DNA of 64,000 bases from Arenibacter catalasegens. GTDB lineage: Bacteria; Bacteroidota; Bacteroidia; Flavobacteriales; Flavobacteriaceae. The stretch covers positions 1 through 64,000 of the forward strand of contig NZ_PHQQ01000017.1 of NCBI RefSeq assembly GCF_002909235.1. Direction: 5' to 3'. Shown here in pieces: positions 1 to 64,000 of this stretch. The position numbers and the translations under genes were made by a program. Within the stretch, counting starts at the first letter, position 1. Each line of letters begins with the position of its first letter. The notes beneath the pieces were generated by a model. That model had not been told where the DNA came from. It was given only the letters and a program-made list of their open reading frames with translations, and did not search any database.

Positions 1-72
1 ATGCTCCTTTAACGCCTCAATGGCCACTTTGGCCTTGAACGATGCACTGAATTTTCTTCTTGATCTCTTCAT
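1..72 (-). CDS. IS3-family transposase OrfA, N-terminal fragment (cut by window edge)
   Basis: Only the first 24 codons lie in the window, reading leftward from an ATG at 72. They encode MKRSRRKFSASFKAKVAIEA followed by LKEH, the typical N-terminus of the helix-turn-helix OrfA protein (HTH_Tnp_1) of IS3/IS150-type insertion sequences. Family knowledge: OrfA binds the element ends and is fused to the OrfB integrase by programmed frameshifting. OrfB would lie outside the window, so whether the element is intact cannot be judged. Confidence 0.75.
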   Translation of the reverse strand, partial: MKRSRRKFSASFKAKVAIEALKEH

Positions 73-126
73 ATTTGACAGGGTTAAATTACAACTTAAC
101 TTGCTGTCCTAAAATTGGGGAGTATA
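1..126 (-). mobile_element. Probable end of an IS3-family insertion sequence
   Basis: Between the OrfA start (72) and the next gene there is a leader containing, on the minus strand, TATACTCCCCAATTTTAGG at about 108-126. This resembles the terminal sequence of Bacteroidota IS3-group elements just upstream of orfA. I place the element end near 126, but the partner inverted repeat and the target duplication lie outside the window, so the boundary is approximate. Confidence 0.45.
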
Positions 127-202
127 ATATAATTGTGGATTCCTATGGCAAACCGGTTTAAGGAGCTAAGGTAATTCCCTATTCCAACCAGCATTTAACC
201 CT

Positions 203-652
203 TTATGATCGATAGGTGAATAACCATTCTTGATTGTTTGGATCCTTGCTTTCTGAAACGCATTTAAATCCATTTTTTTCATAGAATAACCGTAACCCCT
301 GCTCTTCAATAGTGAGCCAATAAGATTGATTAGGAAATTCTTCCATCAAAGCCTTAAGCCATTTGGAACCTAAGGCTTGATTTCTATATTTGGAATCAAC
401 GAATAAAAAGCCGATATATTGAAATCCCATGTCTATATACTTCTGACCCTCCTCAATTTCAAAATCCGTCATATTTGGAGGAGCACCTTTAAATACAATA
501 CCTCCAGCCGTTATTTCCAATGTATTTTTAAAAACAAAAATATTCGCATTCTTTTTCAAATCTTCCCATACAGGAAGAATGATTTGCTGCCAATCTCCCG
601 GGAGAATTTTAAAAAACTCGTGACCATCGAATCCTATATTTACCAATTTCAT
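203..652 (-). CDS. GNAT-family N-acetyltransferase
   Basis: The protein has 149 residues, the size of a single GNAT domain. The acetyl-CoA binding motif A region is visible as IGFLFVDSKYRNQALGSKWL (about residues 79-98): a beta strand followed by a Q/RxxGxG/S-like turn and helix. A second GNAT hallmark follows near the C-terminus, LRLFYEKNGFKCV, the usual 'Y-x-x-x-G-F' strand. The substrate cannot be told from sequence. It lies 34 bp downstream of the PurD-like gene on the same strand, so the two may be co-transcribed. No signal peptide is present, so it is cytoplasmic. Confidence 0.7.
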   Translation of the reverse strand: MKLVNIGFDGHEFFKILPGDWQQIILPVWEDLKKNANIFVFKNTLEITAGGIVFKGAPPNMTDFEIEEGQKYIDMGFQYIGFLFVDSKYRNQALGSKWLKALMEEFPNQSYWLTIEEQGLRLFYEKNGFKCVSESKDPNNQEWLFTYRS

Positions 653-686
653 ATAAAATGATTTGCCTCAAATAATACGCCTTCTA

Positions 687-1997
687 TTACAATAGACCCC
701 ATGACCACAAGCGATCAAAATCGTCGGACCACCTGTCTCCAATATCCGTTCTATAATAAACGTTATTAATAATAATATTGCTTATCCTATTCTGCATCAT
801 TTTTTGGGCATCCTTCATGGTAAGCCCAGTTCCTGTAACCAACAAGGCAATTCCTGTATTCCCAGTTATCAGCCATTCGTCATTTATTTTCTTAAGGTGC
901 ATGGGATGTACCCCTTCCTTCATATCCTTTTTGAATACGATAACTGAGTCTTTTGAAAACAGTTCAAATGATTTTTTATCCTCAAAAGGAAAAGGAGGAA
1001 CCACCATATAGGCCCCGACCTGAAATCCTTTTCGTACGCTGATCTTAAAATGTTGTCCGGAGGCGAGTTTATAAAACATATTACCAAGTGGTTCTAAAAT
1101 TCCGGCCCTTTGTATGAATATCTGTGGGTACCCAAATCTAGAGGTGAATTCCAAAGGATAAATTCCGTTGCCATTAACAATGCAATTAATATCCAATTGC
1201 CCTACAAAACCACCTTCGGCCAATGAACTTTCAAACTTTTTTAAAGTAGCCTCAAAGATGGGTGAATCTTTAGTCCAAAACATACTGGACCCCATTTCCC
1301 CTGTGGATACACCTAGTTCTTTAGGAAATAATTTTTTATGTTCGAAAGTAATATTTATAGGATAAATAAACTCCTTGCCATTAAAATAGGCCGATGCAGA
1401 TACCTCCACGCCTTTTACCTTCCGCTGCAACTGAAAATTACCAAAATCATTTCCCCATGATTTTTCATAAGCCTTTAGCACCCGAATTACATCCAAGCCT
1501 TCATCGTCACTACCAACAAATAGTAATTGTTTGTATTCCTGGGTCTCCCCGGAAGGTTTTATAACATAGGCGTTGGGGTTGGCCTTAACATAATCAATGG
1601 CATCCTGAAAATTAAAAAACTCCTTGGAGGGCAATATTTTTATTCCATGTTTCTTTAATTCCGCCTGCCCAAAACTACGATCCAATTCCAATAGATCGGA
1701 ATATTCGGTACCACCTACCACTAATTTGCCCTGTGCCCTTAAATCTGAACATATTTTACCATATCCAGTGTAGTCAAAAATTAGGACATCGGCCCAATCG
1801 ATTTGGGTTTTCCAATCTTTTACTTTTTGAACAAATCCGTACCCAATTTCCCTTGAGGGTTTATCCTCAATGTACATTTTTACAGCATTGCCTTCGTTCA
1901 ATATGGCTACTGCCATATCCAAGGTTTCTCCCCAGCGGGAAACAATCAAGAAATTTCGTTTTATCTCTACTTGTTTATTTAATTTCTCCTTTTTCAA
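687..1997 (-). CDS. PurD-like ATP-grasp protein (phosphoribosylamine-glycine ligase family)
   Basis: 436 residues with the order of a GARS-type ligase: an N-terminal Rossmann-like domain (FLIVSRWGETLDMAVAIL, about 17-34), an ATP-grasp core (NAYVIKPSGETQEYKQLLFV; later GGFVGQLDINCIVNGNGIYP and LEFTSRFGYPQ with metal-binding Glu/Asn-type residues) and a C-terminal domain. True PurD makes glycinamide ribonucleotide in purine synthesis. This copy has no purine neighbours and an atypical N-terminus, so I call only the family. The start is TTG at 1997; the first ATG is at residue 28 and would remove the first strand of the N-terminal domain. The next gene upstream is divergent. Confidence 0.7.
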   Translation of the reverse strand: MKKEKLNKQVEIKRNFLIVSRWGETLDMAVAILNEGNAVKMYIEDKPSREIGYGFVQKVKDWKTQIDWADVLIFDYTGYGKICSDLRAQGKLVVGGTEYSDLLELDRSFGQAELKKHGIKILPSKEFFNFQDAIDYVKANPNAYVIKPSGETQEYKQLLFVGSDDEGLDVIRVLKAYEKSWGNDFGNFQLQRKVKGVEVSASAYFNGKEFIYPINITFEHKKLFPKELGVSTGEMGSSMFWTKDSPIFEATLKKFESSLAEGGFVGQLDINCIVNGNGIYPLEFTSRFGYPQIFIQRAGILEPLGNMFYKLASGQHFKISVRKGFQVGAYMVVPPFPFEDKKSFELFSKDSVIVFKKDMKEGVHPMHLKKINDEWLITGNTGIALLVTGTGLTMKDAQKMMQNRISNIIINNVYYRTDIGDRWSDDFDRLWSWGLL

Positions 1998-2411
1998 TTT
2001 AATAAGTGATTTTATTTATTGGGGTTAAGTGGTAAATAAAAAAAAGGTACTGCAACACTCCTTTTTTTTCATAAAAATAAGACATGCCAAGAGAACTAAA
2101 TCTCCCTTTACGTAAAACAATTTCGATAAATATTCGTTTATATTCTTCGGTATCCCCTTATAGGAACAAGTATGCGAACTTATGCAATGCCGGAATTTAA
2201 GAGTAAGTTTCAATATAATAAGCCCGTGCCCATAGTGTGTAATTGTATAACAAATATATAAGAAAAATTAATTCGATTACGAGAATTAAATTGGCTTAAA
2301 TGAAAATTTTAATAGAACTCACAATATTACATAAGTATAATTTCCCTTGGCTAGGAATCCAGCTATTCAGTAACTAAAGAAACACTATTTTTGAACTTAA
2401 ATATATCGTAC
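1998..2411. promoter_or_regulatory. Divergent intergenic region with candidate -7 box
   Basis: 414 bp between the leftward PurD-like gene and the rightward PHP phosphatase. No convincing gene is present. TATTTTTG at 2386-2393 fits the flavobacterial -7 consensus TAnnTTTG and lies 19 bp before the ATG at 2412. I see no well-placed TTG at -33, so the promoter call is weak. Confidence 0.35.
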
Positions 2412-3152
2412 ATGTTTCATTTCTTTAGCAAGAAAAAATTTTTGATAGATTACTTGGTAGATTTTGTGGATATCCATAACCACATACTACCCGGTATAGA
2501 TGATGGTGCAAAAACTGTAGATGAGTCCATTGCCCTAATAAAGGGTTTCTCTGAGTTTGGGATAAAAAAGTTTATATCCACTCCGCATATCATGCATAAT
2601 TATTATCCCAATGACTACGATACTATACACACTGCACATGGAAAAGTGCAGGACGGCCTATTAACTGAAGGGATGAAGGATATTACCTTGGATGTGGCAG
2701 CTGAACATATGATAGATGCCAATTTTGATTATATATTGGAGAATGATAAGGTGATGCCATTAAGAAATAGATATTTACTAATCGAGATGTCCTATTTACA
2801 ACCACCTATCAATTTTGATGATGCCATTCAAAATATTGCCACACACCGGTATTTTCCAATTTTAGCACATCCAGAAAGATATTCCTTCCTGCAACTGAAT
2901 TCCTCCAAATTTGGAAAATTCAAAGAGAATGGGATTTTATTACAGATGAATCTCTTATCCCTTGGACAGTTCTATGGAAAGGATGTACAAAAAAAGGCTC
3001 ATAAACTATTACAAAGTGGTTTAATAGATTATGTAGCCTCTGATGTTCATAACCATCAACAGTTGCAAAGTATAAAAGAATTACAATTGAGCACTAGCCT
3101 CCTGAAGTTACTTTTCCCCGTTATTGAAAAAACCATTTACGATTTCTATTAA
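2412..3152 (+). CDS. CpsB/CapC-type protein-tyrosine phosphatase (PHP domain)
   Basis: 246 residues from the ATG at 2412; an in-frame TTG seven codons earlier overlaps the candidate -7 box and is unlikely to be the start. The metal-binding PHP signature is clear: FVDIHNHILPGIDDG near the N-terminus, STPHIM, HPERY and ASDVHNH near the C-terminus. CpsB-type enzymes are Mn-dependent phosphatases that remove phosphate from the tyrosine tail of BY-kinases and so set capsule chain length and amount. That fits its partner: the gene is convergent with the BY-kinase, and the two stop codons are separated by a single base (3153). Confidence 0.88.
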   Translation: MFHFFSKKKFLIDYLVDFVDIHNHILPGIDDGAKTVDESIALIKGFSEFGIKKFISTPHIMHNYYPNDYDTIHTAHGKVQDGLLTEGMKDITLDVAAEHMIDANFDYILENDKVMPLRNRYLLIEMSYLQPPINFDDAIQNIATHRYFPILAHPERYSFLQLNSSKFGKFKENGILLQMNLLSLGQFYGKDVQKKAHKLLQSGLIDYVASDVHNHQQLQSIKELQLSTSLLKLLFPVIEKTIYDFY

Positions 3153-3153
3153 C

Positions 3154-5529
3154 TTAAAAATTCCACCATTTTTTATGGGTTTTACCATAGCCATAGCCAT
3201 AGGAACCACCATATCCCAAATTGGATACCTTTACATTGTTTACAACAAAGGATAATCCCTTTAACTTGCCTTCATTTTTTAGTTTAACAGGGAAGTCAAG
3301 AACTTTCTTCTCAGTAACCCCTGCTTTGGTCACATAAATAATATGATCGGCATATTCCGCAATCAGCAAAGTATCTGTAACCACCATCAAAGGCGCGGTA
3401 TCGACAACAACATAGTCATATTTCTCGGAAACCTCTTCCAATAATTCTTTCATTCGACTACTCATTAGAAGCTCCGCAGGATTAGGTGGAATTTTTCCCG
3501 AGTAAATAACATCTATAGTGTTGGTGTGTACCAACAAAGAATTAATAATATCCTTGGCGTTTAAATCCCGATCGTACAAATATTCCGTTAGTCCTATATC
3601 CCTACTACGTGAAGAATTCCCTAATTTATCTACGTTTTTACTATTGAAAAAACTATATAATTTCGGGTTTCTAATATCTGCTCCGATCAAAAGAACTTTT
3701 TTATTGGTACTAGCAAAGATCATGGATAGATTGGACGATAAAAATGTTTTCCCTTCCCCGGGTACCGAAGAAGTTATATATATTAAATTACCCTTCTCAG
3801 AAGCATTCTTGGACTTCATCATATAGTCTATGTTGGTCCTAATAATCCTCAAGGATTCTGCCAAGATCGATCGATCGTCCTTGCCTACCAATTTCGCCTC
3901 CTTCTTACCTAGTTTTGGTAGTTCACCCAACACCGGTATATCCTTTATCATCTTTTCTAAAGAGGTTTTACTATGCACTTTATTGTCCAACAAATCGTTA
4001 GCATAGATTACAGAAAAAGGTATAATTAATCCAAATAAAAAGAACGTCAAATAAACTATCTTACCATTGGGAGATACCGGCATTGAACTAACGCTATAGG
4101 CATGGTCTATAATTTTTGATTTAGGTTTGGCCGATGCATAAGAAATCTGGGATTCCTCCCGTTTCTGAAGCAAATAAAGGTAAAGAGATTCCGTAGTCTC
4201 CTGTTTCCTACCAATGTCCCTCAGGGCACGTTGATTTTTTGGTGCAGCGTATAATCGGGAATTCACCTTAGAAAGTTGACTACTCAAACTATTGACTTGT
4301 AGCCCTAAATTATTAGTCATACTGCCCAAACTAGACTGCATACTCCTTTTTAAACCCTGTAATTGTTGATCTAAATTTACAATTACGGGATTTTTTTCAT
4401 TGGAGCTTTTTAACAAACGGTTTCTTTCAGCCACCAGTTCATTGTATCTATTAGTGGTATTCGCAATAGTAGGGTCGGATAATCCCACATTGGAAGGGAG
4501 AATTTCATAACCTTCCTGATTCTCAACCAGGTCTTTCATTGAGGAAGCAATGTCCAATTGTAGTGCAGTATTTTGCAATTCTTGCTGACTACTGGCGCTA
4601 ACAGTTAGATTAACACTAGATTGCGATGCAATATCTGTAATACCCCTTCCCGCTTTGTAATCTTCCTCATTTTGGTCTTGAAGGGAAAGGTTGGAATAAA
4701 TTTCCGTAATCCTGTCATTAATAAATTCGGAGGTCTTATCTGCAATGGTCTTCCTGTCCTCTATGGCATTATTATTATAAGTCTCTATTAATGTATTTAT
4801 AATATCATTGGCCTTTTTTTGTATAGGATCGTTCAAAGAAATATTTAGAATATTGGAATATTCGGCAGCTGGTGAAACCCTAATCCCAAATTGATATTGT
4901 TGTGCCACATTGGCCACTGGAGTAATAGCTATCCTATAATTTCTGTCCCTGTAGGCCATAATGTCCGTGACATTAGGTGTTATAACAATGTTACCGATGG
5001 GTGTCGAAATAGTTTTCCCATAGGCATAGGGCTTCATAGGCAGATCTTCTTGCTGGGAAAACCCAAATGTCGTTTCATTTGAAAGTGTCAAATAAAAACT
5101 AAAATTGGCGTTATTTATTATTGAGTCATTGGCAATAAAATTAACTTTAAAGGGAGGGTTTTGATATATTTCTGAATCCAAAATCTTTCCCAAGGAGGTA
5201 ATCTTTACATTGAGACCCAATTTTTTAACTACCTCAATTAAATTGGATCTGGAATTTATCAATTGCATTTCATCCTCAACCTTATTAGTCCCACCAGAGA
5301 TCGCACCTAAATCCTGAAAAGTACTGAGTTCAGATGTGGAATTTTTATCATCCAAAATTTGAATTTTAGCTTGGGCTGCATATTGCGGTACGGAATATCT
5401 TAGTTTTAAATAAGCAAATGCTAATGCTATTACAACACAAAGAACAAACCACTTCCAATGTTTAGTGTAATTAGTAATAATATCCTTTAATCCAAGTTCG
5501 GATGATAGATTTTGAGAGTTCAAACCCAT
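3154..5529 (-). CDS. Polysaccharide co-polymerase / BY-type tyrosine kinase (Wzc-like)
   Basis: 791 residues from the ATG at 5529 (an in-frame TTG three codons upstream is less likely). An N-terminal Wzz domain has a first membrane helix at about 25-43, a long periplasmic coiled region, and a second helix near GKIVYLTFFLFGLIIPFSV. The cytoplasmic kinase shows Walker A (SSVPGEGKT, about 587-595), Walker A' (LLIGADIRNP, about 613) and Walker B (YVVVDTAP, about 706). The C-terminus carries a tyrosine cluster (GYGGSYGYGYG), the usual autophosphorylation tail. It works with the Wza-like lipoprotein directly upstream to control polymer length and export through the envelope. Confidence 0.93.
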   Translation of the reverse strand: MGLNSQNLSSELGLKDIITNYTKHWKWFVLCVVIALAFAYLKLRYSVPQYAAQAKIQILDDKNSTSELSTFQDLGAISGGTNKVEDEMQLINSRSNLIEVVKKLGLNVKITSLGKILDSEIYQNPPFKVNFIANDSIINNANFSFYLTLSNETTFGFSQQEDLPMKPYAYGKTISTPIGNIVITPNVTDIMAYRDRNYRIAITPVANVAQQYQFGIRVSPAAEYSNILNISLNDPIQKKANDIINTLIETYNNNAIEDRKTIADKTSEFINDRITEIYSNLSLQDQNEEDYKAGRGITDIASQSSVNLTVSASSQQELQNTALQLDIASSMKDLVENQEGYEILPSNVGLSDPTIANTTNRYNELVAERNRLLKSSNEKNPVIVNLDQQLQGLKRSMQSSLGSMTNNLGLQVNSLSSQLSKVNSRLYAAPKNQRALRDIGRKQETTESLYLYLLQKREESQISYASAKPKSKIIDHAYSVSSMPVSPNGKIVYLTFFLFGLIIPFSVIYANDLLDNKVHSKTSLEKMIKDIPVLGELPKLGKKEAKLVGKDDRSILAESLRIIRTNIDYMMKSKNASEKGNLIYITSSVPGEGKTFLSSNLSMIFASTNKKVLLIGADIRNPKLYSFFNSKNVDKLGNSSRSRDIGLTEYLYDRDLNAKDIINSLLVHTNTIDVIYSGKIPPNPAELLMSSRMKELLEEVSEKYDYVVVDTAPLMVVTDTLLIAEYADHIIYVTKAGVTEKKVLDFPVKLKNEGKLKGLSFVVNNVKVSNLGYGGSYGYGYGKTHKKWWNF

Positions 5530-5552
5530 TGTAATCAATAATTTAATTGTAA

Positions 5553-6332
5553 TTAATTTCTGGTAATCAATACTACGGTAGTAGTAATTAATATTGAAGC
5601 TATGGATAGCGCAATGGACGACCTACTATCAAGGGTTGCGGAAGCAATAAGGGATTTGTTGGGCTCCACATAGACTACATCATTTTGTGTTAGGTAATAT
5701 ACTGGTGAGTTTAAAACTTCCTTTTTAGTTAAATCAATACGTGTATAGACTTTGGTTCCGTTAAAATCACGGATAACCATTACATTATCGCGCATACCTT
5801 TAATGTTGAGGTCGCCTGCCATGCCCAAAGCTTCCAAAACTGTTATTTGCTCCCCATTAACAGGATAAGTCCCTGGTCTATTTACAGCGCCCAGAACAGT
5901 AACTGTGAAGTTTTTAAGTCTTATGTTAATAATAGGATCCTTTAAATAATCTTTTAGGCGCTCGGTTAATAAGGTTTTAGCCTCACCTGGCGAAAGTCCA
6001 AGTAATTTTATAGTTCCCAATACAGGGAAATCTATTTCACCATTTTTATCAATGATATAATCCAACTCCTCTGGCCTCATGCCCCCTTCTATATAACCTT
6101 TCATTATATTGAAAGGCACACTGGCTTGGGGATCTAATGTGGATACATTAATGCTGATCACATCGTCAATCTTTAACCGGTTTAGATTAGAGTTGTTACT
6201 CACTATTGTTTCAAATGAACTGGCATCTTGAAAATATACAACATCCTTTTTAGATCCACAGGAAGATATTAGTAGAGAAGATACGGCTAAAGCAAAAATC
6301 CTTAGTCCCATAATTTTGGTATTTTTTAACAT
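5553..6332 (-). CDS. Wza-like polysaccharide export outer-membrane lipoprotein
   Basis: 259 residues. A signal peptide ends in the lipobox LISSC (Cys25), so it is a lipoprotein. A Poly_export domain follows (LKIDDVISINVSTLDPQA, about 55-72) and then SLBB beta-grasp segments (GEIDFPVLGTIKLLGLSPGE and FTVTVLGAVNRPGTYPV). The C-terminal hydrophobic stretch (SSIALSIASILITTTVVLI) resembles the membrane-spanning end of Wza-family proteins. It would form the outer-membrane channel of the capsule export machine. The co-polymerase gene follows 23 bp downstream and the 4,6-dehydratase gene lies upstream, all in one leftward operon. Confidence 0.9.
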   Translation of the reverse strand: MLKNTKIMGLRIFALAVSSLLISSCGSKKDVVYFQDASSFETIVSNNSNLNRLKIDDVISINVSTLDPQASVPFNIMKGYIEGGMRPEELDYIIDKNGEIDFPVLGTIKLLGLSPGEAKTLLTERLKDYLKDPIINIRLKNFTVTVLGAVNRPGTYPVNGEQITVLEALGMAGDLNIKGMRDNVMVIRDFNGTKVYTRIDLTKKEVLNSPVYYLTQNDVVYVEPNKSLIASATLDSRSSIALSIASILITTTVVLITRN

Positions 6333-6368
6333 AATTTCGCTGATTTCTAATGCAAGTATAATGAAAAA

Positions 6369-8324
6369 TTACGATTGTAAAATTTTCTTTGTAGGGATTA
6401 TATCGGAAGCAACCTGAACTTCCTCAGTAAGTTTGGTCTCCTTTTTATCCAGTTTACAGAGTTCGGAATTATTAGAAACATATTCGGGCACAATTTCCTT
6501 CATCAACTTAACCGTGTTTTCATTAAAAAACATGTTTGAAACACACAATTCGTTAATTTTAGATTTTGTTTCTTCATAAAATAATTCCCTGGACTTACTA
6601 ATCATAATTTTCTTGTGATACGTAGGCATAGTATCCTCACCATTTGCCAGTAGTTCCTCATATAATTTTTCGCCCGGTCTAAGTCCGGTAATTTTGATAT
6701 CAATATCTTCAGGGTACTTAAGTCCAGATAACTTGATCATGTTTTTAGCTAAATCAAAAATCTTAACAGAATCACCCATGTCAAATATAAAAATTTCCCC
6801 GCCTTGTCCCATTCCACCAGCTTCCAAAACCAATTGCGCAGCTTCAGGAATGGTCATAAAATAACGAGTAATATCCTTATGGGTTACCGTTAGTGGGCCG
6901 CCCTTTTCTATTTGTTTTTTAAAGAGTGGGATTACGGAACCATTGGACCCCAATACATTTCCAAAACGCGTGGTAATGAACTTGGTCTTCTTCTGTTGTT
7001 CCGCACAGCTAATATACATTTCCGCTATTCTTTTTGTTGCCCCCATTACATTGGTCGGGTTCACCGCCTTATCTGTGGATACAAAAATAAATTTATCAAC
7101 ATTATTATCCAAGGAAAGATCCACTATGACTTTAGTGCCCGCTACATTAATTTTTATGGCTTCATAAGAATTATACTCCATTAGGGGTACATGCTTATAT
7201 GCAGCAGCATGAAAGACCATATTTGGCTTGTATTCCTGGAAGATAGCGGACATTCTATTTTTATCCCTAATATCCCCCACAATAGGAATAAAATTGTGAA
7301 ATCCATTTTGTTTTAACTCTTGTTGCAGGTCATATAAGGCAGATTCTGCTTGGTCAATAACAATTAACGATTTGTATTCACAATTTGCAATTTGCCTTAC
7401 AAGTTCACTACCAATGGAACCTGCTCCACCCGTTACGACAATTACCTTGTCCTTGAGCTCATTGGATATTCTTTTATTCTTAATATTAATTGGCACCCGA
7501 TCAAGCAAATCTTCAATCTGAACTTGTTTTATTTGGGAAATTTTCAGTTCTCCATTGATCCAATCTTCAATGGGTGGTACAATTTTTACCTGCACCTGAA
7601 AATCTACCAGCCCCTCTACCAACTCCCTCAGCCTATTATGGTCAATATTCTGGATTGAAAAAATAATCTCGGAAATATCATTGCTCTTTATAAAATAATC
7701 TGTTAGTATCTCCGGACCATATACCCTTACCCCATTAATATTTTTACCTACTTTTTCATTATCCTTATCTATATAACCCACCACTTTGGAAATGCTACCA
7801 CTATGGCTCGTCAATGCATTTTGGGTTAAGATTCCAGATTCTCCTGCACCATAAATAATTACATTCTTCGTAATTTTAAATTGCTTTACAAAGTTGTAAT
7901 AAGCAGTTTTAAATACATATCGGGATGCCGTTAAGGCAATAAAGTTTAATAAACTATGAATAATAATTATGGACAAGGGAACGGTAAAACCATCCATAAA
8001 ATCCATTTCCCGATTAAGGATGACCATGAAAATCGTAATGATACTGGAGAGACATATAGCATTAAAGATATTATATACATCCCTTACCCCAGTGTGCCGC
8101 ACTACTCCCTTGTATGAGCCAGTTATTAAAAATGAAATGGCACCAATTGCTATTATGACAGGTAACTGTAAAAGCAATTTGTCGCTATCAAAGTTAAGTG
8201 TAAGATTAAAACGAATAAGATAGGAGAACACAAAAGTAATGGATACCAACATCAAATCGATCACCAATACAATCCATTTGGAAGTATATTTTTGTGCCCT
8301 ATTGGATAAGTAGTGTTGTATCAT
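6369..8324 (-). CDS. Membrane-bound nucleotide-sugar 4,6-dehydratase (CapD/PglF/WbpM-like)
   Basis: 651 residues. Four predicted membrane helices span about 15-125, then a CoA-binding-like Rossmann segment (NVIIYGAGESGI), then the catalytic SDR domain with VIVVTGGAGSIGSELVRQI near residue 293. The active-site region reads STDKAVNPTNVMGATKR, with Met in place of the usual SDR Tyr, as in WbpM/PglF-type UDP-GlcNAc 4,6-dehydratases. The product would be a 4-keto-6-deoxy sugar, the substrate for the aminotransferase encoded immediately upstream, whose end overlaps this start by 4 bp. The C-terminal 40 residues look non-catalytic. Confidence 0.9.
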   Translation of the reverse strand: MIQHYLSNRAQKYTSKWIVLVIDLMLVSITFVFSYLIRFNLTLNFDSDKLLLQLPVIIAIGAISFLITGSYKGVVRHTGVRDVYNIFNAICLSSIITIFMVILNREMDFMDGFTVPLSIIIIHSLLNFIALTASRYVFKTAYYNFVKQFKITKNVIIYGAGESGILTQNALTSHSGSISKVVGYIDKDNEKVGKNINGVRVYGPEILTDYFIKSNDISEIIFSIQNIDHNRLRELVEGLVDFQVQVKIVPPIEDWINGELKISQIKQVQIEDLLDRVPINIKNKRISNELKDKVIVVTGGAGSIGSELVRQIANCEYKSLIVIDQAESALYDLQQELKQNGFHNFIPIVGDIRDKNRMSAIFQEYKPNMVFHAAAYKHVPLMEYNSYEAIKINVAGTKVIVDLSLDNNVDKFIFVSTDKAVNPTNVMGATKRIAEMYISCAEQQKKTKFITTRFGNVLGSNGSVIPLFKKQIEKGGPLTVTHKDITRYFMTIPEAAQLVLEAGGMGQGGEIFIFDMGDSVKIFDLAKNMIKLSGLKYPEDIDIKITGLRPGEKLYEELLANGEDTMPTYHKKIMISKSRELFYEETKSKINELCVSNMFFNENTVKLMKEIVPEYVSNNSELCKLDKKETKLTEEVQVASDIIPTKKILQS

Positions 8325-9454
8325 TTGGTCATTATTTTTAAAATTACTTCAATTACACGGTCCAAATCCGCTGTTTCGAGGTTGGAACCACTAGGAAGAC
8401 ATAATCCTCTTTCAAATAAATCTTCGGAAGTACCATCAACATATTTGGCACATTCTTCAAACACAGGTTGCAAATGCATGGGCTTCCATAAAGGTCGGGA
8501 TTCTATATCAACTTCCAGTAATTGATGTCGTATATTTTCCCGAATTTGTACCGATGGTGTTAAAATACATGTAAGCCACCTATTTGAGTACATACCTGGC
8601 ATTTCCTCCAAAAATTCAATTTCAGAAATATGCCCTAAATTCTGTTTATAATATTCAAAATTGGCCCTTCTAGCCCCCACTCTATCATCCAGCACTTCCA
8701 TTTGCCCTCGTCCAATACCCGCCAGGACATTGCTCATACGATAGTTATAGCCTATAGCTGAATGTTGGTAGTGGGGTGCATTGTCCCTCGCCTGTGTTGC
8801 CAAAAAAACGGCATTTTCCTTATGTTTTTTATTCTTTGACACCAATGCGCCACCACCTGAGGTAGTAATTATCTTGTTCCCATTAAAGGATAAAATACCA
8901 ATATCACCAAAACTTCCACATTTAATATCGGCGTAGGTACTACCCAATGCTTCAGCGCTATCTTCCAATACTGGAATACCATATTGTTCACCAATCTGTT
9001 TTACTTCATTTACCTTGTACGGCATCCCGTAAAGATGTACGGCAATAATAGCTTTGGGCTTTTTGCCTTTTGAAATTCTATCCTCAATCGCCATTTTTAA
9101 TAAGTCAGGAGAGATATTCCAAGTATCCTTTTCGCTATCAACAAAAATTGGCCTAGCTCCCAAATAACAAATGGGATTGGCGGATGCGGAAAAAGTAAAA
9201 CTTTGACATATTACCTCATCACCATCAGAAACCCCTAGCAGCACCAATCCCAAATGAATGGCAGCAGTACCAGAACTTAATGCAGCAACATGAACATCAT
9301 TATTCAAATAACTTTCAATACTGGCCTCAAAACCGTTAACATTGGGACCCAAAGGAGCCACCCAATTCGTATCAAAAGCTTCCTTAACATAGAGCTGTTC
9401 ATTTTCTCCCATATGTGGGGATGAAAGCCATATTTTTGTACTTGTAATGGTCAT
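8321..9454 (-). CDS. DegT/DnrJ/EryC1/StrS sugar aminotransferase (PglE-like)
   Basis: 377 residues, the usual length of this PLP family. The Schiff-base lysine is K194 in SFNGNKIITTSGGGALV; PLP-contact motifs SSGTAAIHLGL (about 60-70) and LEDSAEALGS (about 163) are also present. With the adjacent 4,6-dehydratase it should make a 4-amino-4,6-dideoxy-HexNAc, as in the bacillosamine route. The acetyltransferase (PglD) that normally completes that route is not visible in the window. It is the first gene of the leftward operon; a -7-like box lies 32 bp upstream. Confidence 0.9.
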   Translation of the reverse strand: MTITSTKIWLSSPHMGENEQLYVKEAFDTNWVAPLGPNVNGFEASIESYLNNDVHVAALSSGTAAIHLGLVLLGVSDGDEVICQSFTFSASANPICYLGARPIFVDSEKDTWNISPDLLKMAIEDRISKGKKPKAIIAVHLYGMPYKVNEVKQIGEQYGIPVLEDSAEALGSTYADIKCGSFGDIGILSFNGNKIITTSGGGALVSKNKKHKENAVFLATQARDNAPHYQHSAIGYNYRMSNVLAGIGRGQMEVLDDRVGARRANFEYYKQNLGHISEIEFLEEMPGMYSNRWLTCILTPSVQIRENIRHQLLEVDIESRPLWKPMHLQPVFEECAKYVDGTSEDLFERGLCLPSGSNLETADLDRVIEVILKIMTK

Positions 9455-9485
9455 TAATATTCAGTGTTTATGTGAAGTGTCTACA

Positions 9486-9493
9486 CAAAAATA
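9486..9493 (-). promoter_or_regulatory. Candidate -7 box of the leftward export operon
   Basis: On the minus strand this reads TATTTTTG, matching TAnnTTTG, about 30 bp upstream of the aminotransferase start. No convincing TTG is seen at -33 spacing. Confidence 0.35.
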
Positions 9494-10061
9494 TATATAC
9501 TTTTCTGTATTAATTCATTATGCCTTCTAATTTCGTTTAAGACTAGAAAATATCGTTTAAATACCTTAATAGAAGATTTTATCATCACCAAACCCATATA
9601 ATTTCTATATACTTTTTACATTTCTTAACAATAATCAAAAACTAAAAAACGAACACTTTAAGGCATGTAAAATTAGCCATTAGAGCTTCTTGTATATTAA
9701 TCTCTTCCACAGAGGAAACAACATAGCCAAATGAAGAGATAACAATAATATACGAAAAAAGCACATGACTATTCAAATCAGTTAATGGAAATTAATATTG
9801 ACAATAATTCCACCTACAATTATTTCGGAAATTTCGAAAGCTGAATTATAAAGCATAAAATGTACCACTCTGCACCTAAAATAAATGATTGTTATTGTGA
9901 ATCATTAAAATTTAATTCCACCAACCCTTGAAGTTTAAGAAATAAAAACTCCTTTTTCTTTTTCCGCTGGTGTTTTAAGTGTGCCTACAAAAAGACTTTC
10001 CCAGATGTAAGAAAATACCCTTTAAAAACATGAGTTTATGGTGAAAAATCAAAATTTATCT
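9494..10061. other. AT-rich intergenic region, no gene seen
   Basis: This stretch lies between the divergent aminotransferase and lyase genes. It is AT-rich with stops in all frames and I find no RNA gene or repeat that I can defend. The conserved lyase upstream block begins after it. Confidence 0.5.
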
Positions 10062-10250
10062 TAAAGAAAAGTGTATTTCATCGAAAAATATACTTTCTAA
10101 AGTCCAAACTACTCGAACCCAACGTAAAACCACCAATGCAACCAAAGTGTGTAGTTCATCGAAAATAGCAGGTATTTTGCCGATGATGTTGTAAAAATAA
10201 ATAATATTGTAGAACCCAAATGTATATCCGTTAAATTAATGTCTTTACTT
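10062..10250 (+). promoter_or_regulatory. Upstream block conserved between the two lyase genes (copy A)
   Basis: This block aligns to 13018-13206 ahead of the second lyase gene. Shared elements are TCATCGA (10078-10084), a second TCATCGA (10156-10162), the inverted form CCGATGA (10180-10186) and the run AAATTAA-TGTCTT close to the start. TCATCGAAAATA at 10156-10167 with TATTTTGCCGATGA at 10173-10186 makes an imperfect palindrome that could be an operator. The function is inferred only from conservation. Confidence 0.5.
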
Positions 10251-11909
10251 ATGAAATTTCACCCCTCGAATCTCTTTCAAGTGACCCTAGTTTGTTTTGT
10301 CCTTTTTTTAAGTTTTTCCTGCAACAAGGATTCTGATCTTTTAGCGGAATATGTAGTGGAAAAACCGCAATCCTTTTTGGTTAATGACGTGGTAGTCACT
10401 TTGGCAAACAATCCAATTGTAATAGCCCCGTTAAGCAACGATACTTTTAAAGAACCGGATAAGGTAGCTATCACAGAAGTAACACCACCTAAAATGGGTA
10501 CGGCTGTGGTAAATGAAGATAATACAATAACGTATACTCCAGATACTGACCAAACCGGAACCGATGAGTTCGACTATTCCACTGCGGTCACCAATCCAGA
10601 TAACAGTGTATCAGAAGAAACCGGATCGGTAACCGTGACCGTGACCAATAAGACACCTACAGAACCTACTTCACCTTCAGATATGGGGGCCTTAAAAGCG
10701 TTTCCGGGTGCTGAGGGATTTGGGAAAAATACCACCGGAGGTAGAGGCGGCATTGTAGTAGAGGTTACCAATTTAAATGATAGCGGTTCAGGTAGTTTAC
10801 GAAGCGCTTTGAGTTTGAAAGGCAAAAGAACTATAGTGTTTAAGGTTGCAGGAAATATTAATCTTAATTCATATTTATCTATTGGTCCCGACAATGGCGA
10901 TTTAACTATTGCTGGTCAAACTGCACCTGGAGGCGGAATAACAATAGCTAATCACGGGATTAGGATACAAGGATCTAATACTATTGTACGATATGTGCGA
11001 TTTAGACCGGGAAACTCTGCTGATACAGGAGAAGATGCGGTTACTATTGTAGCTTATAGCGGAAGAACTACAAAAAATGTTATTTTAGATCATTGCAGTA
11101 TATCTTGGGGAAAAGATGAAAATTTTAATATTGGAGCAATAGGCGGAGCCGGGGTTAACAATGTAACTCTACAAAATAGTATTGTAGCTGAGAATATAGA
11201 TACCGGCTATGGTGTTTTACTTTGGAGTAAGGCCACTAACATTAGTTTTCATCAAAACCTATTGGCCCACAACAAGGCAAGAAATATACGCTCCTCAACT
11301 TGTACTAGTGATTTCGAATTTATCAATAATGTAGTATATAGTTTCGGCTCAGGTATGCAGCCAACTTTTGAAAATAAATTTGATATTGTGGGGAATGTAT
11401 TTATTTCGAACCCCAATGTCTCTAAACCTTCAACACTTGTGAAAATTGAGGCTTCAACAAATAATTGCCCTGATGGAATACTTTCTAAAACACAAGCTTA
11501 TTTAAGTGACAATACCTATGACGGTAGTAATATCTCAGTTGAATCGGAGCTGAAATCCTATCTGGAAAATTCAAAGATTTTTAATTCCGGTATATCTGCG
11601 ATTCCGAATGCGCAAGTAAAATCCACCGTTTTATCAAAAGTCGGTACAAGCCTTTACAGAGATTCTTTAGATGAGAGGATCATAGACGATGTCAATAACA
11701 GAACCGGCAAGATCCCTGGTTCAGCCGGAGGTTACCCGGATCTACCGAAAGGCACAGCTTATTCAGATAGTGACAAAGATGGGATGAGCAATGAATGGGA
11801 AACTGTAAATGGCTTAAATCCAAATGATGCCGGTGACAGTAATAAGGACCGGGATAGTGATGGCTATACCAATTTGGAAGAATATCTACATTATTTGACC
11901 AAAAGTTAA
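10251..11909 (+). CDS. Pectate-lyase-like (PL1-type) surface lipoprotein, copy A
   Basis: 552 residues from the ATG at 10251, chosen because it matches the start of copy B; an in-frame ATG at 10239 would add four residues. The signal peptide ends in the lipobox FLSFSC, followed by NKDSD, consistent with a surface-exposed Bacteroidota lipoprotein. One cadherin/Big-like domain follows (about 40-130, ending EETGSVTVTV). A right-handed beta-helix lyase domain starts at LKAFPGAEGFGKNTTGG and includes TIAGQTAPGGGITIA and VRYVRFRPG. The C-terminus has acidic Ca-binding repeats (DSDKDGMSNEWE, DRDSDGYTNLEEYL). The likely substrate is a uronic-acid polysaccharide, exact identity unknown. It ends in a near-perfect palindromic terminator. 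Confidence 0.8.
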   Translation: MKFHPSNLFQVTLVCFVLFLSFSCNKDSDLLAEYVVEKPQSFLVNDVVVTLANNPIVIAPLSNDTFKEPDKVAITEVTPPKMGTAVVNEDNTITYTPDTDQTGTDEFDYSTAVTNPDNSVSEETGSVTVTVTNKTPTEPTSPSDMGALKAFPGAEGFGKNTTGGRGGIVVEVTNLNDSGSGSLRSALSLKGKRTIVFKVAGNINLNSYLSIGPDNGDLTIAGQTAPGGGITIANHGIRIQGSNTIVRYVRFRPGNSADTGEDAVTIVAYSGRTTKNVILDHCSISWGKDENFNIGAIGGAGVNNVTLQNSIVAENIDTGYGVLLWSKATNISFHQNLLAHNKARNIRSSTCTSDFEFINNVVYSFGSGMQPTFENKFDIVGNVFISNPNVSKPSTLVKIEASTNNCPDGILSKTQAYLSDNTYDGSNISVESELKSYLENSKIFNSGISAIPNAQVKSTVLSKVGTSLYRDSLDERIIDDVNNRTGKIPGSAGGYPDLPKGTAYSDSDKDGMSNEWETVNGLNPNDAGDSNKDRDSDGYTNLEEYLHYLTKS

Positions 11910-11925
11910 AATAGTTAACTTAAAC

Positions 11926-11975
11926 AAATCGAAAAGAAAAAGGGACCTGTACAGGTCCCTTTTTCTTTTCGATTT
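11926..11975 (+). terminator. 50-bp perfect palindrome, lyase A terminator
   Basis: Two 25-bp arms (11926-11950 and 11951-11975) are exact reverse complements with no spacer. The stem centre is GGGACCTGTACAGGTCCC, followed on the right by a T-rich run CCCTTTTTCTTTTCG. It starts 17 bp after the lyase stop. The A-rich left and T-rich right sides make it usable from both directions. Confidence 0.8.
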
Positions 11976-13017
11976 CCCTTAAGGGGAAACACGACATATC
12001 AACAGGTAATCCTACTCGTCCCATTAAAAATACTAGAATTATTTCTCTATAATTTGAATAAAAAGCATAGACTATTTATAGGTGTGGGAATAGAAATTAG
12101 CGATTTTATCAAAAAATAAACCTTCTGATTAGACCCAAATTTTCGCCTGAAAATTTCATTATTTATTAAAAAACATCGCGGATATATAATCAACCTGTCA
12201 TTATGTAGTGCTATATAAAATACTTTTAAATATGAGAACTTCTTTCAACAAAATTCACAGCGCAGAATGTGAATAGGCAGTAACAAATAATTATTAAAAA
12301 TACACCTATAGCACTAGGCCTGATGCTCAAATCAATACTAAAACTTATTTGGCTATTGATATTTCAATATAGCATGCCTCAAGATATTAAGGAAAACTGG
12401 CAATCAACACCTAATAGCCCCTCCAAACATATTTACAAGAAATTAAATAATTTCTTAGCACAAAGTCATTCCACTCACTACCTCTCCACAACTTTCTTAT
12501 CAAACAAATTATTAAAAAGAAGGCACTTGCAACTCGGAACATTCAAGAAGGTAAAATAGGGCTCTAGTTTGTTCATTCGTTGGTAATATGATTTAAGTTA
12601 TAACTCAAAGGTTTTAAATGGAGATAAACTTAAAATTTTAATTATTCTTTTTTGACAAAAGGTGAAAATGATTGATTTTAAGGTTTCCCGATTATAACTC
12701 CATACGGATTGTTACATTCAAATCTCCGTAAAGTCTTATCCATATTTTAAACACTTCGGTAATTGCCATTGGTTTTCATTTTCAAACGAGATGAATGAAG
12801 TTACAGGTAAATAAAAATTCCTAGGTTACAGGAACATTTGTCCTCTAAGCAAATTTACCTTTATTAAGTTACAACTAAAATGGAGAACAAATCATCCAAT
12901 ATCAAAGTCTTCGTAAAGCAAATCTGTGCCGAAAAATTAAGTTTACCTACCAAAAACTCTATTCAATAGATGTTAAAAAATACGCTCTATAACAGGAAAA
13001 GTTTTAATCATATCATA
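11976..13017. other. Long AT-rich gap between the lyase copies, no convincing gene
   Basis: More than 1 kb without a supportable gene. One 78-codon open frame (12323-12559) has no family features and no conserved counterpart. The first 60 bp still resemble the DNA downstream of copy B (GGTAATCCTACTC with similar flanks at about 12006 and 16751), so the duplicated unit extends past the terminator. Confidence 0.5.
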
Positions 13018-13206
13018 AAGAAAGGGGTATTTCATCGAATAAGGGATTTTTAAACATCCAAACCTAAAAAGCATACGTAAAACTAACAATGCACATACGA
13101 ATAGGCAGTTTGTCGAAAATATTTGTCATATGCCGATGATATTGTGAAAATTAAAAATAATTTTAAACCCCAAATGTTTATCATTTAAATTAACGTCTTA
13201 GAACTT
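13018..13206 (+). promoter_or_regulatory. Upstream block conserved between the two lyase genes (copy B)
   Basis: This is the counterpart of 10062-10250. TCATCGA occurs at 13032-13038, a TTGTCGAAAAT variant at 13110-13120 and CCGATGA at 13133-13139. The spacing between the last two elements is 23 bp here and 24 bp in copy A. The sequence around them has diverged, so retention of these blocks suggests selection. Confidence 0.5.
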
Positions 13207-15252
13207 ATGAAAATCACCCCCCCGAATCTATTACAAGTGACCCTGTCATGCCTTGTCCTTTTTTTAAATTTCTCCTGCAACAAGGATTCCGACCTATTGG
13301 CGGAATATGTTGTGGAAGATAATCCAATTGGCACTGAACCTAAAGAAGTAATTATTGATTTAGCAAATGCAGTATTTACTACCGACGAAGATCAACCTGT
13401 TTCCTTTAACATGCTTTATAACACAACTAGCAAGAGAAAAGGACGTAGAAGATATAAAGGTAGTTCAAAACCAAAATATGGTAATATTACCATTGAAAAA
13501 GACAGTATAGCTGTTTACACTCCTTCTAGCGATTATAATGGCAAGGATAATATTGAAATTACCTTGGAAGAGACAAATGAGGATGAAACAACATCGGAAG
13601 TAGTGGTAACAGTTGATGTTACCGTGGAGCCCGTAACAGATGTTGTGGAGGATATAATAGAAGTTCCTACAGAGGCCGAGCCGGAAGCACCTATAGTAAT
13701 TGAACCCCTTAAAAACGATACTTTTAATAAGGAAAGTGAGGTAATAATAACCGAGGTCAGTGAGCCATCCAATGGTACCGCAGTTATCAATGAGGATAAT
13801 ACTATTACCTATACCCCAAATACAAATAATCCTGAAGAGGTTATCACAGAAGAAGTTACTTCTGAAACCGAAGAGGTGGTTACTGAAGAAATTCCTGCGG
13901 AAAAGGATACCTTTACCTATACTACTTCTGTCACCAATCCGGACGATACGGTGACCGAAGAAACTGGATCGGTAACCGTGACGGTAGCCGATAAGACACC
14001 TACAGAACCTACTTCACCTACAGACATGGGAGCCTTAAAAGCTTTTCCGGGTGCCGAGGGATTTGGAAAAAATACCACCGGAGGTAGAGGCGGCATTGTG
14101 GTAGAGGTTACCAATTTAAACGATAGCGGTTCAGGTAGTTTACGAAGCGCTTTGAGTTTGAAGGGAAAAAGAACTATAGTGTTCAAGGTTGCAGGAAATA
14201 TTAATCTTAATTCATATTTATCTATTGGTCCCGACAATGGCGATTTAACTATTGCTGGTCAAACTGCACCTGGAGGCGGAATAACAATAGCTAATCACGG
14301 GATTAGGATACAAGGATCTAATACTATTGTACGATATGTGCGATTTAGACCGGGAAACTCTGCTGATACAGGAGAAGATGCGGTTACTATTGTAGCTTAT
14401 AGCGGAAGAACTACAAAAAATGTTATTTTAGATCATTGCAGTATATCTTGGGGAAAAGATGAAAATTTTAATATTGGAGCAATAGGCGGAGCCGGGGTTA
14501 ACAATGTAACTCTACAAAATAGTATTGTAGCTGAGAATATAGATACCGGCTATGGTGTTTTACTTTGGAGTAAGGCCACTAACATTAGTTTTCATCAAAA
14601 CCTATTGGCCCACAACAAGGCAAGAAATATACGCTCCTCAACTTGTACTAGTGATTTCGAATTTATCAATAATGTAGTATATAGTTTCGGCTCAGGTATG
14701 CAGCCAACTTTTGAAAATAAATTTGATATTGTGGGGAATGTATTTATTTCGAACCCCAATGTCTCTAAACCTTCAACACTTGTGAAAATTGAGGCTTCAA
14801 CAAATAATTGCCCTGATGGAATACTTTCTAAAACACAAGCTTATTTAAGTGACAATACCTATGACGGTAGTAATATCTCAGTTGAATCGGAGCTGAAATC
14901 CTATCTGGAAAATTCAAAGATTTTTAATTCCGGTATATCTGCGATTCCGAATGCGCAAGTAAAATCCACCGTTTTATCAAAAGTCGGTACAAGCCTTTAC
15001 AGAGATTCTTTAGATGAGAGGATCATAGACGATGTCAATAACAGAACCGGCAAGATCCCTGGTTCAGCCGGAGGTTACCCGGATCTACCGAAAGGCACAG
15101 CTTATTCAGATAGTGACAAAGATGGGATGAGCAATGAATGGGAAACTGTAAATGCCTTAAATCCAAATGATGCCGGTGACAGTAATAAGGACCGGGATAG
15201 TGATGGCTATACCAATTTGGAAGAATATCTACATTATTTGACCAAAAGTTAA
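13207..15252 (+). CDS. Pectate-lyase-like (PL1-type) surface lipoprotein, copy B
   Basis: 681 residues. Signal peptide and lipobox (FLNFSC, then NKDSDLLAEYVVE) match copy A. Unlike copy A it has two Ig/cadherin-like domains before the lyase: one at about 45-145 containing a basic patch (TSKRKGRRRYKGSSKPKYG) and one at about 155-270 with acidic EVTSETEEVVTEEIPAE insertions. The lyase and Ca-binding tail are the same as in copy A except for one substitution (Gly to Ala in VNALNPND). From 14185 to 15154 the DNA is identical to 10842-11811. It may bind a different ligand or sit further from the membrane while keeping the same catalytic domain. Confidence 0.8.
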   Translation: MKITPPNLLQVTLSCLVLFLNFSCNKDSDLLAEYVVEDNPIGTEPKEVIIDLANAVFTTDEDQPVSFNMLYNTTSKRKGRRRYKGSSKPKYGNITIEKDSIAVYTPSSDYNGKDNIEITLEETNEDETTSEVVVTVDVTVEPVTDVVEDIIEVPTEAEPEAPIVIEPLKNDTFNKESEVIITEVSEPSNGTAVINEDNTITYTPNTNNPEEVITEEVTSETEEVVTEEIPAEKDTFTYTTSVTNPDDTVTEETGSVTVTVADKTPTEPTSPTDMGALKAFPGAEGFGKNTTGGRGGIVVEVTNLNDSGSGSLRSALSLKGKRTIVFKVAGNINLNSYLSIGPDNGDLTIAGQTAPGGGITIANHGIRIQGSNTIVRYVRFRPGNSADTGEDAVTIVAYSGRTTKNVILDHCSISWGKDENFNIGAIGGAGVNNVTLQNSIVAENIDTGYGVLLWSKATNISFHQNLLAHNKARNIRSSTCTSDFEFINNVVYSFGSGMQPTFENKFDIVGNVFISNPNVSKPSTLVKIEASTNNCPDGILSKTQAYLSDNTYDGSNISVESELKSYLENSKIFNSGISAIPNAQVKSTVLSKVGTSLYRDSLDERIIDDVNNRTGKIPGSAGGYPDLPKGTAYSDSDKDGMSNEWETVNALNPNDAGDSNKDRDSDGYTNLEEYLHYLTKS

Positions 15253-15270
15253 AATAGTCAACTTAAACAA

Positions 15271-15288
15271 ATGGAATAAAAAAAGGGG
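15271..15288 (+). terminator. Left arm of the lyase B terminator, split by the IS
   Basis: ATGGAATAAAAAAAGGGG is the exact reverse complement of CCCCTTTTTTTATTCCAT at 16703-16720. Removing the IS and one copy of its target duplication restores an 18-bp-arm hairpin whose 10-base loop is CCTGTCCAAG. The two arms are now about 1.4 kb apart. Confidence 0.85.
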
Positions 15289-15298
15289 CCTGTCCAAG
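15289..15298 (+). repeat. Target-site duplication, left copy
   Basis: CCTGTCCAAG, identical to 16693-16702. A 10-bp duplication is within the range for IS4-family elements. Confidence 0.9.
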
Positions 15299-15303
15299 CA
15301 GTC

Positions 15304-15333
15304 ATGGTCGGAAGAAATTCCGACCATTTTTTT
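15304..15333 (+). terminator. IS-borne inward-blocking terminator, left end
   Basis: ATGGTCGGAA, loop GAAA, TTCCGACCAT, then seven T. Read rightward it would stop transcripts coming from the lyase gene before they enter the transposase region. Confidence 0.7.
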
Positions 15334-16549
15334 ATGTTTCAAAATGATCTAATTTCCCTTCACATTTTACCACAATCATAGCAATGGCCAAATTTCTGAG
15401 TTCCATTTTAAATCTTCTCTTGGCTGTTTTGTATCCTATCCTATTGGCCTTTTTGTATATTAGGACCAACATGGCCACAATCAAGGTCATATATAACATC
15501 ACTTCTATTCCGTTTTTGTTCAACGACACAAGGTGGCTCACATTAAGTTCTTGTTTGATAAAACGAAAGAATACCTCAATATCCCATCTTCTTCTATAGG
15601 CCTGGGCAACTTCTTTGGCGGATAGATCAAAATCATTGGTAATAAACCAAAAATCCTTAGAACCTTCTGCCTTGGTTTTTGCGACAATCAGACGAAAAGG
15701 AGTCTCCACCAATTCTTCTCGATGGTGGATATTGCCTTTTTTGTTATCAATAGCTCTTCCTGTGTAAAGATGGACTTTACTGTCCTTAACAAGAATCAAC
15801 TCTCCCAAATCCAAGTCTTGATCTTGATCAAGCAATGATTGTAGTTCTATATGTTTTCGATTTTCTTTTGCTCTAACAATAAAAGTGACAGAATCATTAG
15901 TGAATGATTTCATTGTTTTTGTAGATTGGAGACCTCTATCAATAACGTAAATGTTTTGATGGTGCGTTTCTTGCTTTACATGGTTTAGTATAGCCTGCGG
16001 CAAGGCTATATCTTCACTAGAATACTTTGCTTTATTGAACACATTGGAGTGGCAGGGCAATAAGCCGTCAAAAGCAATACTATTCTTGACCGACTTTTTT
16101 CCACTTTTATTGTCAAGTCCTTCCAACAGTTTACCCGATGCCTCACTGACCATAGAACTATCAACATGGATCAAGTGATATTTTTCGCCATCCTTGTTGG
16201 AATAGGCATCGTAAAACTGATGGTAGACACATTGATAGATCTGACGGAAGTAATCCGAGTCAATTTTAGATAATCTTTCTGAAATGGAGCTTCGTCTTAT
16301 ACTTTCTGATTTATCCAGATCAAAAAGAGTTTTGAAGATCACATCATTAAATGTATCCTCTAGGGTACGCTGGCTAAGTTTTTCATTTTCTAAAATACCA
16401 TATAGCAAAAGATAGAACATCTTTTTTCCATGAAGGACCTTGGCATAATAATCTATTTTAGTGGTTACCGAAAGTTTGGATAAAAGAGCTTCTGGAATTA
16501 CCCCCAACAATTGATTTACTGAAATCTTGTGACCTTTAAATACTGACAT
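15332..16549 (-). CDS. IS4-family DDE transposase
   Basis: 405 residues, intact. The DDE catalytic elements are visible: first Asp in LIHVDSSMVSEASGK, second Asp in IYVIDRGLQSTK, and the Glu within YRRRWDIEVFFRFIKQEL, which is the Y-(2)R-(3)E-(6)K signature of the IS4 family. The N-terminal 100 residues form the usual DNA-binding/DUF4372-like part (SVNQLLGVIPEALLSKLS). It moves the element by cut-and-paste. The reading frame fills nearly all of the element. Confidence 0.93.
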   Translation of the reverse strand: MSVFKGHKISVNQLLGVIPEALLSKLSVTTKIDYYAKVLHGKKMFYLLLYGILENEKLSQRTLEDTFNDVIFKTLFDLDKSESIRRSSISERLSKIDSDYFRQIYQCVYHQFYDAYSNKDGEKYHLIHVDSSMVSEASGKLLEGLDNKSGKKSVKNSIAFDGLLPCHSNVFNKAKYSSEDIALPQAILNHVKQETHHQNIYVIDRGLQSTKTMKSFTNDSVTFIVRAKENRKHIELQSLLDQDQDLDLGELILVKDSKVHLYTGRAIDNKKGNIHHREELVETPFRLIVAKTKAEGSKDFWFITNDFDLSAKEVAQAYRRRWDIEVFFRFIKQELNVSHLVSLNKNGIEVMLYMTLIVAMLVLIYKKANRIGYKTAKRRFKMELRNLAIAMIVVKCEGKLDHFET

Positions 16550-16655
16550 AATAGGCTGATTATCAGATATTAAGATACGAAATTTACATCATAAAAACAA
16601 GTTAAATGCCTGAAAATCAATCAGTTGGCCAAAAATTATGGGGATGTAAAAAACA

Positions 16656-16684
16656 AAAAAAGTCGGAAGAAAAAATCTTCCGAC
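16656..16684 (-). terminator. IS-borne inward-blocking terminator, right end
   Basis: On the minus strand: GTCGGAAGA, A/T loop, TCTTCCGAC, followed by seven T. Read leftward it would stop transcription entering the element from its right flank. Confidence 0.6.
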
Positions 16685-16692
16685 CATGACTG

Positions 16693-16702
16693 CCTGTCCA
16701 AG
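16693..16702 (+). repeat. Target-site duplication, right copy
   Basis: CCTGTCCAAG, identical to 15289-15298. Confidence 0.9.
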
Positions 16703-16720
16703 CCCCTTTTTTTATTCCAT
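16703..16720 (+). terminator. Right arm of the lyase B terminator, split by the IS
   Basis: CCCCTTTTTTTATTCCAT, complementary to 15271-15288. On its own it can no longer form the original hairpin. Confidence 0.85.
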
Positions 16721-17492
16721 TTACCTTATCAAGGAAACAACACATGCCTTAAGGTAATCCTACTCCTCCCATAAATTAAGCCAGCCATTTAAGAAATCAA
16801 GGTTTAGATTTTCATTTCGTAAAAAAAATAAATAATATAAAGAGCTCTTTATCCAATATTCTTAATTTTCATAAATCCGTTAAAATTTTTAATGAAACAA
16901 AATTATATTCTATCAACTATTAATCTAGGCTTGGGGATTGGTTAACTACAATATGTTTTCAAATTAAATAACTTTAAATGGAAACAAAGATGCTCTTTCT
17001 CTATAAGAAATGCGCAATTACTAGATTCATTACCTTTACTTTTAAAGTATTACTTGCCTTCAAGAATAAATTAATAACATCAAAAGTTAAAATATTATAA
17101 AAAAAATTATTCGGATCTTCAATTCATAATTTTCAATAAGATCTTTATCATATTTTTTATGGTCTTTTTTATCGATTATAACCAATACAGCGGCTTTACA
17201 ATAATTACATTTCTCTTTATTACACTTAAATTATGGGTTTTAAAATTCACACTAGCTTGTGGTAATAAATATTTAGTTTATAACTTTAGGAAATACCAGC
17301 TCTATTATTATAATAAAACCTTTTTGAAAATTATCAATTACCCATTTCAAGTAAGGAAACGAAAAAAATATTAAATTAAATCAATTAAAATAATCTAATT
17401 TATTTTTCAATATTTAATATTAAAATGCCAATTTATCGAATACAAATTATCTTACCTCTTAACGAACTTATCCGACTTACATCGTAAATTCA
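16721..17492. other. AT-rich gap, no convincing gene
   Basis: About 770 bp, very AT-rich. A 71-codon open frame at 17159-17374 has no family features and biased AT codons, so I do not call it. The first part keeps weak similarity to the sequence downstream of lyase A. Confidence 0.5.
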
Positions 17493-17523
17493 TTGTATAA
17501 AATTTAATTATAATTATATTTTG
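17493..17523 (+). promoter_or_regulatory. Candidate promoter of the sulfate-activation operon
   Basis: TTG at 17493-17495, 19-bp spacer, then TATATTTTG at 17515-17523, close to the flavobacterial TTG-N17-23-TAnnTTTG pattern. It lies 36 bp before the cysQ ATG. Confidence 0.5.
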
Positions 17524-17559
17524 TAATGTAAACCAACCAATTAAGTAATTCAACTTTAT

Positions 17560-18381
17560 ATGCCTGATGAAAATAGTGCTTTGAAAAATTATTTAGAGCT
17601 CGCCATTGAGGCTGCCATAACGGCAGGAATAGCTATCATGAAGGTTTACAATAAACCAAGCTATAATCAGAAATTAAAAGATGATAATTCCCCTTTAACT
17701 GAGGCAGATACAGCTGCCAATATAATCATAAATAAAATTTTAAATACTTCCAATATTCCAATAATTAGTGAAGAAAATAAGAATGCGGACTATGACGTAA
17801 GAAAGAATTGGAAAAAATGTTGGATAGTGGACCCGTTGGATGGAACAAAAGAATTTGTCAATAAAAATGGCGAATTCACCGTTAATATAGCGATGTGTGA
17901 AATGGGAAGACCAATACTCGGAGTAATTTATGCCCCTAATAGCAAAGAACTATTTTATGCCGATGTAAAAAGTAGAAATGCTTATAAAATACTGTTAAAG
18001 GAAGAACAGATGTTAAAGGGTGAACTTTATGATGTTCAATATAAAATTTCACCTAATCCTACTCCAACAAGTACCATTAGGGTAGTAGGAAGCCGATCAC
18101 ACATGAATTCGGAAACTTTGGATTTTATAAATGGTTTAAAGAAAAAGTTTGATCAAGTAGAAATTGTTTCCATGGGGAGTTCCCTTAAACTATGTATAGT
18201 AGCAGAAGGCAAAGCAGATATTTACCCTCGTTTTGCCCCTACTATGGAATGGGACACGGCTGCAGGTCATGCGATTTGCAATGCGGTAGGATTAAAAGTA
18301 TTATCAAAAAACTCCCAATATGAATTAATGTATAACAAGGAAAATTTATTGAACAATCATTTTATACTTCAAAGTTCATAA
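17560..18381 (+). CDS. cysQ: 3'(2'),5'-bisphosphate nucleotidase CysQ
   Basis: 273 residues, inositol-monophosphatase fold. The metal-binding motifs are present: SPLTEADTAANIII (about 44-57), EEN at about 71, the core WIVDPLDGTKEFVNKNGEF (about 88-106), and the C-terminal EWDTAAGHAIC. The enzyme hydrolyses 3'-phosphoadenosine 5'-phosphate (PAP), the by-product that inhibits sulfotransferases after PAPS has donated sulfate. It heads an operon for PAPS synthesis and use, and its stop overlaps the next ATG by one base. In this setting its likely job is to clear PAP made by the sulfotransferase downstream. Confidence 0.92.
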   Translation: MPDENSALKNYLELAIEAAITAGIAIMKVYNKPSYNQKLKDDNSPLTEADTAANIIINKILNTSNIPIISEENKNADYDVRKNWKKCWIVDPLDGTKEFVNKNGEFTVNIAMCEMGRPILGVIYAPNSKELFYADVKSRNAYKILLKEEQMLKGELYDVQYKISPNPTPTSTIRVVGSRSHMNSETLDFINGLKKKFDQVEIVSMGSSLKLCIVAEGKADIYPRFAPTMEWDTAAGHAICNAVGLKVLSKNSQYELMYNKENLLNNHFILQSS

Positions 18382-18806
18382 TGGATAGCTCTCATAAAAG
18401 GCATATTGCCAAAACCATCACCTGGCGACTAGTGGGTACCGTGGACACCATTGTACTTTCATGGGCAATCACAGGTAACCCATTTACAGGGCTAAAAATT
18501 GGGATGCTAGAAATGTTCACGAAATTAATACTTTACTATCTCCATGAGAGGTTCTGGTTTAAATTTTATGTTGAAGAAAGCAAAACACGACACTTAATAA
18601 AAACTATTTCTTGGCGAATAATTGGTACTTTAGATACAATTACACTTTCATGGATAATTACAGGAAATGCACTCACAGGATTAAAGATTGGAGCAGCCGA
18701 AATAATTACAAAAATGATTTTATATTATTTACATGAACGTACATGGTATAAGATTAATTTTGGTTTGGATAAAACGAGAAGAGCTAAAAAATGGAAAAAA
18801 ACATAG
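18381..18806 (+). CDS. Tandem DUF2061 membrane protein
   Basis: 141 residues made of two DUF2061 units: residues about 4-57 (RHIAKTITWRLVGTVDTIVL ... LYYLHERFWFK) and about 66-122 (RHLIKTISWRIIGTLDTITL ... LYYLHERTWYK). Each has two short hydrophobic segments and a conserved W-R and Y-L-H-E-R. Bacterial DUF2061 proteins are usually single-unit and often sit beside sulfate-activation genes; function is not known. The gene overlaps cysQ by 1 bp and cysC by 16 bp, so translation is probably coupled. A role in sulfate supply or in anchoring the enzymes is a guess. Confidence 0.8.
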   Translation: MDSSHKRHIAKTITWRLVGTVDTIVLSWAITGNPFTGLKIGMLEMFTKLILYYLHERFWFKFYVEESKTRHLIKTISWRIIGTLDTITLSWIITGNALTGLKIGAAEIITKMILYYLHERTWYKINFGLDKTRRAKKWKKT

Positions 18807-19381
18807 TACAACAAGAGTATAAAATAAGCCGTACTCTCAGAAGAAAAGCAAACGGACATAATTCCTTCTTGATATTTTTTACAGGGTTTTCTGGATCTGG
18901 AAAATCTACCATTGCTAATGCATTGGAACAAAAATTGCATCAGCTCAAAATAAAAACCTATGTTCTGGATGGAGATAATGTACGCAGCGGGATTAATCAG
19001 AATCTTACTTTTAGTAAAAAGGACCGATCAGAAAATATTAGACGGATAGGGGAAATCTCCAAATTGTTTGTGGACGCTGGGGTGGTAGTACTCGCTGCTT
19101 TTATTGCTCCTTATAAAGAAGATCGGGAGTTTATAAAGGCAATTATAGAAAAAGAAAATTATGTGGAGGTATTTGTGAATACGTCTTTGGAAGAATGTGA
19201 ATTACGTGATGTAAAAGGATTATATAAAAAGGCCAGAAAAGGGGAAATAAAAAATATGACAGGTATTTCCGCACCCTACGAAGCACCTCAAAACCCTGAT
19301 GTGGAAGTTTCAGAGCTGCACTCTGTTGAAGAATCCGTAGAGATTATATATGACAAAATTAAAAACAAATTAATACTCTGA
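18791..19381 (+). CDS. cysC: Adenylylsulfate kinase CysC
   Basis: 196 residues, the normal length. The P-loop is FTGFSGSGKSTIANAL (about 31-46), followed by DGDNVRSGINQNLTFSKKDR, the APS-kinase signature with its PAPS/APS contacts, and the lid region FVNTSLEECELRDVKGLYKKA. It phosphorylates adenylylsulfate to PAPS, the universal sulfate donor for sulfotransferases. It is stand-alone, not fused to CysN. The gene is tightly packed, overlapping the DUF2061 gene and ending just before cysD. Confidence 0.94.
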   Translation: MEKNIVQQEYKISRTLRRKANGHNSFLIFFTGFSGSGKSTIANALEQKLHQLKIKTYVLDGDNVRSGINQNLTFSKKDRSENIRRIGEISKLFVDAGVVVLAAFIAPYKEDREFIKAIIEKENYVEVFVNTSLEECELRDVKGLYKKARKGEIKNMTGISAPYEAPQNPDVEVSELHSVEESVEIIYDKIKNKLIL

Positions 19382-19382
19382 A

Positions 19383-20291
19383 ATGATGAATAAATACTTT
19401 TTAAACTATTTGGATGAATTGGAATCAGAGTCTATTTATGTACTGAGAGAGGTATGGGCCCAATTTCAAAATCCTGTAATCCTTTTCTCTGGCGGTAAAG
19501 ATTCCATTGTCTTAACACATTTAGCTAAAAAAGCTTTTTTTCCAAGTAAAATTCCATTTGCCTTAATGCATGTGGATACAGGTCATAATTTTCCTGAAAC
19601 CATTTCTTTTAGAGATGAGTTAGTTAAGGTTATGGGAGTAAGACTTATCGTTGGTTATGTGCAGGATTCCATTGACAAAGGTAGAATAGCAGAGGAAAAA
19701 GGTAAAAACGCCACAAGAAATGCCTTACAGATTACTACCCTATTGGATGCTATAGAAACAAATAAAATAGATTGTGCCATAGGTGGAGGCAGAAGAGATG
19801 AGGAAAAATCCAGGGCCAAGGAACGTTTCTTCTCACATCGGGATGAATTTGGGCAATGGGATCCAAAAAATCAACGTCCAGAACTTTGGAATTTATTCAA
19901 TGGAAAGCAATTCCAAGGTGAGCATTTCAGGGTCTTTCCTATAAGCAATTGGACAGAAATGGATATATGGAACTACATTAAGAGGGAAAGCATACAAATT
20001 CCATCTTTGTATTTTGCTCATGAAAGAGAAGTAGTTTGGCGTAATGATTCTTGGATACCGAATTCAGAATTTTTAATTCTTGACTCCAAGGAAGAAACTC
20101 ATGTAAAAAAGATTCGCTTTAGAACACTGGGAGACATAACTATAACTGGGGGGATAGAATCAGATGCTGATACCCTCGAAAAAATAGTTCAGGAAGTAGC
20201 GGCGATGAGAAATACGGAACGTGGCAATAGAAGTGATGACAAAAGGTCGGATACTGCCATGGAAGACCGAAAAAGACAAGGGTACTTTTAA
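19383..20291 (+). CDS. cysD: Sulfate adenylyltransferase subunit 2 CysD
   Basis: 302 residues, matching the family. The PP-loop ATP pyrophosphatase motif is visible as ILFSGGKDSIVLTHLAKKAF (about 32-51), with AIGGGRRDEEKSRAKERFFS and the C-terminal RSDDKRSDTAMEDRKRQGYF typical of CysD. With CysN it adenylates sulfate to APS. It starts one base after the cysC stop and is followed 20 bp later by cysN, so the three are co-transcribed. Confidence 0.95.
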   Translation: MMNKYFLNYLDELESESIYVLREVWAQFQNPVILFSGGKDSIVLTHLAKKAFFPSKIPFALMHVDTGHNFPETISFRDELVKVMGVRLIVGYVQDSIDKGRIAEEKGKNATRNALQITTLLDAIETNKIDCAIGGGRRDEEKSRAKERFFSHRDEFGQWDPKNQRPELWNLFNGKQFQGEHFRVFPISNWTEMDIWNYIKRESIQIPSLYFAHEREVVWRNDSWIPNSEFLILDSKEETHVKKIRFRTLGDITITGGIESDADTLEKIVQEVAAMRNTERGNRSDDKRSDTAMEDRKRQGYF

Positions 20292-20311
20292 CAAAATTTA
20301 ATTACTAAATA

Positions 20312-21568
20312 ATGAATATTAATAATAGTCAATTATTGCGATTCACTACTGCCGGTAGTGTCGATGACGGTAAAAGTACTCTGATTGGTAGGCTACTATA
20401 CGATTCCAAATCTATATTCGAGGATCAACTTGAAGCCATTACAACAACCAGTATTAATAAAGGTCATAATGGGGTTGATCTTGCTTTGTTTACAGATGGA
20501 TTAAAAGATGAAAGGGAACAAGGTATTACCATTGATGTTGCCTATAGGTACTTTACCACTCCTAAACGTAAGTTTATTATTGCGGATACTCCTGGGCATA
20601 TACAATACACGAGAAATATGGTTACCGGGGCCTCAACAGCCAACGTCGCAATTATTTTAATAGATGCTCGCCATGGTGTAATTGAACAGACTAAGAGGCA
20701 TGCATTTATTGCGTCCTTACTCCAGATTCCACATATTATAGTTTGTATAAATAAAATGGATCTAGTAGATTTTAAGGAAGAAGCATATGATGGCGTTGTA
20801 GCTCAATTTGAAGAGTTTTCATCGAAGCTGTTGGTCAAGGACATCAGATTTATCCCCATAAGTGCTCTATTGGGTGATAACGTAGTACATAGATCTGAAA
20901 ATATGCCATGGTACCAAGGTGGTCTACTTTTACACACTTTAGAAACAATTCATATAAGTAGTGATATTAATAAGGTAGATGCCAGATTCCCAGTGCAGAC
21001 AGTTCTACGTCCCCAAAGTGGTGAATATCTTGATTATAGAGGCTATGCTGGTCGAGTAGCTAGTGGGGTTTTTAGAATTGGAGATGAGATTACGGTAATG
21101 CCTTCCGGCTTTACTTCGAAAATAAAGACTATAGATACTATTGAAGGAGAATTAAAAAGGGCATTTGCACCCATGTCGGTCTCGATAACCCTTGAAGACG
21201 ATATCGATGTTAGTAGAGGAGATATGATCGTTAGATCCAATAACAAATCGGGGGCTTCCCAAGATATTGAAGTAATGTTATGTTGGCTAACCCATTTACC
21301 TGCGAAACCCACTTCAAAATATACAATAAGACATACTTCCAATGAGCAAAAAGCAATTATAAAGGAAATTATTTATAAAATTGATATAAACTCCCTTTCT
21401 CGTTTACCAAACGAAAAAGAATTAAAAATGAATGACATTTGTAAGGTCAAAATACGTACTACAAAACCACTATTGATTGATTCTTACCGTGAAAACCGGG
21501 TTACAGGTAGTATTATTTTAATAGATGATAATACTAACGAAACAGTAGCGGCAGGAATGATAGTGTAA
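20312..21568 (+). CDS. cysN: Sulfate adenylyltransferase subunit 1 (GTPase) CysN
   Basis: 418 residues. EF-Tu-like GTPase motifs: G1 GSVDDGKSTLIGRLLYDSK (about 16-34), the switch segment DEREQGITIDVAYRYF, G3 DTPGH and G4 NKMD. Beta-barrel domains follow. GTP hydrolysis drives APS formation by CysD. The protein stops after the barrel domains and has no fused APS kinase, consistent with the separate cysC. No CysH, CysI or CysJ gene is seen nearby, so APS/PAPS from this operon is not obviously meant for reduction. Confidence 0.94.
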   Translation: MNINNSQLLRFTTAGSVDDGKSTLIGRLLYDSKSIFEDQLEAITTTSINKGHNGVDLALFTDGLKDEREQGITIDVAYRYFTTPKRKFIIADTPGHIQYTRNMVTGASTANVAIILIDARHGVIEQTKRHAFIASLLQIPHIIVCINKMDLVDFKEEAYDGVVAQFEEFSSKLLVKDIRFIPISALLGDNVVHRSENMPWYQGGLLLHTLETIHISSDINKVDARFPVQTVLRPQSGEYLDYRGYAGRVASGVFRIGDEITVMPSGFTSKIKTIDTIEGELKRAFAPMSVSITLEDDIDVSRGDMIVRSNNKSGASQDIEVMLCWLTHLPAKPTSKYTIRHTSNEQKAIIKEIIYKIDINSLSRLPNEKELKMNDICKVKIRTTKPLLIDSYRENRVTGSIILIDDNTNETVAAGMIV

Positions 21569-21694
21569 CTTTAATTAGAACATTTATAAAAACAATTTAT
21601 TCTGAAATGAACATGTTTTTACTCATTAAACCGAAATAGTATTACCTATATCGATTAATAACAAATAATAAATAATAAATTCTTTAATTAAAGT

Positions 21695-23026
21695 ATGAAA
21701 AAATTAAGGTTAATTTTTATTTCAATAGCTGGACTACTATTTTTCTCCATTTTCCTGTCTTCAACAGTCCGTAATATCTATTTATCAAAGGATGGGGGCG
21801 TTAATAAATTTGGAATGTTTGCAGAGCCTATTAAAGTATTAGCCGAATTACCATCAATGGTAAAACAAGTTTTGGATCTCCCTGAATTTTTAATCAAAAA
21901 TGTAGAGGCTAAAGATGGTTTTACATATTTTGGCAATCATAATTTTGATCAATATCCCAAAATATTGATTTCTTATAAAGAAAAAGAATTTGGTCAAAAA
22001 TTTGACCTTTATGAATTGAGTACAGGAAAACTATTAAAACGTTGGGAACCGGACAATAAAAGCCTGTATGATCAAGCTTACAATCAAATGTATCCACGGA
22101 GGCCAAATAAGGGAAGTGACTTGTATTTTATGCACCCTTTCTTTGCTCAGGATAGTTCATTGATACTGAATTCCCAACTTACCAGTTTATTGGTTAAAAT
22201 TGATAAAAACAGTAATACCGTTTGGTTAAAAAACGACAGGAATTACCATCATACAATAGAAGAAGACCACGAAGGGTATATTTTCACCTCTACACAACCT
22301 TTTCTATCAGGGAAATATGACATATTACCAGAAGATTACGATACCTACAAAACAATTCTCTTAGACGATGAAATCACAAAAATAAACCCGAAAAATGGTG
22401 ATATAATTTATAGTAAATCAGTAATTGCAATATTACTAGAAAATGGATTTGAGGATTTACTGTTATCGAAAGGTCAATTTATAAGTGACCCCATTCATTT
22501 AAATGACATACAACCAGCACTTACAGATTCGGATCATTGGAAAAAAGGAGACCTTTTAATATCCTGTAGAAATCTTAGTACAATATTTATATACAGGCCC
22601 AGTACCTCTAAAATAATTTGGATAAAACATGGCCCTTGGTATAATCAACATGACGTAGATTTTCTGGATAATAACAAGATAGTCGTCTATGGAAATGATG
22701 TTATTCGTGAAGAAAGTACGATTGACCCTAAATTAACCTCTCAAAATCTTTTCTTCAGTGCCAAAAGAAAAAACAATGAAATTTACATTTATGACTTTGA
22801 AAAAGACACTATATTTATTCCATATAGTAGATTATTAAAAAATGAAATGGTAAATACCATTACCTCTGGAAGATGTGATGTCCTATCAAATGGTGACTTA
22901 TTTATAGAAGAAACAAATGATGGGAAAATAATAATAGGTGATAGTATCCATAAAAAAATTGAATTTGTAAAAAGACTCGATGACAATCATATTTCAAGTC
23001 TATTTTGGAGCAGAATAATTAATTAA
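21695..23026 (+). CDS. Arylsulfotransferase (ASST)-like membrane-anchored protein
   Basis: 443 residues. One N-terminal membrane helix (LIFISIAGLLFFSIFLSS, about 5-22) would anchor the rest in the periplasm. Features of the ASST beta-propeller family follow: YHHTIEEDHEGYIF (about 183-196), DPIHLNDIQPAL, GDLLISCRNLSTIFIYRPS with conserved Arg, and YNQHDVDFLDNNKIVVYGND. Known ASSTs move sulfate from phenyl sulfate esters to acceptors by a transiently sulfated histidine and do not use PAPS. In this operon it could move sulfate onto a glycan outside the cytoplasm; that is inference. A 126-bp gap separates it from cysN. Confidence 0.7.
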   Translation: MKKLRLIFISIAGLLFFSIFLSSTVRNIYLSKDGGVNKFGMFAEPIKVLAELPSMVKQVLDLPEFLIKNVEAKDGFTYFGNHNFDQYPKILISYKEKEFGQKFDLYELSTGKLLKRWEPDNKSLYDQAYNQMYPRRPNKGSDLYFMHPFFAQDSSLILNSQLTSLLVKIDKNSNTVWLKNDRNYHHTIEEDHEGYIFTSTQPFLSGKYDILPEDYDTYKTILLDDEITKINPKNGDIIYSKSVIAILLENGFEDLLLSKGQFISDPIHLNDIQPALTDSDHWKKGDLLISCRNLSTIFIYRPSTSKIIWIKHGPWYNQHDVDFLDNNKIVVYGNDVIREESTIDPKLTSQNLFFSAKRKNNEIYIYDFEKDTIFIPYSRLLKNEMVNTITSGRCDVLSNGDLFIEETNDGKIIIGDSIHKKIEFVKRLDDNHISSLFWSRIIN

Positions 23027-23037
23027 ATTTTACAACT

Positions 23038-23190
23038 ATGTTTTTATATCTAGGACCTGGCCTTGGAGGCGGAATAATTGCTGTTATTTCAGGTATTTTT
23101 TTGACTTTTTTCGCTTTTTTGGTAGCCATTTTTTGGTTGCCTATCAAACGATTCATTAATTTCATTAAGACCAAACTAAATAAAGGCTAA
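23038..23190 (+). CDS. Small glycine-rich single-helix membrane protein (50 aa)
   Basis: Starts 11 bp after the ASST-like stop and encodes 50 residues: MFLYLGPGLGGGIIAVISG, then a hydrophobic helix (FLTFFAFLVAIFWL), then a basic tail PIKRFINFIKTKLNKG. The compact hydrophobic design and tight spacing argue for a real gene. The next gene starts (TTG) one base after its stop. I cannot name its function; small membrane proteins with a similar Y-x-GPG start occur in polysaccharide loci, so a role as an accessory to the ASST-like protein or sulfotransferase is a guess. Confidence 0.65.
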   Translation: MFLYLGPGLGGGIIAVISGIFLTFFAFLVAIFWLPIKRFINFIKTKLNKG

Positions 23191-23191
23191 T

Positions 23192-23587
23192 TTGATTTAT
23201 TTCCTTATTTTCATTATAACAATACTCTCTTGCGCCATCTTCGATAATCTTGGGATAATGACACTTGTGAAAAACTTGACCAACTCTTATAAATTCCAGT
23301 TAAAAGCTTTACAGGATAAAACCAAAACCGATGAAGAGAAACAAAAGGAATTATTACATCAGATTTCAAAACAAATCATTTATCTATTAAAGCTCATTGG
23401 AAGTATTATTTTATTTATCAGCCCATTTATTTCCATATTCGTTATAGATGAACTATTTAATTCTACACACTCAGAAACACTATATAGCCTGGGTGGAACT
23501 TTAGTTTCTTTGATTGCAGTAGTGCTCTATATCATTATAAAAAAACAATATGTCAAGTTACTCAAAAAGCGAAAAAATACTACATAA
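23192..23587 (+). CDS. Small integral membrane protein, unknown function
   Basis: 131 residues from a TTG start placed one base after the preceding stop; the next ATG (residue 23) would remove the first membrane helix. Three hydrophobic stretches: about 2-18 (IYFLIFIITILSC), 68-90 (KLIGSIILFISPFISIFVI) and 101-118 (GGTLVSLIAVVLYIIIKK), with a charged cytoplasmic loop (QDKTKTDEEKQKELLHQ) between the first two. No family recognised. Its 3' end overlaps the sulfotransferase gene by 38 bp, so it is part of the sulfation operon. Confidence 0.6.
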   Translation: MIYFLIFIITILSCAIFDNLGIMTLVKNLTNSYKFQLKALQDKTKTDEEKQKELLHQISKQIIYLLKLIGSIILFISPFISIFVIDELFNSTHSETLYSLGGTLVSLIAVVLYIIIKKQYVKLLKKRKNTT

Positions 23588-24566
23588 ACTATATTTATCA
23601 AATTATTTTTTAGCAAAGTCATCCTTGGAATTGGAAGAAATTATTTATGGGCCTAAGTCTAAAAATATCCAAATCCAGGAATACGTATTTATAACTGGTT
23701 TGGCAAGATCGGGAACAACGGCCCTAATGAATAAAATATTTGGTTCCGATGAATATGCTTCCCTGCAATATTCCAATATGCCGATTTTGCTTTCCCCAAA
23801 TTTTTGGAATAAAAAACTTAAGATTGAGGCTCATGAGAGAGCCCACAAAGATGGTATAATCATAGATGGCAATTCACCTGAAGAATTTGATGAATATTTT
23901 TGGAAGGTATTCATGAAGGATTCTTATATAAAGGATGGACTATTACCTCATACAGTTAATGAAGAAATTGTAAACAAATATTTGACTTACATATCCTTGA
24001 TTTGTTTGTCAAAGCAAAAACAAAAATATATCTCAAAAAACAATAACAACATTTTAAGGCTGGATACCTTAAAAAAAATAAACAATAGTAAAATATTTAT
24101 TTTATTTAGGGAGCCCATTTCACATGCTTCATCCTTAATGAAGTTGCACCGTAGTTTTTCCGACAGCCAACTTGATGATCCATTTGTTCTGGATTATTTC
24201 AACTATTTGGGGCATCACGAATTTGGTCTTAATCATAAACCTTTTCTATTGACCTCGGATTTTATAGAAACAAGAACACAATATGATCTTGAAGATATAA
24301 ATTATTGGATTATTCTATGGATTAATTATTATGAATATGTACTAGATACTTTCGACGATTCTTTTATGCTCATTTCTTTTGAAGATCTGGTTAATGAACC
24401 TGACGGTGTTTTTGAATATGTGGGCAAAAATCTCCAAGTCAAGCCCTTACCCAGTAGCATCAAAAAACATAAACCAATGGTCTATCAGTCCGTTGAATGT
24501 AATCCTGAAGTACAAAATCGAGCTAAACAGGTCTACAATAAACTAAACGCTTTAAAAAAGTATTAA
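23550..24566 (+). CDS. PAPS-dependent sulfotransferase family protein
   Basis: 338 residues. The PAPS 5'-phosphosulfate loop is YVFITGLARSGTTALMNKIF (about 47-66). The 3'-phosphate-binding region is recognisable as KIFILFREPISHASSLMKLH (about 189-208), with Arg and Ser in the expected places. Such enzymes move sulfate from PAPS to hydroxyl or amino groups of sugars. With PAPS synthesis (cysD, cysN, cysC) and PAP removal (cysQ) in the same operon, a polysaccharide or a lipid-linked repeat unit is the likely acceptor; this is inferred from context. Confidence 0.85.
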   Translation: MSSYSKSEKILHKLYLSNYFLAKSSLELEEIIYGPKSKNIQIQEYVFITGLARSGTTALMNKIFGSDEYASLQYSNMPILLSPNFWNKKLKIEAHERAHKDGIIIDGNSPEEFDEYFWKVFMKDSYIKDGLLPHTVNEEIVNKYLTYISLICLSKQKQKYISKNNNNILRLDTLKKINNSKIFILFREPISHASSLMKLHRSFSDSQLDDPFVLDYFNYLGHHEFGLNHKPFLLTSDFIETRTQYDLEDINYWIILWINYYEYVLDTFDDSFMLISFEDLVNEPDGVFEYVGKNLQVKPLPSSIKKHKPMVYQSVECNPEVQNRAKQVYNKLNALKKY

Positions 24567-24683
24567 ACACTTATTTCAATCTAAAAAATGTTTTTTTAGA
24601 CACAATATTTGTGTTTCAGTTTAAGTTTAGATTTTTGCATTATTTTTGAACAATTATTAATCAGAAGGAAAGCCATTAAATTT

Positions 24684-25715
24684 ATGAAAATATTAGTTAC
24701 AGGGGCAGCCGGTTTTATTGGGTTTTATGTGTCCAAAGTATTAATAGACCAAGGTCATACTGTGGTTGGACTGGACAATATCAATGACTATTACGATGTT
24801 AATCTAAAATACGCCCGCTTAAGGGAACTTGGCATTACTAAGGAAAATTCCGAAAAATTCAACCAACTTAGTATTAGCGAAACAAGCCCAAATACCTTTA
24901 AATTTATACGCTTAAATCTAGAAGACCGAGAGGCCCTACCCAAACTATTCCAAGAGCAAGATTTTGAGGTAGTATGTAATCTTGCCGCCCAGGCCGGAGT
25001 ACGTTATAGTCTAGAAAATCCCGAAGCCTATATTGATAGTAATGTGGTCGGCTTTCTTAATATCTTGGAATGTTGTAGAAATTACAATATTAAACATCTA
25101 GTATATGCCAGCAGCTCCAGTGTATATGGCCTCAACAAAAAGGTGCCCTTCGAAACCAAAGATAATGTAGACCATCCCATAAGCCTTTATGCTGCAACTA
25201 AAAAAAGTAATGAACTCATGGCCCATACCTACAGTCATTTGTACGGTTTTGCGACTACTGGATTACGCTTTTTTACGGTCTATGGTCCTTGGGGAAGGCC
25301 GGACATGGCTATGTTCCTATTTACAGACGCCATGGTTCAAGGCAAACCTATAAAAGTCTTCAACAATGGAAAAATGGAACGAGATTTTACTTATATAGAT
25401 GATATTACCGAAGGCGTAGTCCGCATATTAGAAAAAGATGTAAAACCTCGAATTGACAAGGGGGAAAAGTACAAAATTTACAATATCGGAAACAACAATT
25501 CGGTGAAGTTACTAGATTTTATTGAAGCAATAGAGAAAAAATTGGGTATCCAAGCCAAACGGAATCTTTTACCAATGCAGGCCGGGGATGTGGAAAAAAC
25601 ATGGGCAAATGTCGATGACCTCATAAAAGATTATAATTACAGGCCCAACACTCCTATTAAGGAAGGTGTTGGTCAATTTATCGATTGGTATAAAAAATTT
25701 TATAGTTATAACTAA
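24684..25715 (+). CDS. UDP-glucuronate 4-epimerase-like (GalAE/CapI-type) SDR
   Basis: 343 residues from the ATG at 24684; the longer frame beginning with TTG at 24609 adds 25 unrelated residues. NAD-binding motif VTGAAGFIGFYVSKVL (about 5-20), active-site YAATKKSNELMAHTYSHLYG with the Y-x-x-x-K pair, and LRFFTVYGPWGRPDMAMFLF, typical of UDP-GlcA epimerases. The expected reaction interconverts UDP-glucuronate and UDP-galacturonate. UDP-GlcA would come from the UDP-glucose dehydrogenase two genes downstream. Confidence 0.85.
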   Translation: MKILVTGAAGFIGFYVSKVLIDQGHTVVGLDNINDYYDVNLKYARLRELGITKENSEKFNQLSISETSPNTFKFIRLNLEDREALPKLFQEQDFEVVCNLAAQAGVRYSLENPEAYIDSNVVGFLNILECCRNYNIKHLVYASSSSVYGLNKKVPFETKDNVDHPISLYAATKKSNELMAHTYSHLYGFATTGLRFFTVYGPWGRPDMAMFLFTDAMVQGKPIKVFNNGKMERDFTYIDDITEGVVRILEKDVKPRIDKGEKYKIYNIGNNNSVKLLDFIEAIEKKLGIQAKRNLLPMQAGDVEKTWANVDDLIKDYNYRPNTPIKEGVGQFIDWYKKFYSYN

Positions 25716-25920
25716 ATTATCCTTATCGCAATCTATAAAAATTTAAAAGTAATCCAGTTAAAGCAGTAAAAGAACAATAAAAAAAAGAAAAGTAACAATA
25801 GCCTTTAAACCTTTAAAATTATGCAGTAATTTCATTTCATCGAGTTTATTGCGACTTAAAATACTATTGGCATCTATTTAAGTATCTTTTATTCATCTTT
25901 GCGGCTTAAAATAATTCAAA

Positions 25921-26919
25921 ATGCATTTTACTTCAATTGGCTTAAATTCTTCCTACCGTATACTAGTCACAGGAGGGGCCGGATTTATTGGTTCCAATCT
26001 ATGCGAAGCACTGTTAAATAATGGCAACAAGGTGACTTGCCTAGATAATTTTGCTACTGGTAAACGAGAAAATATTGCGCATTTAAAAGCAAATCCAAAT
26101 TTTGAGCTCATTGAAGGCGATATTCGAAATTTGACCGATTGCCAAAAGGCATGCAATGTGGCTGATTACATTCTGCACCAAGCCGCATTGGGATCGGTTC
26201 CAAGATCTATAAATGACCCGATTACCACCAACGAAGTAAACGTTTCCGGGTTTTTAAATATGTTGGTTGCTGCAAGGGATGCCAAGGTAAAACGTTTTAT
26301 TTATGCCGCCAGTTCCTCTACCTATGGTGATTCTGAAGCATTGCCTAAAGTGGAAGATGTAATTGGAAAACCGCTCTCCCCATATGCCATTACTAAATAT
26401 GTAAACGAACTGTATGCTGATATTTTTAGTAAAACTTATGGACTTGAGACCATTGGTCTGCGATATTTTAATGTTTTCGGAAGAAAACAGGACCCAAATG
26501 GCGCCTATGCTGCGGTAATCCCGAAATTTGTAATGCAGTTGATGAAATACGAATCCCCCGTTATAAATGGAGATGGTAGCTATTCTAGGGATTTCACATA
26601 TATAGACAATGTGATCCAAATGAATCTTAGGGCCATAAACAGTAATAATAAAGAGGCTGTAAATACCGTTTACAATGTAGCTTATGGGGAACGAACAGAT
26701 TTAAAAGAGCTAGTGTCTCTATTAAAAAAATATTTAAGTGTATTTGATTCCAAGATTGCCCAAGTAGAAATCAGCTTTGGACCCAACCGACAAGGTGATG
26801 TACCACATTCCCTTGCATCTATTCAAAAAGCGAAAAATTTGCTGGAATACGATCCAGAATACAATATTGAAACTGGGCTGCAAGAAGCCGTAACATGGTA
26901 TTGGAAAAATTTAAAATAA
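25921..26919 (+). CDS. UDP-HexNAc(A) 4-epimerase, WbpP/TviC-like SDR
   Basis: 332 residues. NAD motif [17 protein letters not shown] after the 14-residue N-terminal extension typical of this subfamily, Y-x-x-x-K as [15 protein letters not shown], and [20 protein letters not shown], diagnostic for WbpP/TviC-type epimerases acting on UDP-GlcNAc or its uronate. Together with the WbpO/TviB-like dehydrogenase downstream it should supply UDP-GalNAcA. A 205-bp AT-rich gap precedes it, so a second promoter may lie there. Confidence 0.88.
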
Positions 26920-26932
26920 AATATTATCTAAA

Positions 26933-28261
26933 ATGAATTTAACTGTTATTGGAACGGGCTATGTAGGTCTGGTTAGTGGTACTTGTTTTGCCGAAATGGG
27001 AAATACGGTAACCTGTATTGATGTTGACACAAAAAAAATAGACAATTTAAAAAACGGTATAATCCCTATTTACGAACCAGGTTTGGAAGCCATGGTTAAG
27101 AGAAATATTCAAAATAATACACTGCGATTCAGCACCAAACTACATAATCATTTGCAGAAATGTGATTTAGCCTTCATTGCAGTAGGGACACCAATGGGAG
27201 ATGACGGTTCTGCTGATTTAAAATATGTACTACAAGTAGCAAAGGAAATAGGTCAACATATGACACATCCTTTAATTATTGTAGACAAATCTACAGTTCC
27301 TGTTGGTACTGCGGATAAAGTATCCGCTACTATTCAAAAGGAATTGGACATACGACAGGTTAGCATTGAATATCATGTAGTCTCAAATCCAGAGTTTCTA
27401 AAAGAAGGAGATGCTATAAGCGATTTCATGAAACCTGACCGGGTGGTTATAGGCTCGGATAATGCAGGAGCGACCGAAAAAATGCGCACATTGTATTCCC
27501 CTTTCTTTAGAAGTAGTCTTGATCGTTTGATTACCATGGATGTTCGTTCAGCGGAAATGACCAAATATGTGGCTAACGCCATGTTGGCTACCAAAATTTC
27601 GTTTATGAATGAAATCGCCAATATTTGTGAATTGGTAGGTGCTGATGTGAATAAAGTGAGAATTGGTATTGGGTCTGATAGTAGAATTGGCTATAGCTTT
27701 ATCTATCCTGGTTCAGGCTACGGTGGTTCATGTTTTCCAAAAGATGTTAAGGCGTTGAAAAAAACTGCTGAGGAACATGGTTATAAAGCTAGTTTGATTA
27801 CCTCTGTTGAGGATGTAAACGACAGGCAAAAACTTGTTATTGCCCATAAAGTAATAAATAGATTTGGCGAGGATTTGAAAGGAAAGACCTTTGCCATTTG
27901 GGGCTTGGCTTTTAAACCTGAGACAGATGATATGCGAGAAGCCCCTGCAATATATATTATTAAGGAATTAGTGATGCGGGGAGCAAAAATACAAGCCTAT
28001 GATCCGAAAGCTATGAAAGAGGCTCAACATTTCTATTTAAAAGGAATTGACGGTGTAACATATCATAACTCCAAATACGAAACCCTGAAAAATGCGGATG
28101 CCATGATTTTGTTGACGGAATGGAAGGAGTTTAGGTCTCCTGATTTTGAAGAACTAAAAGTACAATTGAATACTCCTATTATTTTTGATGGACGTAATCA
28201 GTACAACGATGTATTAATGAACGAGAAAGGAATTGAATATTTTCAAATCGGGAAAAAATAA
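26933..28261 (+). CDS. UDP-glucose 6-dehydrogenase
   Basis: 442 residues. N-terminal NAD motif [19 protein letters not shown], catalytic cysteine in [20 protein letters not shown], and the C-terminal [20 protein letters not shown]. These are the standard marks of Ugd, which oxidises UDP-glucose twice to UDP-glucuronate. It is 13 bp from the upstream epimerase gene and 7 bp from the next dehydrogenase gene, in a tight nucleotide-sugar operon. Confidence 0.93.
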
Positions 28262-28268
28262 TTAATAT

Positions 28269-29552
28269 ATGAATTCAATAAAAATTGCCGTAATTGGATT
28301 GGGATATGTTGGCCTGCCATTAGCCCGCTTGTTCGCAACTAAATACGCCGTGATAGGATTTGATATCAACGAAAAAAGAATAACAGAATTACAGGCAGGC
28401 AAGGACAATACCTTAGAAGTAGAGGATGATATCTTACAAGCCGTTTTGTCCGATACCCCAAAAATGGATAATACGGGACTGTATTGCACAAATAGTTTGG
28501 AAGACATAGCAGATTGCAATTACTACATTGTAACAGTTCCAACTCCTGTGGACAGTACCAATAGACCTATTTTAACCCCACTATATAAGGCCAGTGAAAC
28601 AGTAGGCCAAGTACTAAAAAAGGGAGATATCGTAGTATATGAATCTACAGTTTACCCAGGGGTCACAGAGGATGAATGTATTCCGGTTTTGGAAAATATA
28701 AGTGGCTTAAAATTCAACATCGATTTTTATGCAGGGTATTCCCCAGAAAGGATCAATCCAGGGGATAAGGAACATACCGTAGAAAAAATATTAAAAGTAA
28801 CCTCGGGTTCAACTCCAGAAATTGGCAAAAAAGTAAATGAACTTTATGCCTCTGTAATTACCGCTGGAACGCATTTGGCCCCTAACATCAGGGTTGCCGA
28901 GGCGGCCAAGGTAATAGAAAATTCGCAACGAGATATCAATATTGCCTTTGTAAATGAACTGGCCAAAATCTTTAATTTAATGGGCATTGACACCCATGAT
29001 GTTTTGGAGGCTGCTGGCACCAAATGGAATTTCCTGCCCTTTAAACCAGGATTGGTTGGAGGGCACTGTATTGGGGTGGACCCCTATTATTTAGCCCAAA
29101 AAGCACAGGAATATGGGTATCATCCTGAGATTATTTTGGCTGGTAGACGGATGAACGATGGTATGGGTAAGTATGTAGCGTCGGAAGTAGTTAAATTGAT
29201 GGTGCAAAATGATATTAAGGTCAAAGGTGCCAACATATTGGTATTGGGAATTACGTTCAAGGAAAATTGTCCTGATGTGCGCAATACTAAAGCTGTTGAC
29301 GTTATTAACAACCTCAGCACTTATGGTGCGCTGGTGGATATTTATGATCCTTGGGCGTCGGCTGAAGAAGTTATGCACGAATATAAATTAACTGCTTCTA
29401 AAGAATTATCGAACAAAAAATTCGATGCAATTGTACTTACAGTGGCCCATAATCAATTTCTATCCTTAGATTTCAGTAATCTCCTAAAACCTAATGGGGT
29501 GGTTTATGACGTTAAAGGTTTTATACCTGAAATAGCAAACGGTAAATTATAA
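28269..29552 (+). CDS. Nucleotide-sugar dehydrogenase, WbpO/TviB-like (UDP-HexNAc 6-dehydrogenase)
   Basis: 427 residues. NAD motif [19 protein letters not shown], catalytic cysteine in [19 protein letters not shown], and the subfamily-specific [12 protein letters not shown] and [15 protein letters not shown]. These separate it from the UDP-glucose enzyme upstream and place it with WbpO/TviB/WecC-like enzymes that make UDP-HexNAc uronates. It ends with a one-base stop/start overlap with the following glycosyltransferase. Confidence 0.9.
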
Positions 29553-30655
29553 TGCACAACAAAGTTAAAAAGCAAAAAATTGCTTTTGTTATTCCCTCAC
29601 TTGGGGCTGGTGGAGCAGAGCGTGTTGTTTCTACCTTGGCGAACGCTCTAATCAAAAATTATGAAGTTTATATAATAACATTTATTAAAATAGTCCCATT
29701 TTATAAATTGCACAAGGACGTTCAATTAGTACACTGCGTTGATAAAATTACTCCAAGCAGAAATATATTTAATGCTTTAAAAAGCAATTATATTTTACTA
29801 AAAAAAATCAATGCAATTGTTAAAAAGGAAAAAATTCAACTCTTGATTGGTTTTTTAACGAGCGCAAATGTACTATCTGTTCTAGCTGCAAAAAGCAATT
29901 CTATCCCTTGTATTATTAGTGAAAGGAATAATCCGAATAAGAATAAAGTCAATAAATTTTGGAAAATACTTAAGAATTTTAGTTATCATAAAGCAAACTT
30001 TTTAGTCGTTCAAACAAAGGAAATTAAAGAATATTATGTTTCAAGCGTAACTGAAGAAAAATTAATAATTCTACCTAATCCAATTTCTGATGAATTATCG
30101 TTAAAAAGAGATAAAAAGGCTTTAAAAGAAAATATTATTCTTAATGTTGGAAGATTAACCCGTCAAAAAGCACAGGATGTATTAATAAAGTCATTTTCCA
30201 GAATCGATGACAAAAACTGGAAACTTTTAATTATTGGTGAAGGCCCCAAGAAGAAAGATTACGAGCAATTGGTTGAAAAACTAGACCTTAAGGACAGGGT
30301 ATTAATAAAAAGTAAAACCAAAAATATAGATAAGTACTACAATTCTTGTAGTATTTTTGCCTTCTCCTCAATATTTGAAGGTTTCCCCAATGCCCTTATA
30401 GAAGCCATGCATTTTGGCATTCCCTGTATTTCTACAGATTGTCCGACCGGACCATCCGAGTTGATCGAAGATGGCATAAATGGCTTTCTCATCCCCATGA
30501 ACAACGAGGAAGTTTTAACTGAGAAAATTAATCAACTCATTTCAAAAGAAGATTTAAGATTATCCTTCGGCAAAAATGGTCAGAAGACCGTAGATCAATT
30601 CAGGGTGGACTACGTCGTTAAACAATGGAATAGAATTATCCAGCTTTCGATATAA
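29552..30655 (+). CDS. GT4-family glycosyltransferase
   Basis: 367 residues, GT-B fold. N-terminal acceptor domain opens with AFVIPSLGAGGAERVVSTLA; the donor domain has LNVGRLTRQKAQDVLIKSF, LIIGEGPKKKDYEQLV and the E-x7-E motif SIFEGFPNALIEAMHFGIPC. A retaining transferase that would build the repeat unit on the inner face of the membrane. The sugar cannot be told. It overlaps the upstream gene by one base. Confidence 0.88.
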   Translation: MHNKVKKQKIAFVIPSLGAGGAERVVSTLANALIKNYEVYIITFIKIVPFYKLHKDVQLVHCVDKITPSRNIFNALKSNYILLKKINAIVKKEKIQLLIGFLTSANVLSVLAAKSNSIPCIISERNNPNKNKVNKFWKILKNFSYHKANFLVVQTKEIKEYYVSSVTEEKLIILPNPISDELSLKRDKKALKENIILNVGRLTRQKAQDVLIKSFSRIDDKNWKLLIIGEGPKKKDYEQLVEKLDLKDRVLIKSKTKNIDKYYNSCSIFAFSSIFEGFPNALIEAMHFGIPCISTDCPTGPSELIEDGINGFLIPMNNEEVLTEKINQLISKEDLRLSFGKNGQKTVDQFRVDYVVKQWNRIIQLSI

Positions 30656-30662
30656 TTTACAA

Positions 30663-32021
30663 ATGTTTGAATATATAAAAGAATACTTCGGAAATCTTAA
30701 TATTAAACGCCTAATCCATCAACCGGTATTTAAAAATATCGTGTTGGTTATGAGTATTACCCTATTCATGAAGGGTGTTGGTTTTTACAAGGAATCGGTC
30801 GTTGCAGCTACCTTTGGTTTATCCGAATTGCTGGATACTTTTTTTATTGCCATGTTAGTGCCTGGATTTATAAATAGTGTGTTTCTAGGAGCTTTTAGAA
30901 ATGTATTTATCCCGAACTATGTCGCCGAATTGAAAACTGGAAATAACATTGCCTCATTCCAAGGAACTGGTTTCTTTATAACGGGTTTAGTTTCATTTCT
31001 CTTCTTAATAATAGCCTATTTATTTACCGATGTCTATCTTGAAAACTTTTTCGCAGGGCATGACCAAGCTTTTTATGCTCTCGTGAAATTACAATTTCAT
31101 TATGTTCTACCATGTATTCTCTTATGGGGCTTTTCATCAATTTTAAGTGGACTCTTAAATATTAATGGGGAATTTAGATATACCTCATTCACAACAATAT
31201 TTACACCAGTTTCAATTATTATATGCCTTTGGCTATTCCAAAACATATTAGGAGATTCAGTCCTAGCCTTAGGCACCTTAATAGGTGCTGTTCTGGGGTT
31301 TCTATATCTACTAGTGATAAGTTTGCATAGGAAAGTCCTAAGTGTTGCCTGGCCAAATTTTAGCAATATAAATGCCAAACAAATGTTCTACCAACTACCG
31401 GCTAAGGTCTCTTCTGGATTTTTAACTGGTATGAATGGAGTTGTAGACCAGTATTTTGCAGCTCAATTAGCCGTTGGATCCATTGCAGCTTTAAATTATG
31501 GTCTTAAAATGCCAGCCTTTTTATCTGGTATATTAATTATTGCCATTAGCAACGTATTGTTGCCATATTTTGCAAAAGCTGCAATTGAAAACAAGAAAAA
31601 AACTTTTAAACTTCTTTTTAAAATTCTTAAGTCTCTATTTATAGGAGCAGCTATATTTTCTATAATTGCCATATTTACGACAGATTTTTTTGTACAACTA
31701 TTTTTTGAGCGTAAAGAATTTACGTCAGAAGACACAGCTTTAGTATCCATAATTCAAAAAATTATATTGGCTTACATTCCCTTTTCAATTGCCGGAATGA
31801 TAATTGTAAATTTTTTAACAAGCATAAATAAAAATGCAATTATGGCCTACGTATCTTTTGGGGCATTGGTCATTAATATCATTTTAGATTATATCCTAAT
31901 GCAGTATTACGGTATTTTTGGTATAGCAATTTGTACTACAGTAGTAGTTATTTTAAAAAACATCGTATTATTTGGATATACTCTAAAACTAAGTCGACAG
32001 GAAGAAACACTGAAAAAATAG
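30663..32021 (+). CDS. Wzx/MurJ-type (MVF) lipid-linked oligosaccharide flippase
   Basis: 452 residues with many hydrophobic segments, consistent with about 12-14 membrane helices. The opening resembles MurJ/MviN proteins: helix IVLVMSITLFMKGVGFYKES, then ATFGLSELLDTFFIAMLVPG and AFRNVFIPNYVAEL. In this locus it should carry the undecaprenyl-linked repeat unit across the inner membrane for the polymerase downstream. Use of a MurJ-type rather than a classical Wzx protein is common in flavobacterial EPS loci. Confidence 0.85.
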   Translation: MFEYIKEYFGNLNIKRLIHQPVFKNIVLVMSITLFMKGVGFYKESVVAATFGLSELLDTFFIAMLVPGFINSVFLGAFRNVFIPNYVAELKTGNNIASFQGTGFFITGLVSFLFLIIAYLFTDVYLENFFAGHDQAFYALVKLQFHYVLPCILLWGFSSILSGLLNINGEFRYTSFTTIFTPVSIIICLWLFQNILGDSVLALGTLIGAVLGFLYLLVISLHRKVLSVAWPNFSNINAKQMFYQLPAKVSSGFLTGMNGVVDQYFAAQLAVGSIAALNYGLKMPAFLSGILIIAISNVLLPYFAKAAIENKKKTFKLLFKILKSLFIGAAIFSIIAIFTTDFFVQLFFERKEFTSEDTALVSIIQKIILAYIPFSIAGMIIVNFLTSINKNAIMAYVSFGALVINIILDYILMQYYGIFGIAICTTVVVILKNIVLFGYTLKLSRQEETLKK

Positions 32022-32088
32022 GCAGTATTTATTTTTTAAAAAAATTCACCTATTTTTATAGAACTTCAAGTAGTTTCAGAATTCCATT

Positions 32089-33162
32089 TTATTTTATTTC
32101 ATCCAGTAAACTAGAAAGTACAGGACCGTTGTTCAATTGGTGAAAATTAATGTCCTGACCTTTGACATTATTTTCTATCAAAACGACTTCCCCCAAATTG
32201 TCTATAGCGAAATCCCAGGAAATTAATCGAAAAAATGGCGCTGTTTTATGTAATTCTATGGCCATCTCTTTAACTTTTTGCACAAATGGGAGGGCAATTT
32301 CCTTAAAAGGTATTCCACTGTCAGTTGTCATGAAAATTTTACCAGTATTATTTTGAAACCCATTTTCTCTTAAATTCCCCTGTTCATCTATACCACAAGA
32401 TAATCCTCCTCCGGTTGAATTATCGGTAAAAGCTCCTTCCCTTCCCATCCTAACAATAATAGAAAGAACTACTGCATCACTACTCTTTAATAAAGTCATT
32501 ACGCGAAATGTATTTAAGGATGTTCCATTTAAAGCACTCATTTTCGGATGTTGCTTAACAACTCTTTGAATTATAAAATCTCTTTTATAGCCATCCAATA
32601 ATGACTTTAAGGAACTCTGGCTGTTATTGGTAATTCCATTTTCGCAAGAAAACAGTATTACATTTTTCCCTCCACCAGTTTCAAGTGTGGGCTTCAGGAC
32701 CAGATTCTCACCCGTATTACACAATTCAAGAATTTCTCCCCAATCAATAAGACCATTTACTCCGTAGTAAAAACCGTTTATATTTTTAAGTACTGTTTCA
32801 GGTTGCTTTACTTTAGGGAATAACCTTTCCAATAAATTCTTATCCTCCAAAGCCGGAAAATACAACTCTCTATTTAATTTTGATTCCAAATACATATAGA
32901 AAAAATTTTCAGGAATATAACTTTTGGAAAAATTATTGTTGCAGTCAGAATAATATTGATGCCAAAGAACATTGACATTTTTAACACCATAACTTTTGTA
33001 ATATGATTTTATTTCCTTGACTTGGGTGTTGGTCAATTTTTTTGACCTTTTCAACTCCAAAAGTTTTTTAACCTTTCTTTTCCACCTAATATTGTGAGAA
33101 ATTTTAGTAGCTTTTTTATAAGCTTTTAAAGATATATAAACAATCAGTGATAATAGTTTCAT
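32089..33162 (-). CDS. Sugar-transfer-associated ATP-grasp protein
   Basis: 357 residues. Basic N-terminal 60 residues, then an ATP-grasp domain: NLVLKPTLETGGGKNVILFS (about 150-169), FIIQRVVKQHPKMSALNGTS with the lysine/glutamate region, and late metal ligands SWDFAIDNLGEVVLIENN. It fits the 'sugar-transfer associated ATP-grasp' family often seen in polysaccharide loci and thought to ligate amino acids or similar groups. It is the only gene in 17.5-44.8 kb on the minus strand, and it interrupts the flippase-polymerase run. Confidence 0.8.
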   Translation of the reverse strand: MKLLSLIVYISLKAYKKATKISHNIRWKRKVKKLLELKRSKKLTNTQVKEIKSYYKSYGVKNVNVLWHQYYSDCNNNFSKSYIPENFFYMYLESKLNRELYFPALEDKNLLERLFPKVKQPETVLKNINGFYYGVNGLIDWGEILELCNTGENLVLKPTLETGGGKNVILFSCENGITNNSQSSLKSLLDGYKRDFIIQRVVKQHPKMSALNGTSLNTFRVMTLLKSSDAVVLSIIVRMGREGAFTDNSTGGGLSCGIDEQGNLRENGFQNNTGKIFMTTDSGIPFKEIALPFVQKVKEMAIELHKTAPFFRLISWDFAIDNLGEVVLIENNVKGQDINFHQLNNGPVLSSLLDEIK

Positions 33163-33283
33163 ATTTACTTATATTTTTGCCTGAAATTAATTGTTTAAAG
33201 TTATATTAAATAATTCTTTTTTTTTGCCTTTGAACAAATCATAAATTAAATATTTCGATAAATTTATATCCAATCTATAGTTA

Positions 33284-34411
33284 ATGAATTTACTACGTTA
33301 TATTATCTTGTTTTTAATTTTGTGTAATATGCCCAGCTACCTTCTGGCTTATTTTGGAAGTAGTTTAGGATCCTTGAGTAGTTATGCCTCATCCTTATTG
33401 TTAGTAGCTTATTATTTTCTTTCAAAGGAAAAGCACGAATTAATGTTCCCTTTTATTTTGTTGGGAGTGCTTTACTATACATTAAGTGGCCTTAATTTTG
33501 CAGAAATTGATCCAGAGTGGTTCTTTAAAGATTTTATTCGGTTCATGATCGTTGTTTTTTGCGCGGTAGACTTACTGCATAAAACAAACAATAAAGATAT
33601 CTATATAATTTTGCTAATAGGCGCCTTAAGTATTATTATTAACGCAGTCATATTCCCATTGGCCAATGCCAACTTCTACCCTACCTATGGACGTTTCAGC
33701 GGTTTTTATTTAAATCCCAACTTCGCTGGCTCAATATGCTTAGTTGGCTATGCCTTAAGTTATTCCATGTCCAATAAGTGGTTAAGATTAAGCGGGCAAT
33801 TAATTTTTACATTGGCGGGCATTCTAACCTTTTCACGCTCCTTTATAGTAATATGGTTGTTGATAAATATGATTGCGATTTATCATAATAGAAAGAACGT
33901 TATTGCCCCGGCAATTGGAGCTTTGGTACTAGTTTTGTTATTTGCCGTTTCGAGTTTCTTAACCTTGAATACAGCTCGTTTTTCGGCATTAAAAAGTATA
34001 TTCAGTGATGAAAAAATTCAATCAAATACTATACAGGAAGGTTCCAGAACTGGTACTTGGGCTTTATATACAGATGTTATTTTCGACAAGCCATTTTTTG
34101 GGAACGGATATGAATATATGCAAAAAAAACATCCCGGTCTCCCTGGTGTCCACAATTCATTTTTAATGGTTATTGGAGAGGCCGGTATATTTCCGTTTTT
34201 ATTAATAGTCGGAATTTATATTTATTTGCTGATAAAAAGTTACTCGGTTTTTAGATCGAATCCAGAATATTTTTATTTAAGTTGTGTACTAACAATAAGT
34301 CTAATGGTAGGACACGGATACTTTTCAAATTATTATAATGTACTTGTTTCTATGTTTATTTTTATACAAATAAAAAAAATATCCGCAAGTTCTTCTGTAA
34401 TTATAAAATAG
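33284..34411 (+). CDS. O-antigen polymerase/ligase family (Wzy-like)
   Basis: 375 residues, about ten membrane helices. The Wzy_C-type features are a helix followed by GRFSGFYLNPNFAGSICLVG, a short LTFSRSFIVIWLLI segment, and a periplasmic loop GSRTGTWALYTDVIFDKPFF ending in GLPGVHNSFLMVIGEAG with the conserved His-Asn-Ser. It should join repeat units in the periplasm. The start lies 121 bp from the divergent ATP-grasp gene. Whether it is a polymerase or a ligase cannot be decided from sequence; polymerase is favoured by the locus. Confidence 0.82.
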   Translation: MNLLRYIILFLILCNMPSYLLAYFGSSLGSLSSYASSLLLVAYYFLSKEKHELMFPFILLGVLYYTLSGLNFAEIDPEWFFKDFIRFMIVVFCAVDLLHKTNNKDIYIILLIGALSIIINAVIFPLANANFYPTYGRFSGFYLNPNFAGSICLVGYALSYSMSNKWLRLSGQLIFTLAGILTFSRSFIVIWLLINMIAIYHNRKNVIAPAIGALVLVLLFAVSSFLTLNTARFSALKSIFSDEKIQSNTIQEGSRTGTWALYTDVIFDKPFFGNGYEYMQKKHPGLPGVHNSFLMVIGEAGIFPFLLIVGIYIYLLIKSYSVFRSNPEYFYLSCVLTISLMVGHGYFSNYYNVLVSMFIFIQIKKISASSSVIIK

Positions 34412-34440
34412 AACTAATTTCCAATCGTTTTACTTCAACT

Positions 34441-35400
34441 ATGAAACAACCATTAAAATATATCTATCACAGAACCTTAGTTGGTAAAATAGTGATGAAT
34501 TTGTATCACTTTATTAATAAAGAAATAGTCCCGGAACGCATTTACCTGAAATACAGATATAAAAAGCACTTTGGAGAGTTTCCCGACTTAAGAAGTCCCA
34601 AAACTCTAAATGAAAAAATCATCTGGCTAAAATTACATGATAGAACACCGCTACATACACGATGCGCGGATAAATACGAAGTTCGGGGGTTTATAAAAGA
34701 TAATATTGGAGAAGAATATTTGGTCCCGTTATATTTTCATACGCAAAATGTTAATGAGATCATTGCTGATAATTTACCTGATACCCACTGTATAATAAAA
34801 ACCAATCACGACAGTGGTGGCGGAATTTTTGTTTTGGACAAAACTAAAATGAATTGGGAAGACATTCAACAGAAATTAAAAAAAAGAATGGAAAAAAATT
34901 ACTATCCGAAATCCAAAGAATGGCAATACAAGAACATAACTCCAAGAGTTATTGTAGAAAAATTATTACAAAACAGTAAAGGAGAAATTCCAGAGGATTA
35001 TAAACTTCATTGTTTTAATGGAAGTGTTAGAATGATTCAAGTAGATATGGGTAGAGGGACAACAAATCATTATAGAAACTGGTACAATACTCATTGGCAA
35101 CGTGAGCCCTATAAATGGTCTTCCCCAAAAGGTCCTGGAAAATATACAGACCCCAGTCCAGATGATGTGCCAAGGCCTAAAACCCTTGAGAAAATGATAT
35201 CGCTATCCGAAATTATATCTACTCATTTTGATTATGTCCGAGTAGATTGGTATGATGTAGATAGTAAGTTATATTTTGGTGAAGTTACCTTTCATCATGA
35301 CGGGGGCAACAAACCAATATTACCTGAAAAATGGGATTTAATACTTGGAAGCGAACTTATCCTTACAAAACTAAAATTACAAGATGTCCCAAAAGATTAA
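34441..35400 (+). CDS. TupA-like ATP-grasp amidoligase-family protein (copy 1)
   Basis: 319 residues. Family marks: LRSPKTLNEKIIWLKLHDRT (about 57-76), CADKYEVRGFIKDNIGEEYL, CIIKTNHDSGGGIFVLDK, RVIVEKLLQNSKGEIPEDYK, and the late VRVDWYDVDSKLYFGEVTFH carrying acidic metal ligands. The TupA family is named after teichuronopeptide synthesis in Bacillus, where an amino acid is joined to uronic-acid polymer; activity here is not established. A second copy lies at 37623. It is followed by a GT4 gene with a 17-bp overlap. Confidence 0.82.
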   Translation: MKQPLKYIYHRTLVGKIVMNLYHFINKEIVPERIYLKYRYKKHFGEFPDLRSPKTLNEKIIWLKLHDRTPLHTRCADKYEVRGFIKDNIGEEYLVPLYFHTQNVNEIIADNLPDTHCIIKTNHDSGGGIFVLDKTKMNWEDIQQKLKKRMEKNYYPKSKEWQYKNITPRVIVEKLLQNSKGEIPEDYKLHCFNGSVRMIQVDMGRGTTNHYRNWYNTHWQREPYKWSSPKGPGKYTDPSPDDVPRPKTLEKMISLSEIISTHFDYVRVDWYDVDSKLYFGEVTFHHDGGNKPILPEKWDLILGSELILTKLKLQDVPKD

Positions 35401-36454
35401 TATAACATTTATTATCCCGTCTTTAAGGGCTGGAGGTGCGGAAAGAGTAATGTCATTTATTGCATCTAACTTGAATCAAAGTACATTTAATGCCACTCTA
35501 TTGGTTATTGGCGGTGAATCTGACAAAGCATATGAAATCACGAACATTCGTGTAATTTATCTAAATAAAGCTAAAATCAGGTTGGCGTTTTTTAAAATAT
35601 TCAAATATCTATTGTTTGAAAAAAATGATATCGTGGTTAGTTCAATTGGCCATTTGAATACGATGATGGCTATTTTTGCCATATTTTTTAGAAGAGTAAA
35701 TTTTGTTGCTAGGGAAACTGTAGTGAAAGGCAGTAACAATCCTAAGAATAGAAAATTTCTTAATCTTGATTGGCTTAAAAAGTATACGATCAAAAAAGTA
35801 ATTTGCCAGTCTAATGATATGATGAATGATTTAGTTACTAATTATGGATTTAAAAAAGAAAAATTAATTGTTATAAATAACCCTGTAACTTCCGACTTTG
35901 AAGCAAAAACAGATGTTATCAACTTTAAATCTAAAGAAGTAATCAATTTCATAACTGTCGGTCGCCTAGCTAAGCCAAAGGGCCATGGGCGTATCTTAAA
36001 TTCACTAGCTAGACTTAAGTTCCCTTTTCACTATACCATTATAGGTTCAGGTCCAGAGGAACAGAATATTAAAAAATTAATATCAACTCTTAATCTAGAT
36101 AAAAAGACCACACATATTCCTTTTACTAAAGAAATACCAAATTATCTAGCATCCAGTGATATTTACCTTCAAGGATCTTACGTAGAAGGATTTCCTAATG
36201 CCCTGTTAGAAAGTTGTGCTATTGGCACCCCAGTAGTCGTATTTGAAGCTCCTGGCGGTATCAATGAAATAGTTGAAAACGGAATAAACGGCTATATAGC
36301 TAAAACCGAGGAAGAATACATTAATTCGATTATTAAAATGATAGATATTGGATTATGGAATCCAAAAATCATTAGTAATTCTGTATTAAGAAAATACAAT
36401 GAGAAAAAAATACTCGAAAACTATGAAGCATTTTTTAGAGAACTAGTAGCATGA
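35384..36454 (+). CDS. GT4-family glycosyltransferase
   Basis: 356 residues, GT-B fold. Opens with TFIIPSLRAGGAERVMSFIA; donor half shows ITVGRLAKPKGHGRILNSLA, YTIIGSGPEEQNIKKL and the E-x7-E motif SYVEGFPNALLESCAIGTPV. It overlaps the TupA-like gene upstream by 17 bp and the next GT4 gene by 4 bp, so all three are translationally coupled. Donor and acceptor are unknown. Confidence 0.88.
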   Translation: MSQKINITFIIPSLRAGGAERVMSFIASNLNQSTFNATLLVIGGESDKAYEITNIRVIYLNKAKIRLAFFKIFKYLLFEKNDIVVSSIGHLNTMMAIFAIFFRRVNFVARETVVKGSNNPKNRKFLNLDWLKKYTIKKVICQSNDMMNDLVTNYGFKKEKLIVINNPVTSDFEAKTDVINFKSKEVINFITVGRLAKPKGHGRILNSLARLKFPFHYTIIGSGPEEQNIKKLISTLNLDKKTTHIPFTKEIPNYLASSDIYLQGSYVEGFPNALLESCAIGTPVVVFEAPGGINEIVENGINGYIAKTEEEYINSIIKMIDIGLWNPKIISNSVLRKYNEKKILENYEAFFRELVA

Positions 36455-37557
36455 AAAAATATTTTGATTGGCTTATCGTAATTCCTACCGACAGTTTGGG
36501 TGGTGGAGCGGAACAACTATTATTTAATATTACTAGTTACCTCAGTAATAAGGATGAAAAGTGCCTAATTGTTTTTCTTAGTGAAAAACGATCTGGAATG
36601 TGGGAAGTTCTTGAAAATAAATGCAAAATTAAATATTTGCCTTGTAAGAATTTATACCTAGGTTATTTATTATTCATTCCCTATCTAATAGTATTGCGCA
36701 CCACATCAAGAGTTAAAAATACGTTCTCTTCCCAAACACTAATTAATGCACTCTTAGGGTTAATGAAGAAAATTGGCCTTCTTAGAAGAACTAAAGTTAT
36801 CGTTCGAGAGTCCAATTCCATATTTCATTTACTAAAAGGTAAAAAATTAAAGATGTATGCATTTGCATATAAAATAGGCTACTCGAAAATAAACTTAGTA
36901 ATTTGTCAGACCAATTTTATGAAAACCCAACTGCAAGCGGCAAATCCTTGGATGGAAAAGAAACTAAAGGTAATCGTAATGAGCAATCCTATTGATTTAG
37001 ATATGATTCAGCAAAAGTCAAAAATAGAATTGAATGAGAGTTATGATTGTGATATTATAGTTGCTGCTGGACGATTAGTACCAGTGAAGGGTTTTGATAT
37101 ATTAATTGAATCTTTTTATGAACTTCAGAAGGACTTTCCAAACCAAAAACTAATAATTTTAGGTGAAGGGAAGGAAAGAAATAATCTACAAAAACAAATA
37201 GCCCGTTTAAAGTTAGGCGAAAAGGTTATCCTTGCTGGATTCGTTAAGAATGTCTATCCATATTTTAAAAAAGCTAAATTATGTGTTATGTCTTCAAGAA
37301 TTGAAGGGTTTCCAAATGTACTCCTACAGATGATGTCGCAAAACACTAAAGTTGTTAGTACCATAAGTGCTGGGGGAATCGAGGAAATACCAGGTATTTT
37401 CACATGTGAAATAAATAATGTTGACAAATTAACCAATGCTATAAAAAACTGCCTTGTCGCAGACACAGAAATTAATCGGCAAATATTTAATCAAAATCTG
37501 GAAAAAAGAACAATGAACGGGTTTGTAGAGAAAATAATTGAAATTGTAGAACATTGA
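36451..37557 (+). CDS. GT4-family glycosyltransferase
   Basis: 368 residues. N-terminal VIPTDSLGGGAEQLLFNITS; donor half VAAGRLVPVKGFDILIESFY, LIILGEGKERNNLQKQIARL and SRIEGFPNVLLQMMSQNTKV, where the second Glu of E-x7-E is replaced by Gln (EGFPNVLLQ). That change may affect sugar-nucleotide binding or may simply be tolerated. It starts 4 bp before the end of the previous GT gene. Confidence 0.85.
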   Translation: MKKYFDWLIVIPTDSLGGGAEQLLFNITSYLSNKDEKCLIVFLSEKRSGMWEVLENKCKIKYLPCKNLYLGYLLFIPYLIVLRTTSRVKNTFSSQTLINALLGLMKKIGLLRRTKVIVRESNSIFHLLKGKKLKMYAFAYKIGYSKINLVICQTNFMKTQLQAANPWMEKKLKVIVMSNPIDLDMIQQKSKIELNESYDCDIIVAAGRLVPVKGFDILIESFYELQKDFPNQKLIILGEGKERNNLQKQIARLKLGEKVILAGFVKNVYPYFKKAKLCVMSSRIEGFPNVLLQMMSQNTKVVSTISAGGIEEIPGIFTCEINNVDKLTNAIKNCLVADTEINRQIFNQNLEKRTMNGFVEKIIEIVEH

Positions 37558-37622
37558 CTTATTGGCCATTTTGGCTATTATTTAATAGATGATTAGTATT
37601 ATAAAAACATAACCAAGAGAAT

Positions 37623-38567
37623 ATGTCGAGTTTTAGAAACACCATGAAGAATTTTTACTACTATAATCCAATAGGTAAATTTCTGCTATCTCCCTTTATC
37701 TTTTATAGAAATTATATAATGTCCGATAAAACTTATATTTTAAAAAGATTTAAACGGGTAATGGGATATAATCTGGATTTAAATAATCCGAGAACATTAA
37801 ACGAAAAGATTCAATGGCTCAAATTATATCACAATACTCCACTACACACTCAATGCGCAGATAAATATGCGGTAAGGGAATATGTAAAGAACAAAATTGG
37901 TGAAAATTATTTAGTACCTCTTTATTTCACCACAGATAATCCAAAGGAAATCAGACCAGAAAAACTTCCGGAAACACCGTTCATTATAAAGACCAATCAC
38001 GATAGCTCCGGTGGTGTAATTGTAAAGGACAAAACCAAAATTAATTGGGAAGAAATTCAAAAATCTTTAGAACAAAGATTAAAAAACAACTACTATCATC
38101 ATGCAAAAGAAAAACAATATAAGGATATTAGGCCTAGAATAATTGTTGAAAAATTGTTAATCGATAATTCCGGTAACATCCCTAATGATTTTAAAATTCA
38201 CTGCTTTAATGGTGACCCCCAAATTATTCAAGTTGATAGTGACCGATTTTCCAATCATAAGAGAAATTTATACAATGCAAATTGGGAATTGCTTCCATTT
38301 ACCTGGAGTATTTGGGTAGACAACAAGCCGGTATGGGACAATGGCCCAACCATGCAGAAACCTGAATCATTAAATACTCTAGTGGATTTAGCCAAATCTT
38401 TGTCCAAAGATTTTTACTATTCCCGAATCGACTTTTATGTAGTTGATGAAGAAATATATTTTGGAGAAATAACTTTCCACCATGGGGGTGGAACAGAAAT
38501 TATTTTTCCGAAAAAATGGGACTCCCATTATGGTGATAATCTTCGAATTCCTATTAATAAGGAGTAA
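37623..38567 (+). CDS. TupA-like ATP-grasp amidoligase-family protein (copy 2)
   Basis: 314 residues, clearly paralogous to the gene at 34441 along its whole length: LNNPRTLNEKIQWLKLYHNT, CADKYAVREYVKNKIGENYL, FIIKTNHDSSGGVIVKDKTK, RIIVEKLLIDNSGNIPNDFK and SRIDFYVVDEEIYFGEITFH. The two copies share the lysine, glutamate and late acidic ligands of ATP-grasp enzymes. Having two suggests two acceptor sites or two donor amino acids. It lies 65 bp after the preceding GT gene; a 261-bp gap follows. Confidence 0.82.
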   Translation: MSSFRNTMKNFYYYNPIGKFLLSPFIFYRNYIMSDKTYILKRFKRVMGYNLDLNNPRTLNEKIQWLKLYHNTPLHTQCADKYAVREYVKNKIGENYLVPLYFTTDNPKEIRPEKLPETPFIIKTNHDSSGGVIVKDKTKINWEEIQKSLEQRLKNNYYHHAKEKQYKDIRPRIIVEKLLIDNSGNIPNDFKIHCFNGDPQIIQVDSDRFSNHKRNLYNANWELLPFTWSIWVDNKPVWDNGPTMQKPESLNTLVDLAKSLSKDFYYSRIDFYVVDEEIYFGEITFHHGGGTEIIFPKKWDSHYGDNLRIPINKE

Positions 38568-38796
38568 TTGGTAATTTTTAAGTCAGTAATTCAATAATAA
38601 TATCTATTATAGAATTCTTATTTCGTTTAATTTTTTAATTGTAGCCTTAATCTTTTAGGCCTTCTAAATATTCAACATTCTTCTTGACCAATGGTTTTGA
38701 ATTGTTAATATTAAAATCAGATAAACAATGTCAAATCAATTTTGACGTTTAGATGATAACATAATAGTAAAATCGCCTCTTAAAAAATATTAGCAA

Positions 38797-38804
38797 TACT
38801 TTTG
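38797..38804 (+). promoter_or_regulatory. Candidate -7 box before the third GT4-type gene
   Basis: TACTTTTG matches TAnnTTTG and ends 24 bp before the ATG at 38829. The in-frame TTG at 38802 falls inside it and so is unlikely to be a start codon. No clear -33 TTG. Confidence 0.4.
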
Positions 38805-38828
38805 CTACACAACAATACAACATCAATA

Positions 38829-39983
38829 ATGCAAAAAAAACTTATTCGTATTACCACCGTATCCGGTTCTTTAGATGGATTGCTTCAAAATCAATTAAAA
38901 TTCATGAGTGATCATTTCGAGGTTATAGGAATGTCTTCTAAAGGAATTCGCTTGGACAAGGTTAGAAAAGAACAGAACGTAAGGGTCATACCACTTCAGA
39001 TGTCCAGAAGTATTTCCCCATTGAAAGACGTAGTTGCATTAATAAAGTTATACACCATTTTAAGAAAAGAAAAGCCTTTTATTCTCCATTCACACACCCC
39101 AAAAGCAGGACTACTTGGCATGATGGCATCTTATTTTGCCAAAGTTCCTCACAGATTACATACGGTTGCCGGTCTTCCCCTTCTTGAAACAAAAGGAATA
39201 AAAAGAATAATATTGAATTTCGCTGAAAAAGCCACCTATGCCTTTGCAACGAGAGTTTATCCTAATTCCTTTGGGCTGGAAAAAATAATACTTGACCATA
39301 ATTTCACTAATAAAAATAAACTAAAAGTTATTGGAAATGGCAGCTCAAATGGTATAGATCTAGCACATTTTGACCCTAGTTTATTTTCCGAAGAGGAAAA
39401 TGGGGCGTTACGTCAGCAATTGAATATTGGTGAAAGTGACTTTGTATTTATAAATATTGGTAGAATGGTAAAAGATAAAGGGATAAATGAATTAGTAGAA
39501 GCCTTTTGCAAAATTCAGGATACCCATAAAAGTGTCAAACTTCTTTTGCTAGGAGAATTTGAAAAAGATCTAGACCCATTATTACCTGAGACCATGGATC
39601 ATATAAAAAACAACCCTAATATAATTTATTTAGGTTGGCAATGGGACGTTCGTCCTTATTTTGCTATTTCCAATATGTTGGCATTTCCTAGTTATAGGGA
39701 AGGATTTCCCAATGTGGTAATGCAAGCAGGAGCCATGGGACTTCCCAGTATAGTCTCAGATATAAATGGTTGTAATGAGATAATAGTAAACGGCGAGAAT
39801 GGCTGTATAGTTCCTCCGAAAAGTATGGACGATCTATATGTCGCTATGATCGAAACCATAAATAATGGGACATCAAAATTTAAAAATGCTAGAAACTCTA
39901 TCGCTGTAAGATTCGATAGATCAGTAATTTGGAATGCAATATTAGCAGAGTATGACTCGTTAACACCAAATCCTGAAAAATAA
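38829..39983 (+). CDS. GT4-family glycosyltransferase
   Basis: 384 residues from the ATG at 38829. Opens LIRITTVSGSLDGLLQNQLK; acceptor half has HSHTPKAGLLGMMASYFAKV and LHTVAGLPLLETKG, as in WcaA/PglA/WbpL-neighbour type transferases that act early on lipid-linked sugars. Donor half: INIGRMVKDKGINELVEAFC and YREGFPNVVMQAGAMGLPS, again with Gln in place of the second Glu of E-x7-E. It precedes the initiating sugar transferase by 217 bp and may add the second sugar. Confidence 0.87.
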   Translation: MQKKLIRITTVSGSLDGLLQNQLKFMSDHFEVIGMSSKGIRLDKVRKEQNVRVIPLQMSRSISPLKDVVALIKLYTILRKEKPFILHSHTPKAGLLGMMASYFAKVPHRLHTVAGLPLLETKGIKRIILNFAEKATYAFATRVYPNSFGLEKIILDHNFTNKNKLKVIGNGSSNGIDLAHFDPSLFSEEENGALRQQLNIGESDFVFINIGRMVKDKGINELVEAFCKIQDTHKSVKLLLLGEFEKDLDPLLPETMDHIKNNPNIIYLGWQWDVRPYFAISNMLAFPSYREGFPNVVMQAGAMGLPSIVSDINGCNEIIVNGENGCIVPPKSMDDLYVAMIETINNGTSKFKNARNSIAVRFDRSVIWNAILAEYDSLTPNPEK

Positions 39984-40102
39984 CAGATGACAGTCCAATT
40001 TTTCTTTGGATATATTCTGACAAAAAAAGGAATTATCGACTAAAAAGCAATCCTTCCTTTTTAACTATTAATCCGATTTAATTCATAGTTGAGCACAATT
40101 AA

Positions 40103-40133
40103 TTGGCTGCCGTTTTGTGAAATTATATTTTTG
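40103..40133 (+). promoter_or_regulatory. Promoter of the initiating-transferase operon
   Basis: TTG at 40103-40105, 20-bp spacer, TATTTTTG at 40126-40133: a full match to the flavobacterial TTG-N17-23-TAnnTTTG pattern, and the best promoter in the window by eye. It lies 67 bp before the ATG at 40201. Confidence 0.6.
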
Positions 40134-40200
40134 TAGTTCATATAATCAAAAGGAGGTTACCATTTAATTTTACCATTAAACCAATTAATGTAAATTAATA

Positions 40201-40809
40201 ATGTATAGATTGATAATCAAAAGATTACTAGATTTAATATTAGCTTTGATAGCCTTCATACTATTATTGCCCATTATTATAATCATCACACTTATTTCTT
40301 TGGTCATTAATAGGTCTAACCCCTTCTTTTCACAGGATAGGCCCGGCAAAAATGAAGTTGTTTTTAAAATGTACAAATTTAAGAGCATGACGGACAAAAA
40401 GGATTTAAGTGGGAAATTATTACCTGATGAAGCTCGATTAACAAAAATGGGGAACCTATTAAGAAAAACGTCGTTGGATGAACTTCCTCAATTAATTAAT
40501 GTAATAACTGGCGACATGAGTCTAGTTGGACCACGACCACTTCGGACATACTATTTACCCTACTACAGTAAAAGAGAAGCAATTAGGCATACTATTAGAC
40601 CAGGAATTACCGGATTGGCCCAAGTCTCGGGAAGAAATGCCATTGGTTGGGATGAAAAACTAGAACTAGATGTTCAATATGTGGAAAATTTATCTTTTGC
40701 CAATGATCTGAAATTAATCTATAAAACAATTTTAAAGGTAATAAGACCATCCGATGTAATTTTGGATGATAACATGTTAACCTTGGTTGAACATCGAACG
40801 AAAATATGA
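40201..40809 (+). CDS. Initiating phosphoglycosyl transferase (PglC-type, Bac_transf)
   Basis: 202 residues, the small monotopic form with one N-terminal re-entrant hydrophobic segment (LILALIAFILLLPIIIIITL). Conserved motifs: NPFFSQDRPGKNEVVFKMYK, FKSMTD, the catalytic LRKTSLDELPQLINVITGDM with the D-E dyad, LVGPRP, and TGLAQVSGRNAIGWDEKLEL. It moves a phosphosugar to undecaprenyl phosphate and begins the repeat unit. PglC-type enzymes prefer diNAc-bacillosamine, consistent with the dehydratase/aminotransferase pair at 6.4-9.5 kb. Confidence 0.92.
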   Translation: MYRLIIKRLLDLILALIAFILLLPIIIIITLISLVINRSNPFFSQDRPGKNEVVFKMYKFKSMTDKKDLSGKLLPDEARLTKMGNLLRKTSLDELPQLINVITGDMSLVGPRPLRTYYLPYYSKREAIRHTIRPGITGLAQVSGRNAIGWDEKLELDVQYVENLSFANDLKLIYKTILKVIRPSDVILDDNMLTLVEHRTKI

Positions 40810-40882
40810 ACCTGACTTATTAATAATTGTTAGATTATTTCCAAGCCATATCTAAGTTTATAATTAAAAGTTTTATTCCATT

Positions 40883-41752
40883 ATGATCCAATCTATCCAT
40901 CCGTCTTTTGCCATCTTTAGGGATGATTTATTTCCTTTATTAGGCGGCGGGAACAAAGCCCGCAAAATGATGGCGCTACATAATACAATTCAAGAAGGTA
41001 AATACACTTCAATTGTGACCACAGGCGGAATACAATCCAATCATTGCAGGGCGACAGCATTATACTGTTCCAAGTACGATTTGGATTGCACATTGGTGTT
41101 GCATGGCAATAAGGAAAATTTTTTATCTCAAAATGGCAATGCCAGATTAATTAGAAATACTAGGGCCAAGGTGGTTTTTTCCAATGCTGACGAAATTTCA
41201 ATAGAAATGGACAAAGCTATGAACCAATACCAAACAATGGATCGCAAACCATTCTATTTATATGGAGGTGGACATACTATGGAAGGTGGGAAGGCGTATA
41301 TTGAAATTTTCGAAGAAATAGAAGAAAGCGGTTTTATCCCGGATTATATTTTCTTGGCTAGCGGCACTGGTTCAACCCAAGCAGGTTTACTGGCCGGCAT
41401 ATCTAAATATAATTTAAAGACAAAAGTCATAGGAATTTCGGTTGGCAGGGAAAGATTAAGATCGGAAAAAATAATAAAAGAATTCTATTCCAAGTTATGT
41501 AATCTATACTCTATTCCTGAAGATGATAAAAATATAACGGTAGCTGATGAATATCTATGTGGAGGCTATGAAAAATTCAATAATGACATATTGCAAATTT
41601 CCAATAATTCCTACACCAAATACGGAATTCCCCTAGACACAACATATACAGCTAAGGCATTATATGGCATGGAACAAATTATTAAAAAACAAATGCTTAC
41701 CGGGAAAATACTTTTTTGGAACACTGGTGGAATATTTAACTATTTTAACTAA
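40883..41752 (+). CDS. PLP-dependent enzyme of the ACC deaminase / D-cysteine desulfhydrase family
   Basis: 289 residues, fold-type II. The PLP lysine is in DDLFPLLGGGNKARKMMALH (about 16-35); the phosphate-binding TTGGIQSNHCRATALYCSKY and SGTGSTQAGLLAGI are present. Family members deaminate ACC or act on D-cysteine, D-serine or other small amino acids. In a capsule locus a likely job is to supply an unusual amino or keto acid for glycan decoration; this is inferred from neighbours only. It overlaps the next gene by one base. Confidence 0.75.
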   Translation: MIQSIHPSFAIFRDDLFPLLGGGNKARKMMALHNTIQEGKYTSIVTTGGIQSNHCRATALYCSKYDLDCTLVLHGNKENFLSQNGNARLIRNTRAKVVFSNADEISIEMDKAMNQYQTMDRKPFYLYGGGHTMEGGKAYIEIFEEIEESGFIPDYIFLASGTGSTQAGLLAGISKYNLKTKVIGISVGRERLRSEKIIKEFYSKLCNLYSIPEDDKNITVADEYLCGGYEKFNNDILQISNNSYTKYGIPLDTTYTAKALYGMEQIIKKQMLTGKILFWNTGGIFNYFN

Positions 41753-42768
41753 TGATTGAAATTAAAAACAACAAAAAAGATTGGAATAACTTTCTATTAA
41801 GAATGGAATCCTACGATCTATATCATACCTTTGAATACCATGAAGTTATGAAGAAAACAGGGGAAGAACCAATTATCATCACCTACAAAAAAAATGAGAC
41901 TGAAGTTGGTATTCCTTTTTTAAAACGAAAAATAAATGATGAATTATTCGATTTGGTATCCGTACATGGATATTTAGGTCCGGTATCCATCAATGTTGAT
42001 GATTCTTTTGATTCCGAAAATTTTTCGATGGAATTTCAGCAGTTGTTGCGTGAACAAAACATTGTTACGGCTTTTTCAAAATTAAATCCATATTTGCGCA
42101 ATCAAAGTAAAATATTGAATAAGCTGGGCGCAATCGAGAATATTGGTGAATTGGTGTATTTTGACCAGCAAATGGACATGGATGACCAATTTCTTTGCTA
42201 CAAAAAGGACACCATTAGGCTTATAAAAAAATTGAAGCCCATTGCCAACTATAAATTTGCTGAAAATTCTGAAGATATTGAAACTTTCATAGCTATTTAT
42301 TACAATAATCTGGATAGGCTAAAGGCCAATAAATCATTTTATTACAAGAAGGATTATTTTGAGACTTTAATAAATTCCGACATGGCGGATGCCAAAATTA
42401 TTTTAGCCATCCATAATGAGACTGGTGAAGTAATGGCAGGTGTTTTTTATTTTGGGACAAAGAGTATAACACATATTGAATTAGCCTGTACCAATGACAA
42501 ATATTACAATATAAGTCCTATTCGATTTTTATATGACCAAATAAGAATATTGTGCCATAAGGACGACATGAAATATTTAAATATGGGTGGAGGCAGCGGA
42601 GGAAGAGAAGGCTCTTTAATGAAGTTCAAGTCTTGCTTTGCCCAAAATTATGTTGATTTCAATGTTTGGAAATTAATAGCCATTCCCGATGTTTACGATG
42701 AACTCCAAACCGTTGACCAAAAAAATTCGGAGTCAAATTACTTTCCTAAATATAGATTAAACCATTAA
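41752..42768 (+). CDS. FemAB/GNAT-like transferase (Acetyltransf_6-type)
   Basis: 338 residues with two GNAT-like halves as in FemX/FemAB proteins. Visible features: an N-terminal segment YDLYHTFEYHEVMKKTGEEP, IPFLKRKI, and a C-terminal GNAT-like core TGEVMAGVFYFGTKSITHIE followed by FLYDQIRILCHKDDMKYLNM and GGGSGGREGSLMKFKSCFAQ. Family members move aminoacyl or acyl groups to cell-wall or glycan amines. The position between the PLP enzyme and an ATP-grasp ligase suggests joint work on an amino-acid side group. Confidence 0.72.
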   Translation: MIEIKNNKKDWNNFLLRMESYDLYHTFEYHEVMKKTGEEPIIITYKKNETEVGIPFLKRKINDELFDLVSVHGYLGPVSINVDDSFDSENFSMEFQQLLREQNIVTAFSKLNPYLRNQSKILNKLGAIENIGELVYFDQQMDMDDQFLCYKKDTIRLIKKLKPIANYKFAENSEDIETFIAIYYNNLDRLKANKSFYYKKDYFETLINSDMADAKIILAIHNETGEVMAGVFYFGTKSITHIELACTNDKYYNISPIRFLYDQIRILCHKDDMKYLNMGGGSGGREGSLMKFKSCFAQNYVDFNVWKLIAIPDVYDELQTVDQKNSESNYFPKYRLNH

Positions 42769-42784
42769 CCATTAAAAAAGAAAC

Positions 42785-43804
42785 GTGAATATACTATTTA
42801 CTTGTGCCGGCAGAAGAAATTATTTAATTAATTATTTTAAAAAAGCCTTAAATAATAATGGCCAAATAATTGCTGTTGACACGCAATTGACTGCACCTGC
42901 CTTGGTAGATGCCGATAAAGCTTTTAAAGTACCGTCTATATACGATCCCGAATATATAGATAGCCTTAAATCTATAATTAAAGATAATAATATAAAGGCT
43001 ATTATTTCATTAAATGATTTAGAACTGCCTATACTTTCACAATATAAAAATGAATTAGAGGCTTTGGGGGCCAAAGTAATTATTTCGGATGAGAACGTAA
43101 TTGATATGTCATCTGACAAATGGAAAACCTATAATTTCTTTAATAACCTAAACATACCCACGCCCAAAACCTTTATAACCATAGAGAGTGCTTTGGAAGC
43201 AATAAAAGATACTTCGTTGCATTATCCCTTAATTGTCAAACCAAGATGGGGAAGTGCGTCTATTGGAGTGGATGTCGTTGAAAATGAAAAAGAACTTTTA
43301 CTAGCCTATGAGTTACAAAAATTAAGAATAAAGAGGTCCATTCTTAAAACTGTTAGCTCAAGTGATATTGACCATAGTATCATTATTCAGGAAAAATTAG
43401 AAGGTGAAGAGTTTGGTATGGATATTTTAAATGATTTCAATGGAAATTATTATAGCTGTTTTATAAGAAAAAAATTATCAATGCGTTCTGGTGAAACAGA
43501 TAAAGCTGTTTCCGTAATTGATGAAAACTTTTCTAAATTCGGCGAATTGATCGGAAGTCATACCAAACATATTGGGAATATGGACTGCGATTTTTTTGTG
43601 GTCAACAACAAGATGTATATTTTAGAATTAAATCCGAGATTTGGAGGAGGCTATCCTTTTTCACATGAAGCTGGTATTGACACTCCCGCCATTTATATTT
43701 CATGGTTAAATAATGAGGATGACGTAAGTAGGTTTAACAAGTTTAAATCAGGCCTATTATTTTCAAAATGTGATATGTTGATGCAAATCCCAAACATTTT
43801 ATAA
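42785..43804 (+). CDS. Carbamoyl-phosphate-synthase-like / PylC-like ATP-grasp ligase
   Basis: 339 residues from a GTG at 42785. N-terminal pre-ATP-grasp domain (ILFTCAGRRNYLINYFKKAL, VDTQLTAPALVDADKAFKVP), then the ATP-grasp core: YPLIVKPRWGSASIGVDVVE with the nucleotide-binding Lys, IIIQEKLEGEEFGMDILNDF, and LELNPRFGGGYPFSHEAGID with the Glu/Asn metal ligands. It should activate a carboxylate and join it to an amine. It starts 16 bp after the FemAB-like gene and ends 9 bp before the next. Confidence 0.82.
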   Translation: MNILFTCAGRRNYLINYFKKALNNNGQIIAVDTQLTAPALVDADKAFKVPSIYDPEYIDSLKSIIKDNNIKAIISLNDLELPILSQYKNELEALGAKVIISDENVIDMSSDKWKTYNFFNNLNIPTPKTFITIESALEAIKDTSLHYPLIVKPRWGSASIGVDVVENEKELLLAYELQKLRIKRSILKTVSSSDIDHSIIIQEKLEGEEFGMDILNDFNGNYYSCFIRKKLSMRSGETDKAVSVIDENFSKFGELIGSHTKHIGNMDCDFFVVNNKMYILELNPRFGGGYPFSHEAGIDTPAIYISWLNNEDDVSRFNKFKSGLLFSKCDMLMQIPNIL

Positions 43805-43813
43805 GAATACTTA

Positions 43814-44821
43814 ATGAAAGATATTACTACTAATTCCAAAATATACTCCTCTACTTGGCTGAAACATTTTGGTAATGGATATTTAGAAAACAAATTTAAT
43901 TTTATCGATAATATTTCCTTTATCAAGGACAAAGTTCTTCCAATATATATCAATATCGGGAAAAATTTATCGCTAGGAATATCCTATTCCAAACCGGAAA
44001 ATGGACCAATTGAATCTGCTAAAAAATTAAAAAATGGTGTAATTCTAATTTATCATGTGCCTACTTATTACAAGCCTGATTTTTTAGATTACAACAATTC
44101 GATCGGGTTGCACAAAATATACGATTCCACTGGGTATTTAATCGATTTTAAATCCTTTGACGACCTTGACAGCTATTTTACAGCCACATTAAGCCCCAGC
44201 CGTATAAAGAAAATCCAGAGAAATAAGAGACAGTTGGAATCTAGGCACGATATATCTTACAAATGGTATTATGGGGAAATCTCGGAATCGGAGTATGAAA
44301 AAGTATTTGAGTCGTTTCGCAAGTTATTGGAAAAAAGATATGATGATAAACAACAATACAATCGTCATTTAAACGATGCTATTTGGAATTTTTACCATGA
44401 GATTTTTTACCCTCTAATAAATACCAAAAATGCTTCATTCTACATTATCTATAATGGCTCTGAACCTATTTCCATTTGTCTAAACTACAACACCCCTGAT
44501 AGTATTAAGGGAGCTATCTCCGTATTCGATATCGACTTTGCCAAGTATGAAATTGGCAATATGTATTTAACCAATCAATTCGAAATCTGTTTTGAAAACA
44601 ACATAAGAATTTTTGATTTAGGTCTTGGCAATTATGGCTATAAAAATCGATGGAGCACTGATACTTACACTCTGGACCATCACGTATTCTACAATAGAAA
44701 ATCTATTATTTCCAGAACGTTAGCAAAAGTTATGCAAAAGTACTTTCAAACAAAACTAAAACTCAAAAAGAAGGGAGTTAAGAATATCTTTGTAAAAAAT
44801 CAAAATGTTCAAATAGAATAA
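43814..44821 (+). CDS. GNAT-like transferase (FemAB-related), capsule-locus member
   Basis: 335 residues. The C-terminal half carries the Acetyltransf_6-like core: FRKLLEKRYDDKQQYNRHLN, ASFYIIYNGSEPISICLNYN, ISVFDIDFAKYEIGNMYLTN and IRIFDLGLGNYGYKNRWSTD. The same layout (a conserved D-I-D-[FY]-[AS]-K-[FY] segment followed by G-x-x-x-[YL]-K-x-x-W) is seen in three longer proteins at 55-59 kb, so this is the likely relative of that family. It is the last gene of the rightward capsule run and is probably co-transcribed from 40.1 kb onward. Confidence 0.72.
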   Translation: MKDITTNSKIYSSTWLKHFGNGYLENKFNFIDNISFIKDKVLPIYINIGKNLSLGISYSKPENGPIESAKKLKNGVILIYHVPTYYKPDFLDYNNSIGLHKIYDSTGYLIDFKSFDDLDSYFTATLSPSRIKKIQRNKRQLESRHDISYKWYYGEISESEYEKVFESFRKLLEKRYDDKQQYNRHLNDAIWNFYHEIFYPLINTKNASFYIIYNGSEPISICLNYNTPDSIKGAISVFDIDFAKYEIGNMYLTNQFEICFENNIRIFDLGLGNYGYKNRWSTDTYTLDHHVFYNRKSIISRTLAKVMQKYFQTKLKLKKKGVKNIFVKNQNVQIE

Positions 44822-44937
44822 CTTGATTTAAATTGTATTGAATTAATACTATTTCATTTAAACCTTTACGACCATAGTATTAGTTAAAGACTATGAAAAA
44901 CCTACCTAAAGCGTGGCATAAAATCATTGATAGATAG

Positions 44938-45297
44938 TTAATTATCTATGAACCGTTCAAAATAAATTCTTTTTGAAACCAAGTCTAGACTATCAATAGA
45001 ATAAGTGTAATTTCTTCCGTTTTTTGGGATTTCTAGAAATAATGATAAATTATTGATGTCGACCATGCAATATAACATTGGGTCATCTTTGGATTCATCA
45101 AAATCCAATACTTGGTAGGCCGTTGTATCGCCTGGTGCCAAATTATTAAACCTCACTGAAAATAGGGACACACTTTCAAGTTCATGTACACTATTGTTCA
45201 CGACCCTTATTTTAGTTTCATTCTGCTCATCCAACACGGATTTACTTTCACAGAAAATGAAAATAGAACAAAGAAATAAAAAACCTATAGCTTTCAT
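44938..45297 (-). CDS. Small lipoprotein, unknown function
   Basis: 119 residues from the ATG at 45297; the longer frame adds 16 residues that would precede the signal peptide. MKAIGFLFLCSIFIFCESKS has a hydrophobic core and a lipobox-like IFIFC. The rest is a short beta-rich domain (VRVVNNSVHELESVSLFSV-like strands). No family recognised. It lies alone between two rightward operons, convergent with the capsule run. Confidence 0.5.
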   Translation of the reverse strand: MKAIGFLFLCSIFIFCESKSVLDEQNETKIRVVNNSVHELESVSLFSVRFNNLAPGDTTAYQVLDFDESKDDPMLYCMVDINNLSLFLEIPKNGRNYTYSIDSLDLVSKRIYFERFIDN

Positions 45298-45485
45298 AAT
45301 TTTGATTTTATTGTTACCGTTAAAATTTGACAATAGCCAAAACATATCTATTTCTTAATCCCTTGGGCCGTAGCCAAATTTCAAATAATAATTATTACTT
45401 TCTATTTAATGAATGGGTAAAATATCAATTAAAGTTAGTAAATTAACTCCTTCTAAGGAATTAACTATGTACAATTTTTCCGATC

Positions 45486-45525
45486 TATTTTTGCCCTACA
45501 TTAATTAAATCAATCTTTATTTTTG
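45486..45525 (+). promoter_or_regulatory. Candidate promoter(s) of the TonB receptor-HMA pair
   Basis: Two -7-like boxes TATTTTTG occur at 45486-45493 and 45518-45525. The TTG at 45491-45493 is 24 bp before the second box, slightly long for the consensus. About 90 bp separate the second box from the ATG at 45618. Confidence 0.35.
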
Positions 45526-45617
45526 TCTCAAGCCTTCATATTCAATGTCTCTTCAAGGTAATAATTTGAAATACAAATGATGTACATCAATTATAAAGCC
45601 AAAGAAAAATAATTCGT

Positions 45618-47882
45618 ATGCAATCGTTGTTAAAAAATACATTTATAAGGTTTATATTAATTTCTTTATTGTTTTTATTGCCACTGTTCGCTACAAGTCA
45701 AATTACTATTTCGGGAACTGTTGTCGTAAATGATGGCAAGGGAACTGCAATTGCACGATCTGGAGTTCATGTTTATTGGCAGGACAGCACCGCCATGGTT
45801 TTGACCAACACAGAAGGTTATTTCAAAATACCGTATAATAACAATACTAAAAAACTTATATTAAGCTTTCCTGGATATCAAACAGATACCCTTGATGCGA
45901 ATAGACCAAATATTGGTAAAATATTATTACAGAAGGAAATAGATTTGGAGGAGGTTATTGTTATGAATAAAATAAAACCTCTTCAAAAGTCATTGTTCGA
46001 AGTGCAGAATGTTGTCACTGTTGATAGCAGGGAAATGCTCAAGGCCGCATGCTGCAATCTTTCGGAAAGCTTTGAAACCAATCCCACCGTTGATGTCAAC
46101 ATTTCTGATGCTGTCACTGGAGCCAAACAAATTCAAATGTTGGGCTTAAATAGTCCCTATCTCCTATTTACACAAGAAAACATACCGTCTATAAGAGGCG
46201 CATCCCAAATTTATGGGTTATCCTTTATTCCTGGTTCCTGGATTGAAAGCATACAAATTACCAAAGGGTCCGGTGGGGTTCAAAATGGATATGAAAGTAT
46301 TTCCGGACAAATAAATTCGGAATTGGTGAAACCACTAAGCGACAAGCTTTTATTTTTGAACATCTATTCCAATAATTATGAACGATATGAGTTTAACGGA
46401 AGATTCAACAAGAAAATATCCAAAAATCTAGGAACAGGAATTTATGTCCATGGCAATTTAAGAAATGGCACCATAGACAACAATAATGATGGATTCTTGG
46501 ATACGCCATTGGCCGAACAAATCAATTTAATGAACAGGTGGCAATATATGGACAGTGAAAAGGGCTGGGTAAGTTTTTTAACCCTTCATTATCTAAAGGA
46601 CAAAAAAAACACTGGCCAGGTAAATTTTGTACCAGAACGAGATAAATTAACAACTAATAATTGGGGTAGTGAAGTACTAAGTCACCGGTTGGATATTTCT
46701 TCTAAAGTGGGATATGTTTTCCCTGATTTACCTTATCAAAGTATTGGAATACAAACGTCTTATAACGTTCACGACCAGAATTCGTATTATGGCCTGAACC
46801 TTTACGATATAAAGCAAAACTCATTCTATACGAACCTAATTTTTAACAGCATCATTAATAACACACGAAATAAAATTAAAGCTGGCGTCAATTATAGTAA
46901 TGACTATTATGACGAACAAGTAAATGGGCAAGCCTTAGAAAGAAATGACAATACTATAGGATCATTTTTTGAGTATAGTTATGATAGCTTGGAAAAATTA
47001 AGTTTAGTAGCCGGAATTAGATTGGATCACCATAATAAACTTGGCAATTTTATTACCCCACGTTTGCATATAAGATATTCACTTTGGGATAAGGCAAGTC
47101 TCAGGGGTTCTTTAGGCAAGGGTGTAAAAGGAGCCAACATCTTTGCAGAAAACCAACAACTATTTGCTTCTTCAAGAAGTGTGGAAATAATAGAAAATTC
47201 AGGTAAAATCTACGGTCTTAACCCGGAAGTTGCCTGGAATTTTGGGATAAGTTTAATCCAAAAATTATATCTCTGGAATAGAGTCTTGGATTTTTCTACT
47301 GATTTTTACAGTACACAGTTTCAAAATCAGGTGGTAATTGATTGGGAAGATCCTAGAAAAATATCATTTTATAATTTGGACGGAAAAAGTTATTCCAATA
47401 GTTTACAAATAGATTTAAATTATGAAATAGTTCAAAATCTTGACCTAAGGGCAACCTACAAATATTATGATATTAGGGTTGATTACCAATCAGGTAGGTT
47501 AACAAAACCTTTACAACCCAAACATCGTTTTTTCACTAATATAAGTTATGAAACACTTAGCAAATCGAATGGATCTCAATGGCGATTCGATTATACCCTT
47601 CACTGGCAGGGTGAACAACGATTGCCCAATACAGCTTCAAACCCTAATGAATATCATTTAGCATCATTTTCACCCTCATATGCTTTAATGAATACACAAG
47701 CAACCAGAGTGTTTTCAAAGAAATTTGAAGTTTATATAGGTGGGGAAAATATCGCCAATTATACCCAAAACAGGGCTATATTAGGGAGTGATGATCCATT
47801 TGGACCGTATTTTGATAGTACCATCCTATATGCCCCTGTTTTGGGAAGTACTTATTACATTGGCTTAAGATATAAATTATAA
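45618..47882 (+). CDS. TonB-dependent outer-membrane receptor, probably metal/copper related
   Basis: 754 residues. Signal peptide (LISLLFLLPLFATSQ), a carboxypeptidase-regulatory-like domain (ISGTVVVNDGKGTAIARSGV to about 110), a plug domain (DSREMLKAACCNLSESFETN, then VTGAKQIQMLGLNSPY and GSWIESIQITKGSGGVQNGY) and a C-terminal barrel ending in TYYIGLRYKL with aromatic-rich last strand. The 'CC-N-L-x-E-S-F-E' plug variant and the HMA-domain gene 9 bp downstream fit receptors linked to copper handling. A tyrosinase, a copper enzyme, is encoded nearby. Confidence 0.85.
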   Translation: MQSLLKNTFIRFILISLLFLLPLFATSQITISGTVVVNDGKGTAIARSGVHVYWQDSTAMVLTNTEGYFKIPYNNNTKKLILSFPGYQTDTLDANRPNIGKILLQKEIDLEEVIVMNKIKPLQKSLFEVQNVVTVDSREMLKAACCNLSESFETNPTVDVNISDAVTGAKQIQMLGLNSPYLLFTQENIPSIRGASQIYGLSFIPGSWIESIQITKGSGGVQNGYESISGQINSELVKPLSDKLLFLNIYSNNYERYEFNGRFNKKISKNLGTGIYVHGNLRNGTIDNNNDGFLDTPLAEQINLMNRWQYMDSEKGWVSFLTLHYLKDKKNTGQVNFVPERDKLTTNNWGSEVLSHRLDISSKVGYVFPDLPYQSIGIQTSYNVHDQNSYYGLNLYDIKQNSFYTNLIFNSIINNTRNKIKAGVNYSNDYYDEQVNGQALERNDNTIGSFFEYSYDSLEKLSLVAGIRLDHHNKLGNFITPRLHIRYSLWDKASLRGSLGKGVKGANIFAENQQLFASSRSVEIIENSGKIYGLNPEVAWNFGISLIQKLYLWNRVLDFSTDFYSTQFQNQVVIDWEDPRKISFYNLDGKSYSNSLQIDLNYEIVQNLDLRATYKYYDIRVDYQSGRLTKPLQPKHRFFTNISYETLSKSNGSQWRFDYTLHWQGEQRLPNTASNPNEYHLASFSPSYALMNTQATRVFSKKFEVYIGGENIANYTQNRAILGSDDPFGPYFDSTILYAPVLGSTYYIGLRYKL

Positions 47883-47891
47883 ATTTTTGGT

Positions 47892-48257
47892 ATGAAAAAA
47901 TTAATTATCTGCTTATTATTGATTATTACTTCTGTAAAAGCCTATTCACAGGACAAAAATAAGAAGGTCTCCTTTGAGGTAAAGGGAAATTGTGCTATGT
48001 GCAAAGCAAGAATAGAGAAGGCGTCCCTTAAGGTCAAAGGAGTTAAATATGTAAATTGGGACATCGCCTCCAAACAACTGACTTTAATTTTGGATGAGAA
48101 TAAATGTGGACCCCTAGATGTTAAAAAGGCTATTGCAAGGGTTGGTCACGATACCGATTCGGCTCAAGCGGATGATAACACCTATAACAACTTACCGCCC
48201 TGCTGTAAATTTAGAGATCCAGAAAGTGTTCATATGGACCATAATGTTAAACATTGA
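47892..48257 (+). CDS. Secreted heavy-metal-associated (HMA) domain protein
   Basis: 121 residues. Signal peptide MKKLIICLLLIITSVKAYSQ, then an HMA fold with metal site GNCAMCKARIEKASLKVKGV and a strand YVNWDIASKQLTLIL. The C-terminus has an extra metal-type cluster LPPCCKFRDPESVHMDHNVK. It should bind copper or a similar soft metal in the periplasm and pass it to or from the TonB receptor encoded just upstream. Confidence 0.85.
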   Translation: MKKLIICLLLIITSVKAYSQDKNKKVSFEVKGNCAMCKARIEKASLKVKGVKYVNWDIASKQLTLILDENKCGPLDVKKAIARVGHDTDSAQADDNTYNNLPPCCKFRDPESVHMDHNVKH

Positions 48258-48398
48258 GCAATAATGCTTCCGTTAAAGTTGGGTAGCTGAGCTAATATTT
48301 TTTTTAAAAAATAGGGTAACCCATAATATATGCCAATTGTCCTGCAAAATGCCATTAGCGTTGCGATACACCTCTGTAACAATGATTGGATATAATGC

Positions 48399-48433
48399 AA
48401 AAAAATAGCTAGGAAGTTTCCCAGCCATTTTTT
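48399..48433 (-). terminator. Terminator of the tyrosinase gene
   Basis: On the minus strand: AAAAAATGGCTGGGA, loop, TCCTAGCTATTTTTT. The stem uses two G-U pairs in that orientation but A-C mismatches in the other, which assigns it to the leftward tyrosinase transcript ending at 48473. Confidence 0.6.
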
Positions 48434-48472
48434 ATTTGCACATCTAATAAGATATTCATTGAATTAAAATAT

Positions 48473-49891
48473 CTAAAGTTTCACGACTCTCTTGGCCAAT
48501 AATATTTCACCTTGACCATTTACTACTTGAATGACATAAATACCGGAGGAAAGGCCGTATAGGTTGTTAATTTCCAAAGTATCCGTGTTTTGAAAGGATT
48601 CTTTTCTAATGGACATACCCATCATATTAAACACTTCGATAGAACAATCGGTTTTTTTATTTAGCTTGATAGTGATCTTATTGATGAAAGGGTTAGGAAA
48701 TGTAGTCATAAAAACAGGGCTATCATCCTTATTGTCTTCCTGCCATTCCACAACATTTTTGATATCTATATGATCAAAAGGTTTGTCATTTACTACCAAG
48801 GCTCGACTGGATTTTCCTGTTAGACCAGAATTGGCAACATCTATCCTTGCCGTAAATGAAGAACCACTTTCCGCCGTAAAGCCCGGCTTTAACTCAATCG
48901 TATTTAATGATTCAATTCTAGCTGAACGGCCGGAGGGCACAATAAAACCGTTATCTCCCGCTTCTATCAGAAATTGATAATAAAATACTTCTTCGGGATT
49001 GTAGGTATTACCCACAATGTAATTATCCAATACCGCAAGCCCATTTCTTGCATAGAAAACACCCAATACCCTACTATCAATAATACTATTTGGATTTACG
49101 GAAGGCAATGTTTGGCCATCAAAAACATAGGTTCCGTCATAGCGTAGCATTGAAGTACTAATAAAACCAGATGAGCCAGGATTATTTTCTTCCCATTCTT
49201 GCCAAAGTCTATCTACATTGGTATGATGCAAATAAAATACAGGGTCCCTTGGCGAAGCCCCCGTGGGCATAAAGCCTCCTGTCCATGAATGTGCACCTGA
49301 ATGAACCCTTCCTCGTTCGAAACGATTGGAATATGCGTAAAATCCTACTGTCTGGGAATCCGGAGGTGGCCAACTTGTACCGCTTATGCCTTGTATCACA
49401 TTCACATTACTATCACTAGTACCAGTTGTAACTGGCAAAGTACCTGAAGCACCTAAGGCCCTGCCCAAGCCCCAATTGGCATCAAAACTTCCCATTAAAT
49501 CTTGGTTCCACAATGTTGAATTCACAGACCTCTCCTCATAACTTTCCCAATAAACCAAGCTAATTCTAGGATTTATATTTTGAAGGGCCTGTTCTACTTC
49601 AAACATTTGTCGTCGGTGCCAGGCAAGAAAAATGTCCCGCTGCGGTTCGTCTGGTAGGTTGAAATGTATGTCCAATCGTGTTGGATCAATAGTATTATCA
49701 AAATTGAAAAAATTATTGTGGAATGTAGCTAAATCATTAACTAAGTCTGCACCTGACCTCAAGCCATAAAATCCATTGACCAATTCAATTTTCTCATATT
49801 GAGACATCTCAGTAAAATTTTTCCGTATACTTTGGGCTCCAACTTGAGACACCAAAAATGAAAAAACAAATAATGCATAATACTTATTCAT
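48473..49891 (-). CDS. Secreted tyrosinase-family copper oxidase with type IX sorting domain
   Basis: 472 residues. Signal peptide (YYALFVFSFLVSQVGAQ). Copper site A region: DIHFNLPDEPQRDIFLAWHR followed by RQMFEVEQAL; copper site B region: RVHSGAHSWTGGF and DPVFYLHHTNVDRLWQEWEE with the diagnostic paired His. After the catalytic domain a linker (ELKPGFTAESGSSFTARI) leads to a T9SS type A C-terminal domain (TTFPNPFINKITIKLNKK ... ILLAKRVVKL). Tyrosinases hydroxylate or oxidise phenols; secretion suggests extracellular phenol oxidation or melanin formation. The copper system upstream may serve it. Confidence 0.88.
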   Translation of the reverse strand: MNKYYALFVFSFLVSQVGAQSIRKNFTEMSQYEKIELVNGFYGLRSGADLVNDLATFHNNFFNFDNTIDPTRLDIHFNLPDEPQRDIFLAWHRRQMFEVEQALQNINPRISLVYWESYEERSVNSTLWNQDLMGSFDANWGLGRALGASGTLPVTTGTSDSNVNVIQGISGTSWPPPDSQTVGFYAYSNRFERGRVHSGAHSWTGGFMPTGASPRDPVFYLHHTNVDRLWQEWEENNPGSSGFISTSMLRYDGTYVFDGQTLPSVNPNSIIDSRVLGVFYARNGLAVLDNYIVGNTYNPEEVFYYQFLIEAGDNGFIVPSGRSARIESLNTIELKPGFTAESGSSFTARIDVANSGLTGKSSRALVVNDKPFDHIDIKNVVEWQEDNKDDSPVFMTTFPNPFINKITIKLNKKTDCSIEVFNMMGMSIRKESFQNTDTLEINNLYGLSSGIYVIQVVNGQGEILLAKRVVKL

Positions 49892-49906
49892 AATACATTA
49901 TATTTT

Positions 49907-52012
49907 CTAATTATTTCCTTTAATTAACCTTTCCAATTCAATAAATTTTTCAGACAATAATTGGATTTTCTTATTTTCATTTTCCAACTTAATTATTTTC
50001 TTTTCTTGTTGGATGGTATATAAAGTCAATTCTTCTATTTTCTGAAGTAACTTCGCATTCATTTCACCTAACTTAATACCATTTAGTTCAACTTCTGCGG
50101 CACTTGGGATATTCTCTAAATGACCTTTATCTAGAATATGCTGCTCCACTTCCTCTAAGGTAGGAAGACCATAATTTTTTGTAAAAACAAAATCAGGCCA
50201 ATTTTGGGATAATTCAACTTTTATTTCCTCAGCCACCACATTACCATCAACAGCCAATCTATAGCCTTGGGTATTTGTAGTACCGATACCTACATTTCTA
50301 CTAGCGAACAAGTCCCTAGCGGTCCAATCCACTGTTGGTAAATTTGAGTTTGCTGAAGTATAATCAATTACACCGGTTCCTGTTGTAGTAACATTTGCTG
50401 CATTGCTCGCAGGTGAAACATTACCGGCAGCATCCCTAGCCGTTATTGTAAAAGCATAGGAAGTATTTTGAGTAAGTCCGGTCACATTAAAAGTAAGGGC
50501 TCCTGTTGTGGTTCCTATACTGGTACCGTTTTGCAATATGGTATATCCCGTAACCCCAACATTATCAGTAGAAGCTGCCCAAGAAAGGTTTGTAGTGGTT
50601 GTTGTGGTTCCATTGGCCGCCAAACTACTTGGTGCCGTTGGTGGCTGGCCATCCGCCGCCGTTAAGGTTGTGACATTTGCCGTATTACTAACGGGCGAAA
50701 CATTGCCTGCCGCATCGCTTGCGGTTACCGTAAAGGCATAAGTAGTATTTTGGGTAAGTCCGGTCACATTAAAAGTAAGTGCCCCTGTGGTAGTCCCAAT
50801 ACTAGTGCCATTCCGCAGTATAGTATATCCAGTAACCCCAACATTATCAGTAGAAGCTGCCCAAGAAAGGTTTGTAGTGGTTGTTGTGGTTCCATTGGCC
50901 GCCAAACTACTTGGCGCCGTTGGTGGCTGGCCATCCGCCGCCGTTAAGGTTGTGACATTTGCCGTATTACTTACCAGCGAAACATTGCCTGCCGCATCGC
51001 TTGCGGTTACCGTAAAGGCATAGGTGGTATTTTGGGTAAGTCCGGTCACATTAAAAGTAAGGGCTCCTGTTGTGGTTCCTATACTGGTACCGTTTTGCAA
51101 TATGGTATATCCCGTAACCCCAACATTATCAGTAGAAGCTGCCCAAGAAAGGTTTGTAGTGGTTGTTGTGGTCCCATTGGCCGCCAAACTACTTGGTGCC
51201 GTTGGTGGCTGACTATCAGTAGCCGTTAAGGTGGTGACATTTACTGTATTGCTTGCAGGTGAAACGTTGCCCGCTGCATCGCTTGCAGTTACCGTAAAGG
51301 AATAGGAAGTATTTTGAAAAAGACCGGTTACGTTAAGGGTAGTAGCGCCATTTGTAGTTCCAATACTAGTTCCATTTTGCAATATAGTATACCCCGTAAC
51401 CCCAACGTTGTCCGTAGACGGTGTCCAATTCAAGGTAGTCCCCGTAGCTGTAGTGCCACTTGCCACTAAGTTCGTAGGTGCTGTTGGTGGTGTTGCATCA
51501 CTTCCTGCTGGGAGTATGGAAACGTTATCTATAAATACTGTATTTCCTGCTGTGTTTCCGGAGGAAGAAAGTCCATTGTAAATAGTTATCCGTGGATTAG
51601 AGGAGGTAGCGGTAACATTAAATACATATTGGGTCCAATTTGTATCAGTAATAGGAGTCGTGGAAAATCCTGTAACGCCCGTCCAATTTGCAAATGCTGG
51701 TGCTGCGGGTGTAGTTACCTGGGGGCCTTGTCTTGCCCATATTCGTATAACATAATCGTTGCCGATTGTAGCGTTATAAAAATAGTCCATTCGATATCTG
51801 CTACCAGTGTTCGAAACCATACTTATTGCGAAGTTCCCCTGTTGAGGATTGGTAGCACTAGATGTAATAACAGCCGAACCAGACCAACCCGTTGTAGAAT
51901 TGGACTCATTTGCAATTGAAGCTGCATTTGACTGTGTGTGAAGCTCTTGACCAATTCCGCCTTCAACATAAAACAAACATAATGACAAAAATAATAGTAA
52001 TATTTTTTTCAT
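49907..52012 (-). CDS. Large secreted FN3-repeat protein with coiled-coil C-terminal module
   Basis: 701 residues. Signal peptide (ILLLFLSLCLFYVEGGIGQ); a carbohydrate-binding-module-like beta-sandwich at about 24-168; four fibronectin type III domains at about 173-550, each ending in a 'SDAAGNVS' strand; a short 'VGIGT' bridge; and a C-terminal module (AVDGNVVAEEIKVELSQNWP, LPTLEEVEQHILDKGHLENI, then a heptad-rich coiled coil with LKQK/IEEL runs). The C-terminal module is shared with the protein at 53095. Likely a surface or adhesive protein; no enzyme domain seen. It lies 15 bp upstream of the tyrosinase gene in the same direction and may be co-expressed. Confidence 0.75.
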   Translation of the reverse strand: MKKILLLFLSLCLFYVEGGIGQELHTQSNAASIANESNSTTGWSGSAVITSSATNPQQGNFAISMVSNTGSRYRMDYFYNATIGNDYVIRIWARQGPQVTTPAAPAFANWTGVTGFSTTPITDTNWTQYVFNVTATSSNPRITIYNGLSSSGNTAGNTVFIDNVSILPAGSDATPPTAPTNLVASGTTATGTTLNWTPSTDNVGVTGYTILQNGTSIGTTNGATTLNVTGLFQNTSYSFTVTASDAAGNVSPASNTVNVTTLTATDSQPPTAPSSLAANGTTTTTTNLSWAASTDNVGVTGYTILQNGTSIGTTTGALTFNVTGLTQNTTYAFTVTASDAAGNVSLVSNTANVTTLTAADGQPPTAPSSLAANGTTTTTTNLSWAASTDNVGVTGYTILRNGTSIGTTTGALTFNVTGLTQNTTYAFTVTASDAAGNVSPVSNTANVTTLTAADGQPPTAPSSLAANGTTTTTTNLSWAASTDNVGVTGYTILQNGTSIGTTTGALTFNVTGLTQNTSYAFTITARDAAGNVSPASNAANVTTTGTGVIDYTSANSNLPTVDWTARDLFASRNVGIGTTNTQGYRLAVDGNVVAEEIKVELSQNWPDFVFTKNYGLPTLEEVEQHILDKGHLENIPSAAEVELNGIKLGEMNAKLLQKIEELTLYTIQQEKKIIKLENENKKIQLLSEKFIELERLIKGNN
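50365..51496 (-). repeat. Four tandem FN3 repeats, three nearly identical (282-bp period)
   Basis: The last three units repeat every 282 bp (94 codons) with very few base changes; the first, N-terminal unit is more diverged. Repeated core text includes STDNVGVTGYTILQNGTSIG and NTTYAFTVTASDAAGNVS. The near identity points to recent unit expansion or conversion. Confidence 0.85.
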
Positions 52013-52454
52013 ATTAAAACACTTTATAAATGAATATACCTTGAGGGGGAATTTGCCACAAAATTAACATATTTTCTGCCTCATGATTACATTTTTCTAT
52101 GAACTGCACTTAAATAGCTATAAATGGTATTAAATAATGTAAAAACCTCAAAAAAACGACTATCGTTAGGCAGTTAAAACTTCACCTTACAATGAGTTGA
52201 AAAAGAATTTGATTTAAAATATCCCAACCTTTGTTAAACCTAGAGCCATCTACTCTCAAATTATCAATAATTTTCCTACTTAAAATCTCACATATCCAAT
52301 GTTAAAGTCTTCAATTTCCCTAACCGTCTATAATTAGCTAATTGGTAAATTTGTTACATTTGTCGAATATATTTATTCTTTTGACTAAAGTTCAATATAT
52401 TGGCACGCCCTATTTGTACTTTTACACAAATTTAATCTTACTCAAATTTTATTT
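52013..52454. other. Divergent intergenic region, no gene seen
   Basis: 442 bp between the leftward FN3 gene and the rightward collagen-like lipoprotein gene. It should hold both promoters; I cannot place a full TTG/TAnnTTTG pair with confidence. Confidence 0.4.
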
Positions 52455-53060
52455 ATGCGCAACACAAGGCTTTTTAAAATTGCTCTTTCACTGATCTTCA
52501 TGGCAGTTTTTGTAGGTTGTAGTCCGGAAGATGGCACAGATGGCCTGAATGGAACGAACGGTATTAATGGCATTGACGGTAACAATGGAAACAATGGACT
52601 AATAAAGACCCTAGTGGAACAGCCTGGGGCAAATTGTACCAATGGAGGTTTCAGCGTTCAGACTGGTTTGGATACAAATGCCAATAGTATTTTGGACGCC
52701 AATGAAGTAATTAGTACTGAATATTTGTGCAACGGTGACAATGCCAATATTACTTATCAAACATACGTTTCATTGATCAGTCAATCGGGTACAGAAAATC
52801 CAAGCTCCAATGTTCTGGAAAACACTTTAGATTTAAACATTAGTTGGGTAAGGGAATCCCAGGGAAAATATGTGGGAACTCTAGATAAAACAATTATCAT
52901 TGGAAAAACTGTAATTTTTTACACTACACCTACAACCCATACTGGGGTAAGAGGTGAAATAATTGGCGATAATCAGGTTAGAATAGAACTCCAAAATGGC
53001 ATTAATGCTTTTATGGATAATTTCAGCAACCTGTCCTTTGAATTAAGACAATATGAGTAG
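52455..53060 (+). CDS. Lipoprotein with short collagen-like segment and DUF7151-like domain
   Basis: 201 residues. Signal peptide and lipobox (LIFMAVFVGC). Next comes a Gly-x-x run (DGLNGTNGINGIDGNNGNNG, about 27-46), then a domain with EQPGANCTNGGFSVQTGLD, TNANSILDANEVISTEYLCN and G, which matches the cysteine-paired, Ca-loop-like DUF7151 pattern of Bacteroidota surface proteins. The C-terminal 80 residues are a lipocalin-like or beta-rich region of unknown role. The stop lies 34 bp before the next gene's ATG. Confidence 0.65.
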   Translation: MRNTRLFKIALSLIFMAVFVGCSPEDGTDGLNGTNGINGIDGNNGNNGLIKTLVEQPGANCTNGGFSVQTGLDTNANSILDANEVISTEYLCNGDNANITYQTYVSLISQSGTENPSSNVLENTLDLNISWVRESQGKYVGTLDKTIIIGKTVIFYTTPTTHTGVRGEIIGDNQVRIELQNGINAFMDNFSNLSFELRQYE

Positions 53061-53094
53061 CGTATGTATGCACCGTCAATTTAATTACACGATT

Positions 53095-54306
53095 ATGAAG
53101 AAAAAATATATTGCTCCGATAGCGTTCTTTTTCGTCCTTTTGGGATATAGTCAGGGAAATTATTTCCCGGCCTCGGGGAACGTTGGAATTGGTACCTTAA
53201 CACCAAATTTTAGCCTTGAGATAGCCGGAACTTTTAGTGCTTCAGAAATATTTGTAAATGGTTCCGTAATGCAAAGTTCCCCATGGTTGCTAAATGGCAT
53301 TAATACCTTTTACAATGCAGGTAGGGTGGGAATAGGCACCAACAATCCTGGATTTGCCTTGGACGTAGCAGGTACGGTAAATGCAACTAATCTATTAATA
53401 AATGGGGCTCCGCTCCCAGCTTCGCCATGGTCTCTTTCTGGATCCAACACGTTTTACAACGCTGGACGGGTGGGCATCGGCACCAATAACCCCGGATTTG
53501 CCCTAGATGTGGCAGGTACGGTAAATGCCACAAACTTTTTGATAAATGGGGCAGCACTTCCTGCTTCACCATGGTCTCTTTCTGGATCCAACACCTTTTA
53601 TAGTATAGGACGGGTGGGCATCGGTACAAATAGCCCTAATTTTGATCTAGATGTTGCTGGGACTGTAAATGCTACAAACCTATTGATAAATGGAGCCCCG
53701 CTCCCAGGTTCACCATGGTCAATTTCTGGGAATGAACTTTTTTATAATACAGGTAATGTAGGCATAGGCACAATCAACCCTAACTTTGATTTGGATGTGG
53801 CAGGAACCATAAATGCCACTACTATTCTAATAAATGGAGATCCGCTTCCAGGATCCCCATGGTCAGTCTCTGGGTCAAATGTAGTGTATAATGGAGGTGG
53901 CGTCGGAATTGGTCTAACCAATGTCCCATCTGGCTACGCATTGGCTGTGGATGGTAATGTGATTGCGGAAGAAATAAAAGTTGAATTATCCCAAAATTGG
54001 CCTGATTTTGTTTTTGCCAAAAATTACGGTCTTCCTACCTTAGAGGAAGTGGAGCAGCATATTCTAGATAAAGGTCATTTAGAGAATATTCCAAGTGCCG
54101 CAGAAGTTGAACTAAATGGTATTAAGTTAGGTGAAATGAATGCGAAGTTACTTCAGAAAATAGAAGAACTCACTTTATATACGATTCAACAACAAAAAGA
54201 AATTAAAGAATTAAAATTGGCCAATTCGAAATTCGAAGTCGAAAAGGAAAATTTAAAACTATTAGCGAACCGTTTAGACAAACTTGAAAAAACATTAACT
54301 GAATAA
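53095..54306 (+). CDS. Repetitive surface protein with shared C-terminal coiled-coil module
   Basis: 403 residues from the ATG at 53095, where a normal signal peptide starts (KKKYIAPIAFFFVLLGYSQ); an earlier in-frame ATG at 53053 overlaps the previous gene. Five 48-residue repeats (LPASPWSLSGSNTFYNAGRV, then GIGTNNPGFALDVAGTVNAT) make a tail-fibre-like beta stack. The C-terminal module (AVDGNVIAEEIKVELSQNWP ... LPTLEEVEQHILDKGHLENI) is the same as in the FN3 protein and ends in a coiled coil. Similar architectures resemble the stalk-plus-chaperone ends of phage tail fibres and adhesins. Function unknown, probably cell-surface. Confidence 0.72.
   Translation: MKKKYIAPIAFFFVLLGYSQGNYFPASGNVGIGTLTPNFSLEIAGTFSASEIFVNGSVMQSSPWLLNGINTFYNAGRVGIGTNNPGFALDVAGTVNATNLLINGAPLPASPWSLSGSNTFYNAGRVGIGTNNPGFALDVAGTVNATNFLINGAALPASPWSLSGSNTFYSIGRVGIGTNSPNFDLDVAGTVNATNLLINGAPLPGSPWSISGNELFYNTGNVGIGTINPNFDLDVAGTINATTILINGDPLPGSPWSVSGSNVVYNGGGVGIGLTNVPSGYALAVDGNVIAEEIKVELSQNWPDFVFAKNYGLPTLEEVEQHILDKGHLENIPSAAEVELNGIKLGEMNAKLLQKIEELTLYTIQQQKEIKELKLANSKFEVEKENLKLLANRLDKLEKTLTE
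53254..53973 (+). repeat. Five tandem 144-bp coding repeats
   Basis: Units start at about 53254, 53398, 53542, 53686 and 53830. The middle units share long near-identical runs such as CCATGGTCTCTTTCTGGATC. The first and last have diverged. Confidence 0.8.
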
Positions 54307-54350
54307 TTAGGTCTACAGTATCAAAAAAAATATTTAAACAGAACATCTGT

Positions 54351-54384
54351 GGGTTTAACTTTTAAAGTTGGACCCTTTTTTTTT
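54351..54384 (+). terminator. Terminator after the repetitive surface protein gene
   Basis: GGGTTTAACTTT pairs with AAAGTTGGACCC (two G-U pairs in RNA), followed by about nine T. It starts 45 bp after the stop at 54306. Confidence 0.75.
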
Positions 54385-54854
54385 AAATTAAAGACACTAT
54401 CCTTTTTAGTTGTAAGTTAAAATTAACTAGGGATTGCCTTTTAATTAATGTCAATCCTTTTTTCAAAGATCACAAGGAACTGATTTTTAATAGCTTCCTA
54501 GTAAGAACGGGCATTGTAAATGTGTTTTATCAGCCGTAAATTCTTCTCTACCCGTGCAACTAAATATAGCTACAAACACTTCATATATCGTCTACCTCAC
54601 ACATTTAAACCTTGGATTCCCAAAACCCATTCTTGACAGCTTCGGTAATTTTCAGGAGCTAAATACGGATGTCTTTGGCGCCACACACCCTGAAATAGAT
54701 CCGTCCATGCAACTCACATACAAGCAACTTCCCGACACCTTGTTTTAGGAGATATATAAAAACACTATTGAGTTCATCTCCAGTCTTGCCTATTTTAGAA
54801 ATTCATCAATATATAATTCATTTTTATTTAATGTGTAAATATTAAAAATTGAAC
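54385..54854. other. Intergenic region, no convincing gene
   Basis: About 470 bp between two terminators. An open frame of 64 codons (54554-54748) has no family features. Confidence 0.45.
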
Positions 54855-54855
54855 A

Positions 54856-54891
54856 AAAAAATAGCTGGGGGACATGCCCCAGCTATTTTTT
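54856..54891. terminator. Bidirectional terminator
   Basis: AAAAAATAGCTGGGG, loop GACATG, CCCCAGCTATTTTTT: a perfect 15-bp stem with A and T runs on both sides. It stands between convergent genes (rightward surface protein, leftward GNAT-like trio). Confidence 0.8.
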
Positions 54892-55036
54892 GCTCACTCA
54901 CTTTATTAGGTAGTAGAAAATTAATTTCAGACAGCAACCTGTTTTACAAAAAGTCCAAACTAAAAATTAAATTATCACCTATTTTATGACATGTAAGAAC
55001 AACAAATTAACTTTAATTAATTTATTCAAGTAATTC

Positions 55037-56212
55037 CTATTTAAAGATTATCTGCTGAGTTTTATTTTTTCCAGAAATTATATAAGTATTCTCCCGATCA
55101 CACATTTTGTAAATGGTCAGATTATCGGAATGTTCAGAATTAATATATTGGAAATCGTAAATGATTTTTCGCAAAAAAGAATAATCTTCGTTAATTATGT
55201 CAACTTCAATATGATCAGAAATGGATACGGTTTCGGTTAAATCGACCAATTCTACATCCGGAGCAGTACTATTAATTGGCAGTGACACCCTAGAGTTCCT
55301 TTTTAAAAAGGATCTAATTTTGGGTTTTATGGGTAAAATCCCTTTATTCCTTAAATACGTCTTAAACTTCATAATAAAAGCAACTAAATAGGCCCCTAAT
55401 TTTTTACCAATATTTCCCTTATTGTACACAATGTGACATTCGTATGGCTCAACGGAATTACACCACAAACTTTTGTAAGCCAATTCTCCCCATCGCATAT
55501 CATATCTACTAAAGCCATTTGCAAAACACCATTCTATTTTCTTCAATACCGCTATATTGCCAAGTCCGAATTTGGCATAATCAATATCATAGGAAGTTAT
55601 GGCACTATCAAAAATATTTTGATAGTGAAAGTTAAGACCGATTACAATAGGTTTTTCACCATCCGAAATGACAAAAACAGAAGCTCTTTTATCCAATATT
55701 AGCTGATAGGCAGCATCCTTATAAAAAGCCCATTTTTTCAGACCAGAATGTTCCTGATTTCTTTGAGAAAACCTCGTATTAATCATTGATTCCAAATAAT
55801 CCATCAAAAAAATATATTTTTTCTGGTTTATAGAACCATAAAACATCTCATAATTAATATCAAAGCATACCTCCAATCTTTTGTGGCGACTGTTTATAGT
55901 TTTTTTAACTCCTTTACTAAACTGAGCTTTCATGTACTCCTCCACATTATTAAAATTATCCAAAACTGCCTTATAACCCGTGTACGTATTGAATTTATAA
56001 AGACCGTATGAAGAGCTCTTCTTGTCAATTTTAAGTTCAAAGTATGGTGGGATATACTGAACAATGGAGATGTCACTTATATATATCTCACTATTTTCTT
56101 TATTATTATTAATGAATATATCACCATTGGTTTTATTATATAAACCCTTATAAAACGGAAAAATAGAATTTTTTTCAAAAAATTCGTGACTAAAATTTAA
56201 TCTTTTAAGCAT
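55037..56212 (-). CDS. GNAT-like (FemAB-related) paralogue 1 of 3
   Basis: 391 residues. Opens LKRLNFSHEFFEKNSIFPFY. Two core regions match the capsule-locus gene at 43814: RASVFVISDGEKPIVIGLNF and AITSYDIDYAKFGLGNIAVL, followed by GFSRYDMRWGELAYKSLWCN. The N-terminal part has KGVKKTINSRHKRLEVCFDI, a basic helix seen in all three paralogues. The C-terminal 70 residues form a shared short tail, here reaching FQYINSEHSDNLTIYKMCDR and TYIISGKNKTQQI. Likely an acyl or aminoacyl transferase; substrate unknown. Confidence 0.65.
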   Translation of the reverse strand: MLKRLNFSHEFFEKNSIFPFYKGLYNKTNGDIFINNNKENSEIYISDISIVQYIPPYFELKIDKKSSSYGLYKFNTYTGYKAVLDNFNNVEEYMKAQFSKGVKKTINSRHKRLEVCFDINYEMFYGSINQKKYIFLMDYLESMINTRFSQRNQEHSGLKKWAFYKDAAYQLILDKRASVFVISDGEKPIVIGLNFHYQNIFDSAITSYDIDYAKFGLGNIAVLKKIEWCFANGFSRYDMRWGELAYKSLWCNSVEPYECHIVYNKGNIGKKLGAYLVAFIMKFKTYLRNKGILPIKPKIRSFLKRNSRVSLPINSTAPDVELVDLTETVSISDHIEVDIINEDYSFLRKIIYDFQYINSEHSDNLTIYKMCDRENTYIISGKNKTQQIIFK

Positions 56213-56422
56213 GAGGGGTATTAAAATTTATTGGATTCTAACAAAAAACCCATAATAATAAAAAACCAAAATAGTAACAACTTTCCAGCGTTCAATTAAG
56301 GTTAAATTATTTATTAAAATTGGTATGGGCTTATCATGGTTTATTTTAGTAATCTTTTCTTTAATGTTAATCCAAATTTCGTGATATATCTAAAAATTTT
56401 GTTGAATAGGTAGACAAACAAT

Positions 56423-57595
56423 TCAAAAAACAAGCTTTTGTACTTTAGATTTCCCTTGAATAATATAGCTCATTTCCTCATTAATAACCCGATAAATATT
56501 AATATCCCTGGAGTGCTCCAAATTATCATATTGATAATTACACACTGGATTTTGCAAAAATTGAAACTCTATAGCATTAAAATCCAGAGCACTTAATTCT
56601 TCGTTAAGAGGAAGTTGATCTAAGTCCTCTATTTTATAAGCGGGACCATTATCTTTATTGATATTTCCGATGGCTTTATGCATATCCCGAAATTTAAAAC
56701 TGACTTTTAACGGTAATATTTCATGGAGGAGCAAGAATTTCTTTAATATTATAATTTTAGAAACCACAAACGCCATAATTTGTGAAATTGGCAAATCGTT
56801 ATAAATAACATCACATTTATACTCTTCAATTGCATTGCACCATTGTTTCTTATAGCGTAATCTCCCCCAACGCATATCCATTCTTTTATAATTATTTTGG
56901 AAACACCAATCTAATTTTTGAACAACGGCAATATTCCCCAATCCAAATTTGGCATAATCAATATCATAGGAAGTAATGGCACTATCCAAAATATTATCAA
57001 AATGATAACTAAGACTTATGGCTATGGTTTTTTTGTCATCGTAGATAACAAATAATGAGGCTCTTTTATTTAAGATTAATTCGTAAGCATTTTTTTTGTA
57101 GAAATCCCACCTTTTTAGACCAACATGCTCCTCACCCCTTTGTTCAAATCTAACTCTTATCATACGCTCAAACTCCTCAAACAATACCCGGTATTCGATT
57201 TGCTCTATTTCTCCAAAATAAATTTTATACTTAATATTAAAACAGGATTCCAGCCTTTTTAATCGGTTTAATATATTCTTGCTATGCCTAGAGCCCATAT
57301 GTGAATTCAAATATTGTCCAACACTTGAGTATGGACTCAAATCAATTATATAACCAGTTCTGTATCTAACTCGAAATGTCCTATAAGGTGTATTATGATT
57401 GTTAATTTTCAAATCAAAATATGATGGAATCATGTTTACTACACAAACACATATGCCTTTATTGAGTTTTTTTATTTCATTAACACCTTCATTGTAAATA
57501 ATCTTGTCATTGGTTTTATTATTTAAACTATCATAAAATGGTATTAAGGAATTATTCTCAAAAAATTCGAAAAAAAAGTTTAACTTTTTAAGCAT
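56423..57595 (-). CDS. GNAT-like (FemAB-related) paralogue 2 of 3
   Basis: 390 residues from the ATG at 57595, chosen because MLKKLNFFFEFFENNS then aligns with its two relatives; a GTG three codons upstream is also possible. Shares RASLFVIYDDKKTIAISLSY, AITSYDIDYAKFGLGNIAVV and YKRMDMRWGRLRYKKQWCNA with the others, and the tail FQFLQNPVCNYQYDNLEHSR then SYIIQGKSKVQKLVF. It stands alone between gaps of about 210 bp, so each of the three may have its own promoter. Confidence 0.65.
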   Translation of the reverse strand: MLKKLNFFFEFFENNSLIPFYDSLNNKTNDKIIYNEGVNEIKKLNKGICVCVVNMIPSYFDLKINNHNTPYRTFRVRYRTGYIIDLSPYSSVGQYLNSHMGSRHSKNILNRLKRLESCFNIKYKIYFGEIEQIEYRVLFEEFERMIRVRFEQRGEEHVGLKRWDFYKKNAYELILNKRASLFVIYDDKKTIAISLSYHFDNILDSAITSYDIDYAKFGLGNIAVVQKLDWCFQNNYKRMDMRWGRLRYKKQWCNAIEEYKCDVIYNDLPISQIMAFVVSKIIILKKFLLLHEILPLKVSFKFRDMHKAIGNINKDNGPAYKIEDLDQLPLNEELSALDFNAIEFQFLQNPVCNYQYDNLEHSRDINIYRVINEEMSYIIQGKSKVQKLVF

Positions 57596-57807
57596 GGGGA
57601 ACACTCATTAAATGTTAGGTAATACGTAAGATATTCTATTTTTAAATAGCCAAAATTTAGCAAACAACACGGATTAAGTTAAAAGAATAGAAACTCTAAA
57701 CTTACTCGATACTTACAGCATAATCTGAACTTTAATCCTAAGCGATTCCTTTTAAAAGTCTACACATAATTCACGAAAATCCATATACAATGGCTAATTA
57801 TTCAAAG

Positions 57808-58983
57808 TTATAAAATAAGTTTAAACAAACTCGATTTTCCCTCGATAATATAGGTCTTATCCTGATTTTCAATACTGTAAACATTAATATCATTAGTATG
57901 TTCAACATGGATATATTGATAATTATATACCGGATTACGCAAATATTGAAACTCACTTCCAGTAATGTTTATAGATTTTAAGTCTGTCCCAGAAGGAAGC
58001 TCCGCCAGGTCTTCAAGTTTATAATCAGGTGCATTATCAACTCTCTCACTTGGCTCATTCTTTTTTGTACCCCAAGATAAAAATTTCAATTTGAGGGGGA
58101 GTATATTGCGTTCTATCAACAATTTCTTAAGGTTCATCCCTTTCGTAACTAAAAAAGCAAGTAACATGTCGGTGGGGATATTTTTATTATAAAGAACGTC
58201 ACACCTATATTTTTGGATATCATTGCACCATAGGAGTTTATACGGCAATTCTCCCCAACGCATATCCACTCTATTATAATTATTTTCAAAACACCACTCC
58301 AATTGTTTCGCTATGGCAATTTGCCCCAATCCGAATTTAGAATAATCAATGTCGTAAGAAGGCATGGCAATATCCAAAATATTCTCAAAATGATAATTTA
58401 AATTAATTACAATGGGTTTATTATTATCATATATAACAAAAAGAGAAGCACGCTTCTGTAGTATTAAATCATAAACACTATCCTTATATTCATCCCATCT
58501 TTGAAAACCTACATGCTCATCACCCCGTTGTTCAAACCTACTGCCTATCATTCGCTCAAACTCCTCAAACAAAAATGCATATTCCGTCTGATCAATTTCG
58601 CCAAAATAGTTTTTATAATTAATATCAAAACAAGATTCAAGCCTTTTTAATCTACTTAAAATATTCCTCCTGTTTTTAGAGCCCAAATGTGACTTTAAAT
58701 ATTCGTCAGCACTAGAGTATTGACTTAAATCTATACTAAAACCGGTTCTAGGTTTAACTTGAAAAGCTCTAAAAGGTAAGTTTTGCTTGTTTATTTTTAA
58801 ATCTAAGTAAGGTGGAATAAAGTTTAAGACATATACTTTATTCGCTGGCTTTTCTACTTTTCCGTTGTTCTTGTTAACATTAATATTAGTATTGTTGTTC
58901 CCCATTTGATAAAATGGAAATATTGAATCTTTTTCAAAAAATTCGAAAAAAAAATTCAATTTCTGAAGTCTTCTGTAAATCAT
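57808..58983 (-). CDS. GNAT-like (FemAB-related) paralogue 3 of 3
   Basis: 391 residues. LQKLNFFFEFFEKDSIFPFY, HLGSKNRRNILSRLKRLESC, MIGSRFEQRGDEHVGFQRWD, RASLFVIYDNNKPIVINLNY, MPSYDIDYSKFGLGQIAIAK and YNRVDMRWGELPYKLLWCND are all conserved relative to paralogues 1 and 2. It is closest to paralogue 2 by eye. The C-terminal tail ends TYIIEGKSSLFKLIL. No signal peptide; probably cytoplasmic or membrane-associated. Confidence 0.65.
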   Translation of the reverse strand: MIYRRLQKLNFFFEFFEKDSIFPFYQMGNNNTNINVNKNNGKVEKPANKVYVLNFIPPYLDLKINKQNLPFRAFQVKPRTGFSIDLSQYSSADEYLKSHLGSKNRRNILSRLKRLESCFDINYKNYFGEIDQTEYAFLFEEFERMIGSRFEQRGDEHVGFQRWDEYKDSVYDLILQKRASLFVIYDNNKPIVINLNYHFENILDIAMPSYDIDYSKFGLGQIAIAKQLEWCFENNYNRVDMRWGELPYKLLWCNDIQKYRCDVLYNKNIPTDMLLAFLVTKGMNLKKLLIERNILPLKLKFLSWGTKKNEPSERVDNAPDYKLEDLAELPSGTDLKSINITGSEFQYLRNPVYNYQYIHVEHTNDINVYSIENQDKTYIIEGKSSLFKLIL

Positions 58984-59159
58984 AACTCCGTTTATTTAAT
59001 TACCGTTAATAATATTTGAATTACGCTAACGAAAAGTGTAATATGGTTAAAAATTTAATCCGAGATAAATGTTCAACACTTATCCCGGATGTTTTAAATG
59101 GCTATGTTAATCTTTAATAATATTTACAGTACTTTAAGTAAGACTCTTTAAATTTTCGT

Positions 59160-60329
59160 TTAAAACGCCATCACCTCGAACTCTGACCTTCTGTTTAATT
59201 TATGTTTAGATTCTGGACAGTAGGTATTATTATCACATTCGTTCACCAATTGTGTTTCACCAAAACCTTCTCCTGTTAATCTAGAAGCATTTATTCCTTT
59301 TTTATCTGCCAAATACTCCAAGGTTTGTTTTACCCTCTTCTCGGACAACCCTTGGTTATACTTTTCAGCCCCTCTGGAATCCGCATGAGCGCCAACTTTT
59401 ATGGTCACTGCAGGATTTTCTTCCAATATCACAGCCAACTTATCCAATAGCTCCTTATATGGCTTGCTCAGGTAAGACGAATTTAAACTAAAATATACAT
59501 TCCCCAAGTCTTTTATTTTATTCTCCAGTGCTGTTCTTCGGCTGTTTTCCGCATCCCTTCTAGCTTGCTCTTCTGCAGCCAAACGCGCCTTTTCCTTTTC
59601 TTGTGCCAAACGCTCAGCCATAAGCCTAGCCTCTTCCTCAGCCTTGTTCGCTGCTGCAATAGAATCCGAAACTCTTTGGTTCTCTTCTATCAATGCCAAT
59701 TTTTCCAGGCCTTTTTTGGACAATTCCTTTTCTATTCCAAATCGGTATACCACTCCTGCCGAATGTTGTAACTGCTTGGTGGATCCTTCCTTAATCCCCC
59801 ATTTACCCATGGTATTAAAATTTAGACCCCAGCGGTCGTTGAACCAGGTATTAAACCCAAAACCGGCATTGGCAGTTGCCCTTCCCACAGATCCAATATC
59901 ACTATAGCCTGCACCCACATGAAGAAATGGATCGAACCAACCTGTTTCTCCAATAATCTTGTTCAGGTCATAACTTATCATACCATCAATAGCATAATAA
60001 TCTCTTTCCACTAAATTAATTGCGCCATCGACTTTCTTCCCAATATCATATTTATTATAGGAACCAATGGCTTTTACACCAAGTCCATTCCTAAAAGTTC
60101 TGCCCACACTAATTGAAGAGGGATAAGGAAGTGCGTGCCATGTTTCTTTAATATTTAAGAAATCACCACCAAACGGGGTAGCGGAATCGTCTACTATATT
60201 GTAGCCCAGACCTAGAACCCAGGAACTGGAAACAACACTATCTTTAGCTGTAAGTTGTAATTCTTGGGCACTACCATAATTAAAGGAAATAGCACATAAA
60301 AAAGTAATTGCAAGTGCGTAGGTTTTCAT
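59160..60329 (-). CDS. OmpA-family outer-membrane protein
   Basis: 389 residues from the ATG at 60329, where the signal peptide begins (TYALAITFLCAISFNYGSAQ); an in-frame start 13 codons earlier precedes it. An N-terminal beta-barrel-like domain (about 30-205) is followed by a charged coiled coil (RLAQEKEKARLAAEEQARRD) and an OmpA domain (VYFSLNSSYLSKPYKELLDK, VGAHADSRGAEKYNQGLSEK, then HKLNRRSEFEV) that binds peptidoglycan. Structural envelope protein. A paired-Cys insert (NECDNNTYCPESKHKLNRR) is typical of Bacteroidota OmpA domains. Confidence 0.88.
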   Translation of the reverse strand: MKTYALAITFLCAISFNYGSAQELQLTAKDSVVSSSWVLGLGYNIVDDSATPFGGDFLNIKETWHALPYPSSISVGRTFRNGLGVKAIGSYNKYDIGKKVDGAINLVERDYYAIDGMISYDLNKIIGETGWFDPFLHVGAGYSDIGSVGRATANAGFGFNTWFNDRWGLNFNTMGKWGIKEGSTKQLQHSAGVVYRFGIEKELSKKGLEKLALIEENQRVSDSIAAANKAEEEARLMAERLAQEKEKARLAAEEQARRDAENSRRTALENKIKDLGNVYFSLNSSYLSKPYKELLDKLAVILEENPAVTIKVGAHADSRGAEKYNQGLSEKRVKQTLEYLADKKGINASRLTGEGFGETQLVNECDNNTYCPESKHKLNRRSEFEVMAF

Positions 60330-60635
60330 AACATTGTAATTTTGGGATTCTTTATAATCTTTGTCCAAAGCTATGGCAATGTTAAATGGACACCATTTAT
60401 ATTCTACTAAATGCTGTTAAACTCGTTAAGTGGTTTCCCACAAAACTCATATTTTAAAATTACGATTCTCCGTAATTTTTCATCCAAGAAAAAGGTATCT
60501 TATCGGTTATAATAGGCCAATCCTTAAAGTTGCAATGGCAATCCATAAAAATTTGAAATGAATCTATTTTGTTAAAAATAATCGCAATGGAAATATTAAA
60601 ATATTAGGCCCTACAATTGTTTGGACACAAATAGT
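60330..60635. other. Intergenic region between OmpA gene and PrcB-like gene
   Basis: 306 bp, AT-rich, no gene seen. It should carry the OmpA promoter; no strong box found. Confidence 0.4.
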
Positions 60636-61091
60636 TTACTGAAAACTTATTTCCTTTTGGGTGAGAGGCATTTTATAAATATAAAAGGGCGTTGTAGCGG
60701 CATTCATGTTTTCTTTCTTGGAAAGGGTCCTTTCCTTTTGCCCAATGGTAATATTTTCCAAGGACTCTTTTAAAATGACCAATTCCGATTTGCCAACATC
60801 CAATTTGGTTCCTGCACAATACACCAATAAAAGTTCTTCTGTAAAATCTACCTCTGGAATTGGTAACCCAGGTTTTCTAGTTCTATTGATCTTTAGGAAT
60901 AAATTCTTCAATGCTTTAGGATCCCTGATTACCTGAAATTCTGGTTGTTCTACCCCACTATATTTATCCTCCAACACTAATTGAAGCTTCTTTGAGTCCT
61001 GTTCGGAGCTATCTACATTATCGTGAGATACACCTTTTTGCCCAACACAGGCAATACCAAACAGGGATAATATGATCAGTATTAAGCGCAT
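60636..61091 (-). CDS. PrcB-like lipoprotein
   Basis: 151 residues. Signal peptide with lipobox LSLFGIAC. The body follows the PrcB pattern: RDPKALKNLFLKINRTRKPG, then IPEVDFTEELLLVYCAGTKL and a strand-rich end. PrcB is named from a treponemal protease complex; in Bacteroidota its function is not settled. The start overlaps the bshA stop by one base, so the pair is translationally coupled. Confidence 0.7.
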   Translation of the reverse strand: MRLILIILSLFGIACVGQKGVSHDNVDSSEQDSKKLQLVLEDKYSGVEQPEFQVIRDPKALKNLFLKINRTRKPGLPIPEVDFTEELLLVYCAGTKLDVGKSELVILKESLENITIGQKERTLSKKENMNAATTPFYIYKMPLTQKEISFQ

Positions 61092-62239
61092 TAATTCTGC
61101 TGTAAACTTTCGTGTCTGGCCAAAAGGGCCTTTTCATATATTGCTTCATATAGTGGCAATACCTTTAAAATATCAAAATCCATAGCAGCTTTTGCCGCAT
61201 TGGATTTAAATGTTTCCAAGGTTTCATCATCACTTAATATCTTCAGTGCGTTTTCGGCCATTTCATTTATATTGCCCACATCGCTCAAATAACCTGTAAC
61301 GCCCTGTATATTCACCTCAGGAATTCCCCCCGTATTACTGGAAATAACCGCTACCCTATTTATCATGGCCTCCAAAGCTGCCAATCCAAAACTCTCGGTC
61401 TCCGATGGCAAGAGAAACAAGTCCGAAAAACACAATATCCTATCAATTTCATTGCTATTCCCTAAAAATATAACCTTGTTGGCTATCCCAAGCTCCTCAC
61501 ACAAACGTTCAGCGCCTTCCTTTTCCGGCCCTTCCCCGACCATGATCAACTTAGCTGGTATTTGCTTTTGAATCTTATTGAAAATATGAATTACATCTGG
61601 AATACGTTTAACCTTCCTAAAATTACTGATGTGAGTAATGATTTTTTCATCTTCGGATGCCATTAATGAACGTTGACAATCCGTAAAATGCATACTGTAT
61701 TTCCTCTTGTCTATAAAATTTGGGATTACCTCTATGTCTTTTTTAATATCGAACAATTCCAGTGTACTCTCTTTTAGGTTCTGTGAAACCGAGGTCACAA
61801 TATCAGATTGATTTATACTAAAATTAACTGCTGGTCTATAAAAAGGGTGCTTGCCCACCAAAGTTATATCTGTACCATGTAAAGTTGTTACCATAGGAAT
61901 ATATATCCCCTCCTCTTCCAACATTTTCTTAGCCATATACCCAGCATACGCATGTGGTATGGCGTAATGAACGTGAAGTAACTCGATACCGAACAACTTT
62001 ATAGTATCTACCAACTTACTGGAAAGAGCCAATTCGTAAGGCTGGTAGTGAAACAATGGATATTCCGGTACATGTACTTCATGAAAGTATATTTTATTGC
62101 TCAACAACTCCAAACGCACGGGTTGACGGTAGGTTATAAAATGTACTTCATGTCCTCTATTGGCCAGAGCAATCCCCAATTCCGTGGCCACCACCCCGCT
62201 ACCTCCAAAAGTAGGATAACATACTATAGCTATTTTCAT
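61091..62239 (-). CDS. bshA: N-acetyl-alpha-D-glucosaminyl L-malate synthase BshA
   Basis: 382 residues, GT4 fold. The N-terminal PTFGGSGVVATELGIALANR and HYAIPHAYAGYMAKKML are characteristic of BshA; donor half has ISNFRKVKRIPDVIHIFNKI, MVGEGPEKEGAERLC and SETESFGLAALEAMINRVAV with E-x7-E. It joins UDP-GlcNAc to L-malate in the first step of bacillithiol synthesis, which Bacteroidota use as their low-molecular thiol. It is not part of the capsule cluster despite its fold. Confidence 0.93.
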   Translation of the reverse strand: MKIAIVCYPTFGGSGVVATELGIALANRGHEVHFITYRQPVRLELLSNKIYFHEVHVPEYPLFHYQPYELALSSKLVDTIKLFGIELLHVHYAIPHAYAGYMAKKMLEEEGIYIPMVTTLHGTDITLVGKHPFYRPAVNFSINQSDIVTSVSQNLKESTLELFDIKKDIEVIPNFIDKRKYSMHFTDCQRSLMASEDEKIITHISNFRKVKRIPDVIHIFNKIQKQIPAKLIMVGEGPEKEGAERLCEELGIANKVIFLGNSNEIDRILCFSDLFLLPSETESFGLAALEAMINRVAVISSNTGGIPEVNIQGVTGYLSDVGNINEMAENALKILSDDETLETFKSNAAKAAMDFDILKVLPLYEAIYEKALLARHESLQQN

Positions 62240-62419
62240 GTGTTTATCTTTATTGCATTTTAGTAGTCACATGTCACCGCAATACCCTACGGATCCAATC
62301 AATTATTGTACTCCAAAAATGCCTTAGTCGGGCGAATTGGGATAACATTTCAGTATGCTTTTACACAAAATGATATTTTTCCCAAAAAACCACGGTCCAT
62401 ATTTTTACAAAGTAAGTAT

Positions 62420-64000
62420 TTAATTTATTATGGCTTCATAAATAGCCTTCTGAATCCGTGTTCTTAACCCAGATTTAACTAATAGTGTATTGGAAGCAGA
62501 GGGATAAGTTCTATTTGATAAAAAGACATAAACCAAATCCTTTTCTGGGTCGGCCCAAGTATAGGTTCCCGTAAAACCACTATGCCCAAAACTTTTTCTT
62601 GACACCAAACTACAAGCCGGCCCCCCTCCGTGTACCTCCGGCTTATCGAAACCTATGCCGCGTCGCACATTTTGATCGCAGAAATAGCAAGTATTGAACT
62701 TCTTTACCGTTCTGGCCTCTAAAAACTGTTTTCCGCCATAAAAACCATTTTGCAGGTACATTTGCATAATTTTAGCCACATCATTGGCGTTGCTAAAAAG
62801 TCCGGCATGACCTCCAACGCCCCCCTGCATGGCCGCACCCATGTCGTGCACATAGCCCTGTACAGTCTGGTATCTGTAATAATTATCTTCCTCCGAGGGT
62901 ACTATATCCCCCTTTAAAAACTTGTTTAGTGGATTAAATCCGGTATGGGTAGCACCAAGGGGTTTATATAAAAACTCCTCGGACAATTTATCTAATCCGT
63001 CATTATAGGTATCCTCAATGTATTTTTTCATAACATAATAGGCTATGTCACTATACCTATACCGATTGGATTTAAGGTGCTGCCTACCGATTCTGTTATA
63101 AATGGAATCTTTATACACATCCGCAATAAATAATTGGTCTGCCACCTTAACGGAGAACCCGTTTGTTGATTCGTGCCTATAAAACTCATTGGAGGGTTTT
63201 CTTTTATCATCCAAGGTGCTAATATAAAAGGCTATCCAGGCGGGTAATCTACCATAATGTGAAAGGGCCTTTAAAACAGTGACATTTTTTAGTTCGGAAT
63301 TCGTATAAGCAGGTATAAGCTCCTCAAAGGTATCATCCAATGCTATTTTATCTTCCTCCTCCAACTTCATTATCATTGGCAGGGTAGCCAAAATTTTGGT
63401 TATAGAAGCCAAATCATAAATATGATCTGGTGTTATTTTTTCCTCGGAATCATACGTTGGTTTTCCAAAACCTTTATTGTACACTACCATTCCTTTCCTA
63501 GCTACAAGAACTTGAGCTCCTGGAAACATCAAGGAATCCAAACCATTCTTAACCATTTCATCTATTTTGGCCAATTTAGAAGAGCTCATACCTACCCTTT
63601 CCGGAAGACTATATCCCAAACGCATTAATGATTCTACGGGAATAGTTGTATTTACAGGAAATTCATCATGGGAGGTAACTGGCAAAACCCCTTGGGCCGG
63701 AATGGCTCCAAAAATGACCTGTGCCGTCTTCTCTTGGGCTATTTTACTATTTTGGTAACCTATGACAACAGCATCGATACTATCAAATGAAGGCACCTCC
63801 AACAGGGCATATGGTTTTACAAATAAGGCAAGTATCAGATTGGAGGTCCGTTGGCTTGCTATTTCCCCTAACCAAGAAAGTTCATTTTTACTAAATTTAT
63901 AAGATTTCCATGGGCTTTCATTGCTCTTGTGCAACCCAATGATCACCAAGTTAAAATCAGTCAATTTTTGTTTTAGTGTGGTTATGTCCTTACCATTAAT
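62420..64000 (-). CDS. GH3-type / serine beta-lactamase-like fusion protein, C-terminal part (cut by window edge)
   Basis: The frame stays open to the right edge, so the N-terminus is outside the window; the visible 526 residues start INGKDITTLKQKLTDFNLVI. The first 130 residues look like the C-terminal domain of a GH3 glycoside hydrolase (VVIGYQNSKIAQEKTAQVIF, GAIPAQGVLPVTSHDEFPVN). A serine beta-lactamase/DD-peptidase-like domain follows: S-x-x-K as DLASITKILATLPM, Y-x-x motif in RYRYSDIAYYVMKKYIEDTY, and GHSGFTGTYTWADPEKDLVY near the end. In Bacteroidota such fusions are thought to act on peptidoglycan fragments. Confidence 0.85.
   Translation of the reverse strand: MNGKDITTLKQKLTDFNLVIIGLHKSNESPWKSYKFSKNELSWLGEIASQRTSNLILALFVKPYALLEVPSFDSIDAVVIGYQNSKIAQEKTAQVIFGAIPAQGVLPVTSHDEFPVNTTIPVESLMRLGYSLPERVGMSSSKLAKIDEMVKNGLDSLMFPGAQVLVARKGMVVYNKGFGKPTYDSEEKITPDHIYDLASITKILATLPMIMKLEEEDKIALDDTFEELIPAYTNSELKNVTVLKALSHYGRLPAWIAFYISTLDDKRKPSNEFYRHESTNGFSVKVADQLFIADVYKDSIYNRIGRQHLKSNRYRYSDIAYYVMKKYIEDTYNDGLDKLSEEFLYKPLGATHTGFNPLNKFLKGDIVPSEEDNYYRYQTVQGYVHDMGAAMQGGVGGHAGLFSNANDVAKIMQMYLQNGFYGGKQFLEARTVKKFNTCYFCDQNVRRGIGFDKPEVHGGGPACSLVSRKSFGHSGFTGTYTWADPEKDLVYVFLSNRTYPSASNTLLVKSGLRTRIQKAIYEAIIN

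Follow-up and report, generated by a model that had tools for sequence, protein, structure and literature searches.

In the 64,000-nucleotide stretch of Arenibacter catalasegens DNA analyzed here (the window), two sets of genes follow one another on the forward strand. The first, at 17560-21568, serves PAPS supply and PAP removal, and comprises cysQ (17560-18381; TIGR01331 above cut-off), for the 3'(2'),5'-bisphosphate nucleotidase that removes the PAP left by PAPS enzymes; a gene for a membrane protein with two DUF2061 repeats (18381-18806; PF09834, E 1.6e-42, in two stretches); cysC (18791-19381; TIGR00455 and NF003013 above cut-off), for the APS kinase that makes PAPS; and cysD (19383-20291; TIGR02039 above cut-off) and cysN (20312-21568; TIGR02034 above cut-off), for the small and large subunits of sulfate adenylyltransferase. 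The DUF2061 gene is also present in related cys operons. The second set is a cassette of four genes, encoding a membrane-anchored, ASST-like (Arylsulfotran_2) beta-propeller of 443 aa (21695-23026), a single-helix mini-protein of 50 aa, here called YxGPG (23038-23190), a three-helix membrane protein of 131 aa (23192-23587), and a PAPS-type Sulfotransfer_3 enzyme of 338 aa (23550-24566), the last two genes overlapping by 38 bases; a UDP-sugar-epimerase-like gene and then a long glycan cluster lie 3' of the cassette. An earlier note on this DNA had described the ASST-like and the PAPS-type enzymes as encoded side by side, and this stands: both open reading frames are complete, and they match PF14269 and PF13469, respectively. 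The conserved unit is larger than the pair, as reading of the small open reading frames at 17 loci brings in those at 23038-23190 and 23192-23587 as further members. The earlier note had overlooked the former and had not counted the latter in the unit.

The assignment of the 443-aa protein relies on its family match, its fold, and its aligned residues. The match to PF14269 (E 3.4e-39) reaches 135.5 bits, fivefold the curated cut-off of 27. The only hydrophobic helix of the protein lies at its N-terminus (residues 4-22, after the sequence MKKLR), and from the charges an N-in/propeller-out topology is predicted, in agreement with the inner-membrane anchor and periplasm-facing propeller proposed earlier. 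In E. coli AssT, which forms homodimers in the periplasm and has a beta-sandwich at its N-terminus, His436 is the sulfated residue, and His252, His356, Asn358, Arg374, and Thr501 surround it (PMC13426309). Alignments made through a bridging PF05935 protein that aligns to 3ELQ, together with a profile-profile comparison (probability 97%, E 1.7e-11), match AssT His252, His356, Asn358, Arg374, and His436 with H185/H186, H268, N270, R292, and H319, the predicted active site of the window protein, and the AssT Thr501 region aligns weakly, in the last blade. The likeness to AssT (PDB 3ELQ, 4P04; PF05935) thus comprises five active-site equivalents and the propeller fold over nearly the full length, whereas the window protein stands apart in being anchored in the membrane and in having a conserved partner of the PAPS type. 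The closest solved structure is Cpz4 (PDB 9KF4/9KF6), the best match in both sequence profile and fold: it is hit when solved structures are searched directly with the profile (E 1e-14), and H268, N270, R292, and H319 align with it as well. Confidence in the AlphaFold2 model is modest (mean pLDDT 61, pTM 0.64); Foldseek places two Cpz4 entries on top, and VIA-align gives this modest-confidence model Z scores of 16.8 and 16.3 against them (290 residues, rmsd 4.6; next unrelated propeller, 13.2) and of 12.6-12.8 against AssT entries (288-294 residues), the latter tied in Z with unrelated propellers. Beta-propellers often serve as scaffolds, and the sequence identity of the window protein to assayed ASSTs is low, so that a non-catalytic periplasmic scaffold, or a sensor of the sulfated product, may be considered; this is nevertheless very improbable, as 19 relatives, at identities down to 14-20%, all retain H185/H186, H268, N270, R292, and H319 unchanged, in proteins in which most other sequence is variable. 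The catalytic His/Arg constellation proposed for the propeller is therefore present, as a His/Asn/Arg/His set. The protein appears to carry ASST-type active-site residues, and its transfer activity is put forward as a prediction and not as a claim from homology alone.

To our knowledge, no PAPS partner of E. coli AssT has been described. In the cassette, the candidate partner is the product of gene 4, which matches PF13469 (Sulfotransfer_3) with E 2.1e-9 and 38.4 bits (cut-off 27), a match also found at E 0.01 or better in 17/17 of its relatives. The PAPS loop R53-S/A-G55-T-T57 (RSGTT, 53-57), K163, R187, and S195 have aligned counterparts in tyrosylprotein sulfotransferase, and these PAPS-site residues are conserved across the 17 relatives; the structures nearest to the model (pLDDT 67.5) are Mycobacterium STF1/STF9, followed by heparan and tyrosylprotein sulfotransferases. 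With Sulfotransfer_3 enzymes such as tyrosylprotein sulfotransferase and STF1/STF9, the protein shares the PAPS-binding loop RxGTT, the Lys, the Arg...Ser, and the fold; the cassette type is set apart from other Sulfotransfer_3 enzymes by ERAHxDGI and HHEFG, motifs peculiar to it, and by a partner in the membrane. These features point to a PAPS-type sulfotransferase, for which PAPS use is predicted, with the upstream PAPS genes as supporting context. Hydrophobic helices occur only in the three-helix part of its fused forms, and the sulfotransferase is therefore predicted to be cytoplasmic, a topology by which one membrane would separate the two enzymes, the sulfotransferase on its inner and the propeller on its outer face.

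Between the two enzymes are encoded the two small membrane proteins. In an alignment of 16 loci, YxGPG (predicted N-out/C-in) has Y4, G6, P7, G8, P35, and R38 invariant, and in most distant relatives an N-terminal signal-like segment ends directly before Y-x-GPG. In a sample of 199 genomes of the window's family, strong matches to YxGPG are confined to three cassette genomes, and three weak matches are devoid of the motif; a lone copy occurs on one Sphingomonas plasmid. Weak Pfam matches of YxGPG to the undecaprenyl-phosphate translocase (E about 0.01) and to CysZ (E 7e-4 at best, in 3/16 members) are given no weight here, the window member falling below cut-off in both cases, and the same applies to a weak Pfam match of the three-helix protein to DUF3169. 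The three-helix protein, defined by its alignment, topology, and fusions, has a conserved basic stretch that links its first and second helices on the predicted cytoplasmic side. Genes 3 and 4 are fused into one polypeptide in G038 (L020), G559 (L021), Paracoccus (L028), and Tateyamaria (L030), that is, in at least three lineages. In Paracoccus and Tateyamaria, moreover, the order is YxGPG, fusion, ASST, and the four-gene set therefore survives rearrangement.

The cassette extends well beyond the window genome, in line with the co-occurrence that the earlier note had proposed. The ASST-like protein is 85% identical to copies in two Arenibacter species, and a scan of the genome collection finds the cassette in Arenibacter echinorum, Arenibacter palladensis, Eudoraea, Pricia, Robiginitalea, and a MAG labelled Chryseobacterium; overall, it spans two phyla, through Bacteroidota and Alphaproteobacteria, with identity down to 14-20%. 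Many carriers are marine. A phage origin was considered and rejected, with no match found among the phages searched. When the ASST and the sulfotransferase were each used as query in separate searches, both marked one and the same set of 3 among the 199 family-level genomes. Among 395 Bacteroidota genomes, 7 have the ASST and 7 the sulfotransferase, 6 of them in common; the two unmatched genomes have a shortened ASST in a genome 77% complete and a sulfotransferase fragment. In another family, represented by 27 genomes, the sulfotransferase occurs in 8, all of them among the 9 with the ASST. Across 72,556 plasmids, the ASST search and the search with one sulfotransferase return the same 7, all alphaproteobacterial, and in 7/7 the sulfotransferase adjoins the ASST, usually with two tiny genes between them or fused. 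Conversely, except for one fragment (G390), no cassette-type sulfotransferase was found in ASST-free genomes of the samples searched. The hypergeometric values, uncorrected for kinship, are 8e-7 (199 genomes), 1e-11 (395), and 4e-6 (the 27-genome family), and they overstate significance because related genomes are not independent; the breadth of the cassette, over two phyla and down to 14-20% identity, does not rest on them, and the adjacency of ASST and sulfotransferase is far beyond chance. PF14269 as a whole is far more widespread (81/395 Bacteroidota genomes), and the link to the sulfotransferase is therefore specific to the cassette subfamily. The stand-alone Arylsulfotran_2 proteins of Bacteroidota, which belong to the same Pfam family, are mostly longer, and many occur in cassette-free genomes; one of them, in the window genome itself (G000, C18:67726), has no adjoining sulfotransferase. 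The four cassette proteins diverge in a correlated way (Mantel r 0.85-0.93), which is expected from shared vertical descent too.

One exception to linkage is informative. In one genome (G337), all that the sulfotransferase locus retains of the ASST is its first part, the remnant of an in-frame deletion, which continues in frame into the three-helix gene, and a complete ASST is found at a distance of 1.3 Mb; neither of these two loci showed a YxGPG gene. The pair is thus kept at the genome level without linkage. In an incomplete genome of the 27-genome family (G592), the ASST was found and the sulfotransferase was not. A third genome (G038), considered as a case of a lone ASST, was rejected as such, because the 462-aa ORF downstream is a three-helix/sulfotransferase fusion (E 1e-96), with a YxGPG ORF in between. 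Taken by itself, the co-occurrence fits as well two enzymes that serve one product without sulfate hand-over: the PAPS enzyme would sulfate a cytoplasmic lipid-linked intermediate, and the ASST-like protein would add further sulfates outside, taken from environmental aryl sulfates such as algal phenol sulfates. Small aryl sulfates are the donors of known ASSTs (PMC13426309), and the glycan cluster around the window cassette, like the marine origin of many carriers, agrees with such a division of labor. This explanation is, however, unlikely, since the pairing persists outside glycan clusters and where the ASST has moved away (G337), coupled action is suggested by the fusion and by the conservation of two membrane adaptors, and a PAPS partner is needless for the use of environmental aryl sulfates. 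Functional coupling of the two enzymes is well supported.

A precedent for such coupling exists in the caprazamycin pathway, where Cpz8, which is PAPS-dependent, adds sulfate to a phenolic carrier, a triketide pyrone, and the ASST Cpz4 passes the sulfate on to a sugar hydroxyl (PMC6731281, PMC4257720). In this Streptomyces system, as in the cassette, a PAPS-type sulfotransferase is encoded together with an ASST-type propeller; the cassette differs in that its enzymes are predicted on opposite membrane faces and that it includes two extra conserved membrane proteins. The Cpz pyrone is the product of a type III polyketide synthase, whose gene is absent from the window cassette. The sole match to this enzyme (PF02797) in the window genome lies on another contig (C17); 5/7 cassette genomes have one, unlinked to the cassette, and G038, with a full cassette, gave no PF02797 match. 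A type III polyketide synthase as the universal source of the carrier was therefore rejected, although in individual genomes it may be the source. As Cpz4 itself acts on a small molecule (PMC6731281), the cassette could also be read as making and exporting a sulfated small molecule or lipid, which the ASST-like protein would mature or remodel, for example by shifting sulfate between positions, with the glycan cluster being incidental. The non-glycan surroundings of some cassettes and the proximity of the sulfotransferase fold to Mycobacterium STF1/STF9 are consistent with this; nevertheless, no small-molecule biosynthetic genes are conserved alongside the cassette at the loci compared, and the window cassette lies between PAPS genes and UDP-sugar/glycan genes, which makes a role of this kind quite improbable.

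ASSTs need a sulfate ester as donor and do not use PAPS. With a PAPS enzyme predicted at the inner membrane face, the most economical explanation is that this enzyme makes the donor, and, as both the catalytic constellation and the co-occurrence have been found, a relay is a good hypothesis. The computational results on gene content, conservation, co-occurrence, fusions, active-site residues, topology predictions, and closest structures underlie the reading favored here, to which a probability of about 0.6 is assigned, namely that the locus is a four-gene membrane sulfation cassette working as a two-step sulfuryl relay. CysCDN make PAPS and CysQ clears PAP; the sulfotransferase would be docked at the inner membrane face by the three-helix protein, and the anchored ASST-type propeller would stand on the outer face, with YxGPG, which is nearly always present, spanning the membrane. 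The acceptor that the cytoplasmic enzyme would sulfate is membrane-borne in this reading, its hydroxyl probably being phenolic or activated in another way; once sulfated, this carrier would reach the outer face, where the propeller would take the sulfuryl group onto His319 and then pass it to a periplasmic target, PAPS staying in the cytoplasm throughout. What we infer is the chemistry of the carrier, the direction of sulfate flow, the acceptor, and the roles of the two small proteins, and the conserved membrane parts suggest that the carrier is membrane-borne. The earlier note had also suggested a relay through a sulfated carrier, as a route that would be new if true; the relay itself holds as a hypothesis, but its principle is already known from Cpz8/Cpz4, in one antibiotic pathway (PMC6731281, PMC4257720). 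Similarly, the glycan acceptor proposed in that note fits the cluster around the window but is not required, as the neighbors of several cassettes are transporter or housekeeping genes and not glycan clusters, and the acceptor therefore need not be a glycan. In the window, the most likely target is the polysaccharide of the surrounding cluster, which is probable because no further sulfotransferase P-loop of the gene-4 form was found elsewhere in the window; in other genomes, the target may differ.

A broader version of the relay, held only tentatively, is that of a general bacterial device that uses a sulfated lipid (a quinol, a phenolic lipid, or a polyprenol, for instance) to bring activated sulfate over the cytoplasmic membrane, with the YxGPG and three-helix proteins loading or flipping the carrier, so that cytoplasmic PAPS would drive periplasmic sulfation. 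A sulfated quinol is one candidate, by analogy with mycobacterial sulfomenaquinone. If this were so, ASST-type enzymes would gain a natural donor within the cell. No description of the four-gene cassette, and no use of the phrase 'arylsulfotransferase family protein', was found in the literature searched, which left most subscription journals outside, and the membrane-built, pyrone-synthase-free, and widely shared version of the relay appears to be undescribed so far. According to a 2026 review, the natural acceptors of most ASSTs are unidentified and their cellular roles in bacteria poorly understood (PMC13426309); a conserved cassette in which an ASST is combined with a PAPS enzyme and with membrane adaptors offers a genetically tractable place to find both. 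Should the relay be true, it would represent a bacterial membrane route to sulfate periplasmic or surface molecules, of relevance to sulfated polysaccharides from marine sources and to enzymatic tools for sulfation. In several members of the 27-genome family, two to four ASST copies accompany one sulfotransferase, as would be expected if one loading enzyme served several transferases.

Beyond the intact cassette, altered forms of the gene for the ASST-like protein (Arylsulfotran_2) occur in two of the other genomes. At a locus of G337 (L041, 8762-9439), the N-terminus of the ASST is joined in frame to the three-helix protein, a fusion that is the leftover of a deleted ASST and mini-gene, and an intact ASST is present at another place in the same genome. 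In G388, two overlapping frames share a split ASST gene (L042, 6045-7470), which is the result of a frameshift or sequencing error. The A. catalasegens genome itself also encodes a second Arylsulfotran_2 protein (contig C18, 67726-68655; locus L025, 9619-10998), the start of which is lipoprotein-like, and no sulfotransferase was seen adjoining its gene. On plasmid pSC52_6, the gene for the YxGPG mini-protein (L059, 4007-4240) lies outside the ASST locus, about 20 kb off, and adjoins a further sulfotransferase gene, and a Sphingomonas daechungensis plasmid carries a solitary YxGPG-like gene (L058, 6995-7204) with no annotated ASST or sulfotransferase in its vicinity.

Within the cys operon of the window, the gene at 18381-18806, placed between cysQ and cysC and overlapping each of them, encodes two DUF2061 membrane domains in tandem; it is retained in related cys operons, and its product might be tied to sulfate uptake. 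A transposase-like gene (15332-16549, reverse strand) separates this operon from two genes, next to each other, for secreted lyase-like proteins (10239-11909 and 13207-15252), whose C-terminal parts are near-identical and whose N-terminal parts differ and are rich in repeats, as if a recent duplication had later been altered.

The glycan cluster also encodes two proteins, each about 315 residues long, that are related to each other and are possibly sugar-modifying enzymes (34441-35400 and 37623-38567). At 55037-58983 on the reverse strand, three paralogues, each about 390 residues long, are encoded in tandem, and their central part is similar to the ORF at 43814-44821.
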